DNA from: Planctomyces sp.
Lineage (GTDB): Bacteria; Planctomycetota; Planctomycetia; Planctomycetales; Planctomycetaceae
DNA: 64,000 bases
Reading direction: 5' to 3'
Assembly: GCA_016795105.1 (NCBI GenBank)
Contig: JAEUIH010000001.1
Coordinates: 62,001-126,000, forward strand
Notes under the pieces: model-generated
Database searches by the model: none
What the model saw: the letters and a program-made list of their open reading frames with translations, nothing else
Told to the model about the DNA's origin: nothing
In this document: positions 1 to 64,000 of the stretch, in pieces
Layout of the letters: each line of letters begins with the position of its first letter
Position numbering within the stretch: position 1 is the stretch's first letter
Position numbers and translations under genes: made by a program

Positions 1-1247
1 AAACCGCTGCCGGTATCGGACACATCGACAAACGAGCAAACATTGGTTTCTCCAGAGCTGATTCGACCGGATTTGACCTGAACCGTTCCACCAGGTCCGG
101 CAGCGTGCACCGCATTTCGAATCAGATTCAGAAATGCCGCCTGAACCTGTTCCGAATCACGCACATCTCCGATGGAAGAATTCAACTCCAGGTCAAGCTG
201 AATGCCTTTATGGTCGCACTCCGGCTTCACCAGGTCAATAACGGAGCCGAGGATCTCCGCGGCTTGCCCCTGGGTTGGTGACTGGTAGACATCAGCAGTC
301 AGACGCAACAATCCCTGAATCTGGGATTCCATCATCGACAGCTGGCGTACCGCAACTTTCAGTGAGGTCGCATCTTCGCCCGGAAACCTCTTTTCATGAA
401 GCTGAACAGCCAGCTTTGCTCCTGTGATTGAGTTCCTCAAATGGTGCGCAAGACCACCGGCTACCTGCGTCACAATCTCGGATCGTTCGTTCTGACGGAT
501 CTGTTCAGTCAGCCGCTGCAGGTCTGAGGCCATGGACCTGATGGAATCCGCAAGGTCCCTGATTTCGTCGTTTCCGGCATCCGTCAATTCCTGATCAAAC
601 TTCCCACCGGCGATTCTTCGAACCTGATCCTGCAGAGATTTGATTCTGTCGCAGAAGCGGTCGGACAGATACCATGAGACAGCTATCAACGATGCCAGCG
701 CAAGACTTCCTCCGGCAAGTAGCGGGATCATTGCCTGTTGCCGGATTTTTGACATCTCGCGATCCGGAATCAAAGCCAGCAGGAGTGCTCCGTCGCGAGA
801 ATGCAACGAGACGTGTCCCATTTGATAGCGAATTCCATTGACTTCAATCGGTGCGAGTGTTCGGAGTTCCGTAAGGCGTTCATTCTGAGATCGTGGCTCC
901 TTTGGTTGCGAATCACTGCCGGATAATGCACTTTCCTGGACCAGTGCATCTTCAAGGACTCGCCGGGACGCCGAGACCGGCATTGTGGCTGCGATCAGCT
1001 GGTAATCGCTGCTGAGTGTGATGAATTCGGCGCCGGAAAGGCCTTTCATTTGTTCAAGGACACTGCTGTGCAACGGAAAGCTGGCAGTCTGAAGTGAACC
1101 AACAACGGCATTCAGCCGATTCAGCGATTCCTGCTCTGACTGGCGAATCGACAGCCAGGCACCAGAAGCCGTGAGTCCGATCACGGCCAGCGTCTGGATG
1201 ACGGCGAAAGGCCAAAGCAACTGAAAATGCAGCGAATTGCGGGTCAT
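1..1247 (-). CDS. Membrane sensor histidine kinase (C-terminus cut by window edge)
   Basis: This is an open frame read from the minus strand, starting at the ATG at 1247 and running off the left edge after 415 visible codons. A first membrane helix lies at about residues 10-33, followed by an extracytoplasmic stretch of about 140 residues and a second helix at about 173-194. A HAMP-like linker and a HisKA-type dimerisation region follow. The H box reads AHHLRNS with the likely phospho-histidine at 268. The ATPase N box reads FLNLIRNAVHAAG (about 372-384), and the frame is cut within the G1 box, DTGSG. The residue after the phospho-histidine is His where Glu or Asp is usual. The protein should autophosphorylate and pass phosphate to a response regulator, which is not in the window. 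Family is clear; the signal is unknown. Confidence 0.88.
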   Translation of the reverse strand, partial: MTRNSLHFQLLWPFAVIQTLAVIGLTASGAWLSIRQSEQESLNRLNAVVGSLQTASFPLHSSVLEQMKGLSGAEFITLSSDYQLIAATMPVSASRRVLEDALVQESALSGSDSQPKEPRSQNERLTELRTLAPIEVNGIRYQMGHVSLHSRDGALLLALIPDREMSKIRQQAMIPLLAGGSLALASLIAVSWYLSDRFCDRIKSLQDQVRRIAGGKFDQELTDAGNDEIRDLADSIRSMASDLQRLTEQIRQNERSEIVTQVAGGLAHHLRNSITGAKLAVQLHEKRFPGEDATSLKVAVRQLSMMESQIQGLLRLTADVYQSPTQGQAAEILGSVIDLVKPECDHKGIQLDLELNSSIGDVRDSEQVQAAFLNLIRNAVHAAGPGGTVQVKSGRISSGETNVCSFVDVSDTGSG

Positions 1248-1536
1248 TGGAGAAGTCCGCAAACGCGGAACCAAAAAGAATGCTGAACTCAACCCAGGCA
1301 TGGCCCCGGTCACCGATATAGCCTCACCCCGTTTCTGAATATTCTGGGTTCAAACAGGTGCATTAGCAACAAATCGCCCCAAAATGAGTTGTGCTGACGA
1401 TGCATGAAGCGAGAATTCCGACAACCGTCGTTGCAGTCAGCACGAAACTCTGCTGAAATCCGTGGCTGCCCTGAATCTGCGAGGATCAGGGATGTCGGCC
1501 GCTGTTAAAGAATTATTCCGAGAGGATAACTGGTTC
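1248..1536. other. Intergenic region between divergent histidine kinase and prfB
   Basis: About 290 bases lie between two divergent genes and must carry both promoters. I see no convincing open frame, RNA gene or strong palindrome. An AGAGGA ribosome-binding sequence lies at about 1521-1526, ahead of the prfB start. Confidence 0.5.
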
Positions 1537-2662
1537 ATGGACCCTGAACTTCGAAGCCATTGTCGCGAATTGATGCAGCGAGTCACTCATTTACGAGACT
1601 GTCTTTGACTTAGTTGGCAAGCAAACTCGAATTCAGGAAATCAATGACCGTATGTCTGCTGCAGACTTCTGGAACGACCAGAAGATGGCGCAGCAGTATA
1701 TGGATGAAATGAGGCGTCTGAAGGGAACCGTTGTCCCTCTGGAGAAGCTCTCAGGTGGTGCCGATGACCTCTCAGTGCTGATGGAATTCGCTGACGCCGA
1801 TGATACCGGTGAAAGCGAGCGAGAACTTAAGTCCACGGTTGATCAGCTCGAACAGGATATCGATTCTGTGGAACTGCAGGCGACGTTGTCTGCGCCGGAA
1901 GATCCCTGTGGAGCGTACCTGACGGTGCAGGCCGGGGAAGGGGGGACCGACTCCGCCGACTGGGCACAAATGCTGTTGCGAATGTACGCGCGCTGGGCGG
2001 AGCGAAAAGGATTTTCGGTTGAAGAAATCGACATCTCGCATGGCGAAGAAGCTGGGATTCGCAATGCGACGATCCTGATCAAAGGCGACTTTGTCTATGG
2101 CTATCTAAAGGGCGAAACAGGCAATCATCGCCTGATCCGCATCAGCCCATTCGACTCCGCTGGCCGTCGGCACACCGCATTTGCGGCGATTGATGTGACT
2201 CCGGAACTGGACGACAATATTAAGATCGAAATCAACTGGGAGAAGGACGTCAAGACGGATACATACCGCTCAGGTGGTGCCGGAGGTCAGCATGTGAACA
2301 AGACGGACTCAGCCGTTCGACTCACTCACCTCCCAACCGGAGTCGTTGCAGCCTGTCAGAATGAACGAAGCCAGCACAAGAACAGAGCAACAGCGGAAAA
2401 GATGCTGATTGCGAAGCTGTACCAGATCGAACTCGAAAAGCGAGAATCTGAAATTTCAGCGCGGCGAGGTTCCAAGTCAAAGATTGGGTTTGGAGGACAG
2501 ACCGTCCGCAATTACGTTCTGCATCCGGATCAGTATGTGAAAGACGCACGAACTGGTACCAAAGTCGGAAATCCCCAGCCGGTTCTCGATGGAGATCTCG
2601 ACAAGTTCCTCGAATCGTTCCTTCGCTGGACGTTGACCGAACAGGCACCGGACGCGAATTGA
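1537..2662 (+). CDS. prfB: Peptide chain release factor 2 (programmed +1 frameshift)
   Basis: RF2 recognises UAA and UGA in the ribosomal A site and triggers peptide release. The zero frame opens at ATG 1537, behind AGAGGA, and reads 23 codons to CTT TGA at 1603-1608. Skipping base 1606 gives GAC (1607-1609), and the frame continues to the stop at 2662 for a product of 374 residues. The SPF anticodon-like tripeptide lies at about residue 203 and the catalytic GGQ at about 249-251, essentially the positions seen in E. coli RF2. An ATG at 1652 would start a product lacking the N-terminal helix, so the frameshifted reading is preferred. Regulation is autogenous: low RF2 allows the shift at UGA. 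No strong Shine-Dalgarno-like stimulator sits just before CTT, unlike E. coli. Confidence 0.96.
1603..1609 (+). promoter_or_regulatory. prfB: prfB programmed +1 frameshift site
   Basis: The heptamer CTTTGAC is the canonical RF2 slip site. The tRNA on CUU slips forward by one base to UUU, and GAC is decoded next. Both flanking frames are open and together give a full-length RF2. The purines before it (CGAGACTGT) form only a weak match to anti-Shine-Dalgarno. Confidence 0.95.
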
Positions 2663-2681
2663 TGAGAGACTGGGCCCTTTT

Positions 2682-4088
2682 ATGAACTCCGCACCGTCCC
2701 ATAGTGTCGCACTCCTGCAGTCCGTGGTTCGGTGTGGAAAGGTCCTGACTTCTCCTGCACAGCTGGCTGGCTACGACGCAGATGGTCTCGGCTATAAGTC
2801 GTTTCGCCCGGATCTTGTGGTGCTACCCGGAAATGCCGAAGAGCTGGCAGCCGTGATTCAGCTGGCTCCTCAACTCCGAATGCCCGTCTGTATGCGTGGT
2901 GCCGGGACGTCACTGTCAGGAGGACCTGTTGCGGCTCAGGGCGGTCTGATCGTGCATACGTCCCAGTTGCGGGCTGTAAGAAAAGTCGATCGGGCCGGAC
3001 TCTGGTGCGAAGTGGAATGTGGAGTGACACTCAATCAACTGGATGAAGCACTGGCTCCCCATGGCGTGTTCTATCCTCCGGATCCTTCAAGCGGACCGGT
3101 CTGCACGATTGGCGGCAACGTCGCGACCAATGCGGGAGGCGCTCATTGCCTGCGTTACGGCGTCACCAGCAACTACGTCCTCGGACTGGAAGCCGTCTTG
3201 CTCGACGGAACCGTACATCGATTTGGGGGTCCTGCTGGTGGACGAGGTCCGTGGCAGGAGGACTGGAAGCGACTGATGATCGGATCGGAAGGAACACTTG
3301 CAGCCTTCACAAGGTTCTGGCTGCGACTTCTTCCGAGGCCGGAGAAGGTTTGGACGTTTCGAGCAACGTACCCTGACCTCGTCTCCGCGGAACGCGCGAT
3401 CCATGCTCTGGGACTTCACCCGTCGTCGCCGGTCGCGATTGAACTGATGGATCCACGATGCGTTGCAATGGTTGAAAACAGTCATATGGCAGTCGGACTT
3501 CCGAAGGACTGCTACCTGATCCTCACGGAAATCGACGGCCCGCCATCACTGGTGGACCAGCGAGTTCCCATTGTTGCAGAAATTCTTCGAGCATCCGGCG
3601 CTCAGGAAGTGATCTTTAGTGATGAAGATGAGCTGAGAAAAAAGCTCTGGCGAGCACGCAAAGTGGCAGGTGGGCTGATGGGACAACTGAGCGCCGACTT
3701 TGTCGTGCAGGATGCTGTGATTCCTCGGCGGGCGCTGGCAGATGTGCTTCAATTTGTTTACGACGAAGCTGACAAAGCGGGTATCCGGGTTGTCAATGTC
3801 TTTCATGCGGGTGACGGGAATCTGCATCCCAATTTCCTGTTCGATTCCCGAAACCCGGGAGAACTGGAACGCGTTGAGCATATCGGCAAACGACTGATGC
3901 AGCGAGTCGTTGATGTTGGGGGGACACTGTCCGGTGAACACGGCATTGGTAACGACAAGTCGTCGTATATGCCGATGGTCTTTGGCGAGGCAGCGACTCG
4001 GCTTCAAATGTCGATCCCGCGTACATTCAATCCGGCTCATCAGCTGAATCCGCTTAAGGTCTTCAACGAAAGGCGGTTTCAGGCATGA
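2682..4088 (+). CDS. glcD: Glycolate oxidase FAD subunit (GlcD-type)
   Basis: This 468-residue FAD-linked oxidase catalyses oxidation of 2-hydroxy acids such as glycolate, passing electrons through an iron-sulfur partner to the quinone pool. The N-terminal FAD_binding_4 domain shows PDLVVLPGNAEELAAV, then RGAGTSLSGG and IGGNVATNAGG, which contact FAD pyrophosphate. The C-terminal oxidase domain has HAGDGNLHPNF and GTLSGEHGIG, the conserved histidine-bearing motifs of the family. Length is normal for GlcD. It begins 19 bases after prfB and its end overlaps the next gene by ATGA, so 2682-6291 is one operon. D-lactate dehydrogenases share this fold, but the three-gene D-E-F order favours glycolate. 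Confidence 0.92.
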   Translation: MNSAPSHSVALLQSVVRCGKVLTSPAQLAGYDADGLGYKSFRPDLVVLPGNAEELAAVIQLAPQLRMPVCMRGAGTSLSGGPVAAQGGLIVHTSQLRAVRKVDRAGLWCEVECGVTLNQLDEALAPHGVFYPPDPSSGPVCTIGGNVATNAGGAHCLRYGVTSNYVLGLEAVLLDGTVHRFGGPAGGRGPWQEDWKRLMIGSEGTLAAFTRFWLRLLPRPEKVWTFRATYPDLVSAERAIHALGLHPSSPVAIELMDPRCVAMVENSHMAVGLPKDCYLILTEIDGPPSLVDQRVPIVAEILRASGAQEVIFSDEDELRKKLWRARKVAGGLMGQLSADFVVQDAVIPRRALADVLQFVYDEADKAGIRVVNVFHAGDGNLHPNFLFDSRNPGELERVEHIGKRLMQRVVDVGGTLSGEHGIGNDKSSYMPMVFGEAATRLQMSIPRTFNPAHQLNPLKVFNERRFQA

Positions 4089-5068
4089 GTACTGCTGAAA
4101 AGTCTGTCGCAAAACCTACATCGAGTCGCCTGTTTGAACCATTCTTTGATACGATCGATGCGATACTCTTCGTACCGGCAACTGCTTCAGGCAATGATGT
4201 CAGAACATTGATCGGAAATGAATCGCTGCGGTTTCCGCTCCTGATGGATTCTGAGGCGACTCTGGCTCAACATGTTCTTGCCTCCACACATGCTCCAGCA
4301 TCTTCACGATTTGGCCCTTACTGCGACAATATCGTTGGCATGAACTGGGTCCTTCCCAACGGTAACGTGATCAGGCTTGGTGAACGCGTTGCCAAGACAA
4401 CCACAGGCTATGACGTCTTTCGCTTTATGCTGCATGGTGGTTCTCGATTCGGCTATGCAAAGGACTTTGTGATCCGACTTCGACCTCGCTGCAAGTCTGT
4501 CACTGAGTTCCGCCTGATCGCACAGCCGCAGTCACTCTGTCAGGCAGCAACGGAGTTGATTCAATCCTGCTGGATGCACTGGATTGATGCGATCGACCTG
4601 ATTTCAGAACCTCAGGCCAACTCCCTTCGAGTTCTTGTGCAGTGTCCCGAACAGGAAGCACCCGTTTTTCGAAACCACTTATCGGAATTGTCCGCCAGAC
4701 TAAAGCTTGCCTGTGAATCGCGGCCGATTGATCGAGAACCGGAAGATGGGATTCCCGATCTGATGTTGAAAGCAACACCCAATCAGGCCATGTTGCTTGG
4801 AACAGAGATTCACATGGAATTCGGTGTCAGAACTGTCGCGTGTTGTTATCCGGGAATTGTCCATTGCTATCTGAACTCCGAACCTGCAGCGAATTCGACG
4901 CGGCAGTCACGGGATCTTTCCGTCCTGTCACGAATTGTGCAGGTCTATAGCTCCAGTATTCATAGTGCCGGGGGCGAGTTTCAGTCGCGACATTTCTCAC
5001 CACAGCCTGTCTCTGATCAGGAACGGTGCTGGATTGAGACGTTTTTCAAAGAGGCGGGAATTCAGTGA
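4085..5068 (+). CDS. glcE: Glycolate oxidase FAD-binding subunit, GlcE-like (short)
   Basis: This 327-residue protein overlaps glcD by four bases (ATGA) and glcF by four. The motif GERVAKTTTGYDVFRF (about residues 99-114) matches the typical GlcE segment G-x-R-V-x-K-N-x-x-GYD. GlcE is a second FAD-domain subunit of membrane-associated glycolate oxidase. Oddly, the first glycine-rich FAD loop (RGxGTxLxxG in GlcD) is not visible in the N-terminal 70 residues. Flavin binding may therefore be weak or absent, and the role structural. Assignment rests on the C-terminal half and on operon position. Confidence 0.8.
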   Translation: MSTAEKSVAKPTSSRLFEPFFDTIDAILFVPATASGNDVRTLIGNESLRFPLLMDSEATLAQHVLASTHAPASSRFGPYCDNIVGMNWVLPNGNVIRLGERVAKTTTGYDVFRFMLHGGSRFGYAKDFVIRLRPRCKSVTEFRLIAQPQSLCQAATELIQSCWMHWIDAIDLISEPQANSLRVLVQCPEQEAPVFRNHLSELSARLKLACESRPIDREPEDGIPDLMLKATPNQAMLLGTEIHMEFGVRTVACCYPGIVHCYLNSEPAANSTRQSRDLSVLSRIVQVYSSSIHSAGGEFQSRHFSPQPVSDQERCWIETFFKEAGIQ

Positions 5069-6291
5069 AAACACCTTCACCGGAGGCATGTTCAAAGCCG
5101 TCAACCGGCGAGCTTCCTGATCGAGACCTGCTGACCAGTTGTGTACACTGCGGGTTTTGTCTCGAAGTCTGCCCGACGTTCAAATTGACGGGAGATGAAA
5201 ACAATTCCCCTCGAGGTCGTTTGCGTCTTTGGCGACAGGAAGCCGAAGGAAAGCTGGAACCGGATTCATGGACCGACTTCTATACTGCAGAGTGCGTCGG
5301 ATGTCTGGCCTGTGAAACCGCATGCCCCGCGAATGTTCCTTATGGCAGGATCTTTGAGCATGTGCGTCATGATCATGTTGCCGGTGGACGAGCAAAACCA
5401 ACGACTGTAGTTCGAATTGCGGCGACACTGATAAAGTCTCCTCGCCTGATGAATCTGGTGACGCTCCCACTTCGAGTCCTGCGGCGAACCGGTCTCCTGA
5501 AGCATCGCCTGATGTTCTCGGGAGCTCCGGCTGTTTTGAAGTCCACTTCGGACTACGCTGCGGAACTTGTTCGTAACCATCGCCCCACTGGTCCAACAGT
5601 CATGCTGCAGACGGGCTGCCTCATGGAAGCCATGTTTCGTGAGATTAACTTCGCCACGGTTCGGGTTCTGATCGAACACAATGTGCGCGTTCTGGTTCCT
5701 CAGAATCAACCTTGCTGTGGAGCATTTATCGAACATTCAGGTTTGCCTGGACTCGAGCAGCTTCGACAGCAGCACCCGGACGTGTATATGGGTCATTCGA
5801 TCGATGCAGTGCTCACGAATTCATCGGGCTGTGGCTATTCGCTGGCGAAGTCAATTGGTGACCGAGTCCCAGTGCGGGATGTCCTGAGCTTTCTCTCAGA
5901 GCTTCCTCTGAGAACAAAGCCAAAGGTGTCTTCAGACACTGTGGTGTATGTCGATCAGCCGTGCCATATGATCCATGGAATGAAGACAGGCGGAATTCCA
6001 TCGCGTGTCCTTGATGCAACCGGCTACAACTGGAAATTCGCGCCCCATGCCACCGACTGCTGTGGTTCCGGTGGCACTTACAATATCGAGAAGCCAGAGA
6101 ATTCGAAGGAAATCCTGAAGCGAAAATCGGCGTTCTTAAACGACCTCAAAGAACGGCAGGTGATCCTCGCAACGGCCAACCATGTGTGCATGATGCAGTG
6201 GAGTTCCGCTCGAGCAATGGGACTGGTGAATCGCGACTATCAGGTCCGCCATGTGATTCAGCTGCTGGACCCGAGTACCACCCTGAAATAG
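5065..6291 (+). CDS. glcF: Glycolate oxidase iron-sulfur subunit
   Basis: This 408-residue protein should carry electrons from the flavin subunits. Two 4Fe-4S ligand sets are visible: CVHCGFCLEVCP (Cys 26, 29, 32, 36) and CVGCLACETACP (Cys 77, 80, 83, 87). Two CCG domains follow, marked by QPCCGAFIEHSG and TDCCGSGGTYN, as in GlcF and heterodisulfide reductase-type subunits. It is the last gene of the glcDEF operon, with an ATGA overlap to glcE. No membrane helix is apparent, so it is probably peripheral at the inner face of the membrane. Family assignment is firm; the exact 2-hydroxy acid is inferred. Confidence 0.92.
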   Translation: MKTPSPEACSKPSTGELPDRDLLTSCVHCGFCLEVCPTFKLTGDENNSPRGRLRLWRQEAEGKLEPDSWTDFYTAECVGCLACETACPANVPYGRIFEHVRHDHVAGGRAKPTTVVRIAATLIKSPRLMNLVTLPLRVLRRTGLLKHRLMFSGAPAVLKSTSDYAAELVRNHRPTGPTVMLQTGCLMEAMFREINFATVRVLIEHNVRVLVPQNQPCCGAFIEHSGLPGLEQLRQQHPDVYMGHSIDAVLTNSSGCGYSLAKSIGDRVPVRDVLSFLSELPLRTKPKVSSDTVVYVDQPCHMIHGMKTGGIPSRVLDATGYNWKFAPHATDCCGSGGTYNIEKPENSKEILKRKSAFLNDLKERQVILATANHVCMMQWSSARAMGLVNRDYQVRHVIQLLDPSTTLK

Positions 6292-6610
6292 CAAAGCCTG
6301 AACGGTGGAACGTCAGTTCAAAGACATTCTGCGAAGCAGCCACGAACAGGCGGAACTCGCGAATACTTTAACAACAGTAAAATATCCGACTGAGAAATAT
6401 TGAACCGGCATTAGAATCTAAGTTCAGTAAAACAAAAAAGTCCGCAAGAACTGGGGCGAAGCTGAGAGGCTGCGGAATCCGAAGCCTGCAAACACGGAGA
6501 CCCTGACCCACTCAGCTTCGCCCGAACTCTTTCGGACTGATCGCTGAAACCCCGGTTTGTAGAAAAGGATTCGCACAAAGTTGTTGGAATCCGTTCCGGA
6601 TTCCCTGATG
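6292..6610. other. Convergent intergenic region with a large inverted repeat
   Basis: There is no credible gene. The stretch between the glcF stop and the end of the convergent minus-strand gene is dominated by the inverted repeat annotated at 6432-6538. The remaining bases (6292-6430) are AT-rich near 6365-6430 and show no feature I can name. Confidence 0.5.
6432..6538 (-). terminator. Long stem-loop, probable terminator of the 6611-7870 gene
   Basis: Arms at 6439-6466 and 6511-6538 are inverted repeats matching at 24 of 28 positions, with a perfect 13-base inner block (GGGCGAAGCTGAG). Read on the minus strand, the stem is followed at once by a T-rich run (TTTTTTGTTTT, about 6427-6438). It sits just after the stop of the minus gene, so termination of that transcript is the simplest role. 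The 44-base loop holds a second nested hairpin (AGGCT-CGGA paired with TCCG-AGCCT, about 6467-6487), which is more elaborate than usual. Confidence 0.65.
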
Positions 6611-7870
6611 TCACTCCGGCAAATGTTCTGCTTCCGGGTGAATCTTGCGCCAGGACTGCCAGAATTCCGGAGGACTGGTCTTGCGCCACAATGCCAGTGC
6701 GTTGCCGACATGTGAGTAGAATGTGTAGTTCTGGTTAACCACATCCTGAGGTGTTTCGAGAGTGTTTCGGATGGCCCAGTCAGCAGCGCGCTGAACAACT
6801 TCGCGATCGGGATGAAACTCCGGCGGAGCAATTGCCAGCCATTCCAGATGATGCCCCGTGGAGATAACTCGCCGATATTCCTTCTCCGTGGGATCCACTT
6901 TGGCAGCGGCATCAGCTCCATCGGTCCAGTTGGGCGGGAATGAGCCATCGGCGGCCTGAGCTGCAACAATCAAATCGCGAGTTTCAAACAGATAGTTGCG
7001 AATCTCTGATTCCGTTTCCTTTGAAATGAGTTCACCTCCATACGTTTGGTTAAGCCGCAGGAGAACGACCAGAGAGTAGACTCGGTGAGTTCCGAGGCAA
7101 ACACCGTGTTTTCGAATATTCCTCATCAGCCGGCTGGCCAGAAGGTCGAGACTAATCAGCCGGCCATCTCCGTTGTGCCATTGTGAGATCCCCTGCGGAG
7201 CCAGCCAGAAACCAAACGCCATCACGGACCATTCTGTTTCTCGTTCATCCAGCTGAAAGTCGCGAAGCGCCTGATTCAGAACATCAGCGAACTGCATTCT
7301 GCTTCGGGTGGTGAATACCGGAGCGTTGAGTGGAACGCCGGCTTCTGTGAGACAGGCAAGCATATGATCGTGGTGGACACTTGTAGTTCCAGTCTGCCCC
7401 CAGACCACGGTCACTCCCTGATCTTCCTGCTGCAGCATGGGTTCAGTGCCTTCGCCCCAGGCAGAGATGTACTTTGCCGAATCTGTCAGGAACTCTCGCA
7501 TCACAGGTCCCGACATCAACTCCTGAGAATTAAACTCGATTTGGTCTCCCCAGATTCGCAATGCATGCTCAGCAAAGTTTGGCTTGAGTCGAGCGGGAGC
7601 AAACCGTGGCAGTACTTTCGCCAGAACGCCGGCGAGTTCTTCATCGGAGACGACACCGGGATCGTCGTACAGAGGTTCAATTCGAATTGGCTGTTGATCT
7701 CTGATGATTACATCAACAGGAGGTGCGGCGTGCGTGACTTTGGTAAGCAGTTGATTGCGATCTGGTCCCGGCAATACAGACCACGCTGTTGCAAATGAAC
7801 CAGCAAAAATTAACTGGGTCGCAGCAAATGCAAGTACCGGGATGCGACGAATCTGTTGAGAAGCGGACAT
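6611..7870 (-). CDS. Exported or membrane-anchored helical protein, unknown function
   Basis: The product has 419 residues from the ATG at 7870. A longer frame reaches 7996 but would run into the upstream gene, so the start followed by a hydrophobic segment is chosen (MSASQQIRRIP, then a membrane or signal helix to about residue 30). The remainder looks all-helical, rich in Trp and His, with motifs such as HHDHMLACLTEAG and HHLEWLAIAPPEFH. It recalls alpha/alpha-barrel proteins, but I recognise no catalytic signature. It lies 58 bases after the polytopic protein gene on the same strand and is probably co-transcribed with it. No function is assigned. Confidence 0.72.
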   Translation of the reverse strand: MSASQQIRRIPVLAFAATQLIFAGSFATAWSVLPGPDRNQLLTKVTHAAPPVDVIIRDQQPIRIEPLYDDPGVVSDEELAGVLAKVLPRFAPARLKPNFAEHALRIWGDQIEFNSQELMSGPVMREFLTDSAKYISAWGEGTEPMLQQEDQGVTVVWGQTGTTSVHHDHMLACLTEAGVPLNAPVFTTRSRMQFADVLNQALRDFQLDERETEWSVMAFGFWLAPQGISQWHNGDGRLISLDLLASRLMRNIRKHGVCLGTHRVYSLVVLLRLNQTYGGELISKETESEIRNYLFETRDLIVAAQAADGSFPPNWTDGADAAAKVDPTEKEYRRVISTGHHLEWLAIAPPEFHPDREVVQRAADWAIRNTLETPQDVVNQNYTFYSHVGNALALWRKTSPPEFWQSWRKIHPEAEHLPE

Positions 7871-7928
7871 GGAGAAATCGCCTGCCTGAATCACAATAGC
7901 CAGAGTTTGAAGTGCGTCGAGAAGCGAG

Positions 7929-9560
7929 CTATACGGGGGATTTACGAAAGAACACGATGGACTGTCGATCAGAATACTGCACGCTCCACGCGTCACTCTC
8001 AGCCAGCCTCTTCATGAGACCGGGCTGACGATCTTTGTCCACGATTACCATGTTGATTGAATACTGATCGAGGAGATCATCCCAGTCAGAAGGGCCGGCA
8101 GTGAGTCTCACATAGTGTTCCCAGACGTCCTGCGGGATCACATGGACATGCAGATTGACCATAGGATTCAGCGTCTCCGGGCCTGCATAACGCAGGAATC
8201 CCGACCATTCTGCCGGTACCCACGCGATCCCATCTGGTAACGCTTCCTGATCGTTCAGAAATCCAACGAGGTCCAGGGGGGTATCTCGAGTGACCAGTTT
8301 GCGAACCTCCGGCTGTCGTCCCTGAGTGACGATTACTCCAAAGTTCGTCAGGGCAAAGAAGATCCAGCACAGACCCAGACTGACGATGGTCCAGAGTCCG
8401 GTAGCCCGAAACGGAGTTATCCTGCGACGTGGATTCGCAGCAATGAACTTCCCAAAGAAATTCCTCGCTATGGGTGCCAGATGAACGGCAGCCGTAATCG
8501 ACGCCAATGGTGCCCACCAGTTGATCATTCGCGAGGACCAGAGCGTGAATAGCCCGAATACGACCAGCGGCAGAACCTCGATCATGCGAACTCGACGAGG
8601 AGTCATCTTAATCAGAAACATCAATAGCAGCCCTGACGCCGCCATCATTTTGCCCTGAACGGTCCGGAGTGTTAAAGGCATCCATTCGTACATCGACTCA
8701 ATGTTCGGATGCCCGGAAATTGAAAGCACTTCGGTCCAGATACCAAGTCCGCACGGATTCAACAGAACGGCGGCCGTTGCGAGCTGAGTCATGAGCAGCA
8801 TTCGAATTACGACTGGATGTGCAGGCACAAATCGTGGGGAATGGCGACCGATGTCAATGGCATAACCAAGTGTCATCGCAGCGAGCAGCAGGATTCCCGC
8901 GGGAAACGAAGGATGGCAATTGGCCCAGATCGCGAAAACACCTGGAATAACGATCCATTCTGCACGCCTGAACTGAGGTTTCAGACTCCAGACCGCGACA
9001 ATTGTGAAACACAGGACTCCGACGGATTGAGGACGAGCAATCTGAAACTGAAGATGATTCAATGTCAGAAACATGGCAACAGCAAACAGCGCTGCAATCA
9101 CCGAACCAGTTCGTCGAACAACGATCCATGCCGCCAGGCCAAGACTCAATGAAACCAACAGGGCATGTGCAAATTGAAGTGATGCAGGTCCGAATCGGTC
9201 AATCAACCAGGACATTCCGACCTGTGAAAGCCAATGAACGTTGTGAATCGGGACTCCACGCGCAAGCTCAAGAAGCGGCTCAAAGCGGGCGACCTGCTGA
9301 TGCTCCAGAGTATATGCACCGTAGTTAATATGATCCCAGAGATCGTTCGGAGCCAGCGGCAAATGAGACATGACGACGAAGATCACACCAATGACAGCTG
9401 TGAACAGTGACGCGACTCCAGGTGTCCGAAACCACTGCGGAGTCTTATCTTCCAGAACCGAAGCGTCCGGCAATGACGGACGACTCCGGGCAGGCTCATC
9501 GACGGGTGGTCGCTGAGAGTTCTCTGGATGAGATGCCACCTTTTCCACAACGACCGACAT
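7929..9560 (-). CDS. Polytopic membrane protein with soluble C-terminal domain
   Basis: The product is 543 residues. After a proline-rich cytoplasmic N-terminus of about 45 residues, at least nine hydrophobic helices occupy about residues 48-415, then a soluble tail of about 125 residues follows. The first loop contains a conserved-looking acidic stretch, APNDLWDHINYG, and a second reads NVHWLSQVG. This topology, with acidic first-loop residues and a C-terminal globular domain, resembles GT-C type glycosyltransferases and planctomycete membrane proteins of unknown role. The resemblance is structural only. It forms a two-gene unit with the downstream gene at 6611-7870. Confidence 0.75.
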   Translation of the reverse strand: MSVVVEKVASHPENSQRPPVDEPARSRPSLPDASVLEDKTPQWFRTPGVASLFTAVIGVIFVVMSHLPLAPNDLWDHINYGAYTLEHQQVARFEPLLELARGVPIHNVHWLSQVGMSWLIDRFGPASLQFAHALLVSLSLGLAAWIVVRRTGSVIAALFAVAMFLTLNHLQFQIARPQSVGVLCFTIVAVWSLKPQFRRAEWIVIPGVFAIWANCHPSFPAGILLLAAMTLGYAIDIGRHSPRFVPAHPVVIRMLLMTQLATAAVLLNPCGLGIWTEVLSISGHPNIESMYEWMPLTLRTVQGKMMAASGLLLMFLIKMTPRRVRMIEVLPLVVFGLFTLWSSRMINWWAPLASITAAVHLAPIARNFFGKFIAANPRRRITPFRATGLWTIVSLGLCWIFFALTNFGVIVTQGRQPEVRKLVTRDTPLDLVGFLNDQEALPDGIAWVPAEWSGFLRYAGPETLNPMVNLHVHVIPQDVWEHYVRLTAGPSDWDDLLDQYSINMVIVDKDRQPGLMKRLAESDAWSVQYSDRQSIVFFRKSPV

Positions 9561-9930
9561 ACCATGACTTCCCTGAGATACTTCCGGAATGATGCAAAAA
9601 CTCTACATCGCCGATCCGAACACGATTTCCGTGAAAGTTGCGAACTGGTCAAAGCGTCAATGATGGTGAGGGTCAGACGCTGGATCGTAGCGGATGAAAC
9701 TTTTGTGACGATTCAATAATTCGGGTTCTTCAGCGAAATAATCGTCACATCCGAACTTCCTTTCTTTGATTCGTGTCAAAAGCATTCATGTCAGATCGAA
9801 AGCGATGTGAAACGAAAACGGCAATCCACGTTTATTAAACAGACAGTCATTCTTTAATCAGACAGTCTCTGCACCTCTTTCAAAAACTCCAGACGGGTCT
9901 TGTACACCTAAGGGTTGGGAGGGAAGTACG
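9561..9930. other. Divergent intergenic region upstream of the small gene and phoH
   Basis: About 370 bases, AT-rich near 9830-9870. It holds a 10-base inverted repeat (TGTGACGATT at 9704-9713 and AATCGTCACA at 9740-9749, 26-base loop) and a direct repeat of CAGACAGTC (about 9841-9869). Promoters for both directions should lie here. No gene is supported. Confidence 0.45.
9704..9749. repeat. 10-bp perfect inverted repeat, 26-base loop
   Basis: TGTGACGATT and AATCGTCACA are exact reverse complements flanking an AT-rich loop. It lies 144 bases upstream of the minus-strand start at 9560 and 181 bases upstream of the plus-strand start at 9931. It could be an operator or an RNA hairpin; neither is established. 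Confidence 0.5.
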
Positions 9931-10230
9931 ATGAGTCATAGTCATTGCGGTCAGCCAGATCATTCTGCCGGGAAATGCACTCCCCGTAAGTTCATGACTC
10001 AGAAATCGGGGGGCACAGACTCTCAGTTTCAGAGACGGGCTGCGGAAGTCCTCAGAACAGATGTGAACGTTTTCGTGAATCGATTTCACGAAAGCTGCTC
10101 AGATTTACTCGTTTTTTCCCTCCGCGAGCTGCGTCACTACGGTCGTTTTACGAATTCCAGGACTGGTGAAGGGGCCGACGGTCAACTGGGTGAATCTTCA
10201 GAATCGGGCTGGAATAGCCCTGAAGTTTGA
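9931..10230 (+). CDS. Possible small His/Cys-rich protein, unknown
   Basis: This 99-residue frame starts with ATG 9931 behind a strong purine-rich ribosome-binding site (GGGAGGGAAG). The N-terminus is His/Cys-rich (MSHSHCGQPDHSAGKC), a pattern that could bind a metal ion. The middle (about residues 38-72) could be an amphipathic helical region, and the tail is polar. No family is recognised. It ends 57 bases before phoH in the same direction and could be the first gene of that operon. Support is limited to the ribosome-binding site and position; it may be a chance frame. Confidence 0.4.
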   Translation: MSHSHCGQPDHSAGKCTPRKFMTQKSGGTDSQFQRRAAEVLRTDVNVFVNRFHESCSDLLVFSLRELRHYGRFTNSRTGEGADGQLGESSESGWNSPEV

Positions 10231-10287
10231 ATTACCGGTGATTCCTGAAGCCCCTCGACATTTCCTGATAAACATCCAGAGACTTGA

Positions 10288-11427
10288 ATGGCCACGACAC
10301 CTGAAATACAAGACGCCGATCAGAAATCAGTTTCCCCTGAAGCGGCGTCTATGGCAGAAGCAATTTTACAGCTGAAACATCACGACGAAGCTCGTGCATT
10401 GTTCGGCCCGAGAGATGAAAATCTCAAAAAGCTGTGTGGCGTCACGGGTACTCAGGTTGTACTTCGAGGAAACCAGATACGAATTTCGGGGACAGAACCC
10501 GAAGTCGCTCGTTGCCGCCAAACGCTGCAGCGATGGCAAAAACTGTTGGCTCGTCAAAAAGAACTTCAGCCGGGCGATGTGGCAGTTGATGTGCAGCCTG
10601 AACCAGCTCAGCGGACCCGACTGCCAAGGGAACCCAAACGCATGTTTTCCTCCGAACGAACTTATCAGGAACGTGCAACTATGTCACCAGGAAGTTTTAC
10701 AGCCGAAGTAATGGCTCCCAGCAGAGTCCTTCAGGATTTTCGAACCGGTAAAGACCGCGTTGGCCAGATTCGCCCAAAAACGGATGGCCAGCGGAAGTAC
10801 ATGGATGCAATTCTTGCGAATGACCTCGTGTTCTGCGAAGGTCCCGCAGGGTGCGGAAAGACCTACCTTGCCGTGGCGATGGCACTTGAAGCACTTCGAC
10901 GAGAACAGGTCCGAAAGATTGTCCTGGTTCGCCCGGCCGTTGAAGCCGGTGAAAAGCTTGGATTTCTTCCCGGAGACATGTTTGCCAAGGTCAATCCCTA
11001 TCTTCGACCACTGCTCGATGCCATCAACGATATGCTGGAATTTGAGCAGGTTCGAAGGTACATGAGCAATGATGTGATTGAAATTGCGCCCCTTGCGTTT
11101 ATGCGTGGTCGAACGTTGAACGACACGTTCATCATTTTGGATGAAGGTCAAAATACGACGATTACGCAAATGAAGATGTTTTTGACGCGTATGGGCGTGA
11201 ACTCCCGGATCGTTGTTACGGGGGATGCCACCCAGAATGACCTCGGAAAAGGCATACAAAGCGGACTTCTGGACGGAATGAAGAGACTTTCCGGGATTGA
11301 TGGGGTTGCCATAATTCAGTTAACACCCCAGGATATTGTACGACATCGACTGGTTCGTGAGATCGTTTCCGCGTACGAAACGGAAGGGCAATTCGGCAAG
11401 ACTCCGGAGGGCTCCTCGACAACATGA
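10288..11427 (+). CDS. phoH: PhoH-family ATPase
   Basis: This 379-residue protein has an N-terminal KH-like region (about residues 30-90) and a C-terminal P-loop ATPase. Walker A is GPAGCGKT at 185-192 and Walker B is FIILDEGQN, with a sensor-like VTGDATQNDLG following. This layout is that of PhoH/YbeZ proteins, ATP-binding factors tied to RNA metabolism and ribosome maturation. The linked downstream genes are a 7TM-HD phosphohydrolase and ybeY, the same order known from Firmicutes (phoH-yqfF-yqfG), which supports the assignment. The start at 10288 lies behind GAGACTTGA, a weak site. Confidence 0.92.
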   Translation: MATTPEIQDADQKSVSPEAASMAEAILQLKHHDEARALFGPRDENLKKLCGVTGTQVVLRGNQIRISGTEPEVARCRQTLQRWQKLLARQKELQPGDVAVDVQPEPAQRTRLPREPKRMFSSERTYQERATMSPGSFTAEVMAPSRVLQDFRTGKDRVGQIRPKTDGQRKYMDAILANDLVFCEGPAGCGKTYLAVAMALEALRREQVRKIVLVRPAVEAGEKLGFLPGDMFAKVNPYLRPLLDAINDMLEFEQVRRYMSNDVIEIAPLAFMRGRTLNDTFIILDEGQNTTITQMKMFLTRMGVNSRIVVTGDATQNDLGKGIQSGLLDGMKRLSGIDGVAIIQLTPQDIVRHRLVREIVSAYETEGQFGKTPEGSSTT

Positions 11428-11472
11428 GTCCGGTCAGCGCTGCGAACGCGTTTTCGCTGGTAATTTTCTGAC

Positions 11473-13800
11473 ATGTCTTTTTTTGGGACGCGTCGTTCGC
11501 GCCAGGCTCGAGTTTTTCGTCCAAATCCCACTCTGAAGGATCGCCTTCAGTCTGCGGTTAGAGACTATCGCGTACTGACGCAAATCGGTATCGGGACACT
11601 TGCCGTTGTACTCTTCCTGCTTGCAGGACAGTCATGGCGTTCTCGATTTACTCACCGTGCAGGTGATCTCGCTACAGAAGGGATCCAGGCGCGTGTGGAT
11701 TTTCAGGTTGAAAATCCCATGGAGACTCTGCGACTTCGACTGGATGCCGAAGAAGCTGCTCCAATCGTGCTGGTGCAGGACGATACCGTAAACGATCGTC
11801 TTCAGTCACAACTCCGTGATCATTTGAGTGATGTCGCGAATGCTGAGTCGGCCAACCAGGTGACTCAGGCAACCCGCATTGCGTTTGGACTTGATACTGG
11901 CGATGAACAAGCTCGGCAGGCAACGTTCACCACACTCAAAAAGGCTCTCTTTGATGATGCCGAATCTGCGGGAAGTCGAATCGATGCGTTGATGCTGCAG
12001 TACGGCGAACTCATGGCCAACTCCAGAATTCTCGGTGTCCTCGATGCCAACACAGCTCAAAGAATGCTGGCTTCGAATGCTGCCGGTCGACAAAAGACAC
12101 TCAATAGAAATCAGGCAATCAAAGTCGTTCGACCTTCCGGTGACGCGATTCACTACGGTGTACTTGCAGACGTTCTGCTGCAGGAACAGCTTCGTGAAAC
12201 AGGACGACTAGGCAAGACCTGGCCAAAGCTCCCCGAACTGCAGGAGATTCGAAATCCTGTTGAACTCTGGCTCACTAACAATCTGAAGAATCAACTGAAA
12301 CTTGATCCAACCGCAACGGAAGACGAACTGCGAATGGCTTCGGAAGGAGCTCCTCCAAAGTTCGACACCTACGCGAAAGGTGAGATTCTGGTTGCTGCCG
12401 GCACTCAGATCGCTTCTGCTCGCGAACAGCAGGGGCAGCTGGGTTTGCTTTGGGAGGAATATGAAGCTCACGAAGCGTCTGTCTCATGGTCTCAGCGAGC
12501 TGTTCGACTCTCCGGAACTGCTCTGATGCTGGTGGTAATGGTTGTTCTGTTTGGTGCATTCCTCAGAAACTACTCGCCGGAATTGATCGAAAACGTCCCT
12601 CGCCTGCTGACGTTTGTTCTGATGTGTGCGATGACTGTGTTTCTCTCCTGTATGGCCAGTCGCGATCCATGGCGTGCTGAAATTGTGCCTTTGATGGCCG
12701 CGGTACTGATCACAACGATTGCCTTCAATCAGGTGGTTGCGATTCTGACTGCATTCTGTCTGTGCCTGATTGTTTCGATGGGCACCGTTACCGATCTGTC
12801 ACATTTTGTCATCCTGATCACGATCACTCTCGCTTCAGTGATTCCGGCAAGACGCATCCGTTCCAGACTGACACTGATCCGCGGTGGATTCTACCTTTCA
12901 CTGGTCGCCTTCTTTGCAGTGTGGAGTGTGAGTGTCATTCAAGCTCATGATATGGTCGGTGCATGGCGAAACCCAATGGTCATTCTCTCGGCATTGAAGT
13001 TTGCCGGCTGGACGATCATCTGCTGCTTTCTGGTCGCAGGAAGCCTCCCATTCATTGAAAAAATCTTCGACGTTGTTACTGACATCAGCCTGCTGGAGTT
13101 GACCGCTGTCTCACACCCGCTGCTGCAGGAACTCGCGAGACGAGCACCAGGTACCTACAATCACTCGATGACCGTTGCCGCAATCGGCGAAGCAGCCGCA
13201 GAGTCAATCGGAGCCAATGGATTGCTGACCCGCGTTGGAGCCTATTTTCACGACATTGGCAAGATGATGAAGCCGGAATACTTCATCGAAAACATGACAG
13301 AGGGTTCCGAGAACCATCACAAATCACTCGCGCCGGCGATGAGTACCCTCATCATCATCGGTCATGTCAAAGAAGGCCTTGAGCTCGCAGAAGAGAATAA
13401 CCTGCCCGAGTCGCTTGTTCAGTTTATTGAGCAGCATCACGGCACAACTCTCGTCGAATACTTCTATCATGAAGCCACGCGAAAGGCGGATGAAGACCAT
13501 CGAACAGACGCCGATGAATCTTCATTCCGATATCCCGGCCCAAAGCCGCAATGCCGTGAAACGGCTGTGCTTATGCTGGCGGACGCCGTGGAAAGTGCGA
13601 GTCGCACACTGAAAGAACCGACGCCGAAACGTATACAGTCACTTGTTCACGAAATCACGATGAAACGACTGCTCGACGGACAGTTCGATGAGTGCGACCT
13701 CAAGATGGCGGAAATCCGTATGATTGAGGAAAGCCTCATTAAGTCCCTGCTGGCTGCTCATCACGGCCGAGTCAAGTACCCCGATCAGCGGACCGCGTAA
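11473..13800 (+). CDS. 7TM-HD membrane phosphohydrolase (PgpH/YqfF type)
   Basis: This 775-residue protein has an N-terminal membrane helix (about residues 37-57), a large extracytoplasmic 7TMR-HDED-type domain (about 60-340), and a cluster of membrane helices (about 345-545). A cytoplasmic HD domain follows, with HDIGK starting at residue 593 and later metal-binding HH pairs (ENHHKS, EQHHGTT). In Listeria the homologue PgpH hydrolyses c-di-AMP; the substrate here is inferred, not shown. It follows phoH by 45 bases and its stop overlaps the ybeY start (TAATG), so translation is probably coupled. Confidence 0.92.
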   Translation: MSFFGTRRSRQARVFRPNPTLKDRLQSAVRDYRVLTQIGIGTLAVVLFLLAGQSWRSRFTHRAGDLATEGIQARVDFQVENPMETLRLRLDAEEAAPIVLVQDDTVNDRLQSQLRDHLSDVANAESANQVTQATRIAFGLDTGDEQARQATFTTLKKALFDDAESAGSRIDALMLQYGELMANSRILGVLDANTAQRMLASNAAGRQKTLNRNQAIKVVRPSGDAIHYGVLADVLLQEQLRETGRLGKTWPKLPELQEIRNPVELWLTNNLKNQLKLDPTATEDELRMASEGAPPKFDTYAKGEILVAAGTQIASAREQQGQLGLLWEEYEAHEASVSWSQRAVRLSGTALMLVVMVVLFGAFLRNYSPELIENVPRLLTFVLMCAMTVFLSCMASRDPWRAEIVPLMAAVLITTIAFNQVVAILTAFCLCLIVSMGTVTDLSHFVILITITLASVIPARRIRSRLTLIRGGFYLSLVAFFAVWSVSVIQAHDMVGAWRNPMVILSALKFAGWTIICCFLVAGSLPFIEKIFDVVTDISLLELTAVSHPLLQELARRAPGTYNHSMTVAAIGEAAAESIGANGLLTRVGAYFHDIGKMMKPEYFIENMTEGSENHHKSLAPAMSTLIIIGHVKEGLELAEENNLPESLVQFIEQHHGTTLVEYFYHEATRKADEDHRTDADESSFRYPGPKPQCRETAVLMLADAVESASRTLKEPTPKRIQSLVHEITMKRLLDGQFDECDLKMAEIRMIEESLIKSLLAAHHGRVKYPDQRTA

Positions 13801-14441
13801 TGCACAATCCTGATGCGATTGAAACGGATTACGAAGACGACGGCGATGAAGATGATCTGCCGGATTTCGAGGGAGAAGAATTCGATCCGCATGAAGAAGA
13901 CTTCGGTCCATTTGAAATTGACATCTGTAACCGACAATCGGGCATTCCTATCAACCTAGAGTTTCTCGAAATTGCGGTGAAGGCAGTCCTTGAAGCCGAG
14001 CAGGTGGCATCAGCGGTTTTGAGTATCACCATTGTGGACAATGCAGAAATTCACACGCTGAATCGCGACTATCTCCAACACGATTATCCCACAGATGTGA
14101 TCAGCTTCGGTCTTGAACATTCTGAGCAATCCCACAACACCCACGATGACGATCCTGATGCGACTGATGAAGGCTGTGGAGCGAGGGCTGAATGTCCTTG
14201 TGGTCCGCCTTCCGGCCGAGCGGTGGATGCGGACATCGAAGGCGAGGTCATAGCCAGTGCCGAAATGGCCGCTGAGATGTGCGGACGCGCCGGCTGGTCT
14301 GATCAGAAGGAACTGGCACTGTACGTGATCCATGGTGTGCTTCATATCTGCGGTTATGACGATCTGACCCCCAACGAACAGATCATCATGCGTCAAAGGG
14401 AACAGGCGGCCCTGGAACTCATGGAACGTTATGCATCATGA
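13800..14441 (+). CDS. ybeY: rRNA maturation endoribonuclease YbeY, variant metal site
   Basis: This 213-residue protein is longer than typical YbeY (about 150-160). The first 35 residues are strongly acidic, and an insert of about 35 residues (after TDVISFGLE, to about 140) is rich in Asp, Cys and Gly. The signature reads HGVLHICGYDD at 178-188. The first two zinc-ligand histidines (178, 182) are present, but the third is Asp188. YbeY acts in 16S rRNA 3' processing and ribosome quality control. The start codon overlaps the upstream stop (TAATG) and the end overlaps the next gene (ATGA). Identity is firm from motif and synteny; activity with Asp as third ligand is inferred. Confidence 0.9.
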   Translation: MHNPDAIETDYEDDGDEDDLPDFEGEEFDPHEEDFGPFEIDICNRQSGIPINLEFLEIAVKAVLEAEQVASAVLSITIVDNAEIHTLNRDYLQHDYPTDVISFGLEHSEQSHNTHDDDPDATDEGCGARAECPCGPPSGRAVDADIEGEVIASAEMAAEMCGRAGWSDQKELALYVIHGVLHICGYDDLTPNEQIIMRQREQAALELMERYAS

Positions 14442-15766
14442 AGCGACTGTACCCAAGAGGCACGCTGGATATTTCCTGGCGACACCTCTTCGAGGCACTG
14501 TCAGACTGCCTGTTCGGATCTCACCAGGACAAAACAGCCGGAGCTGCAGATCTCCGTGAGATTCCCATCGGCAACGCACACAGCTCAGTACAGGGACTCA
14601 TCACAATCTCGGTACGAAGTGCGTTTGATCTTTATCTGACAGAACTGAACCTCCCTCAAGGTTCAGAAGTCGTGATGTCAGCAGTGTCCATCAGCGACAT
14701 GTTTCGCATTCCGGAAGCACATGGACTGAAAGTCATCCCCGTCCCGCTCAGCTTTGAGACACTTAGCCTCTCTGCTCAGGACGTTGAACGTTCTATCACT
14801 GAACAGACTCGTCTCATTGTCGTTGCCCCGCTCTTTGGCTCACGTAGCTGCCTGACGGAGATTTGCTGCATTGCTCGCAGGCATGGGATCATTGTGATCG
14901 AAGACTGTGCTCAGGCATGGCGTGGAGCTCTGACACTCACTGGAGCTTTGGATGTCGATGATGCCCAGGATGCAAAGGCTGACGTGCAGATGTTCAGTTT
15001 TGGTCCCATAAAGACGGCAACTGCTCTTGGTGGAGCGTTCGTTCTCGACAAAGACCATCAGCGGCTTCTGCGAATTTCCTCGATTCAGACAGGGTATCCT
15101 GAAGTCGCCATTCTCAGGACCCTTCGAAGAATACTCAGATTTATCGCACTGAAGGCACTTTCCAGCCCTCTCGCCTTCGGAGTTTTTGTGTGGCTGACCA
15201 GTCTGTTTGGAGCAGATTACGATGAGCTTCTGTTTCGAGCCACCCGCGGATTCCAGGGATCCGATCTGCTCGAGAAACTCCGCCATCGTCCGAATCGTGT
15301 TCAAAGGAACCTGGTTCTTCGAAGACTTGAAGAGCCGCATACAGATGCGATCGAGGCCAGATGCAATTACGCTGCGGAAGTTCTTAACATGCTGCCGAAT
15401 GGGGTTGTTCCGGGAAGCGAAATTCAGATCGGGCTCGGCCCTCATGACCATGTGCATTGGGTACTGCCCTGTGAGAGTCGCGAGCCCGGATCATTGATCC
15501 AGCGATTGCGTTCCGCCGGCTTTGATGCGACTCAGCGCGGTTCGAGCCTTGTTCATTTTCCGATGGTGGTCCCTGAGCCTGTCTGCAGTGAGAATCAATC
15601 GAGGTGGCTGACGCCTGAAAGACTTGCAAATCTAGTCTATCTCCCGATGTTTCCAGAGATGGGGCAGGAGCAGAGAACACGGATGATCGACATCATCCGA
15701 TCCCATTTCGGCGAACAATCAGACGTCGATGACAACGTCAGCCTCCAGAAGAATAATCCTTGCTGA
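14438..15766 (+). CDS. DegT/DnrJ/EryC1-type PLP-dependent aminotransferase-like protein
   Basis: This 442-residue protein has the fold markers of the DegT family. IIVIEDCAQA carries Asp156, which should contact the PLP ring nitrogen, and MFSFGPIKTATALGG carries Lys192 as the Schiff-base lysine. The family transaminates keto-sugars or makes aminosugars for envelope polysaccharides. A hydrophobic stretch (about 230-265) between the lysine and the C-terminal domain is unusual and might associate with the membrane. The start overlaps ybeY by four bases (ATGA), so it is co-transcribed with the phoH cluster. Its end overlaps the convergent helicase gene by 48 bases. Substrate is unknown. Confidence 0.8.
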   Translation: MKRLYPRGTLDISWRHLFEALSDCLFGSHQDKTAGAADLREIPIGNAHSSVQGLITISVRSAFDLYLTELNLPQGSEVVMSAVSISDMFRIPEAHGLKVIPVPLSFETLSLSAQDVERSITEQTRLIVVAPLFGSRSCLTEICCIARRHGIIVIEDCAQAWRGALTLTGALDVDDAQDAKADVQMFSFGPIKTATALGGAFVLDKDHQRLLRISSIQTGYPEVAILRTLRRILRFIALKALSSPLAFGVFVWLTSLFGADYDELLFRATRGFQGSDLLEKLRHRPNRVQRNLVLRRLEEPHTDAIEARCNYAAEVLNMLPNGVVPGSEIQIGLGPHDHVHWVLPCESREPGSLIQRLRSAGFDATQRGSSLVHFPMVVPEPVCSENQSRWLTPERLANLVYLPMFPEMGQEQRTRMIDIIRSHFGEQSDVDDNVSLQKNNPC

Positions 15767-18700
15767 GATTGACTCCTCGGGCAGACCAAAGCAGTGTGTC
15801 ACAGCAGATCGATATTCGCGAAGCTGGTCCACATAGTGTTCCGTCTTCTGTTGAATCCACTCGGAACGATCACCGACAAGCCGGTCCGTCTTGTAGTCTA
15901 CGATATCCGCGGCCACAGGTTGTCCTCGATCGAGAGCGAGGACAAGTCGGTCAATCGTACCGGAAACAATTCCGGAATCTTCAATTCTCACAAAACTGCG
16001 TTCAGGATAGACGGCCAGCGTCAATGGCCGACCGATTCGTTTAGAGACCTTCTGAAAGATTGGCAGACGTTCAACCTCGGACGCGTTCAGCACAGAGTGA
16101 ACAGACGAGAGTTCAAGGAACGCGAAGAAGTCTGGTATCAACGTATTGACGGTCGTTTCCGACATCGCAAGATCAACAATGGCCTTTTGTCGTAAAGGAA
16201 CAGGATCCGGACGTTTTCCCCGTTCAAGCCACACGATCTCCTGAAACCACGCATGCATAACGGTACCACGAGTCTTTGCGTCGACTTCAGGCCGTTCATG
16301 ATCCGATACTGCAGTCAGCGATGGAAGGTATAGGTACGCTTCGTCGTGACGCGAAGGAGCGCGCCGATTCAAGCCACGGCGGCGACCTTCGCTCATCGGT
16401 GCAAGGTGAACAGTCAAAGTCTGTACTTCGCCGCGAGATGCGGGGTGATGTGAGGCCGTCATCATCTCCGGAAGCGATCTGTACCACTCTGGATCACCGC
16501 TCTCATACAGCACGGTTTCAGCATCGGCAGGCAGATTCTCGCACAACGCTGCACGGATGAGGCCCGAATATGTCTTTCCGGGCTTCTTTGCCGGCTGAAT
16601 AAGCATGTGCATTGAATGCACAGCACGAGTCATAGCAACATAGAGCGTGCACAGAGTTTCTGAGACCTGTCGATGAATCGTTTCGTCGAAAGCATCTTTC
16701 AGAGGCTGTGGCAGCAATGCCCTGGACTCCCGACTGCGCCATACCACCACACGGTCAGCCGATCCGCCCCGTTCCGCATAACCCACCGCCGCATTTGGTG
16801 TCTGGAGAAGCTTTTCGTCAAGCTCCGGTAATACAACGATGTCAAACTCAAGCCCTTTACTCTGATGAATCGTCATCACACGGACCGAAGCCGGTTCTGC
16901 CTTTGAGAACCTGCTCCCTTCCAGCAGTCGATTAAACTCGCACGGATCCAGCGATCCGGTTTCATCATACTGATAACCCGCAGCCACAATCTGCTGCAGT
17001 CGCAGACGGTCTCGAACATGACAATTTGCAGCAACGGCCTCAGACCAATGCTGAATCATGGCACCATATCCACGATCAATCAGCTGACTGCGAAGGTTCG
17101 AAGCAACTGTGAGTGCCTGACGACTGTCGTTCCATTGAGTCAATCCGATTACTGGCCCTAATGGGGAATTCGCAACATGAAACCTTGAAACCTCGCATCC
17201 TGGATGACTCATGAAGTGAAACAGCGACAAAATGCCGAGTACGGCCGGGCTGTCGACCGGCGCCGTTCCTCCTTCTTCGCTGGCCGTCACGCCCAGTAGA
17301 GCCAGTTCATGGACCAGCCGGGCGACGGTTCCGTTACGGCGTGTGAGAACTCCGATTTCAGCTCCGGGTGCATCCTTGTGAATTCTCGCAATTTCAGAAG
17401 CCACCCACCGATGCCAGGGACCACTTCGTTCATCTTTTGTTGTCCCCTCAAACGCAGGAGACGTCTTCAAACACACGTAGCCTGGAATATCCCGAAACGT
17501 TGAATGCACCGGATAGCGTTCAACCCACTTCCTGCAGGCCTGCTCATAATCACCCAGATCCGAATGCCGAATGACATGCTCAAAGACACCATTGACTGTC
17601 TCGATCACCGACGCTGACGAACGTCGGCTTTGGTCCATTTGAGTCACACTGATTTCCGGAATGCTGGACGCGACGACATCCAGAATTTCCGAAACACCGC
17701 CTCGCCATCCATAAATCGCCTGTTTACCGTCTCCCACACAGAAGAAACTGGCCTTCTCCCTCTGCGAGACGATCGATTCCGTCAGCCGACGCAGTATTCG
17801 CCATTGATCAGGCGATGTATCCTGAAACTCATCAAGGAGAAGATGGTGGATGGAACTGTCCAGTCGAAAGTTCATGCGATGCCCCTGAGCTGCTTCTTCA
17901 GCGCGAGCCAGCAGGCGAGTCACATCAGAGAACTTCAGCCATCCCTGTTCGGATTTCAATCGATTATACTCCCGATCAAACCGTGCCATCAGATCCCGAA
18001 TGGCGGTCGTCTGTCGAGCAATCTGGCCGACAATTTCGGCTTTCGCGTGATCGATCAGAGGCTGATAAGCTGAGGCCAGTTCCGGGGGGATTGGTTTGCG
18101 TGAGTAATTCAGTGAACCATCGAGTATTTTTGGAGCCAGACCACGACTGATGAATCCGTCATAGTATCCGGCCTCAAACTTGTTCATATCCTCTTCACAG
18201 ACTGTCACAAGCTTCTCAGCTGTCGACTGAGCCACCGCTTTGACACTTTCCATTGCGGCAGCCAGTTCCGAGTCCGCCAGCTTGCTGAACGTCGGGAATC
18301 TCGACCATGCAGATTCGTCCGTCGACATAAAGATCTCATGGTAGTTGGCAACTGTGTCATTGATCAGATCTCGAATGCTCCGCCTGGAACGGCCCTTCGC
18401 AAGCATCTGCATCAACTGTTGAGCATCTTTGGGAACTTCCTGAGCCAGCACCGCATCAATCGCCTGCTGTCGCAGATCTTCATCGAGATGTTCATCAATA
18501 ATCTTCCAGCCCGGTGACAAGCCCAGTTCAAGTGAGAGACTACGGGCAACCATCTGGAAGAAGCTGTCCAGAGTACAGACGCGGACGCGGTGCAGTTCCC
18601 GTGTCAGTTCGACAAGCAGTTGCTCAGCGGACTGCTGAGTCACTTCAGGATTTTCGAGCTGTTCTGCCAGGATCTTTGCGCCCCTAACGCTGTCGGCGGC

Positions 18701-18955
18701 ATCCGCCAGTCGCAGCAGGACGCGTCCCAGAATCTCACCAGCCGCCTTTCGAGTAAAGGTTGTAGCCAAAATCGTTTCAGGACGATGCCCGGCAAACAAT
18801 TGCTTCAGAAAATGGCCGGACAGCTGAAATGTCTTCCCGGTTCCCGCTGAAGCACGAATCAATTTGCGGAGCAAACCCATTCCCTGGCCCAATCCCAGGA
18901 CTCCCGGCCCCGGCCTTACAAACTTCTTACAATCTTTTGACAGCCACCTGACCAC
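15719..18955 (-). CDS. UvrD/Rep-superfamily helicase with C-terminal nuclease (RecB/AddA-like)
   Basis: This protein has up to 1078 residues. Superfamily 1 motifs appear in order: RASAGTGKT (I), ATTFTRKAAGEI (Ia), LLLDEFQDTSPDQW (II), GDGKQAIYGWRGG (III), TIHQSKGLEFDIVVLPEL (V) and LYVAMTRAVHSM (VI). Near the C-terminus, ADIVDYKTDRL is a PD-(D/E)xK nuclease motif, giving the RecB/AddA layout. Such enzymes unwind and degrade DNA ends and prepare them for RecA. The frame opens at a GTG (18955) with AGGG upstream; ATG 18880 (MGLLRKLIRAS) is the alternative, but its purine block touches the start codon. No AddB partner adjoins it. Confidence 0.87.
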   Translation of the reverse strand: MVRWLSKDCKKFVRPGPGVLGLGQGMGLLRKLIRASAGTGKTFQLSGHFLKQLFAGHRPETILATTFTRKAAGEILGRVLLRLADAADSVRGAKILAEQLENPEVTQQSAEQLLVELTRELHRVRVCTLDSFFQMVARSLSLELGLSPGWKIIDEHLDEDLRQQAIDAVLAQEVPKDAQQLMQMLAKGRSRRSIRDLINDTVANYHEIFMSTDESAWSRFPTFSKLADSELAAAMESVKAVAQSTAEKLVTVCEEDMNKFEAGYYDGFISRGLAPKILDGSLNYSRKPIPPELASAYQPLIDHAKAEIVGQIARQTTAIRDLMARFDREYNRLKSEQGWLKFSDVTRLLARAEEAAQGHRMNFRLDSSIHHLLLDEFQDTSPDQWRILRRLTESIVSQREKASFFCVGDGKQAIYGWRGGVSEILDVVASSIPEISVTQMDQSRRSSASVIETVNGVFEHVIRHSDLGDYEQACRKWVERYPVHSTFRDIPGYVCLKTSPAFEGTTKDERSGPWHRWVASEIARIHKDAPGAEIGVLTRRNGTVARLVHELALLGVTASEEGGTAPVDSPAVLGILSLFHFMSHPGCEVSRFHVANSPLGPVIGLTQWNDSRQALTVASNLRSQLIDRGYGAMIQHWSEAVAANCHVRDRLRLQQIVAAGYQYDETGSLDPCEFNRLLEGSRFSKAEPASVRVMTIHQSKGLEFDIVVLPELDEKLLQTPNAAVGYAERGGSADRVVVWRSRESRALLPQPLKDAFDETIHRQVSETLCTLYVAMTRAVHSMHMLIQPAKKPGKTYSGLIRAALCENLPADAETVLYESGDPEWYRSLPEMMTASHHPASRGEVQTLTVHLAPMSEGRRRGLNRRAPSRHDEAYLYLPSLTAVSDHERPEVDAKTRGTVMHAWFQEIVWLERGKRPDPVPLRQKAIVDLAMSETTVNTLIPDFFAFLELSSVHSVLNASEVERLPIFQKVSKRIGRPLTLAVYPERSFVRIEDSGIVSGTIDRLVLALDRGQPVAADIVDYKTDRLVGDRSEWIQQKTEHYVDQLREYRSAVTHCFGLPEESISARIILLEADVVIDV

Positions 18956-19035
18956 ACATGCCCTGAATTTTCGTCTAATAGACAGTCGCGAGCAAGTGCT
19001 CGCCGTAAAGTCACATCCCTGAGGAGAAAGTTGCG

Positions 19036-20442
19036 ATGAAACATCAACCGATTACTCGATCAACTCAACAGAGCCCTGCACAGAAATGGACCCTTCTGAA
19101 ATGGGTTGCGATCTTCAGTCTTCTTGCTTTCCCTGGCGCACTATTCGGTGCAAATGTCAGTGCAGAAGATCAACTCACACTCAATGTGTCTCCCGTCAAC
19201 ACGGTGCTCAAGTCCGGTGAGAAACAGGTCATCTGGCTTCGTGTCGGAGTCACTGGTTTTGAATTGAAACGCAAAGCGGAACGAGCACCTGTCAATCTTG
19301 CAATTGTGCTCGATCGTTCAGGGTCTATGAACGGCGAGAAAATCGTAAAGGCGCGAGAAGCGGCGGTCGATGCGATTGGACTGCTTGGCCCAAATGACAT
19401 CGTATCGATTGTCACATACGACACCACCGTGAATGTTCTGGTTCCTGCCACCAAACTGACCGACCGAGAGCAGGTGATTGAAGCAATCCGAGGAATTCAG
19501 CCTACAGGGAATACGGCGCTGTTTGCTGGTGTGAGCAAAGGTGCCGCTGAAGTTCGCAAGTTTATGGCTGAAGACCGTGTCAATCGGATCATTCTGCTTT
19601 CAGACGGACTTGCTAACGTGGGACCATCTTCCCCCGGAGAACTTGGTGAACTGGGTGCCTCGCTGAAGAAAGAAAACATCACTGTTTCAACACTTGGACT
19701 TGGTGATGGCTACAATGAAGATCTGATGGTCGCGCTTGCTGGTCAAAGCGGCGGCAATCACAAGTTTATTGAAAACGCCACCGAACTCGCCGACGTCTTT
19801 CGGCAGGAGTTTGACGACGTTCTGAACGTTGTGGCACAGGGCGTTGATCTCAACGTGACGATTCCCGAGGGAATTCGACCAGTCCGAGTCCTTGGCAATG
19901 CCGCAGACATCAATGGACAGTCCATCGTCACACGGTTCGCACAGGTCTATAGCAAACAGGAAAAATTCGTCGCCATCGAACTTGAGATTCCAGCATCCGA
20001 AAACGGAACCAGTCGAGACCTTGCCTCAGTCAACGTAGGCTACACAAACATGAAGACCGACGTCAGAGATGCACTGGCCTCCACAACCCAGGTCCGTTTC
20101 AGTGATTCGGATTCAGAAGTCAAGAACAGCTTCAACCGCAAAGCCATGGCCGACGTCGTCGCCCTCGTCGCCAGCGAAAAGAACAAACTCGCAACACAAA
20201 TGCTGGATGAAGGTAACATTGCAGCCTGCCGTGCCATCCTGATTGAAAACAGCACCTGGCTGAACTCCAACGCTGAATCTCTCCAATGCCCAGATCTGAA
20301 ACTCCTTGCCGACGACAACCTGATCCAGAGCAAATCCCTCGAAGGTGTCACCGGCAACACCGGCGCCAGCGCCGGCCGAGCCCGCAAATCCATGCGACAA
20401 TTCCAATACGACGTGGACCAGCAACAAACCAAAAAGCCCTAA
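19036..20442 (+). CDS. Secreted von Willebrand factor A domain protein
   Basis: This 468-residue protein starts behind GAGGAGAAAG. A long signal peptide (hydrophobic core about residues 20-40, ending near ANVSA) leads to a VWA domain at about 86-255. The metal-ion site motif DRSGSMNG starts at residue 93, with the later Thr and Asp elements (GNTALF, LLSDGLANVG). The C-terminal 200 residues resemble the beta-rich and helical tail of bacterial chloride-channel-like or inter-alpha-trypsin-like VWA proteins. It probably mediates protein contacts in the periplasm or at the surface. It is isolated on its strand, with its own 80-base promoter gap from the divergent helicase gene. Confidence 0.85.
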   Translation: MKHQPITRSTQQSPAQKWTLLKWVAIFSLLAFPGALFGANVSAEDQLTLNVSPVNTVLKSGEKQVIWLRVGVTGFELKRKAERAPVNLAIVLDRSGSMNGEKIVKAREAAVDAIGLLGPNDIVSIVTYDTTVNVLVPATKLTDREQVIEAIRGIQPTGNTALFAGVSKGAAEVRKFMAEDRVNRIILLSDGLANVGPSSPGELGELGASLKKENITVSTLGLGDGYNEDLMVALAGQSGGNHKFIENATELADVFRQEFDDVLNVVAQGVDLNVTIPEGIRPVRVLGNAADINGQSIVTRFAQVYSKQEKFVAIELEIPASENGTSRDLASVNVGYTNMKTDVRDALASTTQVRFSDSDSEVKNSFNRKAMADVVALVASEKNKLATQMLDEGNIAACRAILIENSTWLNSNAESLQCPDLKLLADDNLIQSKSLEGVTGNTGASAGRARKSMRQFQYDVDQQQTKKP

Positions 20443-20589
20443 TTCCTAATTCAAAGGGGTCAGGACTCGTTTTCCCCGGGCTTTAGGGGGGTTGGGTAGA
20501 TTTGCTGCGAGGGTACTTTCCGAACAAATTGACGAACGACGATCAGAGCAGGTTTAATCCACAAAAGGCACGGAGTCACGGGGTGGATA

Positions 20590-20618
20590 GCGGACGGCAG
20601 ACGGAGTCTGTCTGCTAC
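20590..20618 (-). repeat. REP-like GTAG hairpin, copy 1
   Basis: Read on the minus strand, it starts GTAGCA, then arm GACAGAC, loop TCC, arm GTCTGCC, then GTCCGC. One arm position is mismatched, and is a G-T pair on the plus strand. It sits 53 bases before the DinB-like gene start at 20671. Confidence 0.8.
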
Positions 20619-20670
20619 GGAAACGCGATCATTGGTGGGGAAGTTGACCGCAATCGAGGGTGGCATCTGC

Positions 20671-21171
20671 ATGACTGCGATCGAAGTGTTGCTGAAGATG
20701 ATCGACGAAGCATTTGATCATCGATCCTGGCATGGAACAAATCTGCGTGGAGCGATTCGTGGCATGACAGCCGCAACGGCCGCGTTTCGTATCGCCCATG
20801 ACCGCCATAACATTTGGGAGCACGTTCTTCATGCAGCGTACTGGAAGTACACCGTGCGAAGGCGATTGTGCGGCGAGAAGCGAGGAAGTTTTCCGCTCAA
20901 AGGATCAAACTGGTTTGAACGTCCGATGTCTGAAAAATCGGTGGAGACAGACAGCAACGATGAAACGCTCTGGAAGGCGGATGTCAAACTGCTGGTTGAT
21001 ACTCATGAGTCACTTCGAGCGGCGATTGCAGCCTTGAAACCATCGGAACTCGATACGCCGGCAGCGGGAGGCGAAACGACCATCTTATCGCTGGTCACCG
21101 GGATTGCAGCACACGACCTTTACCATGCAGGTCAGATTCAGCTTATCAAACGACTTTTTGCGAACCAGTGA
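20671..21171 (+). CDS. DinB-like four-helix protein
   Basis: The ATG at 20671 follows GAGGGTGG at good spacing and gives 166 residues; an in-frame upstream ATG (20632) lies in the repeat-bearing leader and is less likely. The start MTAIEVLLKMIDEAF and the following SWHGTNLRG match a DinB subgroup. Possible metal-binding histidines are in HNIWEHVLH and HDLYHAGQI. Members are four-helix-bundle metal proteins, some acting as thiol transferases (bacillithiol, mycothiol), most uncharacterised. Its 3' end overlaps the convergent cysteine desulfurase gene by 26 bases. Confidence 0.8.
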   Translation: MTAIEVLLKMIDEAFDHRSWHGTNLRGAIRGMTAATAAFRIAHDRHNIWEHVLHAAYWKYTVRRRLCGEKRGSFPLKGSNWFERPMSEKSVETDSNDETLWKADVKLLVDTHESLRAAIAALKPSELDTPAAGGETTILSLVTGIAAHDLYHAGQIQLIKRLFANQ

Positions 21172-22309
21172 CCGGTGTGCTCCGCATGGACCGAACAACG
21201 CGAATCACGCGGTTTGCAGCTTCGTCAATTTCTTCCGCTGTGGTCATCTGACTCAATGTCAATCTGAGAGACGACATACAGACATCCTTTGGCAGCCCCA
21301 TTGCAACCAGAGCTGGCGCAGGTTCTGCAGCACCACTGGCACAAGTGCTGCCCAAAGAGCATGCAACCTCAGCAAGATGCAGGTTGAGCAGCAGTGGTTC
21401 TCCGGCGATCCCGGGAAATGCGATGCTCAGAGTATTAGGAAGTCTCTCTGCTTCCAGTCCATGCACGATTGCCGGACCGCATTCGTTCACGAGTCGAGTC
21501 TGGAGTTGATCTCTCAATTCAGAGATTCGAACTGCTTCGATTGTGAAGTTTCTGTTCAGCAAATCGATAGCAGTGCTCATCCCGGCGATCAGAGGCACAG
21601 GTTCTGTACCTGCTCTGCGTCCGAGTTCCTGGTGTCCACCTTCAAGAAACGGGACAAGTTTCGCTCCACGCCGCAGCAGCAGCCCACCGATGCCGCGAGG
21701 ACCATGAAATTTGTGTGCACCAAATGAGATGGCGGCAGCCTTGAGTCTTCTAAAGCTGACAGGAATCTTGCCGACTGCCTGAACACAATCGAGCAATAAA
21801 GGCACTCTGTGCTGAAGGCAGAGTTCTGCAAGCCGGTTCGTGTCCTGAATCACGCCAGTCTCATTGTGAGCAAGGATTACACAGACGAGCCGAAGCTCGT
21901 TCCAGGGGAGTGAGTCCAACTGATCCGGAATGAGGCGTCCGGCCGCATCAACGTCAAGAGTCAGGGTGCGAAGGCCCTGTTGACGAGCACGTTCAACGGC
22001 CATACGAGTTGCTGGATGCTCGCCTGCCGTCAACGCGATTACGCCAGTCCGGCCATATGTAAAGCCGTGCACCGCCATATTAATGGCTTCAGTGCCACCA
22101 CTGGTGAAAATGACCTCGGATGCGTCTGCATCGAGGAATTCCGCGATTTGTTCTCGGCAGTCTTCCAGCACTCGGCGCGCTTCTCGCCCGAAACTATGCG
22201 CACTTCCCGGATTTGCGAACGAACACCGGAACTCTTCCGCCATTCGTTCAATCACTTCCGGAAATAATGGGGTCGTGGCGTTATTGTCGAGGTAGATTCT
22301 GGCTGGCAT
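21146..22309 (-). CDS. Cysteine desulfurase (NifS/IscS family)
   Basis: This 387-residue class V aminotransferase-fold enzyme removes sulfur from cysteine to give alanine and a persulfide for Fe-S or thio-cofactor synthesis. YLDNNATTP is at the N-terminus. GEHPA has His98, LDCVQAVGK has Asp174 and Gln177, and SFGAHKFHGPRG has Lys200 for PLP. The catalytic cysteine is Cys323 in SLGSTCASGAAEP. Length and motif order are those of group I NifS/IscS enzymes. No IscU, SufU or thiI gene adjoins it, so the sulfur acceptor cannot be read from context. Confidence 0.92.
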   Translation of the reverse strand: MPARIYLDNNATTPLFPEVIERMAEEFRCSFANPGSAHSFGREARRVLEDCREQIAEFLDADASEVIFTSGGTEAINMAVHGFTYGRTGVIALTAGEHPATRMAVERARQQGLRTLTLDVDAAGRLIPDQLDSLPWNELRLVCVILAHNETGVIQDTNRLAELCLQHRVPLLLDCVQAVGKIPVSFRRLKAAAISFGAHKFHGPRGIGGLLLRRGAKLVPFLEGGHQELGRRAGTEPVPLIAGMSTAIDLLNRNFTIEAVRISELRDQLQTRLVNECGPAIVHGLEAERLPNTLSIAFPGIAGEPLLLNLHLAEVACSLGSTCASGAAEPAPALVAMGLPKDVCMSSLRLTLSQMTTAEEIDEAANRVIRVVRSMRSTPVTGSQKVV

Positions 22310-22420
22310 CTTGTGCTATGAACCGTCCGTGCAAAATGATGTCTGAAGTTCAGCGGCTTGCAGTAGATACAGAATAGCGTAGAAGGTCGGAATTCGCGAC
22401 TCCGACAGGAAACGGCCGAA

Positions 22421-23668
22421 ATGCAGATCTTGACCGGGCTGATGATTCTCATTCTGAGTTGTATCGGCCATTCTGAGCTTTGGGTAATTGTTGTGAACCG
22501 CTTCTACGGGATGCGGATTCGACATTCGAGATTGCGTGCTCTGCGGCATGTGCACGATGTTTGTGTACTTCTGTATCCGCCCTGCCTGTTTGTTGGGTCG
22601 CTTATTTCCGAGCATGGACTTTTGCAAGGCGGAACGTTTGATCAACAGCCTGCATTTGTGCAGATCTGGATCTCCGGAACACTCGTCGGTTTGATCCCGT
22701 TTACACTGGGAGTGATCCGCTGGCATCTCATCCAGAAAGAATCCTTTCTCCGAAAGGATTCGGCACAGCATTACCACCTGAAAGCGGAGGCTCAGCGAAG
22801 GCCGGAGCTTGGCGAAATTGAGGGGCCTCGCAAGCACTTTGCGAAATCACTGCCGTTCAGTGAGACATTTCAACTGGAAGTGAATCGGAAGTCGATTCCG
22901 CTTGCATTTCGTCCAGAGCGGATTGCGAAAGCCGACAGTCTTCCAACTGCCAATGAGCTTCGAATCCTGCATCTGTCAGACCTGCACTTCATTGGATGTC
23001 CGGGTGAAGGCTACTATCGATTCGTTGTTGAGAAGGCGCTGGAACAGAATGCTGACCTCTGCATTTTTGCCGGCGACTTGATTGATGAACCAGCCATGAT
23101 TCCGGATGCCGTTCGCCTTCTCAAACCACTGACAGAGACGATGCCCTGTTTCTTCGTGCTTGGGAACCATGACTGGCGGTATGATCCCGAAGAGATTCGA
23201 AGTGCGATGGTTGCTGGTGGCTGGCAGGTCCTTGGCCAGGATCCGAAGCATATGAACATTCGCGGCTGGCAGCTTCATTTGGAAGGAAGCGAACTTCCAT
23301 GGATGGGGGATCGATATACGAATCCTCGCGAGGATCTTCACACGCCCTTTCCCCAATCCTCGAATGAGCAACCCAGACCGGTGCGAATTCTTGTCAGTCA
23401 TACACCGGATCAGCACCGATTTGCTGTTCGGAAAGGATTTGATCTGATGCTGACAGGACATACCCACGGAGGCCAAATCCTGTTGCCGCTGATTGGCCCG
23501 GTTTATTCACCAAGCATCTATGGCGTAAGATACGCGTCAGGGCTTTTTGAAATCGGCGATTTGTTTCTACATGTTTCCAGAGGCATCGGCGGTAAAGATC
23601 CGCTTCGCTGGCGATGCCCTCCGGAACTGACCTGTCTTCATCTTGTCAGCAATTCTCCAGTCAATTGA
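22421..23668 (+). CDS. Membrane-anchored metallophosphoesterase
   Basis: This 415-residue protein has N-terminal hydrophobic segments (about 1-25, 45-65 and 80-100), a linker, and a calcineurin-like phosphoesterase domain from about 178. The metal-binding motifs are LHLSDLHF (Asp187, His189), FAGDLID, LGNHDWRYD and GHTHGGQ. This is the YkuE/YaeI arrangement, whose members act on lipid head groups or other phosphoesters near the membrane. Substrate is not deducible. Its stop lies 15 bases from the convergent double-aldolase gene. Confidence 0.85.
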   Translation: MQILTGLMILILSCIGHSELWVIVVNRFYGMRIRHSRLRALRHVHDVCVLLYPPCLFVGSLISEHGLLQGGTFDQQPAFVQIWISGTLVGLIPFTLGVIRWHLIQKESFLRKDSAQHYHLKAEAQRRPELGEIEGPRKHFAKSLPFSETFQLEVNRKSIPLAFRPERIAKADSLPTANELRILHLSDLHFIGCPGEGYYRFVVEKALEQNADLCIFAGDLIDEPAMIPDAVRLLKPLTETMPCFFVLGNHDWRYDPEEIRSAMVAGGWQVLGQDPKHMNIRGWQLHLEGSELPWMGDRYTNPREDLHTPFPQSSNEQPRPVRILVSHTPDQHRFAVRKGFDLMLTGHTHGGQILLPLIGPVYSPSIYGVRYASGLFEIGDLFLHVSRGIGGKDPLRWRCPPELTCLHLVSNSPVN

Positions 23669-23683
23669 ACCGCACTCAAAACA

Positions 23684-24967
23684 CTACATCGAGAACGCCG
23701 ACCTCAGTTCTGCGATCACTGCATCGTTCATTGGATTCACCTTGCCGACCACTCCCGCATTGATCACCGCTTCCGCTGTTGTTTCAAAGACTTCGAGGCG
23801 ATCGAAGGCATCCAGAACACTGTTGCCAAGCACCATCACCCCATCGTTTTCGAGCAATGCTGCCGGAGATGTCATCGACACCGCATCGGCGAGTGCTGAA
23901 GCGTCTGTATAAGGAACGCCAAAGGGGATCCGAACGACGTCTCGGAGAAACAGGTAACTTTCAGGAATTGTTCGGGCGTCGAGCGGACGATGAGTGACAG
24001 AGAAGGCCGTTGCGTTGACTGGGTGAGCAAACACAATCGCCTGAACATCCGGATGACGCCGATAGATCTCCTGATGAGCTCTGCTGGCCCGGCTGGGGAG
24101 TCCATGAGCAGCGAACGCCATTTCGCCATCGATCAAAATGAAATCGTCAACATCCAGAAGTTCGCGATCCTGCATTGAAGGAGTGATCAGGAATGAATCG
24201 CCCGACACTCGTGCCGAAAAACTTCCTTCTGTACTGATCAGAAGTCGTTGCCGACAGCCACGACGAACAAATGCACAAAGTTGTCGACGAAGCTCCTTCT
24301 CATTCGTGGACGGATGATCGTGCGAAACGATTTGGAATGTTACTTTTCGTTGCTGAGCCACCGACAGTTGAGCGTCGTTGAGGGAGCAAACGCTGCCAAG
24401 CAGATGAGCTTTGATCAGTGTCTTTGCGGCAAATTCAAATGCTTCAAATCGCTGGAAAGCATGCTGCAGGTGATCGCCCCCTACGACAACCCCATGGTTT
24501 TCCAGAATCACGCAATCCGCACCATCTGCGAACGTCTTTGCGATATTCCTGCCGAGCTGTTCACTGCCGGGCAGCGCGTAATCTGCGAACCCAAGATTTC
24601 CGCAGACCGAGTACGCCTGATGAAACAGTCGAGTATCCGGGATCGCACGACAGATGCTGAAAGCGACCAGCGCCACTGGATGAGCGTGAACAATTCCACG
24701 CAGATCGGGCCGAGCCCCATAAATGGCCTTGTGAAAAGGAAACTCTGATGAAGGTTTGTGCCGACCATCCACGCTGCCGTCCTGCCTGACCGCAACAATA
24801 TCCTGACGAGTCAGGCTACCCTTGTCGACGCGCGCAGGAGAAATCCAGATCGCGCCGTCATCGTCACGAATTGAGAGGTTTCCTCCCGACGTTGTTGTCA
24901 TCCGCGACCGATAGATTCGCTCCATCGTCTGAATGATTTCATCACGTGGATGCAGCATGTCGCTCAT
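23684..24967 (-). CDS. Two-domain class II aldolase/adducin protein, second domain degenerate
   Basis: This 427-residue protein contains two tandem class II aldolase/adducin domains (about 1-200 and 225-427); normal enzymes such as L-fuculose-phosphate aldolase have one. Domain 1 keeps the expected residues: Glu75 (PSSEFPFH), His94 and His96 (VHAHPVAL) and His158 (LENHGVVV). In domain 2 the matching positions read [18 protein letters not shown] and LENDGVMV, so the Glu, one His of the pair and the third His are replaced. Domain 1 may therefore be the active half and domain 2 structural or regulatory. Substrate is unknown. Upstream (24968-25315) is its likely promoter region. Confidence 0.85.
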
Positions 24968-25315
24968 TGGACGTCGATTCCTTTTCCTGCAGTTCAGATC
25001 TGTCGTCGCGGGCGATCAAGCGGATCAGCATGAGGACTAAACCATCTCGGAAACGCGCCTGCAAACATGGATTGTCACAGACCGCCTGTATGAACGCAAT
25101 TCACCGCTTCGTCCTTTCCAGACGCCCCGTTCCGGCACAGATGCTTGTAGATCTCCGGGACGATCTCGCCTCCTCCGTGAAGTCCGTAAACCAAAACTGC
25201 ACCAGCCGATGACACGATCTGCAACCATGTTTTGAAATTGAAGCCCAACGACGGCCCATCAGTATGCGATTTCAGCAGAGATGGGCCGTCAGGCGAATCA
25301 GGTACTCATGAAACG
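24968..25315. other. Intergenic region with one strong hairpin
   Basis: About 350 bases hold the hairpin at 25250-25290. Short frames on both strands overlap each other, lack clear ribosome-binding sites and resemble no family, so I do not call a gene. The promoter of the aldolase gene should lie near 24970-25050. Confidence 0.45.
25250..25290 (-). terminator. 11-bp hairpin after the 25316-25927 gene
   Basis: GACGGCCCATC (25250-25260) and GATGGGCCGTC (25280-25290) pair perfectly around a 19-base loop. It lies 26 bases past the stop of the minus-strand secreted protein, where a terminator is expected. No T run follows directly, so factor-independent termination is only probable. Confidence 0.5.
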
Positions 25316-25927
25316 CTACTGGGCAGGACGGCGTCCCTGACGTTGTGGGAAGGTAAACCTGGCTCCCTGCATTTTCTCGAATGCTTCCTTTTGCTCAGGT
25401 TTCAGAACGGCAAGAAGAGCGGTGTTTGTCTTCTCCCGACGTTCACGGGCGGCGGTCATGAACTTCTCGCGTTCTTCTGGAGTCGCGTTTTGGAAGTTTG
25501 GACGTTCGGTCGGAGTATTATCAGCTTCAATCCTGGCAATCTGCTCCTTCTGCGCGTCATCCAGCCCAAGCTTCTCCGCGACTTCTGCACGCGTGAGTGA
25601 ATTTGCACCATCGCGCTGAATACGAAGTTCTGACAACCGCTGCTGCTGTTTTTCGTCCAGAACCGTCTTGACGGCTTCATCAGCTTTCTTAGCGAGTTCC
25701 GCATTTTGCTTTTGGCGTTCTTCCCGGCTGAGATTCTGCTGACTGCTGCGATCTCCGCGGAGAGAAGTGAATTTCTCTACCTGAGCTTCTGTCATGCTCA
25801 GTTCTTTTTGGACTTCTTCCATCGACACCAGCCCCAGGACTCCACCATTCCCCCGGCCACCTGGCCCCTGAGCGAATACAGTCGAAGCAAATCCTGTAAC
25901 CATCAACACAAACAGCAATTGTTTCAT
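25316..25927 (-). CDS. Secreted helical protein, Gln/Glu/Lys-rich
   Basis: The start at ATG 25927 gives a standard signal peptide (MKQLLFVLMVTGFASTVFAQ) and a 203-residue precursor; a longer frame to 25981 would bury the signal. The mature part is charged and helical, with LSMTEAQVEKFTSLR, RAEVAEKLGLDDAQKEQIA and LLAVLKPEQKEAFEKM. These spaced L-T/D-x-x-Q-x-x-x segments resemble the LTxxQ repeats of the Spy/CpxP periplasmic family, a chaperone-like group. Glycine-rich linkers flank the helical part. The match is by pattern only. It is transcribed away from the VWA gene at 26224. Confidence 0.75.
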   Translation of the reverse strand: MKQLLFVLMVTGFASTVFAQGPGGRGNGGVLGLVSMEEVQKELSMTEAQVEKFTSLRGDRSSQQNLSREERQKQNAELAKKADEAVKTVLDEKQQQRLSELRIQRDGANSLTRAEVAEKLGLDDAQKEQIARIEADNTPTERPNFQNATPEEREKFMTAARERREKTNTALLAVLKPEQKEAFEKMQGARFTFPQRQGRRPAQ

Positions 25928-26223
25928 GAGTACGAAATCCTTGATAGAGAATAGCCCGCAACGAACGCCGACGAAACACAATCCCGGTCGGAAATCGCTC
26001 GTGCAAATCCACGATCATCGTGACATCGCCAACTTATAAAGTAAAGCTACCACATGCTGCACCACTTGACTGAACAGCCTTCGGACATCCAATGGGAGTA
26101 TCCAACGGGAAGTAAGACGCCATGGAAGGTCTGTTGAGTAGAGTGACTGCCCGGACTTTATTAAGGTGCAGCAAGCTGGACTGTTTTCCAACGACCCAAA
26201 CCTGCCGTTGAAGGTGAAAGCTC
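25928..26223. other. Divergent promoter region
   Basis: About 296 bases separate the divergent starts at 25927 and 26224. No open frame or repeat is supported. A purine-rich GAAGGTGAAAG ribosome-binding sequence precedes 26224. Confidence 0.4.
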
Positions 26224-26856
26224 ATGCGAAGAGATCTGACAGACATCACGCTGGTCATTGATCGCAGCGGTTCTATGCAGTCAATTAAATCGGATGCGGA
26301 AGGCGGCATCAATGCATTTATCGAGCAGCAGAAGCAGGAGCCTCGCGAAGCGAATGTGACACTCGTTCAGTTCGACAACAAGTACGAGTTTGTGCACTCA
26401 GGAGTTCCGATCCGCCAGGTTCCGCCATTTAAACTGGTTCCTCGAGGCTCGACGGCTCTGCTGGATGCTGTTGGACGAGCGATCAACGAAACCGGTGCCA
26501 GGCTGGGAGCGCTGGACGAATCGCAGCGTCCCGGGTTGGTGGTCTTTGTAATTGTCACTGACGGAGAAGAAAACTCGAGCCACGAATTCAGCCGTGAGCA
26601 GATCCGTGAAATGGTTGAACATCAGCAGTCGGTCTACAATTGGCGATTCACGTTTCTTGCAGCCAATCAGGATGCCTTCGCCGCCGGAGGTTCGATGGGC
26701 ATTGATCTCAAAGGCATCGCCGAATTTTCCCCTCGCAAGGTCAAAGCGGTATTCTCTCGTACCTCAGACGTAATTGCTCGCATGAGAAATGCTCTTGACG
26801 AGGGAACAGATCTGGACAACAAATTCACCGACGAAGAACGCAATGAAATGCTCTGA
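26224..26856 (+). CDS. Cytoplasmic von Willebrand factor A domain protein
   Basis: This 210-residue protein is almost entirely one VWA domain. The MIDAS motif DRSGSM starts at residue 13, with later elements RGSTALLDA and VTDGEENSS. No signal peptide or membrane segment is visible, so it is cytoplasmic, unlike the VWA protein at 19036. Small VWA proteins of this type are found with chaperone-like AAA ATPases or tellurite-resistance-like clusters, but no such partner is present here. Its function is protein binding by inference. Confidence 0.82.
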   Translation: MRRDLTDITLVIDRSGSMQSIKSDAEGGINAFIEQQKQEPREANVTLVQFDNKYEFVHSGVPIRQVPPFKLVPRGSTALLDAVGRAINETGARLGALDESQRPGLVVFVIVTDGEENSSHEFSREQIREMVEHQQSVYNWRFTFLAANQDAFAAGGSMGIDLKGIAEFSPRKVKAVFSRTSDVIARMRNALDEGTDLDNKFTDEERNEML

Positions 26857-27390
26857 CCAATCTTATCACTCAAAAGAAGTCTGGCGGCTGGCCGCATACG
26901 TCAGTTCACCGCCAAACACCGAACACAAAATCGCAGGCGGGACCAGCGTTTTTACCACGGAAGACGCGGAAAACACGGAAGAATGCTGATGTACCCGATT
27001 GCATCTTCGCGTGTGGTTCGTATTCCTCCTGGTGTCACTGGTGTCAAATGATGACACTCGCTGCGGCATGAACGAATGAGTGTTCGCAGTGTCACCTGAC
27101 ATGGGTGTCTTCAAGGATTGGTCAAGTTGGCCCCTTGCAACCCGGATACCGTGAGAACGAAACCGGCTGGACGGTTACACAGCACTTCGAGATTCGACGC
27201 CCTTGGTTCCGATCACTGTTGCTCTTCCGGGTACCACACACTCAGGATGTGGACAGTTATCGCTAAGCACTCGCATGAGGGAAGGACATGCAGAGCGGTT
27301 GTGTGTTGTTTGTTAAATAAACTGTGTACATTGGCTGGCTCATTGACACCCGGATCCGAATCGGCGATGAAGATGATTGGGGGATGACTG
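26857..27390. other. Gene-free region with a fold-back repeat copy
   Basis: About 530 bases without a supported gene. Bases 26951-27025 hold a copy of the CCACGGAAGACGCGGA repeat. Bases 27040-27120 contain short repeats of GGTGTC/GACACT type without a clean stem. The frames crossing it have no ribosome-binding site or family resemblance. Confidence 0.5.
26951..27025 (+). repeat. Dispersed fold-back repeat, copy A (diverged)
   Basis: It begins ACCACGGAAGACGCGGAAAA, shares TGTACCCGATTG with the copy at 62530-62628, and ends with GTGTGGTTCG, the inverse of its start. Compared with the other copies it has lost bases near its right end. Confidence 0.7.
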
Positions 27391-28734
27391 ATGAAACGAC
27401 AACACATGCTCAACGTGGTCTGGATCGCGATTCTCTATTTGATCGGGGCGAATCAGCCTGCGGATTGCTTTGCGTATGAACCGAACGCGGAGGCTCAAAA
27501 TGCGTCGACAGCAGGTCAGGCGGTTGTGAGGAGGCCGGCAAGTGCTTCTGAAAGAGCAATTGCCGAGACTGCCGAGGGCTACAGTGTGTCCGGCCCCATG
27601 GATGGAAATCGCTTTTCGACATCCGCAAATTCAGTCTGGCTCGGAACAAGGAAGTCGGGTGATGTCTGGCAGGTTACATTCTCAGAGCCGACCGTGATTG
27701 GTTCCATTCTTCAAATCAACAGCGACGATCCTCATCGCATGGCCAACGCCGCAAGGAACTATTCATGGCAGATCAGCGATGATGGAAATGAATGGACGAA
27801 TCTGCCGGATACAATTGTTCGGAATGAGAAACGGTTGTTTCGCATTCATCGTCTGAAGGAGACGGTGACGACGAAACACATCCGACTCGTGGTAAATCTT
27901 GCCTACGGACAGGCTCCGGCACTGCGGGAAGTTGAATTCTATCCATCGACTGCTTCCATCGTGCCGTTTGATGAATGGTTTGTAGCTGTGAGTTCAGACG
28001 AAGACCCGGAGAACCTCGCCATCGGCCTGCCGTTTGTTGCGCTGGCTCGACTCTGTGACGGCTGGACAAATACTCAGGCCCAGACATTGTGGCACGGAGA
28101 TTTTGATCCGGACTTTGTTTCGATTGAACCGCGGCCAATGTGTGCTTTCTTTTCCGGCAGTTACCTTGAATGGTGCCAGTGCAATCGTGAACCGTGGCGT
28201 GGAGTGCAGGAAGTACTTCTGTCCCGCAGTCTTCCGATGTGGGGATCCTGTGGAGGGGCTCAGGTGTTCGCAATCCTTGAAGAAACCGGAGTCGATCAAC
28301 CGTGGGACTGTCCTCGGTGTCGCAATCCGGACAAGCCGCTTCTGCCAATCTACTCACATATCGGCCATACAGGCAAATCTCCATGCGGCGACTATTCAAA
28401 GTGCATTGGCGAGCGAGGAAAATTTCAGATGAAGATTGAGCACGCCGATCCGATTGTTCAGGATCTACCCGACGTCTTTGAGATCGTTGAATCTCACATT
28501 GGGCAAATCAATCACGTCCCAAATGGCTGGCACCGTATCATCACCAAAGGTCCGGGAGCCCACACGGTCAATCAATGTCTTCGTACAGACGATTGTCCAA
28601 TCTACGCAGCTCAGTTTCATATGGAGATCTACGAGTCAACAATGGAGACATCAACCTTAATCATGAGCAACTTCCTGCGGATTGCACATGAATGGAATGC
28701 TGTTCCACACGATGGCCCTCCAGTCATCGACTGA
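27391..28734 (+). CDS. Secreted discoidin-like plus class I glutamine amidotransferase-like protein
   Basis: This 447-residue protein has a signal peptide (core about residues 8-25). An F5/8 type C (discoidin)-like beta-sandwich follows at about 50-186, with LGTRKSGDVWQVTFSEP, WQISDDGNEW and ALREVEFYPS. The C-terminal half has the class I glutamine amidotransferase pattern: nucleophile Cys287 in GSCGGAQ, and His410 with Glu412 in QFHMEI. Many cysteines (CPRC, PCGDYSKC) suggest metal or disulfide sites. No synthase partner is adjacent, so this is likely a hydrolase or lectin-like enzyme acting outside the cytoplasm. The domain pairing is unusual; substrate unknown. Confidence 0.75.
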   Translation: MKRQHMLNVVWIAILYLIGANQPADCFAYEPNAEAQNASTAGQAVVRRPASASERAIAETAEGYSVSGPMDGNRFSTSANSVWLGTRKSGDVWQVTFSEPTVIGSILQINSDDPHRMANAARNYSWQISDDGNEWTNLPDTIVRNEKRLFRIHRLKETVTTKHIRLVVNLAYGQAPALREVEFYPSTASIVPFDEWFVAVSSDEDPENLAIGLPFVALARLCDGWTNTQAQTLWHGDFDPDFVSIEPRPMCAFFSGSYLEWCQCNREPWRGVQEVLLSRSLPMWGSCGGAQVFAILEETGVDQPWDCPRCRNPDKPLLPIYSHIGHTGKSPCGDYSKCIGERGKFQMKIEHADPIVQDLPDVFEIVESHIGQINHVPNGWHRIITKGPGAHTVNQCLRTDDCPIYAAQFHMEIYESTMETSTLIMSNFLRIAHEWNAVPHDGPPVID

Positions 28735-28824
28735 CTTCCGCACACGCAATGTCACTTCGACTGGCTGTTTGTCTCTGATCCAATGGAAGGCCCAATTCGG
28801 AAAGCTCTGCCGGGATGGCGATTG

Positions 28825-29514
28825 CTACAGGACATCAGACAGCGAGTTTCCGAATTCCATCAGGGGGAATGGGCCTCGAGTGCTGCGTTGTGTGTTGGCC
28901 TGCCAGACCATACCGGTTGTTGCGTCAAGACAAGTCAGCCATCCGTCTGCATATGCTTTGGTATCGATGCAGATCGCGGCATCATTGTAGGCGGGGAGTC
29001 CTGACGATTGACTGGTATGCCCACAGATGATTTGCTTTCCAGAACAGTGCAATCTTTGTTCACCGGTCAGCTTTTCCCAACGCAGAGTCGCCACTTCCTG
29101 CATGGTCATCGGACTCTCCGGATCGACACACGCATGGACAAAGATGTTGAAATCCGTCTCATAGTAGTCACGCATATTCTCGAGGAACTCGACGTGCGAT
29201 GCAGGAATATTGCTCAACGATCCTCCGTAGGATTCAAGAGTATGGAGACCTCCAGCTCCAATCCACGTCAGCCGCGGTTCGCCACGCAAAAGCGAATCGA
29301 GTAACAGATCATCGTGATTGCCACGGATGACGATCAGATTCGTTCGAGCCTGCAGTTGAATCAGGGTCTCAATGACCTGATTTGAATCCGGCCCTCGGTC
29401 GATCAGATCTCCCAGCATGATCAGCGTGTCGCTGCTTGTGGGCTTAACAAACTCGAGCAGCGTATGAAGAGCGTCTGCACATCCATGAACATCACCAATC
29501 GCCAGGATTCTCAC
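28825..29514 (-). CDS. Serine/threonine-type protein phosphatase (PPP family)
   Basis: This 229-residue metallophosphoesterase has the PPP signature set near the N-terminus: GDVHG (7-11), GDLIDRG (35-41) and GNHDD (65-69). A later HACVDPE and CGHT supply further metal-binding histidines. The size fits bacterial PrpA/PrpB-like phosphatases or related diadenosine tetraphosphatases. It could reverse phosphorylation by the large kinase encoded upstream at 30426-34577, but that link is inferred from proximity only. It is separated from the broken sigma gene by a cluster of REP-like hairpins. Confidence 0.88.
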   Translation of the reverse strand: MRILAIGDVHGCADALHTLLEFVKPTSSDTLIMLGDLIDRGPDSNQVIETLIQLQARTNLIVIRGNHDDLLLDSLLRGEPRLTWIGAGGLHTLESYGGSLSNIPASHVEFLENMRDYYETDFNIFVHACVDPESPMTMQEVATLRWEKLTGEQRLHCSGKQIICGHTSQSSGLPAYNDAAICIDTKAYADGWLTCLDATTGMVWQANTQRSTRGPFPLMEFGNSLSDVL

Positions 29515-29668
29515 GCGTTTGATCTTTCTCTAAGTCGCGAATTACTGTTTGTGCGCATCCATAGGGATTCCCGGCTTACTCTCCCTATGATCGTCGCGAT
29601 TTTCTGTCCTGATTTCAAGCCGAAGGTCCCACAATCCATAGGCCGTCCGCAGGACTCGGGTTGGCAAA

Positions 29669-29697
29669 GTAGCAGGCACTCTCCGAGTGCCGTCCGC
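29669..29697 (+). repeat. REP-like GTAG hairpin, copy 2
   Basis: GTAGCA, arm GGCACTC, loop TCC, arm GAGTGCC, GTCCGC. Perfect 7-bp stem. Confidence 0.9.
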
Positions 29698-29716
29698 GCT
29701 ACTGTGGGTGCGTGAA

Positions 29717-29745
29717 GCGGACGGCAGACGGAGTCTGCCTGCTAC
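29717..29745 (-). repeat. REP-like GTAG hairpin, copy 3
   Basis: On the minus strand: GTAGCA, arm GGCAGAC, loop TCC, arm GTCTGCC, GTCCGC. Perfect 7-bp stem. Its GTAG end is one base from the GTAG end of copy 4, forming an inverted pair. Confidence 0.9.
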
Positions 29746-29746
29746 A

Positions 29747-29775
29747 GTAGCAGGCACATTCCATGTGCCGTCCGC
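29747..29775 (+). repeat. REP-like GTAG hairpin, copy 4
   Basis: GTAGCA, arm GGCACAT, loop TCC, arm ATGTGCC, GTCCGC. Perfect 7-bp stem. Forms a back-to-back pair with copy 3. Confidence 0.9.
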
Positions 29776-29835
29776 AACGCGATGCTTTGCGATTCTGCGT
29801 TGCAAATGTTGAAGTGCAGACGTACCCAGCGCGAA

Positions 29836-29863
29836 GCGGACGCAGACGGAGTCTGCCTGCTAC
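29836..29863 (-). repeat. REP-like GTAG hairpin, copy 5 (one base deleted)
   Basis: On the minus strand: GTAGCA, arm GGCAGAC, loop TCC, then arm GTCTGC lacking one C, and GTCCGC. Lies 18 bases past the end of the ECF sigma gene. Confidence 0.85.
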
Positions 29864-29880
29864 GGAATTGCGGTTCATTT

Positions 29881-30429
29881 TCAATCGGGTTCCATCGCCT
29901 GGATCAGCCAGGCTCTGGCGAACATCCAGTGGCGGCTGGCGGTGGCTCTGGAGATGCCAATCGCATCGGCTGCGTCCTGTTCTGAAAGACCAGCGAAGTA
30001 TCGCAACTTCACCAGCTCCGCCTTCTGTGGATCGAGTTCCGTGAATCGTGACAGGGCGTCATCGAGTACCAACAGATTCCTGTCCGGTAGGTCAACGAGA
30101 CTGACCGCTTCAGACAAACTGACTCGCTGGCGATCACCACCATGCTGAGGGCGTAGTCGTCATCGAGCTCGGTCGACGAGGATTTGCCGCATGGCCTCCG
30201 CTGCGACTCTGAAGAAATGATGTCGATCGTTGAATCCACGGTCTCCAACGAGTTTTATATATGCCTCATGGACCAGGCCCGTGGCATCGAGTGTATGTCC
30301 TGGCCTCTCCTGTGCCATCTTTGCTGCGGCGAGGCAGCGCAATTCCTCGTAGACCATTGGCAGCAATTCCGCCGCGGCTTGCTGATCGCCACGGTTCGCT
30401 GCTTCGAGGAGTCGTGTCATTTGCGTCAT
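29881..30429 (-). pseudogene. ECF RNA polymerase sigma factor interrupted by in-frame TGA
   Basis: Two segments in one reading frame make a complete planctomycete-type ECF sigma factor (182 codons before the final stop from ATG 30429). The first half (to 30163) has LLPMVYEELRCLAA, HTLDATGLVHEAYIKLV and AEAMRQILVDRAR, the sigma-2 region. Then a TGA at 30160-30162 interrupts, and the same frame continues RLRPQHGGDRQRVSL into the sigma-4 region, with LVKLRYFAGLSEQDAADAIG and SRATASRHW. The expected codon is probably Arg CGA, one transition away. ATG 30429 overlaps the kinase stop (ATGA); ATG 30453 is possible. As it stands the product lacks the -35-binding domain, unless the TGA is read through or is a sequencing error. 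Confidence 0.85.
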
Positions 30430-33400
30430 TTCTGCTCGCTTCGCGTTTTCCATTTCGCCGCCTCATTAGGATTCCCGATTGCCTCATACAGGCTCGCCAT
30501 TCGAACTGCGATCAATAGAGGGTGTTGTTTCTCCCATGCGGGCGTCGAGGCCGACTGTTGTTCCCAGTCAGAATACGCTTCATTTAGCACAGATTCCGCG
30601 TCGGAGTACATCTTCAACTCGTGCAGTGCGAATCCGAGCCAAGCTTTGTACTTCGCCGCTTTCCAGTGTTTTCCGTTCAATTCCGACTGCAAGCGCAGTG
30701 CCTCCCGGAAATGTTCCTCGCTCTTGGCGTGCTGATTGGCATGGAAACGTGCAAATCCCAGGCTGAACGTTGCAGTGGCCAGTACTTCCGGGGACGGGTT
30801 CGACTTTTGGACTTCGGTGAGCACTGCCAGACTCATTTCCACGGCCAGGTCCGGCCGCCCCGCCAGCGTGACAGATTTGGCGGTGCTGCCATAAGAGTTC
30901 ACAGTCTCGGCGTCTGATTTCCAGCCGATTGCAGTGTGCCGGGCAATCACCTCCTCTGCGAGCCTGATCGTATCTGCCGTTCGATCAGCATGGAGATAGC
31001 TGAACAACAGCCTGTTGGTTGCCCGCAGCAGTTCCAGTTCAGAAGGATTGGATTCTCGCAGAGTATTTAGGTTACGTTCGAGTGCCGGGATGCGGAGTTC
31101 GGCCCAGGGCTTCATGAGGTCTTGTCGAAGCTCGCCCTCGTAATTGTTGAACACATTACCAGACAGCGTCAGCCATGCGTCTGCAGTTGCCTTGTTAGCT
31201 GGCAGGTATCTGGCGTTCACTTCCTGGAAAAGTGCGAGGGCTTCCTTGTGGCGGGCGACAGAGGTATTCATAAGCACCGATTGCTCGACCAGGTCGACTG
31301 TAGCAGCAGAGAGTTTTCCATTGTGCAGTGTCTTTTGCAGCAGTCCGCCGAAGATCTGCTGCCACTCGAGAACCCATTTCTCAGCTTCAGCAGCACGGTT
31401 CGACTGCTCAAGAATGTGGATGAGCCAGACGAAAGCATCAACCCGATGAGGATAGTCATAGGCAGGGATTTGATTGGCGTGGTCAGCTACCTCGCGACAG
31501 CCGTCGAGCAGATGCGGTTCAGCAGCAATCGGATCCTTCAGTTCGCACAAAAGGACACCGAGGGCTGAGCGAGCCCTTCCGAGCTGGTAGCTACGGTGCT
31601 TCGGGCCTCGGGCCGCGATAATCACATCAATGGCCGCCTGAGCATGCATTCGAGCATCATCCGCCCAACCGAGTTTCTGTTCCGAAAGGAACAGGCCATG
31701 ATAAGCCTTGCTCTTGGCCTCGGCACTTGAGGCGGTCTTCGCTTCGGCTTCAAAAGTACTGGCTGCAAGTTCATAATCGCCGGCGCTAAATATGTCCCAT
31801 GGTTTTCCCCCCTTGATTTCTCCGCTTGCAATCAACTCAGCATGGCTCGCTCGGATCCGGGTTGCGTCAGCCGGACGGTTCGTCATCGTATATAATTCAG
31901 TGAGCGCTCGATGTGCTGCGGCAGCCATCCCGCCCTGATCAAAACTTGCCCGGGAGTGATTGAATTCGACCAGGTCAGCGACAGCGGCCAACAGCAGTGA
32001 CTCGGCTTCTGCGTACTCATTTCGCTTCAACAGCAACTCGCCCACCTGGAGGCGTGCCATACCAGTGTACCAGTTCCGTAACGTTGGTTGCCCGCTGAGC
32101 ATGGCAGCCAGACCGGAGCGGGCGAACTCAAGGGCGTCATCTTCGCGTCCCAGGATTATCGCCATCCGCCTGGCTTCGTAGTTCGAGAGCATCACGAAGG
32201 GCGGTAAGGGGGCCGCCTGCACGTTTTCTTGAAAGAGTTGCAGAGCGACTTCGGTTTCACCCTCGCGGGCGTGTAACAGGCCGATCTCGTGTCGAGCGAA
32301 CCAGGTTCCGTGATGAAACTGCTGACCACGGAGTTCCCACTGCCTGATCACTTCTCGCCACACCTCAATGGCCTTATCCGGGCGGTTGCTGGCACTGTAT
32401 GCGTCGGCCAACTCGCCGAATCCGGCGACGAACCATGGGTAATCGGGACGCACTCTGGCATTTCGAACTTTCTCCAACACTTCTTCCATCTCCCGGATTG
32501 CTTCGGGAATCCGGCCTGCCAGTCTGTAGGCCATTGCCAGATGGCCGGCAGACAGGATTGTCAAACTATCGTCCCCACCGTAGTACTCGATGCCTTCGGA
32601 CTTCAGTTTCTGCAAATAGGGGATTGCTTCAGAGGGGTTGTCTATGGCAAGTGATCGTCCATACCAGATGGCTGCGTCGAATCCCATTCGATCGCGAGAG
32701 CCAAATACTCGGCGGCAGTCTTCAGCGACAGCCGCCAGCATCTGTTCACCTTTTTCACGACCATCCATCTGACCGCAAATACTTGCCTGAGTGACGCGGC
32801 TGGCCAGGGTTGCCCGATCATCAGGTCCGCGGGATGCCAGATACAGTGGAACAGCGCGGTCGATCAATGGCCTCGCCTTCTCGTCCTGTCCGATGCCGGT
32901 GTATGCGGAGGCTACGGCATGCAGCACCTCAGCCTGTACGAATGGCAGATTCGGGAATTTTTGCTCGATCCGTTCCTCCGTGAGTTGGGCGGCTGCCCGG
33001 TCCAGCAGTTCGTTGATGGTGGGATTCAGCTTGATCTCAAAGTCGTCGCCGGTTCGTGGCATTGACTCTGCCTGCTTGATGATGTCTGCCTGCCGCAGTA
33101 AGTCGTCCTGCAGAAACGACCGCACTGCCTCGGCCGCTCGCTTTTCTTCTTCCGCTCTCCGTTTTTCTTCTTCCGCGCGCCGTTGTTCCTGCATTGCCAG
33201 AGCTCGCTGCTCATTGGCTTCGGCTTCTCGCTGCTCTGCCTTCCTTCGCTCGGCGACCTCACCACGTCGAGCCTGTTCAGCCCTGATTGCCAAAAAAACG
33301 CCCATCACCGCCGCAATAGTGATCAGCCCGACAAACGCCGACGTCACTAAAACGGCCGGCTTGTTCCTCCGGTACGCCTTTCGCAATCGATACCCGAAAC

Positions 33401-34577
33401 TCGGCGGACAAGCCTCGACCGTGTCTCCCTTTAAATATCTCTGCACGTCTTTCGCCAGACCATTCGCTGTGTCGTAGCGACGAGTACGATCTTTCTCTAG
33501 GGCTTTCATGACGATCCAGTCAAGTTCCCCCCGAACCAGACCGGCTAGCTTCCCAGCATCCACTTGACGACTCGCCGCAAGACTGGGCAAAGTCTTGTCT
33601 GTCGAAAGCCGCAAACTCGGTCGAGGCGGTTCCTCTTCACGAATCAGTCGCTTCACTTCCTCCCACGCGACCTCTCGGAACCGCGCCTTTTCCAGCGGAG
33701 TCGTTCCGGTTAAGAGTTCGTAGAGAATTACTCCAAGCGCATAGATATCCGTGCGAGTGTCCACATCCAGAGCGTTGATACCGACCTGTTCAGGGGCCAT
33801 ATAAAGTGGTGTGCCGACAACGGTACCATACGCAGTATGCAATGTGCGTTCAGTCAGCATCTGCGATGAGTTGAGTGCCTTGGCGAGTCCAAAGTCAATC
33901 ACTTTCGGAACCGCCCTGCCGTCGTGTTCTGTAACGAGCACATTTGCAGGTTTCAGGTCACGATGAATGATTGCCTTCTGATGCGCGTGCTGTACCGCTG
34001 AGCATATTTGCACAAAAAGGTCCAAACGCTCGCTGACTGAAAGTTTACGTGCATCACAGTATTCGGTGAGCGGCAAACCCTTGACCAATTCCATTGCAAA
34101 GTACGGTCGCCCATTGTCGTCGGTGCCAGCATCATGAACTTTGGCGATGTTGGGATGGTCCATCAGGGCAAGTGCCTGTCGTTCCGCTTCAAAGCGGGCG
34201 AGGACTGCTTTTGAATCCATTCCCGCCTTAATGAGCTTTACAGCAACCAACCTCTTGACCGGCTCCTTCTGCTCAGCCATCCAAACTGTGCCCATGCCCC
34301 CATCACCGATTTGCTCAAGTAACTTATATCGCCCCGCAATGATTGCCCCGACCATCTGAGGATTTGAAATTAAGGTCGAGTCCATCCCATGGTTCGCAAC
34401 GATCGGATGATCGAGCTGATGATTCACACGATCGTGGGCCTGCAGAAGTCCGTCCAGCTGCTGACGAAGACCCTCGTGCCCCGCACACTCTCGATCAAGG
34501 AACGCCTCCCGAGGCTCTCCTGACAGTTCAATGGCGGCGGCAAAAATAGACTCGATTTGCTTTGAGATGTTCGGCAT
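30426..34577 (-). CDS. Large membrane Ser/Thr protein kinase with TPR-like tail
   Basis: The start at ATG 34577, behind GGAGAAA, gives 1383 residues; an upstream in-frame ATG (34655) has less support. After a conserved planctomycete leader (SKQIESIFAAAIEL), the Hanks-type kinase domain runs from about 82 to 365: GDGGMGTVW (glycine loop), VAVKLIKAG (Lys), HRDLKPANVLV (catalytic Asp), DFGLAKAL and APEQ. A membrane helix follows (about 427-447), then a charged coiled coil rich in RRAEEEKRAAE, then about 850 residues of helical TPR-like repeats outside the membrane. It should phosphorylate Ser/Thr in response to an external cue. It overlaps the broken ECF sigma gene by ATGA. Confidence 0.92.
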   Translation of the reverse strand: MPNISKQIESIFAAAIELSGEPREAFLDRECAGHEGLRQQLDGLLQAHDRVNHQLDHPIVANHGMDSTLISNPQMVGAIIAGRYKLLEQIGDGGMGTVWMAEQKEPVKRLVAVKLIKAGMDSKAVLARFEAERQALALMDHPNIAKVHDAGTDDNGRPYFAMELVKGLPLTEYCDARKLSVSERLDLFVQICSAVQHAHQKAIIHRDLKPANVLVTEHDGRAVPKVIDFGLAKALNSSQMLTERTLHTAYGTVVGTPLYMAPEQVGINALDVDTRTDIYALGVILYELLTGTTPLEKARFREVAWEEVKRLIREEEPPRPSLRLSTDKTLPSLAASRQVDAGKLAGLVRGELDWIVMKALEKDRTRRYDTANGLAKDVQRYLKGDTVEACPPSFGYRLRKAYRRNKPAVLVTSAFVGLITIAAVMGVFLAIRAEQARRGEVAERRKAEQREAEANEQRALAMQEQRRAEEEKRRAEEEKRAAEAVRSFLQDDLLRQADIIKQAESMPRTGDDFEIKLNPTINELLDRAAAQLTEERIEQKFPNLPFVQAEVLHAVASAYTGIGQDEKARPLIDRAVPLYLASRGPDDRATLASRVTQASICGQMDGREKGEQMLAAVAEDCRRVFGSRDRMGFDAAIWYGRSLAIDNPSEAIPYLQKLKSEGIEYYGGDDSLTILSAGHLAMAYRLAGRIPEAIREMEEVLEKVRNARVRPDYPWFVAGFGELADAYSASNRPDKAIEVWREVIRQWELRGQQFHHGTWFARHEIGLLHAREGETEVALQLFQENVQAAPLPPFVMLSNYEARRMAIILGREDDALEFARSGLAAMLSGQPTLRNWYTGMARLQVGELLLKRNEYAEAESLLLAAVADLVEFNHSRASFDQGGMAAAAHRALTELYTMTNRPADATRIRASHAELIASGEIKGGKPWDIFSAGDYELAASTFEAEAKTASSAEAKSKAYHGLFLSEQKLGWADDARMHAQAAIDVIIAARGPKHRSYQLGRARSALGVLLCELKDPIAAEPHLLDGCREVADHANQIPAYDYPHRVDAFVWLIHILEQSNRAAEAEKWVLEWQQIFGGLLQKTLHNGKLSAATVDLVEQSVLMNTSVARHKEALALFQEVNARYLPANKATADAWLTLSGNVFNNYEGELRQDLMKPWAELRIPALERNLNTLRESNPSELELLRATNRLLFSYLHADRTADTIRLAEEVIARHTAIGWKSDAETVNSYGSTAKSVTLAGRPDLAVEMSLAVLTEVQKSNPSPEVLATATFSLGFARFHANQHAKSEEHFREALRLQSELNGKHWKAAKYKAWLGFALHELKMYSDAESVLNEAYSDWEQQSASTPAWEKQHPLLIAVRMASLYEAIGNPNEAAKWKTRSEQK

Positions 34578-34710
34578 GTGCGGATTTCTCCAAGATTCAG
34601 TGCTTTGGCTCCGCTGGAGAAGCGAGCTGATCGGCTGGCGCGCCTCACAGATCATTAGAAAAAGTGCACGAATAGAGTCTAATCACCCCGTTTACCTTCT
34701 GCTACAGACG

Positions 34711-34743
34711 CAAAAACGCCGAGCGGTTTTAATCGCTCGGCGT
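34711..34743 (-). terminator. Intrinsic terminator of the giant surface protein gene
   Basis: ACGCCGAGCG (34716-34725) and CGCTCGGCGT (34734-34743) form a perfect 10-bp GC-rich stem around an 8-base loop. On the minus strand the stem is followed by TTTTT. It lies about 70 bases past the stop at 34811. Confidence 0.88.
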
Positions 34744-34810
34744 CTTCGATCTCTACAAATTCCGGCTCATCCGGCGGGCAACTGCGAATACTTGCCTGCG
34801 GATCAGGGCG

Positions 34811-37800
34811 TTAGCTCAGCAGAATGCTCTTCGATCTGAGCAGACTTACAGCCCCTTCTCCGTCAGCCAGTGAAACAGTCACAGTCCTTGTCAATAGCGA
34901 TGGCGTAGGTGACAGGCTGTGGAATGTCACGCTCCGCAGAAGTTTCTGAACGGCAGCCTGAGTCGCATTGCTGTTCAGATTCACCGTAAGCGTCGTTGTT
35001 CCGGCAAACGTACCGATAAGCGTTCCCTCATAGAAGACATCGTTGCCAGACACGCTGATCTCATCAGCCCCCGTGCCGACACTCAGAATACTCAGCCGAT
35101 CAGTGCTTTGTTTGTTAGTCGTCAGGCTGACTTTCAGAACTCCACCGCTGAAAGCTGAGGTATCCACGTCGGTCACGGTCGCGTTGTCATCGACAATGAC
35201 AGGTGAACCGCCAATATTGTACGTTGACTCCCCTTCAAATCCGCCGATCACAGCAGCGTCGTTAACGGATGTCACGTTGATCGACTTAGTCACCGGAATC
35301 GCTGTACCACCATCGCCGTCGGTCAGTTGAATTCGAACTGTACGTGTCAGCGTGGATGGATCCTGTGAAACATTACCAAACGTCAGGTTGCGTACGACTG
35401 CCTGAACAGCGGATCCAGTTGATGACGAATTGAACGACACCACCAGTGGATCGGCCCCTGAAGTTCCACCCGTAAACGTACCGATTACGACTGTCTCCAC
35501 GACTCCATTGATCCGCACTCCGTACGTAATTTGATTCCCGGAGAGTCCGATTCGCCCCAGTTCCAGTCCCTGATTTCGAATCCCCAGTCGGTCATCCACA
35601 TGACCATTTGTTGGCAGGTCCACAGTGAGTATTCCGCCATCAAAGTTCAACAGATCGGCATCGTTAACGGTGGCATTCGAGTCGATCAGGAAGTTCATCG
35701 CGTCTTCTCTGTAGGTCACGCCCGGCTCGAATCCCCCGATCACGGGCGCATCGTTTGAGCCGGTTACATCGACCGTCGTTGTGATCGCGAGGCTGGTCCC
35801 ACCGTCTCCGTCGGACAGAGTTGCTGAAATCGTGCGAGTCGAACTGTTGACGGCATCGGATATGTTACTGAACTGAATATTCCTGAGCAGTGCCGTCACC
35901 GCTTCTGCCGTAGAGCTGGCGTTGAGTGTAACGACCAGAGAATATGTCGTCCTGACCGGATACGTTCCAATGATCGTACCTCCATAGCTCACATCAACCA
36001 GCAATGCGTCGATCGCATTGGGACTAATGCTGATCTGACCGGCGCCGGTTCCTTCATTTCGGATAGAAATCCTGTCTGTCGTCTGCTGATTTGCAGAAAC
36101 TCGCACCGAGAGCTTACCCAGTTCAAAGTTCGCAGAGTCCGCATCAACTGCTGTCGATTCTGGCCCAATCAGGATTGGCGCACCATTCTCTGTGTATGTC
36201 AGCCCACCTGCCAGATTAGCCAGAACCGGCCTGTCATTGAGTACAGTGACAAGAATCGACTTCGTGACCGGAGCACTGTCTCCGCCGAGCCCGTCAGTCA
36301 ATTGTACCTGGACAGTTCGCGTTGCTGCGGGAGGGTTTTCTGAGACACTGCTGAATGCCAGGTAACGAAGGGACTGCTGTACCGCGATGCGTGAAGAGCC
36401 CTGTTCGAATGTCAGAACAAACGGAGCATCACCAGATGTGCCCCCGGTAAATGTGCCAATCGCGACGCCACCGTAGCTCACCACGTTTCCGCTGACTCCT
36501 ATCTGCCCCGCAAGATTCCCCTGATGCAAAATCGAAATCCGATCATCGGCTTCCTGATTGGCAGTCAGGCTGACGATTAATCGACCGCCTTTAAAATCTG
36601 TCGAATCAACGTCTGTCACTGTCGCGTTGGAATCCAGCCGAACCGGAAGCGAGTTCTCTCTGTAGGTGACCGGGGCGACTGGCGTCTCGAATGCGCCAAT
36701 CACAGGTGCAGCCGACTCTGCCACGTCGGTGAGTGTCAACGTGTAATCGACTGAGGCGTCCGGAGTCGTTCCCACGCTCGGGTCATCAACGTTGACAGTG
36801 ACGGTGTACGTCGACTTGTTTTCGAAGTCCAGAACCGTCCCCTTCTTCAGGAACAACTCAGAACCGACAAGTTCGAAGAACGCATCATCGGCACCTGACA
36901 GGCTAAGCATGTTCGTTCCACGCCCATCGTCAGTTACTGTAATGTCCGCAACTTTCACCGGAGACAACGTATACGTGTATTCCGGCAATTCCGCGATAAC
37001 ATTCTCCAGCACGACGTCGGACGGTGCTTGATTGCCAGCCGGGTTTTCACTGCCAATATGATCAAGCGACTCGCCATCGAAGGATGCGGGATATGCATCT
37101 CCCGTAATCAGGTTCCAGTTTGGTGCCGTGCCTTCGACGCCGCCACCGAACCAGTCTGCCGAGGTATTGCCAGTTGATACTCCTCGACGTGCCACATAGT
37201 TCGCGGTGGCACTCGTCAAGACAACATCTTTGCCGGTGGAGCCTACAAACGTGGCAGCCGTTGAATACACAACGTCGCTGAAGGCAGCGTCATTGGCATT
37301 GTCCAGTACTGCAATACTGTCGAGGATGCTCCAGTTTGAGAATACGGTTCCGTCGGCAAAGCCGTTGTTGTCTGCGTCGATATCGTCAGACAGTGTTGGT
37401 GCCGCCAACGACTGCATCAGGATGAACGTCACTGAAGAGTTTTCGATGTCTGTACCAGCGTCGGCACTGAAGTTCGCCGCCCCGCTGAAACCTGTCCCCG
37501 TTCCAACAACGGATGTCGCAGATCCGTCAACCGTGTAGGTATTTCCGTTTTGCCGAACGACAAGGTAGCCATTGGAACCTATGGTCAAGCCACCCAGACC
37601 GAAGATCGTCTGGACATCACCCGCACCCGTCGTGTCTCCTTCAATCCCGACAAGATAGACGCCACCCGGAATCACATAGTTGGCTGTGCCGCGAATTTCA
37701 ATGTACTCATTTGGACCATCGGTGCCCGGTGGGTTGAATAGCACTTCATTGATATAGAGACCCACAGCCGGTGTCAGGTCGTTGTCGCTGATGTTTGCAA

Positions 37801-40800
37801 TCAGGTCCGGAATCACCAGCGAAACCGGGTAGCTCGCATCCGCAGACGATGTGATGTCATGTGTGATTGTGCCGGTATGAGCGTTCTCCTCGAGAGGATC
37901 ATCGACGGCTCGTACGTACACAGTCTGTGCTCTCAATGTCGTAAACGACAGAACCACAGACGCCGAGTAGGTGACACCATCTGTGCTGACTTCAATATCG
38001 GCATCACCAGCGACGGTGATCTGAACCTCACTGGACGGAATCGTCTCAAGGCCGATTGTGTATGTATCAGTCTGCCCACCTTCCGCTAAGTTTGTTGAAC
38101 CATCGGACTCGGCGATCGTCACACTGGGTGTATCGTTGTCCGTTACGTTGGCTGTGATACTTTCGATCACTGTTGTCAGCGGATAGTTCGTCGCATCGGC
38201 CGTGGCAGTCACTGCGTGTGTGATCGTGCCGGTATGAGTTCCTTCGGCGGAAAGATCATCGATCGCTCGAATGGTGATCGTCTGAGGCGTATTGTCGGTA
38301 AAGGTGAGAATCGCAGAACTACTGAAATTGACGCCATCCACGCTGACTTCGGTCTGCGAATCTGCTGTCACTGTGACTTCAACCGCACCTTCCGGAACAG
38401 TGTCCAGACTGATGGTGTAGGTATCCGTTGTCCCTGCCTCGGAGATCTCGGTCGATCCGTCGGATTGACTGATAGCCACACCAGGTGATTGACTGTCACC
38501 GGGGTTTTCACTGCCAATATGATCAAGCGACTCGCCATCGAAGGATGCGGGATATGCATCTCCCGTAATCAGGTTCCAGTTTGGCGCTGTGCCTTCGACG
38601 CCGCCACCGAACCAGTCCGAGGAGGTATTGCCAGTTGATACTCCTCGACGTGCCACATAGTTCGCGGTGGCACTCGTCAAGACAACATCTCTGCCAGTGG
38701 AACCTACAAAGGTAGCAGCCGTTGAATACACAACGTTGCTAAAAGCGGCGTCGCTGGCATTGTCCAGCACTGCAATACTGTCGAGGATGCTCCAGTTTGA
38801 GAACACGGTACCGTCGGCGACGCCGTTGTTGTCTCCGTCAATGTCGTCAGACAGATTCGGTGCCGCAGATGCCTGCATCAGGATGAACGTCACGGAGGAG
38901 TTTTCGATGTCCGTGCCAGCGTCAGCACTGAAGTCTGCCGCCCCGCTGAAACCTGTCCCCGTTCCGACAATGGATGTCGCAGATCCGTCAACCGTGTAGG
39001 TATTTCCGTTCTGCCGAATGACAAGGTAGCCATTGGAGCCTATGGTCAAGCCACCCAGACCGAAGATCGTCTGGACATCACCCGCACCCGTCGTGTCTCC
39101 TTCAATCCCGACAAGATAGACGCCACCCGGAATCACATAGTTGGCCGTACCGCGAATTTCAATGTACTCATTTGGACCATCGGTGCCAGGCGGGTTGAAT
39201 AGCACTTCATTGATATAGAGACCCACAGCCGGTGTCAGGTCGTTGTCGCTGATGTTTGCAATCAGGTCCGGAATCACCAGCGAAACCGGGTAGTTCGCAT
39301 CCGAAGATGACGTGATGTCATGCGTGATTGTGCCGGTATGTGAGTTCTCTTCAGTCGTATCATCGATGGCTCGTACGTACACAGTCTGCGCTGTCGATGT
39401 CGTAAACGACAGGACCACAAACGCGGAATAGGTCACACCATCCGTACTGACTTCTGCATCGGTATCACCGGCGACGGTGATCTGAACCTCACTGGATGGA
39501 ATCGTGTCAAGGCCGATCGTGTATGTGTCGGTCTGCCCGCCTTCAGCGACGTTTGTGGAACCATCGGACTCCGTGATCGTCACACCGGGTGTATCGTTGT
39601 CCGTGACGCTGGCGGTGACACTTTCGATGACTGTTGTCAGCGGATAGTTCGTCGCATCAGCGGTGGCAGTCACTGCGTGTGTGATCTTACCGGTATGAGT
39701 TCCTTCGGCCGAAAGATCGTCGATCGCACGTACGGTGACAGTCTGAGGTGCATCGTCAGTAAACGTCAAAATCGCAGAACTACCAAAGTTGACACCATCC
39801 AGGCTGACCTGAGTCTGCGAATCCGCGGTCACTGTGATTTCAACGGCACCTTCGGGAACTGTATCCAGACTGACGACATAGGTATCCGTTGTCCCTGCTT
39901 CTGAGATCTCGGTCGATCCGCCAGACTGGCTGATAGTTACACCCGGAGACTCTGAAGACCCCTCTGGTGTCAACGCGACGCCTCGGAAGACAACACCGGC
40001 AGGTAATGAAACGATGAGATTCGCCGTCCCGTTATTGCTGGCATTGTAGCCTGACGTATCCGTTAACGCGACAACGCCTGGTGATGCTCCCTGTCGGGTT
40101 GCATAGAGGGTGACCGTGGAACCAGAAACCACACCAGTCAGGCCACGGTAGTCGTCGGTATTCGCACCAATGACATTGTTTAGAGTCCACGAGCCAGCGA
40201 CGAGTGAAAACTTGCGGATTCCACCACCCGCATCATCATCGGCGACGTACAGCGTATCGACGCCGACATTGCCATCAAGGTCTGCAAAGAAATAGCCATA
40301 GGGCGATGACACAGTGGCCGAACTGATGCCATTCAGATTCGTGATCGCCTGTCCGGATGTCGTAGGCAATCCCGTTCCAACCGACGCCAGTCGGGTTGTC
40401 CCTGATCCAGATGAAGTATACAGCTGATTTGCGCCACTTTGATCCTGCTGAATTGTCACCATGCGCACATTTGTCACAGTCTCACCGATCTGCGTCGATG
40501 CACCGGTTGCACCAAATGTGGTGTAGCGAACGCTGCCGGCACCGGTTCCCATGTAGAATGAAGAACCGTCCAGGCTTGCAACGCTGCGGAAGTTGTTGAG
40601 TCCTCCGTCCGAGAATGTCGTCGTCGTGTCAAAAACGCCGTCCGCACCGACGCGGCCAATCACTCGATTGATTGTTGCGGGATCGCTTCCAGCGACAGAC
40701 GCGGTTCCGACAGCTGCGTCATATCCTGAGATAATCAAGTATTGTCCATCGACGGATCGAGTCAGGTATCCGTTTGAAGAGGCACTTCCACTGTCCGTCA

Positions 40801-41086
40801 GTGTCTGATGAGGACCATTGTCGCTCGTCGGTGCGGCGATCGACTGAACGAGGACTCCGGACGGAGTGTATTCATCGAGAAACACGGCGGTCGCAGCATT
40901 TGTGGTCCCGTTAATTCGTTCAACAACAATGTTTCCCCCGGTGAAGGCAGCCAGCAGAGTTCGAACTTCCAGTTTCTCACCTGTCGCTTGCGACCGCTGG
41001 GCAATACGACGTTTAGAGCTTTGGGATTTGCCAAAATTCTCTATCAGACTTCTACGCAGACCATTGATCCAGTCCAATCGCAACAT
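34811..41086 (-). CDS. Giant extracellular protein: Calx-beta-like, lamin-tail and cadherin-like repeats
   Basis: The start at ATG 41086, behind TGGAG, gives 2091 residues. The N-terminus (MLRLDWINGLRRSL, basic stretch, then LEVRTLLAAF) is the typical planctomycete surface-protein leader ending in LE-x-R-LLA. After a domain of about 340 residues come two near-identical 487-residue blocks (about 375-861 and 862-1348). Each block has two Calx-beta-like repeats and one lamin-tail domain (LYINEVLFNPPGTDG). A cadherin repeat (about 1352-1470) and four related cadherin-like repeats follow, each with a (T/S)Y-x-E or Y-x-I-G opening and a V-x-D-x-D step. It probably forms a Ca-binding adhesive surface filament. 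No enzymatic motif or C-terminal sorting signal is seen. Confidence 0.88.
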   Translation of the reverse strand: MLRLDWINGLRRSLIENFGKSQSSKRRIAQRSQATGEKLEVRTLLAAFTGGNIVVERINGTTNAATAVFLDEYTPSGVLVQSIAAPTSDNGPHQTLTDSGSASSNGYLTRSVDGQYLIISGYDAAVGTASVAGSDPATINRVIGRVGADGVFDTTTTFSDGGLNNFRSVASLDGSSFYMGTGAGSVRYTTFGATGASTQIGETVTNVRMVTIQQDQSGANQLYTSSGSGTTRLASVGTGLPTTSGQAITNLNGISSATVSSPYGYFFADLDGNVGVDTLYVADDDAGGGIRKFSLVAGSWTLNNVIGANTDDYRGLTGVVSGSTVTLYATRQGASPGVVALTDTSGYNASNNGTANLIVSLPAGVVFRGVALTPEGSSESPGVTISQSGGSTEISEAGTTDTYVVSLDTVPEGAVEITVTADSQTQVSLDGVNFGSSAILTFTDDAPQTVTVRAIDDLSAEGTHTGKITHAVTATADATNYPLTTVIESVTASVTDNDTPGVTITESDGSTNVAEGGQTDTYTIGLDTIPSSEVQITVAGDTDAEVSTDGVTYSAFVVLSFTTSTAQTVYVRAIDDTTEENSHTGTITHDITSSSDANYPVSLVIPDLIANISDNDLTPAVGLYINEVLFNPPGTDGPNEYIEIRGTANYVIPGGVYLVGIEGDTTGAGDVQTIFGLGGLTIGSNGYLVIRQNGNTYTVDGSATSIVGTGTGFSGAADFSADAGTDIENSSVTFILMQASAAPNLSDDIDGDNNGVADGTVFSNWSILDSIAVLDNASDAAFSNVVYSTAATFVGSTGRDVVLTSATANYVARRGVSTGNTSSDWFGGGVEGTAPNWNLITGDAYPASFDGESLDHIGSENPGDSQSPGVAISQSDGSTEISEAGTTDTYTISLDTVPEGAVEVTVTADSQTEVSVDGVNFSSSAILTFTDNTPQTITIRAIDDLSAEGTHTGTITHAVTATADATNYPLTTVIESITANVTDNDTPSVTIAESDGSTNLAEGGQTDTYTIGLETIPSSEVQITVAGDADIEVSTDGVTYSASVVLSFTTLRAQTVYVRAVDDPLEENAHTGTITHDITSSADASYPVSLVIPDLIANISDNDLTPAVGLYINEVLFNPPGTDGPNEYIEIRGTANYVIPGGVYLVGIEGDTTGAGDVQTIFGLGGLTIGSNGYLVVRQNGNTYTVDGSATSVVGTGTGFSGAANFSADAGTDIENSSVTFILMQSLAAPTLSDDIDADNNGFADGTVFSNWSILDSIAVLDNANDAAFSDVVYSTAATFVGSTGKDVVLTSATANYVARRGVSTGNTSADWFGGGVEGTAPNWNLITGDAYPASFDGESLDHIGSENPAGNQAPSDVVLENVIAELPEYTYTLSPVKVADITVTDDGRGTNMLSLSGADDAFFELVGSELFLKKGTVLDFENKSTYTVTVNVDDPSVGTTPDASVDYTLTLTDVAESAAPVIGAFETPVAPVTYRENSLPVRLDSNATVTDVDSTDFKGGRLIVSLTANQEADDRISILHQGNLAGQIGVSGNVVSYGGVAIGTFTGGTSGDAPFVLTFEQGSSRIAVQQSLRYLAFSSVSENPPAATRTVQVQLTDGLGGDSAPVTKSILVTVLNDRPVLANLAGGLTYTENGAPILIGPESTAVDADSANFELGKLSVRVSANQQTTDRISIRNEGTGAGQISISPNAIDALLVDVSYGGTIIGTYPVRTTYSLVVTLNASSTAEAVTALLRNIQFSNISDAVNSSTRTISATLSDGDGGTSLAITTTVDVTGSNDAPVIGGFEPGVTYREDAMNFLIDSNATVNDADLLNFDGGILTVDLPTNGHVDDRLGIRNQGLELGRIGLSGNQITYGVRINGVVETVVIGTFTGGTSGADPLVVSFNSSSTGSAVQAVVRNLTFGNVSQDPSTLTRTVRIQLTDGDGGTAIPVTKSINVTSVNDAAVIGGFEGESTYNIGGSPVIVDDNATVTDVDTSAFSGGVLKVSLTTNKQSTDRLSILSVGTGADEISVSGNDVFYEGTLIGTFAGTTTLTVNLNSNATQAAVQKLLRSVTFHSLSPTPSLLTRTVTVSLADGEGAVSLLRSKSILLS
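37041..38501. repeat. 1461-bp tandem duplication, copy proximal to gene 3' end
   Basis: It is collinear with 38502-39962 at an offset of 1461 bases, exactly 487 codons. Long blocks (for example around 37041-37120 and 38502-38581) are nearly identical, while the Calx-beta part is more diverged. It lies inside the giant surface protein gene. Confidence 0.9.
38502..39962. repeat. 1461-bp tandem duplication, copy proximal to gene 5' end
   Basis: Partner of 37041-38501, in direct orientation and directly adjacent. The frame is preserved across the junction, so each copy adds 487 residues to the protein. Confidence 0.9.
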
Positions 41087-41560
41087 GCTCAACAACTCCA
41101 GATAACAAAACAAAGATCTGTGGGACGGTGGTACATGCACCACTGCCAAACCGAACGAAGGTCCACTCCCCGGCCATCCCATGCTGAAGTGAATTCGGGC
41201 AGCTTTTAGGCCCCAACCGCCTAACTTGCCACGCCCCAGTTCTTCGCTTCATCCTGTTTTCACAAAACCAGGCGTTCTGTGAATTTTCTGCAGCGATTCA
41301 AATGAAGATTTGATGAAGAGTGTATGGCTTCGGCTGGAGGTCAGTGTGATTGGTAACCACGAAAGACACGAGAAGACACAATCGAACATTTCTGTGTCTC
41401 TTCCGTCTTCTAAGCGTCTTCCGTGGTCAAATTGCCAGATTCGGCAGCCAAAGAATTCCTGAAGGAACCAGAGAATTTTTTCGAAGTGATGTCGATTCAC
41501 TTCAACGTCCGACGACCAGTGTGCAGTTCTGTTCTTTCTGCATACCGAGGAATCACTGCC
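41087..41560. other. Divergent intergenic region with a fold-back repeat copy
   Basis: About 470 bases between the surface protein start and the YCII gene. Bases 41345-41430 hold the dispersed repeat in inverted orientation. Frames on both strands here continue from or overlap real genes without family resemblance and are not called. Confidence 0.55.
41345..41430 (-). repeat. Dispersed fold-back repeat, copy B
   Basis: Reverse complement of the 62530-62628 pattern. It opens GTGATTGGTAACCACGAAAG and closes GCGTCTTCCGTGGTCAAA. Its two ends are imperfect inverted repeats of each other (CCACGAAAGACACGA against CCACGGAAGACGC). Confidence 0.75.
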
Positions 41561-41941
41561 ATGCGTTTCATCAGCATCTTGACTCATAATCCTGCAAATC
41601 GCCTGCCTACAGAGGCGGAAATGAACTCCATGCACAAGGCTATTGTGGAGGGCATGCAGGCCGGATGGCTGCTCGAGTGTGAGGGCGTGCATTTCGGAAC
41701 GAACGGTGTTCGCGTGCACAAGAATGCTGGCGGTCAAATCACGGTAACAGACGGTCCGTTCCCTGAAACCAAAGAGGTGCTCGGCGGCTACGCGTTGATT
41801 CAGGCTGCTACTCAGGACGAAGCCGTCGAACACACGAAACGGTTCCTCGAGCATATCGGGCAGGAACCCACTGACGGGAGCTGGGAAGGAACATGGGAGA
41901 CCTACCAGCTTTTCGAAATGCCTGCAACAGAGGCACAATGA
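41561..41941 (+). CDS. YCII-related (DGPF) domain protein
   Basis: ATG 41561 follows GAGGAA at nine bases and gives 126 residues; the longer frame from 41423 begins inside the dispersed repeat. The protein starts MRFISILTH and contains the hallmark TVTDGPFPETKEVLGGY at about residues 62-78. The C-terminus closes with a helix and WETYQLFEMP. YCII/DGPF proteins are small ferredoxin-like-fold proteins often encoded beside ECF sigma factors; their biochemistry is mostly unknown. It converges on the VOC gene 69 bases away. Confidence 0.85.
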   Translation: MRFISILTHNPANRLPTEAEMNSMHKAIVEGMQAGWLLECEGVHFGTNGVRVHKNAGGQITVTDGPFPETKEVLGGYALIQAATQDEAVEHTKRFLEHIGQEPTDGSWEGTWETYQLFEMPATEAQ

Positions 41942-42009
41942 CTCGCAAGACTCCCTTGTCGCAGCCACTCGAACATTTGACGTTCCGAACCAGTCCAGGC
42001 TGTGGGTTG

Positions 42010-42396
42010 CTAATGCCCGGCTGGTGGTTGCCAAAGTTCGATCTTGTTGCCCTCGGGGTCCATGACCCAGCCGAATTTGCCGTATTCGGAGTCATCCGTT
42101 TTTTCAAGTACGTTACAGCCTTCTTCCCGAAGCGTCTGCAGCAACGATGCAAGATCTTCAACTCGGTAGTTGATCATAAAGGTCGACTTGCTGGGTGCGA
42201 AAAGATTGCCATCTGCGGCACCGATAGACCAGATGGTCGAACCTTTCGTCGGATTCCCTTCCGCGTCCGTCCACGTAAAGGCAGTCCCACCCCATTCCTG
42301 CACGTCAATGCCCAGGTGACGCTTATACCAGTCGCACAATGTCTTCGGATCCCTGGCGTTAAAGAAGATACCGCCAATACCTGTGACTCGTCTCAT
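42010..42396 (-). CDS. VOC-family (glyoxalase-like) protein
   Basis: This 128-residue protein has the VOC fold pattern: GGIFFNARDPKTLCDWYKRH at the start, a central FMINYRVEDLASLLQ and a final GKFGWVMDPEGNKIELWQPP. The last motif carries the Glu that ligates metal in glyoxalase-like enzymes. The first-strand metal ligand seen in lyases is not obvious, so this may bind rather than turn over its ligand. Substrate is unknown. It is convergent with the YCII gene. Confidence 0.85.
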   Translation of the reverse strand: MRRVTGIGGIFFNARDPKTLCDWYKRHLGIDVQEWGGTAFTWTDAEGNPTKGSTIWSIGAADGNLFAPSKSTFMINYRVEDLASLLQTLREEGCNVLEKTDDSEYGKFGWVMDPEGNKIELWQPPAGH

Positions 42397-42524
42397 CCGG
42401 AACTCCGAAGCAGGAATGAATACAACTCATCAGCGATCATTGAGCACAACAGAACCTCATCAACATCATCATCAGCAGCAATGTCTTGTAAGCTGCCTGC
42501 CGAACATGAAAACCGTCGACAGGG

Positions 42525-42995
42525 CTACTTTGATTTGACAACAAATGTCCCTGGGATGCTGTCATGCCAACCTCGCGTTGGAGTTCCAAGGAACGAAAAC
42601 GCCTCAAACGGAATGATCCTGCATAGAGTCCTGCCGGCGATCTGTCCAATACTAGCAGGTCCACCGTCTTTATTTACAACCTTGGTTCCGGTGATGAGTT
42701 TCCCGAGGGTTCTTGATGTCGTTGCTTCACATACAAAATAATAGGAAAGGGCAATTGGGAGCCCAATCAGTATGTCCGATGTTGATTCAAGAAATCTCGC
42801 CCCTTCGTCGCCACCAACGACGACAATGACTATGCCGAGTACAAGACCAACACCCATCTGAGCAAAATAGTCGATTATGAGATTTGCAAACCTCGCTCCC
42901 TGTCCTGCCGGTATGACACGCTGACGATCGCCGAGTTGTTCGGATGCGTGCTGGGGATCGGTGGGAGATGCATATGGGTTCTGTTGCTGATTCAT
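42525..42995 (-). CDS. RDD-family membrane protein
   Basis: ATG 42995 gives 156 residues (MNQQQNPYASP), preceded by a GAGAGA block; a longer frame to 43055 adds an unsupported leader. The N-terminus is a polar Pro/Gln-rich tail, common in planctomycete RDD proteins. GARFANLIIDYF carries the Arg and Asp of the RDD signature, followed by three hydrophobic segments, with TLGKLITGTKVV between the second and third. RDD proteins are small membrane proteins of mostly unknown role; some have been linked to Na+/H+ exchange. It is monocistronic as far as can be seen. Confidence 0.82.
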   Translation of the reverse strand: MNQQQNPYASPTDPQHASEQLGDRQRVIPAGQGARFANLIIDYFAQMGVGLVLGIVIVVVGGDEGARFLESTSDILIGLPIALSYYFVCEATTSRTLGKLITGTKVVNKDGGPASIGQIAGRTLCRIIPFEAFSFLGTPTRGWHDSIPGTFVVKSK

Positions 42996-43149
42996 TTTAT
43001 CTCTCGTAGTTACATCGAGAATACACGGAAAACAATAGGAGCTTCGAATTAACACTTGCGGTGTACATAACGTCCCGGTCTGCTACCAGCCGTAGGAATA
43101 GTGAAAGTTCACACCGAATACAATCGCCAGACGCAGTCTGCTGCCCAAA

Positions 43150-43178
43150 GTAGCAGGCACATTCCATGTGCCGTCCGC
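43150..43178 (+). repeat. REP-like GTAG hairpin, copy 6
   Basis: GTAGCA, arm GGCACAT, loop TCC, arm ATGTGCC, GTCCGC. Identical in its 29 bases to copy 4. A decayed partial copy may lie just before it (about 43124-43146). Confidence 0.9.
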
Positions 43179-43182
43179 TTCT

Positions 43183-43211
43183 GTAGCAGGCACATTCAAT
43201 GTGCCGTCCGC
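43183..43211 (+). repeat. REP-like GTAG hairpin, copy 7
   Basis: As copy 6 but with loop TCA. Same orientation, four bases after copy 6. Confidence 0.9.
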
Positions 43212-43230
43212 GACACTCTTGTTACGCGTT

Positions 43231-43259
43231 GCAGACGGCAGACGGAGACTGCCTGCTAC
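43231..43259 (-). repeat. REP-like GTAG hairpin, copy 8 (mismatched stem)
   Basis: On the minus strand: GTAGCA, arm GGCAGTC, loop TCC, arm GTCTGCC, GTCTGC. One arm pair is mismatched. It ends three bases before the stop of the VanZ-like gene. Confidence 0.82.
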
Positions 43260-43261
43260 TG

Positions 43262-43636
43262 TTACGCGTTGCGACGGAAGAACAACCATCCGAGTAACAT
43301 TGACAACACCCCGCCAACCACGGATGCAACGATGTCGTTCAATTGAAAAGTGCGTTTCGGCAGCCAGACTTGAACAATTTCGTAGGCACTCAGGCCAAGC
43401 ACGATGAACCCACAGAATGCAAGAAACTCAAACATGCGAATGGCTCTGTTCCCGATGAAGACTGCAAAGGGAACAACTGCTCCGCAGACGACATTTGGCA
43501 TCGAATCCATCAGCCGCATCGGCAAGCCGATCTCGGTGTGGTTCCGGATGAGCTTAACGACAACCGTCAGGATGAATCCACTGACCATAATTCCGGAAGC
43601 CACGAGTCTTCGTCGAGCTGTTGGATAAGAGTACAT
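43262..43636 (-). CDS. VanZ-like small membrane protein
   Basis: This 124-residue protein has four hydrophobic helices (about 13-30, 47-62, 68-88 and 100-118). The segment FQLNDIVASVVGGVLSMLLG resembles the D-x-x-x-N-x-x-G motif of VanZ-like proteins, and an Arg-rich C-terminus (FFRRNA) follows the last helix. VanZ-like proteins are linked to teicoplanin resistance in enterococci, but most are uncharacterised. The stop abuts a REP-like hairpin, a typical location for such elements. Assignment is by topology and one motif. Confidence 0.65.
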   Translation of the reverse strand: MYSYPTARRRLVASGIMVSGFILTVVVKLIRNHTEIGLPMRLMDSMPNVVCGAVVPFAVFIGNRAIRMFEFLAFCGFIVLGLSAYEIVQVWLPKRTFQLNDIVASVVGGVLSMLLGWLFFRRNA

Positions 43637-43657
43637 ATCACAGATCTCAATAATCTC

Positions 43658-44206
43658 TCAGAACACGTCAAGGATCATTCGCCCCCAGTAGCCGCGAGCT
43701 CGGATCAGGCCCGGATTCGATTTCTTGTAACAAAACGGAAACCTCAGCAATCCTGCGCTTTGGATTTGCCATGCCCCAGGCGACGGCGCGAGTGTCAACG
43801 GTTCGTATGAGGTAATTGACATACCATTCGGCCTTCGCAGGTACAGATATCCTCGCCCATCCAGTGAACGTTCATGGTGTTTGAGGTAGGCCGGAAGTGC
43901 TTCATCCGGATTGTAAAATGGATCTTCAGGCAGACGATCGATGTATACCGGGACAAGCTCCTCCAGCTTCTCTGGCGGCGCACCGTCATGGTCCTTCATA
44001 AACGCGTCGAGCGACTGTTCAAGCTGCGCGAGATCTTTGACAACGGTTTCCAGTCGGGATCGAGACGATTCGTCGAGAGCCTTGTATTGATCGGATTCTC
44101 GAAAGTCATAGCCTGCCGGTTTACGTGATTCCTGCCCGGGCTCCCCATCCAGTCGGTTCGCCACCACCATCATGAACACGACACTGCAAATCCAAATTCT
44201 CGACAT
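43658..44206 (-). CDS. Secreted protein of unknown function
   Basis: ATG 44206 has an excellent GGAGG site five bases upstream and opens a signal peptide (MSRIWICSVVFMMVVANRL), giving 182 residues. The mature part contains a helical region (SRSRLETVVKDLAQLEQSLD) and then PPEKLEELVPVYIDRLPEDPF. That stretch resembles the tail of type II pseudopilin or DUF1559-like proteins (a proline step after a helix, then DPF). The rest has no recognisable motif. It ends 22 bases before the VanZ-like gene start, so the two may be co-transcribed. Confidence 0.7.
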   Translation of the reverse strand: MSRIWICSVVFMMVVANRLDGEPGQESRKPAGYDFRESDQYKALDESSRSRLETVVKDLAQLEQSLDAFMKDHDGAPPEKLEELVPVYIDRLPEDPFYNPDEALPAYLKHHERSLDGRGYLYLRRPNGMSITSYEPLTLAPSPGAWQIQSAGLLRFPFCYKKSNPGLIRARGYWGRMILDVF

Positions 44207-44575
44207 CACAACAACCTCCATGTCGCAGGAATCCATCAGGCATCACGGTTCCGCGTACCAGTCCCGTTTGAAACGCCGAGCACCAAAGATGTTACAGAAA
44301 TGTTACTTAGTGACGTTTTGTAAGTCGATCGGAGTCCAGTGGAATCGTGTGAGGACTCATGTTGAATCGAAATCAGTGGAAGTTCCGCGTGATTGTCGTT
44401 GACTTTGGGGGAAATGCACGGAGCGAACTTTAACGAATGGAAGGAGCCAACTGATGTCAGCAATTGAGATGCCCGCAACACAGATGCAGCATTGAGGGGG
44501 ACGTATCTGGGGGCCAGGTCGCATTACAGCCTTGCTCGTGGCTCCTCGTTCGGAGATACTCGGGAAAACGGATAC
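44207..44575. other. Divergent promoter region before the DUF1501 operon
   Basis: About 370 bases between divergent genes. It holds one very short frame (44454-44495) with a strong AAGGAG site; otherwise no gene or palindrome is clear. An extension of the DUF1501 frame upstream of 44576 would need a TTG start at 44492 and is not favoured. Confidence 0.45.
44454..44495 (+). CDS. Possible 13-codon leader peptide
   Basis: ATG 44454 follows AAGGAG at a seven-base gap, and the frame stops at TGA 44493-44495 (product MSAIEMPATQMQH). It lies 80 bases before the DUF1501 start. The only support is the strong ribosome-binding site. There is no codon run or hairpin of the attenuation type. Confidence 0.22.
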   Translation: MSAIEMPATQMQH

Positions 44576-46177
44576 ATGAAGACTGACTCTCCGGAAAGTC
44601 CGCAGCCGCCTATGAAGAAGCTTTCGCAGAATCGTGACCAGCAGCACCGCGACCAACTGTGGAACCACGTGCTTGAGCAAGCTCGCGAGCCCGGTTTTTT
44701 TGACATCAACAGCCACCTGTTTTCACGACGGGCGATGTTGAGCAAAGGCTTCAATGGTATGGGGGCAATCGGACTTGCGGCTGCACTCCGCGGGGCATCG
44801 CCTGGGGCGGCGGCATCCGGCAGACCGACGGAATTGTCCGGAAGTCCATTGACGCCTCGACAACCACATTTTCCAGCCAGAGCAAAACGCGTCATTCATC
44901 TCTGGATGAATGGTGCACCATCGCAGGTTGACACATTTGATCCTAAACCATCACTTCAGACTTATGCCGGCCAGCGTCCCGAAAGCACGGTCAATCTCAC
45001 AACCGAAAATGCAACCGGCGGCCTGATGCCATCGCCGTTTAAGTTCTCAAAGTTTGGTCAGTCGGGACTTGAAATCAGTGAACTGTTTCCGGAGGTCGCA
45101 CGGTTTGCAGATGATCTCTGCGTCATTCGCTCGATGCAGACGGATGTCCCCGTTCACGAGTCATCGAACTGGATGATGTTCTCCGGCAGCATTCAGCCAA
45201 ACCGCCCGTCCTATGGTTCATGGCTGCTCTACGGGCTTGGCAGCGAGAACGAGAACCTTCCAGGTTTTGTCGTCCTTGGAGAACAAGGCCAGCCAGTCAA
45301 TGGCCCTTCCAACTGGAGCAGTCGATTCCTGCCCGGCATTTATCAGGGCTGCCAAATCGCATTGCCGAAAGATTTCAATCCACGTGAAGTAATCCCATAC
45401 CTTCAGAACGCTCAGTTGTCACCGGTTACACAGCGCCGGGAGCTCGATCTGATTCAGCGTCTGAACACGATGCATCTCGAACGCCGTGGTGCTGAGAATG
45501 CAATGAACGCCAGAATCCAGTCGCTTGAGATGGCTTTCAATATGGGGCGGTCCGCAGCAGATGCGTTTGATCTGAACCAGGAGACGGCCGAGACACTGGA
45601 CGCCTACGGGCTGACAGGCCCCGAATCAGAACTGGTTGCAACCAGCGGCGATGGTGGTTTTAAACGTCTGACATATGGTCGCAATTGCTTACTGGCACGA
45701 CGACTGATTGAACGAGGGGTCCGAGTCGTTCAGATTTACTGTGGCAAGAGCCAGCCCTGGGATCATCACAGCGGAAATACAGAGTCACATCGCAATCATG
45801 CAAGGGTTGTGGATCGCCCGATTGCAGCGCTGCTGGGAGACATGAAGCAACGCGGACTGCTGGACGAGACGCTCGTTCTGTGGGGAGGCGAATTCGGGCG
45901 AACGCCAACTTCGCAGGGCAATGATGGTCGCGACCATAACCATCATGGATTTACGGTTTGGATGGCTGGAGGCGGTGTCAAGGGCGGGATGAGCTACGGT
46001 GCTACCGATGAATTCGGGTTCAAGGCCGTTGAAAAGGCGGTCCACGTTCATGACCTTCATGCCACCATGCTGCACCTTATGGGGCTTGACCACGAAAAGC
46101 TGACGTATCGATACAGCGGACGCGATTTTCGCCTGACGGACGTTCACGGAAATGTTGTGCAGGAGATCATCGCATGA
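44576..46177 (+). CDS. DUF1501 family protein, Tat-type leader
   Basis: ATG 44576 gives 533 residues. FSRRAMLSKGFNGMG (Arg51-Arg52) followed by a hydrophobic stretch is a twin-arginine type export signal. The body carries DUF1501 landmarks: KRVIHLWMNGAPSQVDTFDP, FGQSGLEISELFP, the region around GVRVVQIYCGKSQPWDHH, and LVLWGGEFGRTPTSQG with histidines DHNHHGF. DUF1501 is related to the alkaline-phosphatase/sulfatase superfamily. In planctomycetes it is encoded with cytochrome-c-like PSCyt proteins, as here, where the next gene overlaps by ATGA. The biochemical role is not established. Confidence 0.9.
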   Translation: MKTDSPESPQPPMKKLSQNRDQQHRDQLWNHVLEQAREPGFFDINSHLFSRRAMLSKGFNGMGAIGLAAALRGASPGAAASGRPTELSGSPLTPRQPHFPARAKRVIHLWMNGAPSQVDTFDPKPSLQTYAGQRPESTVNLTTENATGGLMPSPFKFSKFGQSGLEISELFPEVARFADDLCVIRSMQTDVPVHESSNWMMFSGSIQPNRPSYGSWLLYGLGSENENLPGFVVLGEQGQPVNGPSNWSSRFLPGIYQGCQIALPKDFNPREVIPYLQNAQLSPVTQRRELDLIQRLNTMHLERRGAENAMNARIQSLEMAFNMGRSAADAFDLNQETAETLDAYGLTGPESELVATSGDGGFKRLTYGRNCLLARRLIERGVRVVQIYCGKSQPWDHHSGNTESHRNHARVVDRPIAALLGDMKQRGLLDETLVLWGGEFGRTPTSQGNDGRDHNHHGFTVWMAGGGVKGGMSYGATDEFGFKAVEKAVHVHDLHATMLHLMGLDHEKLTYRYSGRDFRLTDVHGNVVQEIIA

Positions 46178-49035
46178 GTGTGCCTGTGTTGCCCAGCACC
46201 GCATTGCTCAGGACCGCTTTGCTCAGGACCGCATTCGGAGGCATCGTCTGTTTACTGGTCGCCGTCTCTTCGGAAGGTCATCTGGTGGCCGAAGAACTCG
46301 ATGCAAACAGCATTGAATTCTTTGAATCAAAGGTCCGTCCGCTGCTTATCGCTCATTGTTATGAATGTCACAGCGAAGATGCCGTCAAAGCCGACAACCT
46401 CCAGGGCGGTCTCCGACTTGATCATCGTCAGGGAGTCCAACAGGGAGGTGATACCGGTCCGGTCGTAGTCCCGGGGAAACCGGATGAGAGCATGCTGATC
46501 AAGTCTGTCCGATATACGGATAAGGCTCTGCAAATGCCTCCGAAACAACCGCTTTCAGCGGATCAGGTGGCCATTCTTGAAGCCTGGGTTGCGATGGGTG
46601 CCCCTGACCCTCGCGAGGGAACCTCAGCCCCAACCGCAAAACGCGGTATCGATATTGAAGCCGGACGCCAGTTGTGGGCGTTTCAGTCACCAGTAAAGCA
46701 CACTGTACCAGAAGTGTTGAACATAAACTGGCCGAAACAGCCGCTCGATCATTTTGTGCTTTCCGCCCTTGAGCAGCGATCGCTGAAGCCAGTCCGTTCC
46801 GCAACTCGACAGGAGTTAATCCGTCGAGCCACGTTCGATCTGATTGGCTTGCCTCCCACACCTGAAGACGTCGCGGCATTTGAGAATGACTTTGAGCCGG
46901 GAGCCTGGGATCGAGTGATCGAGCGTTTGCTGGCATCGCCACATTATGGTGAGCGCTGGGGTCGCTACTGGCTGGATGTCGCTCGATACGCAGATGACCA
47001 GGGCAATTCGTTTCTGACACCAACCCCTGCCGCGTACTTGTACCGTGACTGGGTTGTGAAAGCGTTTAACGAAGATATGCCATACGATGAATTCATCAGA
47101 CTGCAGATCGCCGGCGATGAAGTTTCTGGGCCTGCAGACAACTACGTGACTCGACTGGCAGGACTTGGGTTTCAGTCACTGGGACCGCAATTCCGTAAGG
47201 GTGCAGCCGGAGAAGCAAAGGCCAAGGCTGATGAACTCGAAGATCGAGTCGACACGCTGTCACGAGGGATTCTTGGACTCACGGTATCGTGTGCAAGATG
47301 TCACGATCACAAGTTCGACCCAATCCCGACTCGCGACTATTATTCTCTGGCAGCAGCTTACAACGGCGCGGAATGGCCCACGCGAATGCTGGCGTCTCCG
47401 GAGACAATCGAGTCCCACAAACAGTGGACAGCAAAAGTCGAACAACAAACGGCCTCTCTGAAGAAGTTTAAGGATGACCAGACGCGACAGGCGGGCCGAC
47501 TGGCAATGGAAAAGGCGGATGCTTACGCAATCGCAGCCTGCAAAATGGTTGTCATGCGGAACCAAAAGATTACATTTGATGATGCCGAATTCGCGAGACA
47601 GGAGAATCTGCAACTTGTCTTCCTGAATCGCTGGGCTCGAGTCCTTGCGGAATCCAGCGAAGAACCGATCTTCAGGAGCCTCCGTGATGCAGCAAAGCTG
47701 GCAAGTGATTCGGCCGACGGCGAAGCTACGACCGCGATCATTCCACCAGCCGAAACACTCAAGGCTGCTGTCATCGCAGCATTAAACGCACTCAAAGCCA
47801 GCGAAACGCCTGGTGCAGATCCGGCCCGGCAGCCCACTCCGGTTCCGCCGGAACACGAACGCCTGCTCACGGTTCTCTGGAAGGATCCCAATGGTCCCTT
47901 CTTTGTGCCCGAGAACGAACTGGCTCAGGTCTTGACTGAATCAGAACGACAGCAGTTTGAGATGCTTCAGGCCGATCTGAATACCCTGACGAAGAACCCA
48001 GTTCCTTCGGGGCCAATGATGCCCAGTATTCACGGCGGAGGTCAGCCGATGCAGGTCTTTGTTCGGGGCAATCCATTGAATCCTGGTGAGCCTGCACCGC
48101 CCGGTTTTCTTAGAGTTTTGACGTCACCGGAGACAGCTGCAGAGGGTACGACATTTTCTCGGCTCGAGCTGGCAAACGCAATTGTCAGTCCACAGAACCC
48201 ATTGACGGCGAGAGTCTTCGTCAATCGAGTCTGGCACTACCACTTTGGCCGCGGCATCGTGTCGACGCTGAGTAACTTTGGAAAACTCGGCAGCCCGCCG
48301 ACGCACCCGGAACTGCTGGATACTCTGAGTGTGCAATTCGTGGAGTCTGGATGGTCAATGAAGTGGCTGCATCGCGAAATCATGCGGTCGGCGACATACC
48401 AGCTCAGTAGTGATCCGCATGCGGAAAACATCACGATTGATCCGGGCAACGAATACCTCTGGAGAATGACTCCTCGACGGCTGGATATCGAGGCATTGAG
48501 GGATGCACTTCTCAGTGTCTCCGGGAGACTGGATCCTCAGATTGGCGGACCATCAATCGATCAGACGACGCCAGGCGTTAAAGAGGTCGAAGGATTTAAT
48601 TTCTTCAGCAGGCTCAACGGCTTTGAAGCCGACAATCCCGAAGGACGTCGGCGGACGTTGTATACTGTCGTCAGCCGCTATGCTCCGAACGCCACTCTGA
48701 CGCTGTTCGATTTTCCGGAGCCGAACGTAACGAGTGATCAGCGAATTGCCACAACCGTTCCGCAGCAACAGTTGTTTGTCCTGAACAGCCCATTCATGTT
48801 TGAAATGAGTCGTGCGTTTGCGAAGCGGCTTGAAAGTTCAGCCTCCCAGGATGAAGACAGACTGAGACTCGCATGGCAACTTGCCTATGCGAGGCAACCC
48901 ACGGACGAAGAACTTGCGATTGCTGTGGAGTTTCTGGGGGCTCCAGCAGAGACATCGACAGCCGATCAGCTGAACCGCTGGGAACAACTCTGTCACGCGT
49001 TACTCGCCGGCAACGAGTTCATGTTTCTGCCGTGA
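46174..49035 (+). CDS. Planctomycete cytochrome-like protein (PSCyt1/DUF1549/DUF1553)
   Basis: This 953-residue protein has a signal peptide (core about residues 20-36). Its c-type heme motif, CYECH (Cys62, Cys65, His66), lies in the PSCyt1 domain. DUF1549 follows, with SATRQELIRRATFDLIGLPP and RWGRYWLDVARYADDQG. A central charged region leads to DUF1553, with NPLTARVFVNRVWHYHFGRG, MTPRRLDIEALRDALL and a final LCHALLAGNEFMFLP. CARCHDHKFDPIP adds a second CxxCH. This is a planctomycete-specific secreted redox-type protein family, often paired with DUF1501 and sulfatases, and thought to act in polymer breakdown. The start overlaps the DUF1501 stop (ATGA). Confidence 0.93.
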   Translation: MSVPVLPSTALLRTALLRTAFGGIVCLLVAVSSEGHLVAEELDANSIEFFESKVRPLLIAHCYECHSEDAVKADNLQGGLRLDHRQGVQQGGDTGPVVVPGKPDESMLIKSVRYTDKALQMPPKQPLSADQVAILEAWVAMGAPDPREGTSAPTAKRGIDIEAGRQLWAFQSPVKHTVPEVLNINWPKQPLDHFVLSALEQRSLKPVRSATRQELIRRATFDLIGLPPTPEDVAAFENDFEPGAWDRVIERLLASPHYGERWGRYWLDVARYADDQGNSFLTPTPAAYLYRDWVVKAFNEDMPYDEFIRLQIAGDEVSGPADNYVTRLAGLGFQSLGPQFRKGAAGEAKAKADELEDRVDTLSRGILGLTVSCARCHDHKFDPIPTRDYYSLAAAYNGAEWPTRMLASPETIESHKQWTAKVEQQTASLKKFKDDQTRQAGRLAMEKADAYAIAACKMVVMRNQKITFDDAEFARQENLQLVFLNRWARVLAESSEEPIFRSLRDAAKLASDSADGEATTAIIPPAETLKAAVIAALNALKASETPGADPARQPTPVPPEHERLLTVLWKDPNGPFFVPENELAQVLTESERQQFEMLQADLNTLTKNPVPSGPMMPSIHGGGQPMQVFVRGNPLNPGEPAPPGFLRVLTSPETAAEGTTFSRLELANAIVSPQNPLTARVFVNRVWHYHFGRGIVSTLSNFGKLGSPPTHPELLDTLSVQFVESGWSMKWLHREIMRSATYQLSSDPHAENITIDPGNEYLWRMTPRRLDIEALRDALLSVSGRLDPQIGGPSIDQTTPGVKEVEGFNFFSRLNGFEADNPEGRRRTLYTVVSRYAPNATLTLFDFPEPNVTSDQRIATTVPQQQLFVLNSPFMFEMSRAFAKRLESSASQDEDRLRLAWQLAYARQPTDEELAIAVEFLGAPAETSTADQLNRWEQLCHALLAGNEFMFLP

Positions 49036-49101
49036 ATGAGGCAGGCGATCGGCGGGATGAGTTCGAGAGGATATGCAGAAGCACGCCGTACCGTACAACT
49101 T

Positions 49102-50604
49102 TTATTCATGCATGACGGCCGCAAGCCTTGCAACAGCCGATTGAATTGTCCGGGGCTCAAACGCAGTAAATCCAAAGACCAGACCCGAACGGTGTACCGG
49201 CACATCGTGTCGATACAAAATGCTGTACGATGACTGCATGCTGTTTGGCGACTGCATACTGTAACGAGACAGCAGAGGCACATCGAAGCCTGCGGCGAGC
49301 AACCTCGAAGAGATACGTTCAGCCGTGACTTGTTCGCCATTCAGATAGCCGGTCTGATTCATACCACCATCCGTGAACGGGAAATCCAGAGGGACTTTGT
49401 GGCGATGCATCGCAGCAAGGAACGCTTCCAGTCGAGACGCATACGCTTTGCGACATCGGCGAATATGAGAATAGAAACTGCCCGAATCGATGAACTCAGC
49501 CAGTGTTGCCTGGTCGATCAGGGGGCCATGATCTTCCACGATGAGTCTGAGTGATTCGAATCGTGAGATCAGTTCGTCCGGCAGAACGACATAACCGATT
49601 CGCAGCGATGGAAACAGTACTTTGCTCATTGAACCAAGGTAGATCACACGCCCGGCCGAGTCGAGACTATGAAGGCTGGGAAGCGGTGGTCGCGAATATC
49701 GGAATTCGGAATCATAGTCATCCTCCAGCAACCATGCGTTCGCTGTGCGAGCTGCGGCCAGCATCTGCAGTCGACGGGCCACCGGCAAACTGGCCCCTGT
49801 TGGAAACTGCCGTGAAGGAGTTGTGTAGATGATCTTTGCAGGAGCGGACTTCTCCGGAGGGACAACACCATGCTCATCAACCATCATGGGAATCAGCTTT
49901 GCCCCGGCCAGTTCAAACGCCTGACGTGCACCCACGTACCCAGGATCTTCGATGAGTACTTTGTCGTCGAGCTTCAGTAAGAGTTGTCCAAGGAGAAACA
50001 GAGCCTGCTGTGATCCGCATGTGATGGCGATCTGTTCCCACCGACACCGGACACCTCGACTCTCGCTGAGGTAGCTGGCAAGAGCCTGTCGAAGCAATGG
50101 AAGTCCCAGCGGATGCCGAGACTGGTAGTTCAGCAGAAGAGTCCCTGATGATCGAAGAATTCGACCTCGTATGCTGTTCCATCGACTCAACGGAAACAGT
50201 CGTACATCAGGCTGACAGGGACGAAATGGCTGTGGTTCCACCAACTTCATGTCGTTGGTTGGTGTTCTGAAGTTGCGACGTGCTGTTCGCGTTGGCAATC
50301 GCTTTGTGGCTCCGGCCCTGCACAACGTATTCCCTGCCGAACCTGAGATTGCGGCGTTCACGAACACGCCGGATCGAGGTCTTGATTCGAGGTAGCCTTC
50401 ACCAAGCAAACGATCGTATGCATTGACAACTGTATTCCGTGATACGCCCAGATCTCGCGCAAGTTCGCGTGACGACGGAAGCGGTGATCCTGCTGGAATG
50501 ATGCCATCGCGGATCCGCTCCTTCAGCCCATCGCTGAGTTGATCCTGAAGCGATGTGGACAAATCACGGTTCAATGGAATCGCAAATACCGGTTGTCGAG
50601 CCAT
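49102..50604 (-). CDS. MocR-type transcriptional regulator (GntR wHTH plus aminotransferase domain)
   Basis: ATG 50604 gives 500 residues. An N-terminal GntR winged helix (about 12-80) shows PLPSSRELARDLGVSRNTVV, and a class I aminotransferase-like domain follows. PLP-binding residues are visible: LEDDYDSEF for the ring nitrogen and GSMSKVLFP with Lys328. MocR proteins sense PLP or amino-acid-like ligands and control neighbours; PdxR and GabR are examples. The gene is divergent from the secreted protein at 50837, a usual target arrangement. The C-terminus has a small internal repeat (SMQSPNSMQSS). The ligand cannot be read from context. Confidence 0.9.
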   Translation of the reverse strand: MARQPVFAIPLNRDLSTSLQDQLSDGLKERIRDGIIPAGSPLPSSRELARDLGVSRNTVVNAYDRLLGEGYLESRPRSGVFVNAAISGSAGNTLCRAGATKRLPTRTARRNFRTPTNDMKLVEPQPFRPCQPDVRLFPLSRWNSIRGRILRSSGTLLLNYQSRHPLGLPLLRQALASYLSESRGVRCRWEQIAITCGSQQALFLLGQLLLKLDDKVLIEDPGYVGARQAFELAGAKLIPMMVDEHGVVPPEKSAPAKIIYTTPSRQFPTGASLPVARRLQMLAAARTANAWLLEDDYDSEFRYSRPPLPSLHSLDSAGRVIYLGSMSKVLFPSLRIGYVVLPDELISRFESLRLIVEDHGPLIDQATLAEFIDSGSFYSHIRRCRKAYASRLEAFLAAMHRHKVPLDFPFTDGGMNQTGYLNGEQVTAERISSRLLAAGFDVPLLSRYSMQSPNSMQSSYSILYRHDVPVHRSGLVFGFTAFEPRTIQSAVARLAAVMHE

Positions 50605-50723
50605 CTCAGGTCGTCCTTCCGAACATCCCGTCTCAATACCAAACGCCAATCTGGCACCATTATTATAATACAAACTGGCACTTTACTGGTACCAGAAATT
50701 GACGATGATTAACGGCGTCGAAA

Positions 50724-50752
50724 GTAGCAGGCACTCTCCGAGTGCCGTCCGC
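50724..50752 (+). repeat. REP-like GTAG hairpin, copy 9
   Basis: GTAGCA, arm GGCACTC, loop TCC, arm GAGTGCC, GTCCGC; identical to copy 2. It lies between the divergent MocR and secreted protein genes, 84 bases before ATG 50837. Confidence 0.9.
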
Positions 50753-50836
50753 CCAACTCAATGTCCGGCGTCCCGGAGTTCAAGACACTTCAACGCTGCC
50801 ACGCCATACGAGAGATCAGTTTTAAAGGAATGTTCC

Positions 50837-51427
50837 ATGTCTGATAAGAGTTCTGAAACACGCCGTGAGGCATTGCTTGTTGTTGCAGGGCTGGCCCTGA
50901 CTTCAATGGCGGTAACGGCAGTGGGTGCTGAGGGCAGTGGCAATGCGGTCGCTGGTGCGAGAGACCCGAATGGCAAAGCGGGCGACTTCGAGTTTCTTTC
51001 CGGGGAGTGGAAAATTCAGAATCGGCGTCTCAAATCAGGGCAATCGACTGAGTGGGATGAGTTCGAAGGTGAAGCGACCTGCTGGACGATTCTCTCAGGG
51101 ATTGGCAGCATAGAAGAGCTGCGAATCCCGGCCAGAAACTTCTCTGGCATGGGCCTTCGATTGCTGGACGTAGAAAAACGCATTTGGAATGACTTCTGGG
51201 TCAATTCAAAAAGCGGTGTACTGACGACTCCCGGACAGGCAGGTAATTTCGAAAACAATGTCGGGACGTTCACTGCGGACGACATGGACGGAGACAAGCC
51301 GATCAAAGTTCGGGGAGTCTGGGACAAAATCACACCAATCTCCTGCCGCTGGTCGCAGGCCGTGTCGTATGATCAGGGGCAGACCTGGATTGAGAACTGG
51401 TCGATGATCTGGACTCGTGTTAAGTAG
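50837..51427 (+). CDS. Secreted protein, Tat-like leader, lipocalin/DUF1579-like
   Basis: ATG 50837 follows AAGGA and gives 196 residues; the longer frame from 50699 runs through a REP hairpin. The N-terminus ETRREALLVVAGLALTSM has an Arg pair and a hydrophobic core ending near AVGA, a possible twin-arginine leader. The mature part is beta-rich with DFEFLSGEWKIQNRRL, CWTILSGIGSIEE and ISCRWSQAVSYDQGQTW. This pattern resembles DUF1579 and related lipocalin-like folds that bind small hydrophobic molecules. Function is unknown. The molybdopterin enzyme gene follows 26 bases later, so the two may be co-transcribed under the divergent MocR regulator. Confidence 0.72.
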   Translation: MSDKSSETRREALLVVAGLALTSMAVTAVGAEGSGNAVAGARDPNGKAGDFEFLSGEWKIQNRRLKSGQSTEWDEFEGEATCWTILSGIGSIEELRIPARNFSGMGLRLLDVEKRIWNDFWVNSKSGVLTTPGQAGNFENNVGTFTADDMDGDKPIKVRGVWDKITPISCRWSQAVSYDQGQTWIENWSMIWTRVK

Positions 51428-51453
51428 CTTTGGATGCTCGTGGAATCAGATGA

Positions 51454-53544
51454 ATGACAACAACTGCAAATGCCGTCAATGTGAGTGACGAACGGCTCAG
51501 GATTGTTCGCGGAGCATGCGGACATGACTGTCCCGATACATGTTCATGGATGGTCGAAGTGCGTGATGGTCGTGCGCAGAGGCTCTATGGCGATCCGGAT
51601 CATCCGTTCACTCGAGGGACGCTGTGTGCCAAAGTGAACCACTACCTCGAACGCGTTTACCATCCGGAACGACTCGAATATCCACTCAGGCGAGTCGGGC
51701 CGAAGGGTGAAGGGAAGTTCGTTCGCGTGTCGTGGGATGAAGCACTCGCGGATATTGCCGCACGATGGAAATCTATCATCGCGGAATCCGGTGCCGAAGC
51801 AATCATGCCATATAGTTCTGCCGGGAATCAGGGTCTGATCCAGCATGCCTCGCTGGACCGGCGATTCTTTAGTGTTCTGGGCTGCACACAACTGGACCGC
51901 AGCATTTGCGGTGAAGTTCCGGTCGCAGGATTGTCTGTGACTCAGGGGACCGGATTCGGAGTCGATCCTGAAGAACTGGTTCACAGCAAATACATTGTGC
52001 TCTGGGGCACCAACACGATCGTGACCAACCTCCACCTCTGGCCTGTCATCCTGGAGGCTCGATCACGGGGTGCAAAGATTGTTGTAATCGATCCGATCAG
52101 GACCCGTACTGCCGAACAGGCAGACTGGCATATCCAGCCACGACCTGGCAGCGATGCGACTCTGGCCATGGCAATGATGCACATCATCATCCGCGATGAT
52201 CTTGTGGATCACGATTATGTATCAAAACACTCAATTGGCTATGAACAACTGGTAGAAAGAGTGCAACAATACGCCCCGGAACTGGTGAAGGATCGCATTG
52301 GCCTGGCTGTCGAAGAGATAGAAAAACTTGCCAGCGAATACGCTAAGGTTCAGCCATCTCTACTGCGACCGCTGATCGGTCTGGAGCATCATCGGAACGG
52401 AGCGATGATGTTTCGTACTCTTGCCTGCCTGCCGGTTCTGATCGGCTCATGGAAGCATCGAGGCGGTGGACTGTCTCGATCGACAGGTGCAGTTCAGTAT
52501 TCGACCTTGAATCATCGAGGCCTCACGATGCCTCAACTTCAGAAGCCCGGCACCCGAACACTCAACATTCGGGACCTGGGGAACGACTTATGCTCGACGA
52601 CGCTCACCCCACCTGTTCGAAGTGTGTGCATCTGGAATGCAAATCCGGTTGTCTCGACACCCAATCAACAGCAGGTCATTCGAGGACTCCTGAGGGAAGA
52701 TTTGCTGACGATTGTGCACGATCTCGTGGTCACCGACACAGCGAGGTATGCCGACTATGTACTGCCAGCGACCAGTCAGATTGAGAGTCTTGATTTGGTG
52801 CCTGCATGGGGACATCACTATCTTTCCCTCAATCAGCCTGCCATTGATCCGGTTGGTGAATCTGTGTCAAACACGGAGTTGTTTCGACGTCTTGCGGCCG
52901 CAATGGGGCTCAAAGAGCCTTTTCTGTTTGAAAGCGATGAATCACTGATCCGAACAGCCCTGAGCAGCGGCCACCCGTGGCTTGAGGGAATCACGTTCGA
53001 TCAACTGAAAGTTGCCGGCTCGATCCGGTTTAATCATGAACGAGACTGGCGACCATTTGCGGATGGGAACTTTCGCACTCCATCCGGTAAAGCAGAATTC
53101 TGGTCTCAGTCGATGCTGAAACAGGGACTTGACCCGCTTCCCTCTGGCGGTGACTTTCCACAGGCAGAGAATGGATTTCTGCAGTTGATCTCCGGAAAGA
53201 CTCTTCACTATTTGAATTCGGGCTATGGCCATATTGAACGACACCGAAAACGCGAGGGCGTTCTGTTTGTGGAGATTCACCCCGACGATGCAAACAGTCG
53301 CGGTCTTCAGGACGGGGAACTGGTCAACGTGTCGAATGAACTCGGTACCGTCACGGCGGTCTGTCGCATTTCCGATCGAATTCGGACAGGTGTCGTGTGG
53401 ATGCCGTTCGGCGGACTTGTTGATGCGGCCGGAAACAAACGTTCCATCAACAGTGTGACTCCGGAAGAACCCACCGACTGGGGCGGTGGCAGCGGCTTCT
53501 ATGATGCCTTTGTGGAAATCACACGATGTTCTGAGTCGTATTGA
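51454..53544 (+). CDS. Molybdopterin oxidoreductase with one 4Fe-4S cluster
   Basis: This 696-residue DMSO-reductase family protein has a cluster motif at Cys22, Cys26, Cys30 and Cys58 (ACGHDCPDTC then GTLCAK). The molybdopterin domain follows: FVRVSWDEALADIAARW, MPYSSAGNQGLIQHASL, a cofactor-loop SICGEVPVAG, HLWPVILEARSRGAKIVVID, and the C-terminal cofactor-binding domain with FRTPSGKAEFWS and EIHPDDANSRGLQDG. No Tat signal precedes it, so it is cytoplasmic. It groups with formate-dehydrogenase-like or general anaerobic dehydrogenases; the substrate is undetermined, and no electron-transfer subunit is adjacent. Confidence 0.88.
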   Translation: MTTTANAVNVSDERLRIVRGACGHDCPDTCSWMVEVRDGRAQRLYGDPDHPFTRGTLCAKVNHYLERVYHPERLEYPLRRVGPKGEGKFVRVSWDEALADIAARWKSIIAESGAEAIMPYSSAGNQGLIQHASLDRRFFSVLGCTQLDRSICGEVPVAGLSVTQGTGFGVDPEELVHSKYIVLWGTNTIVTNLHLWPVILEARSRGAKIVVIDPIRTRTAEQADWHIQPRPGSDATLAMAMMHIIIRDDLVDHDYVSKHSIGYEQLVERVQQYAPELVKDRIGLAVEEIEKLASEYAKVQPSLLRPLIGLEHHRNGAMMFRTLACLPVLIGSWKHRGGGLSRSTGAVQYSTLNHRGLTMPQLQKPGTRTLNIRDLGNDLCSTTLTPPVRSVCIWNANPVVSTPNQQQVIRGLLREDLLTIVHDLVVTDTARYADYVLPATSQIESLDLVPAWGHHYLSLNQPAIDPVGESVSNTELFRRLAAAMGLKEPFLFESDESLIRTALSSGHPWLEGITFDQLKVAGSIRFNHERDWRPFADGNFRTPSGKAEFWSQSMLKQGLDPLPSGGDFPQAENGFLQLISGKTLHYLNSGYGHIERHRKREGVLFVEIHPDDANSRGLQDGELVNVSNELGTVTAVCRISDRIRTGVVWMPFGGLVDAAGNKRSINSVTPEEPTDWGGGSGFYDAFVEITRCSESY

Positions 53545-53594
53545 CACTGACATCACATTCAGTTTTCACTCATCAACAATCACAGGACTTTTTC

Positions 53595-54146
53595 ATGTCT
53601 GTCAGTTCTCTGAGTCAGCGTCCCACGAGTGACGAGTATTTCGAATACTACAACACCTATATTCGACTCGTACCAAATGGCGATATTCTGCAGCATGCGG
53701 TGAATCAGCTCGAGACGGTATCACTGACACTGAAGAACATCTCAGAAGCCGACTCAACGGTGCTTCATGCTCCTTATACCTGGACCATCCGACAGGTCAT
53801 GGGGCATATCATCGACGCAGAACGGATCTTTGCAGATCGACTTCACCGTATCTCGTGCGGAGATCCTCAGCCACAGCCAGGCATGGATCAGGATCTTTAT
53901 GTAAAAGGCCAGGACCTGTCTTCCCCGTTGCTGTCTTCGCTCGCGGAAGAGTGGCAGCATCTTCGTCGTGCGAACATCCTCCTGATGTCACGAATTCGTT
54001 CTGATGCCTGGCCAATTCAGGGCACCGCGTCCGGCTATCCCGTCACCGCGCGAGCCCTCGCATGGATGTTGGTCGGGCATGTCACGCATCATATGAACAT
54101 CGTCAGCAAGCGTCTTAACTTCCGTAGATCAATTGTCCCCAATTGA
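53595..54146 (+). CDS. DinB-family protein
   Basis: ATG 53595 follows AGGA at eight bases and gives 183 residues; the frame from 53541 overlaps the preceding gene and is less likely. DinB four-helix pattern: APYTWTIRQVMGHIIDAERI gives the first histidine, and MLVGHVTHHMNIVSKRL gives the C-terminal pair, all expected metal ligands. It is distinct from the DinB-like protein at 20671. Members are often thiol-dependent transferases or of unknown function. It lies 50 bases after the molybdopterin enzyme. Confidence 0.85.
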   Translation: MSVSSLSQRPTSDEYFEYYNTYIRLVPNGDILQHAVNQLETVSLTLKNISEADSTVLHAPYTWTIRQVMGHIIDAERIFADRLHRISCGDPQPQPGMDQDLYVKGQDLSSPLLSSLAEEWQHLRRANILLMSRIRSDAWPIQGTASGYPVTARALAWMLVGHVTHHMNIVSKRLNFRRSIVPN

Positions 54147-54338
54147 TCACCGTCCTGCCCTTCATGAATTTCGCGGGATCATCACGTAGCCAATACAACC
54201 CCATAGCCCACGCCTCTCGGCTTACCGTAGAGCTGCCGTTCGCAGACAACAGAGTCTCCAGCCCCAGTCCGCCCAGCGATCGAAAGTAAATCAAAAAACA
54301 GCCCATTCTAACAAAACGGTCCGTGACACCTTTAATCG

Positions 54339-57300
54339 CTACAGGCCGGAGGAGGTGAGGTGCCGGCGGAGCATGTAGCGGACATCGGATGGAATTGGAG
54401 CGGTCTGAATTTGGGGGCCTTCGTAGCGAGTTTCCCGGACCATCGAAGGATCGGCGAAATCGTAGCTTCGAAGTAGTCCCTGTTGAGTTACCCAAAGCAG
54501 CGTCGTATTTGGCGACCAACACGCAGCCCAGGTATCGTAACCGTCCGGTAAGGTGACGTTTGTGATTACGTTCTCCTTTCCGGGCGGATACCAGACGATG
54601 TCCGCCTGATTGATAGCGCGTCCGCCTGCTGGACGCCTCGAGACGACAAACCGAACCGCTTCACTGAACGTATACCGACCCGGGTTCATGGCAATCCGAG
54701 GTCGCGTCAAAGCGTCCGGATCTTTGGGAAGGACCTGCATTTTGATGTCACCACTTTTGATCGAACCGGTGACAGCCTTGTGCCATGTGCGGTTCGAGAG
54801 CAGCCTTGCCAGATTTTCGACGGCCTGCGGAGAAGTGTCCGCAAGAAACGCCTCTGCCTCTTCCGGCGTGGGAGAATTGCCAAACAGGTCAGAGATGACT
54901 CGAAACAAAACAACTTCGCGTTCTTTTGACTCGACGGGCAATGGTGTTTCACGCTGAATGCGTTCGGTGATGAACTTCAGCCACCAGTCGGCGTCGACCT
55001 TTTCATTGTGGTCTCCTGTCAGCACAATTGCACCAGGCTGGAAAACAACGGCATCATTCTGAGAGGCAAGAATCCATGATCCAACCCGAGTATTCGCCCA
55101 GTCTTCGAGCTCTTCGTCCTGCGGGCCAACTCCGATTCCAGGTGCGTTGACTTCACAGTATTCACCTGGATGCAGTCGATATGGCTCCGGGCGTCCAATC
55201 GTGGTCCAGTACGTGGACAATGTCTGTACTGACGCGCCTCCGGAGGTAATCGCTTTGTGTTCCGGCTGATGAAAACTACGAGTGACAAACATGACAGGCT
55301 CATCGCCGGAGTTGTGGAGTACAACTCGCGACTTTAACTTTGTGCCGAGCGGGTACTTTTCTGCACGCGGCTCAAAGATCCACGCCATTCGCAGCCCACC
55401 GGGGAGCTTTTCTCCCCAGTTCACATTCGCCAGTGAAGCAGGCAGTGGCTGACCTCGCTGCAGGGTATGCTCGCGAATGATGTCCATTGTCCGTTCCAGT
55501 GGAATCGTTGTCACCTCCGCTATGTCATCGAACAGCCTGACAACGTCGCTCTGATTCCAGTCGCCTGAGTGTTCGAATCGAACGACCAGCGGTCGCATCC
55601 TCTTCGCAGAGGGATCTCCAAACTCATCGCCCGAATTGATTCGAATGAACTCCTGTACCAGATCATGCAGCCGATTGATGAGTCCACCAGGGATTTGCCC
55701 GTTGAGTCTGGCGTGATCGACACAGTATCGAAACAGAGCCTGCCCTTCTTTGCTTGTCGGCATTGGCCCCTGAACTGCGATTGCACCGCGACTTAGGGGT
55801 GTTCTCAATTTACCTTTCCATGCACCTTCCGGCGCGTGAACGATGTTCAACACCATAGAAATTGCCTGTGTCGGCATCTTCAGAATACCTTCAGCCAGCA
55901 TGTCTCCCGTGTTGACGCCAGGCTCGCTCACCTTCTCCGTGTCGAACATATCGACGATGTGAGTTTCACGAGGCTGCAAGACCAGGTCTAACTTCGTCGA
56001 CTTTGCGTTTTGCAGGGCGAACATAATTTCGTCGTTCCTGTACAGGTATAACTTTCTTCCTTCAACATCTGCGGCAGGAGTATCAGTCTCATCAATTGCG
56101 GTGTCACAAAAACGAATCGGTTTGTCCGACACGTTCTGTATAACAATGTGAATCCGCCGTTCACGACCGATAACTCCATCTGCCGTGGTTTCGCGAATCA
56201 ACGAAGCAGCCCTCAGACCATCAACCGGTTCACTCCAGTCGAGGTGCTGCAGGAGGTCATCAGGGACACTTGATGGCTTCGCAGACTGCTCTGCGGTGTC
56301 CTCGTTCCTTTGAATCGTACTCAACTGAGGAGTATTCACCTGAGACAATGAAATTGTGCTGACGCTCCGAAATTTAGGGTGCTTTGACGTTTCCAGAATA
56401 TCCAGCAGAAGCGATGAGTCAGGGCCACGTCGCAAGACGCCCACAATATCCTGAACGTCAATGTTCTGCACTTCAGCGGAGCGTATCCACAGTCGGATTG
56501 AGTTGTCAGCCGGATACAGAATCCTGCCGAATCTGGTCTCAATGGACGGAGTACCCGTGCCATAATCTAAAGAACACAGGATGTCGTCTGTATTTTTTTC
56601 CGGAAACGTCAGTCGTACCCTCACATCGCCGGACTGACTTGCCCATGTACCGAACAACAACTCGTCGATCGGACGCACATCATGTGCCTTTTCAATCAGA
56701 ACTGAACCTCCCGCTTCGGAAGGCTGCCGAGGTTCCGTCGGCAGCGGCTTGAAGACTTTTTCGAAAACATGTCGAATTCCTTCCGGCATCTCGGCAGGTT
56801 TGTGATACCACGTGGTTGTTCTGATGTTCGACGGATCTGCGAAGTCAATTCGCCGCACACAGAAAGGGCTGTGAGGGCCAGCGCCTTCATCACTCAGATT
56901 GCCTCGCATCGTCCAGAAGCTCAGAGAATTACTCTCCCACGCAACATGCCACGGCTCGCGGTTGCCAAAAGCATCTGACGCAACAAAGCTGCTAAATGCA
57001 TGAGTTGTTCCGGCCGTATCTTCCGGCCATGTGAGAACCACACTGGTTGTAACGTCTGCGGCATGAAACAGTTCACGCTTCACTTCCAGTGTCACGCCCC
57101 TGGGCATTTGCCATCGACCAGCCGTCTGCGCCGTCCAGATTTCAACTTTCTCTGGTGCGATGGCCTTGATTCTAAGGCTGTCCGTCTGAATGCTGACCGG
57201 TGACGACTGAGGATCCGATAAGGTGAGTGCGGGAAGAATGCCTGTCACATAGATCTCAGATCCGTGTTGAACTTTGGGTAGTTCAATCAGGGAATACCAT

Positions 57301-59309
57301 TCCGGGTAGCCCTCCGCTTCCCGAGGTCCTCCCGATCCGACTCGAATGCGATAACCATAGACAACTGCTGTTTCACCCGGACGCAACTGCCACAATTTCG
57401 TGAATCGAATGTCTTTCAGCATCCGGGACTGCCGGCCGAATTCCGTTGAAATGCGGCGACCATCCTGATCGATCGTTTCCAGCTGCAGCGACGGATACAA
57501 GCCCGGTCCGGTTCGGCCGATACCGACTGTCAGTGTTTCGCTTCCAGTATTCCACAACTGAAGATCAAGTCGAGCGCTGTCACCCAGAATGAAGGTCTCC
57601 TTCTCACAGACCAGGGCAACTCGCAGTCCACTGGGATCAGGAGGACCAAAGGCAAGTCGTTCGAGTTCTTCTGAATCTCCGGGCGACCCAGGCCATGGCG
57701 ACTCATTGAACGCCATCTGAATCGGTTCGCCATGAATTGCGAAAACTGCTTTGATAAAATCTTGAGCCTCAGAAACGGAATACATCGCTTTCCCGGCATC
57801 GGAGGCCTGAAGCCTCTTCAATTCTGTGATCTGTTCCGTCGTCAACGAAAACGGGGATTCATCAATGCCTTCAATAAAGCGGCCAATCGCTGACCTCAAA
57901 CCTGCGACGCGAGACTCGGAAACTGAATCCGCGGAATCCCCCAAGTGCAGCCAGCGTGTGAGCAGTGCAGCGTCCATGTCACGGTAAGCCCATGGATCAA
58001 GCGGCTGTTTCTGGACGGAGTTCTCGTTGTTGGATTCTTTCCCCGCTTCAACGACCACTGCTGTCTCGTCGGCAACACTCATCATTGCGACTGGGACTGC
58101 AAATGCAGTGCTGGCGACAACCGACAACGCGAACAAGATCGTTGTAACATTCCTGCGATTCTGACGAGCATTCAAAACGGCACTCAACCGACCATGCAAT
58201 GGCGAATTCCCGGCCATTGCCAGACCACAAGCCTGCGTCCATGGAGAGCAGGTGAATCGAGTTGCAACACTCAACAGGTGCTCCGCGTATGCTGATGCAC
58301 GAACACCGCTGGCCAGCACTCGGTCGTCACATGCTCGTTCGCGTTCAATGTGCAGTCGCCACGCAGCGAACCAAACCAGCGGATTGAACCAGTACAAAGC
58401 GCATGCGGCCTGTGTCAGTGCCAGAACCGCGAGATCCCCGCGCTGCACATGGGCCAGCTCGTGCAGCAATACTGACTGCAGCTGTTCAGCATTCCATCGA
58501 GTCGCTTCGAAAGGCAACTGAAGGCGAGCCTTCCAGAGGCCCCATACGATCGGAATCGATCGGTGCGGGTCAAGCAACAACTGCACCGAGCGTTTCAGTC
58601 CTAACGTTGCCCTGGCGCTCTCAAGAGCGGCCTGGAGATTTGCCAAATCCGAAAGATGCTGACTATGGAATTGTGTTTCAACCTGACTCTGAGCCGGAAG
58701 GGCTCCTTTTCCGTTGTCCGGCATCACAGGATATGATCGCCTTGCAGAGCGTCGCAGAAAAGCAGACGCAGCCAACAACCGTGCGGTCAGCACGAAGCAA
58801 CCGACAAACCAGATTCCACTCAACCATGCCGACCACGAAATCAGCGGCTCATGACTTTCGTTCGGCCCCTGATGTGCGGTGACTGTTTCAACTGGATCAG
58901 TCGTACGCGGAGCGCCTTCTGCAGTTTGTTCCATTACGCCTGCTGGAACACCTTCAACAATTGTCGACTCCAATTCCACGACCGGTGTCCTGTCATCGGT
59001 TATTGACTGTACCGGCATCACGGAAAGTACGGGCGTAGGACTGACATTAAGGGCGGCACGAGGCTCCGACTGGAGCCACGATGGGAGGATCCGCCACGTC
59101 GGCAGCACAAGCGACAACAATGGCATCGCAAGTAAAACACTGATCGCAATCGTCCAGACAAAATGACGAGTCGCTGCGGAATCACGCCGCAACATTGCAC
59201 AGATGGAAGCTGCCAGAAGGAGAACCAGAGTCCCCTTAATGGCTGAGTCGACGAGCGGAAAGACTACGAAGCCACCAGCTGCCAGCAGAAGAGAGTTCAA
59301 TCGATTCAT
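54339..59309 (-). CDS. Very large M56 (BlaR1/MecR1-like) membrane peptidase
   Basis: This 1656-residue protein, two to three times BlaR1 size, has an N-terminal half matching M56 peptidases. Membrane helices lie at about 15-40, 48-70, 160-183 and 389-410. The zinc site HELAH is at 283-287 with a downstream ERERACDD. In BlaR1 systems this domain cleaves the BlaI repressor after a ligand is sensed outside. Here the C-terminal 1240 residues contain no penicillin-binding motif (no S-x-x-K/SxN/KTG set). They hold three related modules, each opening with a GLR-A element (DPSGLRVALV, PVDGLRAASL, PGGLRMAWI). It begins one base after the BlaI stop, so the pair is an operon. Confidence 0.88.
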   Translation of the reverse strand: MNRLNSLLLAAGGFVVFPLVDSAIKGTLVLLLAASICAMLRRDSAATRHFVWTIAISVLLAMPLLSLVLPTWRILPSWLQSEPRAALNVSPTPVLSVMPVQSITDDRTPVVELESTIVEGVPAGVMEQTAEGAPRTTDPVETVTAHQGPNESHEPLISWSAWLSGIWFVGCFVLTARLLAASAFLRRSARRSYPVMPDNGKGALPAQSQVETQFHSQHLSDLANLQAALESARATLGLKRSVQLLLDPHRSIPIVWGLWKARLQLPFEATRWNAEQLQSVLLHELAHVQRGDLAVLALTQAACALYWFNPLVWFAAWRLHIERERACDDRVLASGVRASAYAEHLLSVATRFTCSPWTQACGLAMAGNSPLHGRLSAVLNARQNRRNVTTILFALSVVASTAFAVPVAMMSVADETAVVVEAGKESNNENSVQKQPLDPWAYRDMDAALLTRWLHLGDSADSVSESRVAGLRSAIGRFIEGIDESPFSLTTEQITELKRLQASDAGKAMYSVSEAQDFIKAVFAIHGEPIQMAFNESPWPGSPGDSEELERLAFGPPDPSGLRVALVCEKETFILGDSARLDLQLWNTGSETLTVGIGRTGPGLYPSLQLETIDQDGRRISTEFGRQSRMLKDIRFTKLWQLRPGETAVVYGYRIRVGSGGPREAEGYPEWYSLIELPKVQHGSEIYVTGILPALTLSDPQSSPVSIQTDSLRIKAIAPEKVEIWTAQTAGRWQMPRGVTLEVKRELFHAADVTTSVVLTWPEDTAGTTHAFSSFVASDAFGNREPWHVAWESNSLSFWTMRGNLSDEGAGPHSPFCVRRIDFADPSNIRTTTWYHKPAEMPEGIRHVFEKVFKPLPTEPRQPSEAGGSVLIEKAHDVRPIDELLFGTWASQSGDVRVRLTFPEKNTDDILCSLDYGTGTPSIETRFGRILYPADNSIRLWIRSAEVQNIDVQDIVGVLRRGPDSSLLLDILETSKHPKFRSVSTISLSQVNTPQLSTIQRNEDTAEQSAKPSSVPDDLLQHLDWSEPVDGLRAASLIRETTADGVIGRERRIHIVIQNVSDKPIRFCDTAIDETDTPAADVEGRKLYLYRNDEIMFALQNAKSTKLDLVLQPRETHIVDMFDTEKVSEPGVNTGDMLAEGILKMPTQAISMVLNIVHAPEGAWKGKLRTPLSRGAIAVQGPMPTSKEGQALFRYCVDHARLNGQIPGGLINRLHDLVQEFIRINSGDEFGDPSAKRMRPLVVRFEHSGDWNQSDVVRLFDDIAEVTTIPLERTMDIIREHTLQRGQPLPASLANVNWGEKLPGGLRMAWIFEPRAEKYPLGTKLKSRVVLHNSGDEPVMFVTRSFHQPEHKAITSGGASVQTLSTYWTTIGRPEPYRLHPGEYCEVNAPGIGVGPQDEELEDWANTRVGSWILASQNDAVVFQPGAIVLTGDHNEKVDADWWLKFITERIQRETPLPVESKEREVVLFRVISDLFGNSPTPEEAEAFLADTSPQAVENLARLLSNRTWHKAVTGSIKSGDIKMQVLPKDPDALTRPRIAMNPGRYTFSEAVRFVVSRRPAGGRAINQADIVWYPPGKENVITNVTLPDGYDTWAACWSPNTTLLWVTQQGLLRSYDFADPSMVRETRYEGPQIQTAPIPSDVRYMLRRHLTSSGL

Positions 59310-59310
59310 C

Positions 59311-59694
59311 TCAGCGTCCCTCCTTCCGGGCTTGTTCGATCAGCGCAATCAGTCGTTCACGTTCTTCATCAGTGACGCTGTCTCTCCGGGAATGCAGATG
59401 GGCGGCGAGCGCTTCTTCAAGCGAACCGCCGAAGAATGTTTCCAGGACATTCTGAAACGCGCTGCGACCGGCTTTCACCTTCGTCTCGCGCGGAGAGTAC
59501 ACCACTTCGCGGCCGTTTTCGCGGCGTTTGAGGTGTCCCTTCTCTTCCAGGATGTGCATCATCCGCCGCACTGCCATTGCCGTTGGCGCATCGGGAATCG
59601 CGTCGACAACCTGATTGACGGTCGCTTCGCCCAGAGCAAAGACGGCATCCATAATCTGCCGCTCGCGCCTGCTGAGATCGGGGGGTTTTGACAT
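59311..59694 (-). CDS. BlaI/MecI-family transcriptional repressor
   Basis: This 127-residue winged-helix protein has SRRERQIMDAVFALGEATVN and the recognition helix TAMAVRRMMHILEEKGHL, followed by a dimerisation helix region (SAFQNVLETFFGGSLEEAL). The M56 partner should cleave it near its middle. It forms a tight pair with the downstream peptidase gene (stop to start in one base). Its promoter region holds palindromic sites (59728-59749 and 59784-59800), which fits auto-repression. Targets outside the pair are unknown. Confidence 0.93.
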   Translation of the reverse strand: MSKPPDLSRRERQIMDAVFALGEATVNQVVDAIPDAPTAMAVRRMMHILEEKGHLKRRENGREVVYSPRETKVKAGRSAFQNVLETFFGGSLEEALAAHLHSRRDSVTDEERERLIALIEQARKEGR

Positions 59695-59727
59695 CGCAAA
59701 TTCTCCTGCTTTCCATAGTTCAGTCCA

Positions 59728-59749
59728 GTGCGTTAAATTATTAACGCAC
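59728..59749. promoter_or_regulatory. Likely BlaI operator (primary palindrome)
   Basis: GTGCGTTAA, spacer ATTA, then TTAACGCAC form a perfect 9-base inverted repeat 34 bases upstream of the BlaI start. Size and symmetry suit a dimeric winged-helix repressor. Function is inferred from position. Confidence 0.72.
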
Positions 59750-59783
59750 TAAACAGCTGGAAGCAAGAGCTGTCCGCTACTTT

Positions 59784-59810
59784 TTTAACGCTTCGCTAAA
59801 TTTTTAACGA
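59784..59810. promoter_or_regulatory. Second operator-like site and half site
   Basis: TTTAACG, spacer CTT, CGCTAAA is an inverted repeat with one mismatch; TTTTTAACGA beside it (59801-59810) is a half site. All share the TTAACG core of the primary palindrome. Confidence 0.55.
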
Positions 59811-59850
59811 ACAGGCGAAATTACGAATCCTGTGGTGAAACTGAAGTCCA

Positions 59851-61770
59851 CTATTTCAGGACTTCCGCCCTCAGCTCGTTGTAGCTCTTTTCGAATTCTG
59901 AGACTGAAGTGGGATGCCAGAAGTCGTTGACGCTTCTGAAACTCCACCGTGTCTTCAGATCCTGAGCATCTGCCTGAGTCATTTGTGCTTTGCTGGTCAG
60001 AACCCACTCCCTAACGTGTTTTGCATTCGGATCGCCGGACTGTTGAGCATAGACGGCAAGCACAATTCTGCGAGCCATATCCCAGCTCGCAACACCCCGC
60101 TGGGCAGATTCTCGTTCGATGAGCCGCTGAAGTGAGTCATTCAGCAGCTTTGACTGATCCGTTGTCAGCGTGGCCTTCTGCAGCTCTTTCAGCCGTGAAA
60201 TTGAGAAGCCTCTGCCAATGTCGCCGATGCGACTGACTGCTGCATTCCATGCGGGATGCTTTGTGTCGGACGCGACCTGATGGAGCTTCAGCAGGACCCC
60301 GGGATGATTGTGGTACGAAAATGCCATAAGCGCAGATTCACGAATTCCAGCAGACTCTTTCGAATCATCTGCAACTCTCGCGAAGTCATCAAAACGCTCA
60401 AGCGACGGAGTTGAGGGAAGGATATAGGTGTGAGCCAGGAAAGCAGTTTGGCGAATCGTCTCGTTGGAATGTGCCGTAAGTTGTCGAACGTGATTGAGCA
60501 ATTCAGGATTGCGCCGCCCACTGACAGCAACTCCATTGATTTCGCGGACAATCTGGTGAACATAGACCGCTTCCGGTTGAGCCTGCTTTCGATCAGCGAA
60601 ATCAACGACACTGCCTGATTTCGCGAGGTGACTGAACACGTCAACGACCTGCAATGGTGGCAAGTATTTTCCGGAGTCCATCGGAGGGACATCGTCACTC
60701 TTAAACCCTTCGTAAATCTGCGAGATCATTCCTTCCCACGGTTCGATCTTCTCTTTATGAGTATCCAGCCAGTGTTCCGCGACGCCGGGGGCAGACGTCA
60801 ACAGTGAGGTGGCCTGCTGTTCTCCGTGCCCCAGATAGAACGGTCCTGTCGTGTGCCACGCAACGACTCGGATCCATTGCGGAGAGTCCGAGCTCTTTAG
60901 CGCATCTGCAACTCCGTGACTTTTGAACGCGTCGGGAACATAGATTGCCATCCATTCCAGAAGTTGAAACTCCTTCTTCTGCTTAAGGAAATCAACCCAC
61001 GCCGAAATCTTTGCAGGTTCTGATGCGATCTGAGTCGACAAAAAGACCCATTTGGCTTCAAGATCTCGAGCATTCCATTCTATGTCTGAAACAGGGGGGA
61101 CTGATTTCTGAATTGAAGCAAGAAGAACACGCAATCTGCTTCCGGCACTCTCAGGGGCCAGCATGTCTGCCAGAAAGGAATGCCCTCCGGCGCTCTGAAC
61201 TTCCAACCCCTCAACGTGTCCGTCAACAATGTTATAAATGCAGCGTAGTCGAGCCCGTCCGTTGACAATGACCACAGTCTTTCTGCGGCCCGATGACTGC
61301 GTTTGGGGATCAATGATTAACTCAAGCGGATATTCGTCGAGAGTCTGAGCAAGAAAGTTAATACGACCGGTCGGAAGCAGTCGTCGCTCTGGAATCGCGC
61401 CGGACCTGCCGTTCAGTATTCGTCCCGTAACCGACTGACCATTCTCGAATTCTGTAATGATCTCAACTTTGTGCTGTCCCGCCAGAATCAACTCCAGCTC
61501 CTCTGCCGTATAACGATTCGCACCACGAATACCTCTGAACCCGGCGATTGGCTCTACGTTAGGGCCAAGAGCCGAGACGGTAATCTTCAGATTCTGTTCG
61601 TGCGTTGGCTCAACGTCGAATCGTAAATCGGCAAGTGGTCTGCGATCGTCATCATCAAGATAGTCGTGCTGCTCCTGGAATTCGGCCTGCTGCGTCGCCT
61701 GAACACATACCCCGGAAAAAGCGAAGCCGCTCACGGCAAGTGCTGCCCCGATCATCAACCATCTTGACAT
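59851..61770 (-). CDS. Secreted helical-repeat protein, unknown function
   Basis: ATG 61770 follows AGGGAGA and opens a signal peptide (MSRWLMIGAALAVSG, core to about residue 25), giving 639 residues. The N-terminal 230 residues are mixed alpha/beta with FRGIRGANRYTAEEL. The rest is helical with loosely repeating segments such as HSNETIRQTAFLAHTYIL and SAGIRESALMAFSYHNHPG, suggesting HEAT-like repeats. It lies upstream of the BlaI/M56 pair on the same strand, but the operator sites between them suggest separate transcription. It could still be functionally linked. No catalytic motif is seen. Confidence 0.78.
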   Translation of the reverse strand: MSRWLMIGAALAVSGFAFSGVCVQATQQAEFQEQHDYLDDDDRRPLADLRFDVEPTHEQNLKITVSALGPNVEPIAGFRGIRGANRYTAEELELILAGQHKVEIITEFENGQSVTGRILNGRSGAIPERRLLPTGRINFLAQTLDEYPLELIIDPQTQSSGRRKTVVIVNGRARLRCIYNIVDGHVEGLEVQSAGGHSFLADMLAPESAGSRLRVLLASIQKSVPPVSDIEWNARDLEAKWVFLSTQIASEPAKISAWVDFLKQKKEFQLLEWMAIYVPDAFKSHGVADALKSSDSPQWIRVVAWHTTGPFYLGHGEQQATSLLTSAPGVAEHWLDTHKEKIEPWEGMISQIYEGFKSDDVPPMDSGKYLPPLQVVDVFSHLAKSGSVVDFADRKQAQPEAVYVHQIVREINGVAVSGRRNPELLNHVRQLTAHSNETIRQTAFLAHTYILPSTPSLERFDDFARVADDSKESAGIRESALMAFSYHNHPGVLLKLHQVASDTKHPAWNAAVSRIGDIGRGFSISRLKELQKATLTTDQSKLLNDSLQRLIERESAQRGVASWDMARRIVLAVYAQQSGDPNAKHVREWVLTSKAQMTQADAQDLKTRWSFRSVNDFWHPTSVSEFEKSYNELRAEVLK

Positions 61771-61951
61771 CGTAAAGTCTCCCTTCGCACCCTGAATGTC
61801 TTCGCCAGTCCGGAATTGCACGTCTCAGGTACAACTCGACTTGTCAGCGTTCAAGTGTGATACGAAGTTTCAGAGTACTGAAACAGTTGGCGTCGTGGCG
61901 TATTACAAAGTTCTTACAAGGTTGATGCCGGAGATCCCAGGCAGGGCTGGC

Positions 61952-62520
61952 GTTGAACCACGAAAGAATCACAGGGGAAGTTTGTAGTCCAGCAGATTCA
62001 GGGAGGCCAGCAGATTGGAGGTGGTGGGTGTGAACCGCAGGCAGGACTCGCGGTTTGACCACGGAAGACGCGGAAAAGGCGGAAGAATCGCAGGCAGGGT
62101 TGATAATTTAGCCACGAAAGACACGAACCACATGAAAAAGCGGCAGGGGGTGATTGTCATCCAGCAGATCCAGGGAGGCGGCAGATTGATGTATGGCATT
62201 CTTTTGCTTTCATTCTCTTGCCAATTGAGAAAACTTCAGGACAGAGTTTGTAGTTTTGAATTCAAGTCGCAGGCAGGACTCGCGGTTTGACCACGGAAGA
62301 CGCGGAAAAGACGGACGAATCGCAGGCAGGGTTAATGATTTAGCCACGAAAGACACGAACCACACGAAAAAGCGGCAGGGGGTGATTGTCATCCAGCAGA
62401 TTCAGGGAGGAGGCAGATTGATGTATGGCAGAAGAATGGCATTCTTTTGTTCTCATTCTCCTGCCAATTGAGAAGACTCCAGGACAGTGTTTGTGGCTTT
62501 GAATTCAAGTCGCACGCAGG
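61952..62520 (+). repeat. Tandem repeat of a 232-243 bp unit
   Basis: Matching blocks recur at offsets of 232 and 243 bases: GCAGGACTCG at 62041, its partner at 62273, and GCAGGACGAG at 62516. CCACGAAAGACACGAACCAC occurs at about 62113 and 62344. The second unit carries an 11-base insertion. About two and a half units are present, the leftmost being partial and diverged. Confidence 0.8.
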
Positions 62521-62529
62521 ACGAGATTT

Positions 62530-62628
62530 TTGACCACGGAAGACGCGGAAAAGGCGGAAGAATCGCAGAAGTACCCGATTGTGTTTTTTCCTGTGGTTCG
62601 TGTCTTTCGTGGTTACCAATCACGCTGG
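62530..62628 (+). repeat. Dispersed fold-back repeat, copy C (most complete)
   Basis: It begins TGACCACGGAAGACGCGGAA and ends TTCGTGTCTTTCGTGG, then TTACCAATCACGCTGG. The ends are imperfect inverted repeats of about 16 bases. Copies A and B share its outer ends and internal CCCGATTG or CGATTGTG. Confidence 0.78.
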
Positions 62629-62904
62629 CTAGGCACTGGATGCTCTCGGAATCAACTCACTGCCGTCCTCGGCGTAGAGAACGCAGGCACCAGACCTCTG
62701 ACGCAAATCGTCTCATTAAGGCTTTGCGGCTGAAATAGAATTCAACGAATTGTTGAACAGGAGAACAGAGGCACAGTTGTAGAGCCCTGCGGTTGTTTCA
62801 ATCTGAAACTCGTGGCACTTAGCCGCATAGCCTTGCTCGTGGTACGCCCTTAAGAGATACTGAATCGTTTGCTTGCCTGTTGACCACAATGCGGAGAATC
62901 TGCG

Positions 62905-64000
62905 ATGCAGTTTCGATGTCCCAACTGCAAACATCCGATTAAAGTCGAGGATGCTCAGGCCGATACACCTGAAGAAACAATAGACACAATCGAGTGTCCA
63001 TCATGTCACAGCCGGTTCAGCTTATCTGTGGAGGGCTCCTCATCGACTTTTGTCGTCGGTGCTTTGCAGAAGATTGGACACTTTGAAATCCGTGAAGTTG
63101 TGGGGGAAGGTGCATTCGGGACAGTGCTCAAGGCCTGGGACCCCGAACTCGAACGCCTGGTTGCTATCAAGATCCCGCGCGACGGCCGGACAAATAACAA
63201 CACATCTCGGTTATTCCTGAGGGAAGCTCGGGCTGCTGCTGCGATCACACATCCAAATGTTGTGGGGGTTTATGAAGTCGGACAGCATGAAGATTCGTTC
63301 TATATTGCCTCCGAGTTTATTGATGGAATTTCTCTGTCGGAACAGCTGAAAATTCGAACGTTCAGTCCTGTCGAGTCCGCCGAATTGCTGATTAAGCTGT
63401 TGCGGGCCGTGCAGGTGTTTCACGATAAATCGATCATCCATCGAGATCTTAAGCCAGGCAACATCCTGATCGATCAGGTGAACGAACCGCACATCACCGA
63501 CTTTGGACTGGCTCGGATTGAAAATCCCAATGAACTGACAGTGACAAACAGCGGTCGCATTATTGGCACGTTGCTCTATATGCCACCCGAACAGGCACGC
63601 GGAGAGACTCGCAAACTGTCAAATCGCAGTGATATTTATGCGATGGGTGTTGTCTTGTACGAAATGCTCACCGGGCAACGGCCGTTCCAGGCAAGTTCGT
63701 CACGAACTCTGCTGCATACAATTCTGACGGTGGAGCCCAGTCGTCCTCGTGGATTGAATCTGCAGATCCCGAAAGACCTCGAAACGGTCTGTCTCAAAGC
63801 CATCGAAAAGGATCCTGGTAAACGGTACGCATCAGCTGGCGAAATGGCGGACGACTTGAAGCGATTCCTCGACGGTCAGCCAATCCTCGCGAGACCAGTC
63901 GGTCTTCCTGAAAAATGCTGGCGGTGGATGAAGCGAAATCCACTGTCCGCATCACTGGTCTGTCTGGCTTTGATGCTCTCCGTTGGAGTTGTCTATCTCG
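62905..64000 (+). CDS. Ser/Thr protein kinase with N-terminal zinc ribbon (cut by right edge)
   Basis: ATG 62905, behind CGGAGAA, gives 365 visible codons before the edge. The first 45 residues carry two CxxC pairs (CPNC and CPSC), a MJ0042-like zinc-ribbon. The kinase domain follows: GEGAFGTV, VAIKIP (Lys), IIHRDLKPGN (catalytic Asp), DFGLAR and PPEQARGE, then YAMGVVLYEMLTG. A membrane helix starts near residue 350 (SASLVCLALMLSVGVVYL), so a periplasmic sensor or TPR/WD domain probably lies outside the window. Ligand and substrates are unknown. Confidence 0.92.
   Translation, partial: MQFRCPNCKHPIKVEDAQADTPEETIDTIECPSCHSRFSLSVEGSSSTFVVGALQKIGHFEIREVVGEGAFGTVLKAWDPELERLVAIKIPRDGRTNNNTSRLFLREARAAAAITHPNVVGVYEVGQHEDSFYIASEFIDGISLSEQLKIRTFSPVESAELLIKLLRAVQVFHDKSIIHRDLKPGNILIDQVNEPHITDFGLARIENPNELTVTNSGRIIGTLLYMPPEQARGETRKLSNRSDIYAMGVVLYEMLTGQRPFQASSSRTLLHTILTVEPSRPRGLNLQIPKDLETVCLKAIEKDPGKRYASAGEMADDLKRFLDGQPILARPVGLPEKCWRWMKRNPLSASLVCLALMLSVGVVYL

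Follow-up and report, generated by a model that had tools for sequence, protein, structure and literature searches.

An open reading frame in the stretch of planctomycete DNA analysed here (64,000 nucleotides, hereafter the window) encodes an M56-type, BlaR1-like membrane peptidase that continues into about 1240 additional residues. To our knowledge, M56-BlaI signalling has been described almost exclusively in connection with beta-lactam resistance, and the locus raises the question of what such a protein would perceive and which genes its partner repressor would control.

Gene order, protease half and repressor

The features of the locus are listed in Table 1. The gene for the repressor (P0002) lies upstream of that for the M56 protein (P0001), both on the minus strand, and 1 bp separates the blaI stop from the M56 start codon. 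A DinB-type gene past the M56 stop (53541-54146) is convergent, and P0003 (59851-61821), to which no function was assigned, precedes blaI in the same direction and ends before the promoter. Because of these orientations and ends, the two genes are regarded as a bicistron served by a separate promoter region of 156 bp. A terminator scan at the gene end found none, and a PADLOC search for anti-phage defence matched neither gene of the pair, nor the gene next to them. No conserved gene was present downstream of the M56 gene among the relatives (Planctomycetota, including Planctomycetaceae and Schlesneria), and a downstream operon effector was thus not found. The host genome comprises 8.9 Mb in 391 contigs and is 99.96% complete. 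Elsewhere in the window, a 1409-aa Ser/Thr kinase with TPR repeats (30426-34655, minus strand) was encoded beside a 2123-aa open reading frame without a Pfam match (34811-41182, minus strand).

Table 1. Features of the blaI-M56 locus, in window coordinates.
Feature	Position	Strand	Basis or remark
M56 protease with modular extracytoplasmic region, P0001	54339..59309	-	1656-aa ORF, ATG start
M56/BlaR1-type membrane protease, residues 1-412	58074..59309	-	Pfam, alignment, hydropathy
H1, degenerate copy of helical H unit, residues 448-536	57702..57968	-	held-out profile 13.0 bits, decoys <=3.3
Module A copy 1 (GLRVAL ... LGDSARLDLQLWNTGSE), residues 547-676	57282..57671	-	held-out profile 27.0 bits
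Module B copy 1, residues 714-850	56760..57170	-	held-out profile 50.3 bits
Unit C, residues 870-1000	56310..56702	-	only beside A1-B1; relatives G095, G128, partly G188
A-like module A' (GLRAAS ... RRIHIVIQNVSDKP), residues 1020-1180	55770..56252	-	A profile 13.6 bits (1020-1086); own A' profile 149.7
H2 helical unit, residues 1187-1283	55461..55751	-	held-out profile 97.1 bits; helices in AF2 model
Module A copy 3, A3 (GLRMAW ... LKSRVVLHNSGDEP), predicted Ig-like sandwich, residues 1290-1428	55026..55442	-	169.9 bits; AF2 and fold comparison
PSCyt2/DUF1549-like helical segment, residues 1441-1515	54765..54989	-	28.3 bits, just below cut-off 29.8
Module B copy 2, residues 1517-1651	54357..54761	-	136.0 bits
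BlaI/MecI-type repressor P0002, 127 aa	59311..59694	-	PF03965, 82 bits (cut-off 22.6)
Putative promoter core TTGCTT (59766-59761), 17 bp, TAATAA (59743-59738)	59738..59766	-	inferred
Predicted BlaI operator 1, exact dyad CGTTA-N6-TAACG	59731..59746	.	overlaps putative -10 box; sole exact genome copy
Predicted BlaI operator 2, CGTTA-N6-TAGCG	59775..59790	.	44 bp upstream of operator 1
Predicted BlaI operator 3, CGTTA-N6-TAGCG	59794..59809	.	19 bp upstream of operator 2

Pfam M56 (PF05569) matched residues 223-377 of P0001 with 115.5 bits (E 3.3e-33; cut-off 31), and the HExxH and E...D gluzincin ligands of the family were present together with its conserved Arg, in the motifs HELAH (283-287) and ERERACD (322-328, third ligand E324) and at R374. 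H283, E284, H287, R290, D292, E324, D328, and R374 were invariant among 30 aligned homologues. A profile built from these homologues reached the BlaR1 cryo-EM structures (8exs/8exp) at 4e-17, aligning the HExxH and E...D motifs; the match depends on the profile, as P0001 alone retrieved nothing of note from the PDB. The catalytic residues of BlaR1 are H201ExxH, E242xxxD246, and R294 (PMC9834060). By motif and spacing, H283, E284, H287, E324, D328, and R374 correspond to BlaR1 H201, E202, H205, E242, D246, and R294, the distances being 41 residues for H283-E324 as in BlaR1, 4 for E324-D328, and 46 against 48 in BlaR1 for D328-R374. Since both the residues and their spacings match, the zinc site is intact as far as sequence can tell, and at this level the inactive site considered in the initial annotation is not indicated.

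P0001 scored 69.6 bits against the NCBIfam equivalog blaR1_generic, for which 400 are required. Side matches in Pfam and NCBIfam reflected the relationship of M56 to M48/HtpX-type proteases. Hydrophobic segments were found at residues 22-40, 51-69, 156-184, and 391-409, in positions matching those of BlaR1, whose type is marked by several TM helices and an N-out, C-out topology; hydropathy and homology, on which the topology depends, suggest that the zinc site faces the cytoplasm and that residues 413-1656 lie outside.

The family profile of the repressor met the solved MecI and BlaI structures over their full length (1okr, 8e-23; 1sd4, 3.5e-19). The scissile pair of Staphylococcus aureus BlaI, Asn101-Phe102, which defines the staphylococcal proteins and not the PF03965 family, aligned with Ala98-His99 of P0002, and Ala98-His99 was invariant across the clade. 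In addition, the autocleavage residue Phe284 of BlaR1 aligned near Ala364/Met365 of P0001. Because of these replacements, the cleavage specificity is predicted to differ from that of BlaR1.

Modules of the extra region

No Pfam transpeptidase or penicillin-binding match was obtained in residues 413-1656 (1244 aa). The sole SxxK motif, at residue 431, falls in the linker just past the last transmembrane segment, and P0001 does not have the C-terminal transpeptidase-like domain with SxxK and KTG by which BlaR1 and MecR1 are recognised. The description of the protein as a BlaR1-like peptidase with a long addition devoid of penicillin-binding motifs was therefore correct.

Internal repeats were not detected by plain blastp self-comparison of P0001 and required profiles. 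These were trained only on copies from other genomes and compared with 201 shuffled or reversed decoys, the best of which reached 6.1 bits across all module profiles; the training rows were chosen with profiles iterated with the P0001 copies, so that these copies were held out at training and not at selection. The three related modules with a GLR-A opening that had been noticed at the outset all exceeded the best decoy, whereas the repeated B and H units had been overlooked. The copies at 1020 (A') and 448 (H1) stood above the decoys by only a modest margin. The larger repeat is a cassette of the form H-A-(PSCyt2 piece)-B, which occurs twice in the relatives L067 and L087 (the last copy without most of B) and three times in L121 (one copy without B).

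The PSCyt2-like segment was assigned through PF07583, the match falling just below the cut-off and spanning only positions 4-68 of 209. The relatives L067 and L125 pass the PSCyt2 cut-off over the same short part. Compared with the PSCyt2/DUF1549 proteins of planctomycetes, to whose start this helical segment of 55-75 residues corresponds, P0001 contains only the first third, embedded in an Ig-like module, and has no cytochrome or PSD1 parts.

Structure prediction, proposed as a check in the initial annotation, succeeded for one half of the region. AF2 on residues 1010-1656 (eight rows) gave an overall pLDDT of 73, with values of about 75-92 across most of H2-A3-PSC-B2; the model of residues 435-1000 had a pLDDT of 40 and was set aside. 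In the usable part, VIA-align grouped A3 with sandwich domains of Ig-like type (TRAP-alpha, Spo0M, BsuPI, transglutaminase barrels) with Z of 6-7.5 over about 110-117 residues, and the fold matches also included RbmA. The modelling thus supports A3, the confidently modelled A copy, as an Ig-like sandwich, Z below 8 backing the fold class only. A3 resembles the BsuPI, Spo0M, transglutaminase-barrel, and TRAP-alpha domains in sandwich topology (Z 6-7 for the BsuPI/Spo0M type) and differs from them in an identity of 6-16% and in the PSCyt2-like insertion, so that the comparison supports a common fold class and no more; no Pfam sequence match of module A to BsuPI/Spo0M-type domains was found. The matched range extends through the PSCyt2 segment as far as model residue 520 (residue 1529 of P0001), and the PSCyt2-like helices are therefore read as apparently inserted before the last strand of A3. 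Modules B, H, and C showed no clear link to a known family, the fold comparison having covered mainly residues 286-520 of the 1010-1656 model and B and H only marginally.

Distribution of M56-BlaI pairs and probable exchange of sensors

The host genome encodes 12 M56 and 12 BlaI genes, paired one to one. As anticipated in the initial annotation, the module-bearing gene and others of its kind occur with BlaI: in all 32 M56 loci first inspected, an upstream blaI was present in the same orientation, and the two genes overlapped or lay no more than about 200 bp apart. This includes L079, whose M56 reading frame is broken in two, with BlaI ahead of the first part. Over 59 genomes, 261 M56 and 284 BlaI genes were counted (Pearson 0.98). 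The highest count seen was 32 M56 and 33 BlaI genes, in the 7.4-Mb genome G026.

The other 11 host pairs have the same protease and an immediately upstream BlaI gene, and differ in their sensors, which were of CarboxypepD_reg, PQQ-propeller, WD40, secretin-like or DUF1559 type, or absent (L064, 371 aa). None of those examined had the CGTTA operator class described below. A second M56 protein, of 3439 aa, with many CarboxypepD_reg repeats, PQQ-propeller segments, and BlaI upstream (L057:3249-13568, minus strand; G000:C111, about 137-148 kb), is encoded about 11 kb beyond the window end. The sensorless M56 gene (L064:2203-4690, G000:C88) overlaps BlaI and the following gene by 4 bp each, and the start of that following gene product resembles a type IV pilin-like prepilin (MTVLELLVVIGIVTLL).

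A cassette profile run over 170 genomes gave long matches in about 20. Most of its matches covered the PSCyt2 segment only, in proteins of about 1000 aa, and were set aside as probably ordinary DUF1549 proteins. A scan of contigs with a profile from a four-row alignment gave five loci. M56 was present in all cassette ORFs whose start was intact and uncut, the exceptions being cut by a contig end or broken; single A modules without a detected M56 (L130:3-2528, L136) all had a 5' side that was contig-cut or uncertain. Two damaged genes were also seen: at L134:6405-7682 (minus strand, G112), the cassette protein retains the start of the M56 gene and has lost the catalytic part, and in L122 a stop codon falls inside the cassette array.

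In a tree of 41 M56 domains, 14 cassette proteins formed one clade (100/98), and the cassette-bearing L068 and L090 fell into a different starred clade, beside the host paralogues with CarboxypepD_reg and WD40 sensors. Starred branches forced three changes of the cassette label, a number as low as which was reached in 0 of 500 shuffles, and none of the bootstrap trees could be reconciled with just one change. Further, L068 and L090 were without the CGTTA operator. Given their tree position and the missing operator, the cassette most likely moved between M56 lineages, with the operator tracking the M56-BlaI lineage and not the sensor; the alternative would be one early gain followed by several losses. 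Median identity was 79% for BlaI, 57% for the protease half, and about 31-45% for the sensor modules, a gradient that fits the expectation for a fixed output and a changing input.

Predicted operators, proposed switch and alternatives

In the promoter region, most relatives have a TTG in the corresponding position between their operators, and a sigma-70 consensus scan gave no match. The exact dyad CGTTA-N6-TAACG occurred once in the genome (22 in the reversed control) and CGYTA-N6-TARCG three times, all in the blaI-M56 promoter (115 in the reversed control); a relaxed core, GYTA-W5N-TARC, returned the same three places only, in an 80-bp stretch upstream of blaI (7-10), the reversed pattern being a rough control because word frequencies differ. 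The search was by pattern matching over the 8.9 Mb in 391 contigs, where a site inside a gap could escape it. Among 44 blaI upstream regions, a few of which are duplicate records, 14 contained CGTTA-N6-TAACG (shuffles at most 3 for any dyad) and 24 the general TA-N6-TA dyad (shuffle mean 0.44, maximum 2). Within the cassette clade, sites came in pairs spaced by 43-45 bp, roughly four turns of the helix, and the downstream member of the pair contained an AT-rich segment resembling a -10 box. Other BlaI clades had TGCTA-N6-TAGCA dyads upstream of blaI (L074, L076, L077, L079), pointing to diverged and possibly insulated operator specificities.

Since the strong dyads sit genome-wide solely in its own promoter, P0002 is predicted to control mainly its own operon; that it represses this operon and little else is the most direct reading, weaker sites being possible. 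The usual picture of a repressor released from distant targets was not supported by the genome-wide search.

Gene order, catalytic residues, module repeats, clade-specific operators, and operator uniqueness in the genome were computed directly. We consider it moderately probable that the locus is a two-gene, self-repressed switch of the BlaR1/BlaI type, operating by regulated proteolysis with a planctomycete modular sensor. P0002 would bind the two or three CGTTA-N6-TAACG dyads flanking and overlapping the promoter of its own operon, and the M56 protein would reside in the membrane and expose to the outside approximately 1240 residues made up of Ig-like, helical, and PSCyt2-derived modules. 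Binding of an extracytoplasmic partner (a polymer, a protein or an envelope-stress product) would change the modules and, by analogy with BlaR1, activate the cytoplasmic protease. BlaI would then be cut in its C-terminal dimerisation region, derepressing the blaI-M56 operon. Membrane topology, sensing, the module-to-protease step, BlaI cleavage, and autoregulation belong to the hypothetical part of this scheme. From the large, fast-changing Ig-like arrays we infer that binding of a polymer or surface protein would suit the sensor better than that of a small molecule.

A repressor with no strong sites beyond its own promoter would serve badly as an alarm, unless weaker sites or other protease substrates exist or the sensor protein is itself the output. 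The operon may accordingly be its own target, BlaI cleavage mainly raising the amount of the giant protein, with the array as effector (adhesive, scaffold, inhibitor or chaperone-like) and the protease as an expression thermostat. This less likely reading agrees with the lack of sites elsewhere in the genome even with the relaxed core, with the lack of a conserved gene downstream of M56 in relatives, with the other CGYTA-N6-TARCG sites examined in 16 cassette-bearing genomes, which were scattered and had no consistent neighbour gene, and with the resemblance of module A to Ig-like folds of the adhesion, inhibitor, and scaffold kind (RbmA, BsuPI, transglutaminase barrels); however, degenerate regulon sites can escape pattern searches, and the resemblance (Z under 8) is one of fold class only. 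A tentative form of it holds that the own operon is the sole genomic target and that the array is both input and output, a self-inducing envelope protein in parallel insulated channels. Planctomycetes would then run up to dozens of insulated M56-BlaI channels, each with its own operator and a swappable sensor.

BlaI-type repressors are winged-helix dimers and can tolerate imperfect dyads, and P0002 might, as in S. aureus, use degenerate half-sites to repress genes elsewhere as well, the sensor reporting its ligand to a regulon. Precedent is provided by BlaR1/BlaI and MecR1/MecI (PMC9834060), and the relative L121 has a GGTTA half-site. Such a conventional arrangement is nonetheless doubtful: with two mismatches allowed, 23 other matches were found in the genome against 27 in the reversed control, i.e., at background level, and these break the TA core or the CG ends kept by nearly all operators of the clade.

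It is improbable that the M56 protease does not cut BlaI and is a membrane quality-control or processing protease merely repressed by it; the S. aureus cleavage residues are not conserved and M56 is kin to the M48/HtpX-type proteases, as this would lead one to expect, whereas the almost universal one-to-one association with BlaI would be difficult to account for unless the two were functionally coupled. That the modules are chance beta-rich look-alikes in a disordered or decaying tail is scarcely credible, since the negative blastp self-comparison and the poor AF2 model of 435-1000 are outweighed by held-out profiles that exceeded every decoy and largely refute it, by recurrence of the cassette in relatives of different genera, with as many as three copies in one protein, and by the AF2 confidence over H2-A3-PSC-B2.

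Read as a self-repressed proteolytic switch, the locus shares with BlaR1-BlaI and MecR1-MecI of staphylococci and bacilli an M56 gluzincin protease whose catalytic residues and their spacing correspond, a paired BlaI repressor, a putative C-terminal extramembrane sensor, and predicted dyad operators at the operon promoter. It differs in having a 1244-aa modular sensor in place of a transpeptidase-like one with its acylated SxxK serine, no divergent or linked resistance gene, no Asn-Phe scissile pair, and a predicted CGTTA-N6-TAACG operator in place of the TACA/TGTA dyad. By sequence, P0001 and P0002 are thus members of the M56 and BlaI families and not BlaR1-type beta-lactam sensors. The suggestion of an undescribed signalling system holds insofar as no paper describing such an M56-BlaI system was found in the open literature (most subscription journals were outside the search); the system is not unique, with 12 pairs in the genome, and falls within the established M56/BlaI class. 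The novel elements are the predicted modular sensor, the probable exchange of this sensor between lineages, and a repressor with strong predicted sites confined to its own promoter.

With up to about 30 copies per planctomycete genome, exchangeable sensor modules, and clade-specific operators in the cassette clade, M56-BlaI pairs would form a large, little-described family of transmembrane signalling channels, and the predicted operator cluster, being unique in the genome, opens the question of the regulon to a direct test. A related pattern was noted in genome G035, where many CGCTA-N6-TAGCG copies with AT-rich spacers (C19, C39, C56, C73, C87, C97, C125, C130, C166, C193) lay away from the listed BlaI genes and are probably sites of another regulator.

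Follow-up and report, generated by a model that had tools for sequence, protein, structure and literature searches.

A paired CGYTAA-N4-TTARCG operator of fixed spacing that probably governs autoregulation of a BlaI-M56 operon in Planctomycetota

Operator sites before blaI

A cluster of palindromes was found directly before the gene of a BlaI-type repressor in the 64,000-nucleotide stretch of Planctomyces sp. DNA analyzed in this study (the window), and with a probability of roughly 0.8 we regard it as the autoregulatory operator of the operon formed by blaI and the adjoining M56 protease gene. The cluster is real and stronger than was described in the earlier note that first pointed to it. 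A 16-bp dyad, CGYTAA-N4-TTARCG, forms the conserved unit, and three copies of it (O1, O2 and O3, Table 1) occur ahead of the operon, all of them inside the 156-bp intergenic stretch before blaI. The view that the cluster represents a BlaI-type operator region is favored by its conservation in orthologous promoters and by the outer operator base, which varies with the DNA-reading residues of BlaI.

The three elements originally reported were a perfect inverted repeat with 9-base arms, a near-perfect palindrome and a half site. The perfect repeat is present and corresponds to O2, with arms of 10 bp instead of 9 (59727-59750, loop of 4), and the near-perfect palindrome was recovered as O3 (CGCTAAATTTTTAACG). 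The supposed half site turned out to be a full second operator, O1 (CGCTACTTTTTTAACG), with 11 of the 12 scored positions matched. It is this site that occupies the conserved operator position, the near-perfect palindrome being the extra one. The search pattern proposed earlier, GTGCGTTAA-N4-TTAACGCAC, is too long, as bases beyond the 6-bp half-sites pair no more often than column composition predicts.

Table 1. Features of the blaI-M56 operon and its upstream region, with positions in the window.
Feature	Position	Strand	Description
M56 (BlaR1-type) membrane metalloprotease	54339-59309	-	1656 aa, long C-terminal extension; starts 1 bp after blaI
M56 extension module, residues 1184-1656	54342-55760	-	has relatives among the extensions encoded by similar operons
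blaI	59311-59694	-	127 aa; Penicillinase_R family repressor
BlaI DNA-reading parts			predicted recognition helix, residues 39-51; predicted wing strands, residues 55-60 and 63-68 (AlphaFold2 model)
Operator O2	59731-59746	-	CGTTAATAATTTAACG on the minus strand; covers the putative -10
Putative -10, TAATAA	59738-59743	-	inside O2; inferred
Putative -35, TTGCTT	59761-59766	-	between O1 and O2; inferred
Operator O1	59775-59790	-	CGTTAAAAAAGTAGCG; upstream of O2, 44 bp start to start
Operator O3	59794-59809	-	CGTTAAAAATTTAGCG; extra site, 19 bp upstream of O1

Conservation of the paired sites

A total of 170 genomes of the family were searched and 134 of them encode a relative of the window BlaI. 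Besides the genome of the window, sixteen contain a BlaI orthologue at 76-93% protein identity. All sixteen orthologous promoters carry two dyads of at least 11/12 upstream of blaI, one of them at the position of O1. Among the seventeen promoters (our own included), the distance between the two dyads from start to start is 44 bp in fourteen, 43 bp in two and 45 bp in one. An O3-like extra site of at least 11/12 was found in none of the sixteen orthologous promoters, which makes O3 peculiar to its own genome among the seventeen.

When the two-site pattern was searched with a free gap of 15 to 45, it was found in thirteen of the 170 genomes, at one place in each, always at a blaI orthologue and with a gap of 27 or 28; four of the seventeen promoters are missed by this pattern owing to single changes. 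The reversed two-site control gave one place on one strand, and an off-spacing control in which each site was one base short gave none in the 170 genomes.

A wider scan of the genome_contigs collection covered at least 591 stretches, and the best 80 of 560 relatives were kept. Thirty-six loci of this set have an xMA[VI]RR recognition helix and enough upstream DNA, some of them belonging to genomes of the family search. A dyad pair at 41-45 bp was found in 31 of these 36 loci (best 80 of 560 relatives) and in none of 7200 shuffles, the spacing being 44 in eighteen loci, 43 in nine, 45 in two, and 42 and 41 in one each. Sixteen of the 36 loci drawn from the best 80 of 560 relatives are verrucomicrobial, and twelve of these have the dyad pair. 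The scored pair is absent from five loci (L115, L143, L145, L147 and L152). Two of them, L143 and L147, show one good dyad and, close to where the second would be expected, a remnant of one side, and L115, whose BlaI is 86% identical, has no such dyad in the 220 bp scanned upstream (of position 405). An operator of fixed spacing is thereby indicated in two phyla, Planctomycetota and Verrucomicrobiota, and we consider this spacing to be new.

Promoter architecture and proposed mechanism

The putative promoter of Table 1 was placed by the position of its hexamers relative to the dyads, because a strict sigma-70 scan of this stretch of the window found no promoter. In fifteen of the seventeen promoters, a TTGNNN hexamer lies between the dyads, 16-17 bp before a TA-rich hexamer in O2 (TAATAA, TAAAAT or TATATT). 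The exceptions are L031, which has TTC, and L026, in which neither a TTG nor a TTC hexamer occurs at the right distance. With this placement, O2 would lie on the -10 element and O1 just upstream of the -35 element, and since 44 bp is about four helical turns, O1 and O2 would be on the same face of the helix.

We propose a simple switch. One BlaI dimer would bind each 16-bp dyad, with O3 as a third site, and the occupied operators would exclude RNA polymerase and keep the operon low. An extracytoplasmic signal would lead the M56 protein to cleave or otherwise inactivate BlaI, which would free the promoter and allow joint synthesis of repressor and sensor.

Extent of the regulon

BlaI and its protease partner probably switch their own operon only, so that the transcriptional regulon might consist essentially of blaI-M56 alone. 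The genome scan suggested earlier gave the strict form, CGYTA-N6-TARCG, at three places in the 8.9-Mb genome, all before blaI; the motif is therefore not equally common everywhere, which would have spoken against an operator. The same pattern with other spacers matched five times (N5) and twice (N7) in the whole genome, all scattered, and the half-site frequencies seen in the window predict about three matches per spacing genome-wide. Reversed patterns gave 115, 80 and 110 matches, and since they are without the stop-codon-like words TAA and TAG, they do not represent a matched control. Spacers of 0 to 14 were compared in eighteen orthologue regions totaling 193197 bases, and all 34 pairings of the half-sites found there have the N6 spacer.

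The motif had been expected to lead to a wider regulon. This expectation was not borne out, as the strict form stands only before blaI and nearly all of the profile matches listed are at blaI promoters. The matches listed for seventeen genomes with a profile of 35 sites comprise 54 rows at E<=1, both strands counted, and 52 of these are at blaI promoters. The two others are located inside a sulfotransferase-like frame and 3' of a long frame.

With one mismatch allowed, CGTTAA-N4-TTAACG was found at ten places in the genome, namely O2, O3 and eight others. Five of the eight are in dispersed repeats, one is in a glycine-cleavage gene, another falls within a protease gene or at its end, and the last (L008, contig C188) precedes a likely start codon by roughly 50 bp. 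The five repeat copies among the ten places belong to GCAGAGACGCAGAG-type repeats of contigs C23 and C35 and were rejected as operators. These dispersed arrays (L003, 1200-1800, on C23 and L005, 1300-2130, on C35, one of them with a 164-base period) contain the operator look-alikes CGTTAAATTTTCAACG and CGTTAAATTTTTGACG.

Other genes might still be added to the regulon by weaker or single sites that strict patterns miss. The site at L008 would be a candidate of this kind, the profile search scored only the first 150 candidates in twelve of the seventeen genomes, and although CGYTA-N6-TARCG describes 33 of the 35 sites collected, all of them were picked by similarity. We consider a wider regulon unlikely: there is no other strict site in the genome, seven of the eight extra single-mismatch places are in repeats or inside or at the end of genes, and only two of the 54 listed profile rows are away from blaI promoters. 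Weak sites aside, a regulon of one operon is favored, as the strict and profile scans show no wider one. The question is thereby sharpened to the role of a sensor-repressor pair that seems to control itself alone.

The BlaI protein and operator recognition

The window BlaI matches PF03965 with 82 bits against a cut-off of 22.6. Its AlphaFold2 model has the winged-helix N-terminal domain of the family and the helical C-terminal part, the putative dimerization region, with a pLDDT of about 89-95 over residues 11-70 and lower values after, so that the C-terminal half is of low confidence. A PDB search with the single sequence gave nothing; the alignment-based search gave matches, and MecI and BlaI were matched by fold as well as by profile, among them the DNA complexes 1xsd, 1sax and 2d45. 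The best PDB matches of the fold search were MecI (1okr) and BlaI (1xsd).

Covariation was examined in 92 distinct BlaI proteins whose upstream DNA was available, and 80 of them have an NNYYAW-N4-WTRRNN dyad that was picked blind to the outer two bases. The outermost base is C in 72 of 76 half-sites of helix class A (xMA[VI]RR, the class of the window BlaI), T in 27 of 30 half-sites of class B (SYSAVR[AG]) and G in 20 of 34 half-sites of class C ([KRH][TS][AS]VR[TA]), and with the SxNAVRT helix C and A occur four times each. Helix class and outer base share 0.84 bits of mutual information (34 representatives below 70% identity), where shuffling gives 0.31 on average and none of 10000 shuffles was as high; the classes were defined with the data already in view, and the proteins are related, with kinship only thinned. 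A column scan free of classes (41 representatives) ranked residues 44, 39, 57, 63, 40 and 62 first for the outer base, all of which belong to the recognition helix or the wing of the model. At a 60% cut, residues 57, 39, 44 and 63 lead the scan, followed by L96 and H99 outside the DNA-binding part. There is thus an apparent protein-DNA code, new in our view, between helix and wing residues of BlaI and the outermost operator base. The residues and bases named here are those whose swap would probe the recognition code in the BlaI/MecI family.

Another operator type, CACCAA-N4-TTGGTG or AACCAA-N4-TTGGTT, was observed upstream of three loci (L160, L168 and L181) whose BlaI has an SxNA[VI]RT helix.

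Paralogues in the genome

Twelve PF03965 proteins (L011-L022) are encoded in the genome, and the assignment of the sites to the adjoining BlaI is drawn from sequence. A different regulator could therefore be imagined to bind them, which we consider very improbable. The sites travel with the clade of the window BlaI across two phyla, their outer base varies with its helix and wing residues, and the promoters of the other eleven paralogues have different half-sites or none that are obvious. Perfect 6-N4-6 dyads were found before L011 (AATTAC-GTAATT, TACA-type), L012 and L018 (TGGCAA-TTGCCA), L013 (TTTTAA-TTAAAA) and L019 (AGCGAA-TTCGCT), and L014 has a near-perfect TACA-type site. No perfect dyad was seen before L015, L016, L017, L020 and L021. 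These differing half-sites suggest that separate circuits may coexist in one cell.

Arg51 of MecI (counted on the printed chain) aligns with Ile48 of the window BlaI. An arginine at this position was considered as a simple key to TACA operators and the idea was dropped; L011 and L014 fit, and the arginine alone is insufficient because L016 keeps it without a visible TACA-type site.

We would also offer a generalization, with more doubt than belief. BlaI-type repressors might use one fixed 6-N4-6 frame whose outer bases are read by residues 39, 40, 44, 57, 62 and 63, so that the operator class could be told from the sequence of BlaI. Bacteria with a dozen BlaI-M56 pairs would then hold sealed, mutually orthogonal circuits, and the sensor protease, as the only transcriptional output here, would be the effector itself.

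Inverted repeats in the window

The palindromes might instead act as RNA hairpins, either as a terminator or as a leader structure, and O2 taken as RNA does fold at -20.1 kcal/mol (z -4.96). This reading is hardly credible, as pairing outside the half-sites (15, 12, 9 and 11 of 35) is close to the expected 14.7, 10.6, 7.9 and 9.6, and the inner pairs, with 8 and 6 of 35, fall below the expected 13.5 and 15.5. Neither a terminator-like match in this stretch of the window nor an Rfam match was found, and if the putative -10 is right, O2 would hardly be transcribed.

The three dyads of at least 11/12 in the intergenic stretch are the only ones in the window. Among 20000 first-order Markov shuffles of this stretch, 19905 had no site, 94 had one, one had two and none had three. 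A long inverted repeat alone is weaker evidence than the cluster of sites because the window holds eight perfect inverted repeats with arms of at least 9 and a loop of at most 8, against a mean of 2.7 and a largest value of 4 in 30 shuffles. Four of the eight have arms of at least 10 (shuffle mean 0.37). A chance cluster of AT-rich palindromes, for which this excess of long repeats might speak, is refuted by the shuffles, the N5 and N7 controls and the conservation. Further perfect inverted repeats with 10-bp arms are located at 22739-22761, 29736-29756 and 34716-34743.

Relation to known systems

In the parts of the Clostridium thermocellum study drawn on here (PMC8457756), BlaI_0696 and BlaI_1845 are described with two pairs of inverted repeats before their own operon, with self-regulation and with regulons of three and one operons. 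The half-sites there are GTCTAT or GACTAT, the repeats of BlaI_0696 are five nucleotides apart, and the sites were demonstrated by DAP-seq and EMSA. As far as those parts go, the two systems share the family, the paired sites, a small and here putative self-regulated regulon and a blaR1-type gene in the operon, whereas the word here is CGYTAA-N4-TTARCG and the operator is indicated by conservation.

Staphylococcal BlaR1 is stated to cleave BlaI directly (PMC9834060, PMC7253601), and the classical operator is given in the sections consulted as TACANNTGTA, of the TACA/TGTA type (PMC7253601). The staphylococcal BlaI/MecI-BlaR1/MecR1 systems, as presented there, resemble ours in a winged-helix repressor of the same fold that adjoins an M56 protease, but the TACA-NN-TGTA core that belongs to their operator was not found in ours. 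The CopR/CopY operator appears in the same source as 16 bases, RNYKACANNTGTMRNY (PMC7253601); by that account it has the overall length of our 6-N4-6 dyad but a different core sequence, and these repressors sense metal and have no M56 partner.

The BlaI family, paired sites and small autoregulons are thus already known; we regard as new the operator word, the constant distance between its copies and the apparent code that links protein and DNA. No description of a BlaI operator in Planctomycetota or Verrucomicrobiota was found in the literature searched, the looser matches being judged by titles and the starts of abstracts. The present analysis supplies an in-silico operator for the BlaI clade of these two phyla.

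The M56 partner

The M56 protein of the operon matches PF05569 with 115.5 bits and carries HELAH at residues 283-287, which gives it an M56 domain with the HExxH motif. A long frame with an M56-type N-terminus begins one base after blaI in nine of eighteen regions and within 30 bases on either side in four. In the remaining five, where the contig ends or a different frame was picked, a separate check showed an M56-type frame in two. A 656-aa frame in the same direction lies upstream of blaI (59851-61821); it has no Pfam match at E<=0.001 and was not seen as a conserved neighbor among the orthologue regions listed.

The extension of the M56 protein differs from BlaR1/MecR1 in that it has no penicillin-binding Pfam match. 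The Pfam search at E<=1, which covered the window protein together with four related ones, gave no such domain; the fold search covered residues 1184-1656, and its middling matches do not speak against a sensor domain of this kind. Partial Pfam matches to DUF1549 (PSCyt2) were observed in four of these five M56 proteins. The module at residues 1184-1656 is predicted to consist of helices and beta-sandwiches (mean pLDDT 86). Its fold search gave middling beta-sandwich matches, RbmA (4kkp) being the best with Z 7.1 over 110 residues at 5.0 A, and a match to an intracellular proteinase inhibitor (3isy) with Z 6.3. An identity with either protein was dropped as the matches are only middling.

Related C-terminal extensions were found in 35 of 98 loci (tblastn, E<=1e-5), several of which represent the same genome twice and six of which are verrucomicrobial. 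The stretch of L122 that aligns with the extension (5123-6229) contains two stop codons, owing to either a broken gene or an assembly error. The M56 frames of the operon range from 891 to 2662 aa (the window frame and L053-L070), and parts of the extension are repeated in several relatives (tblastn; L053, L054, L061, L063, L066 and L067).
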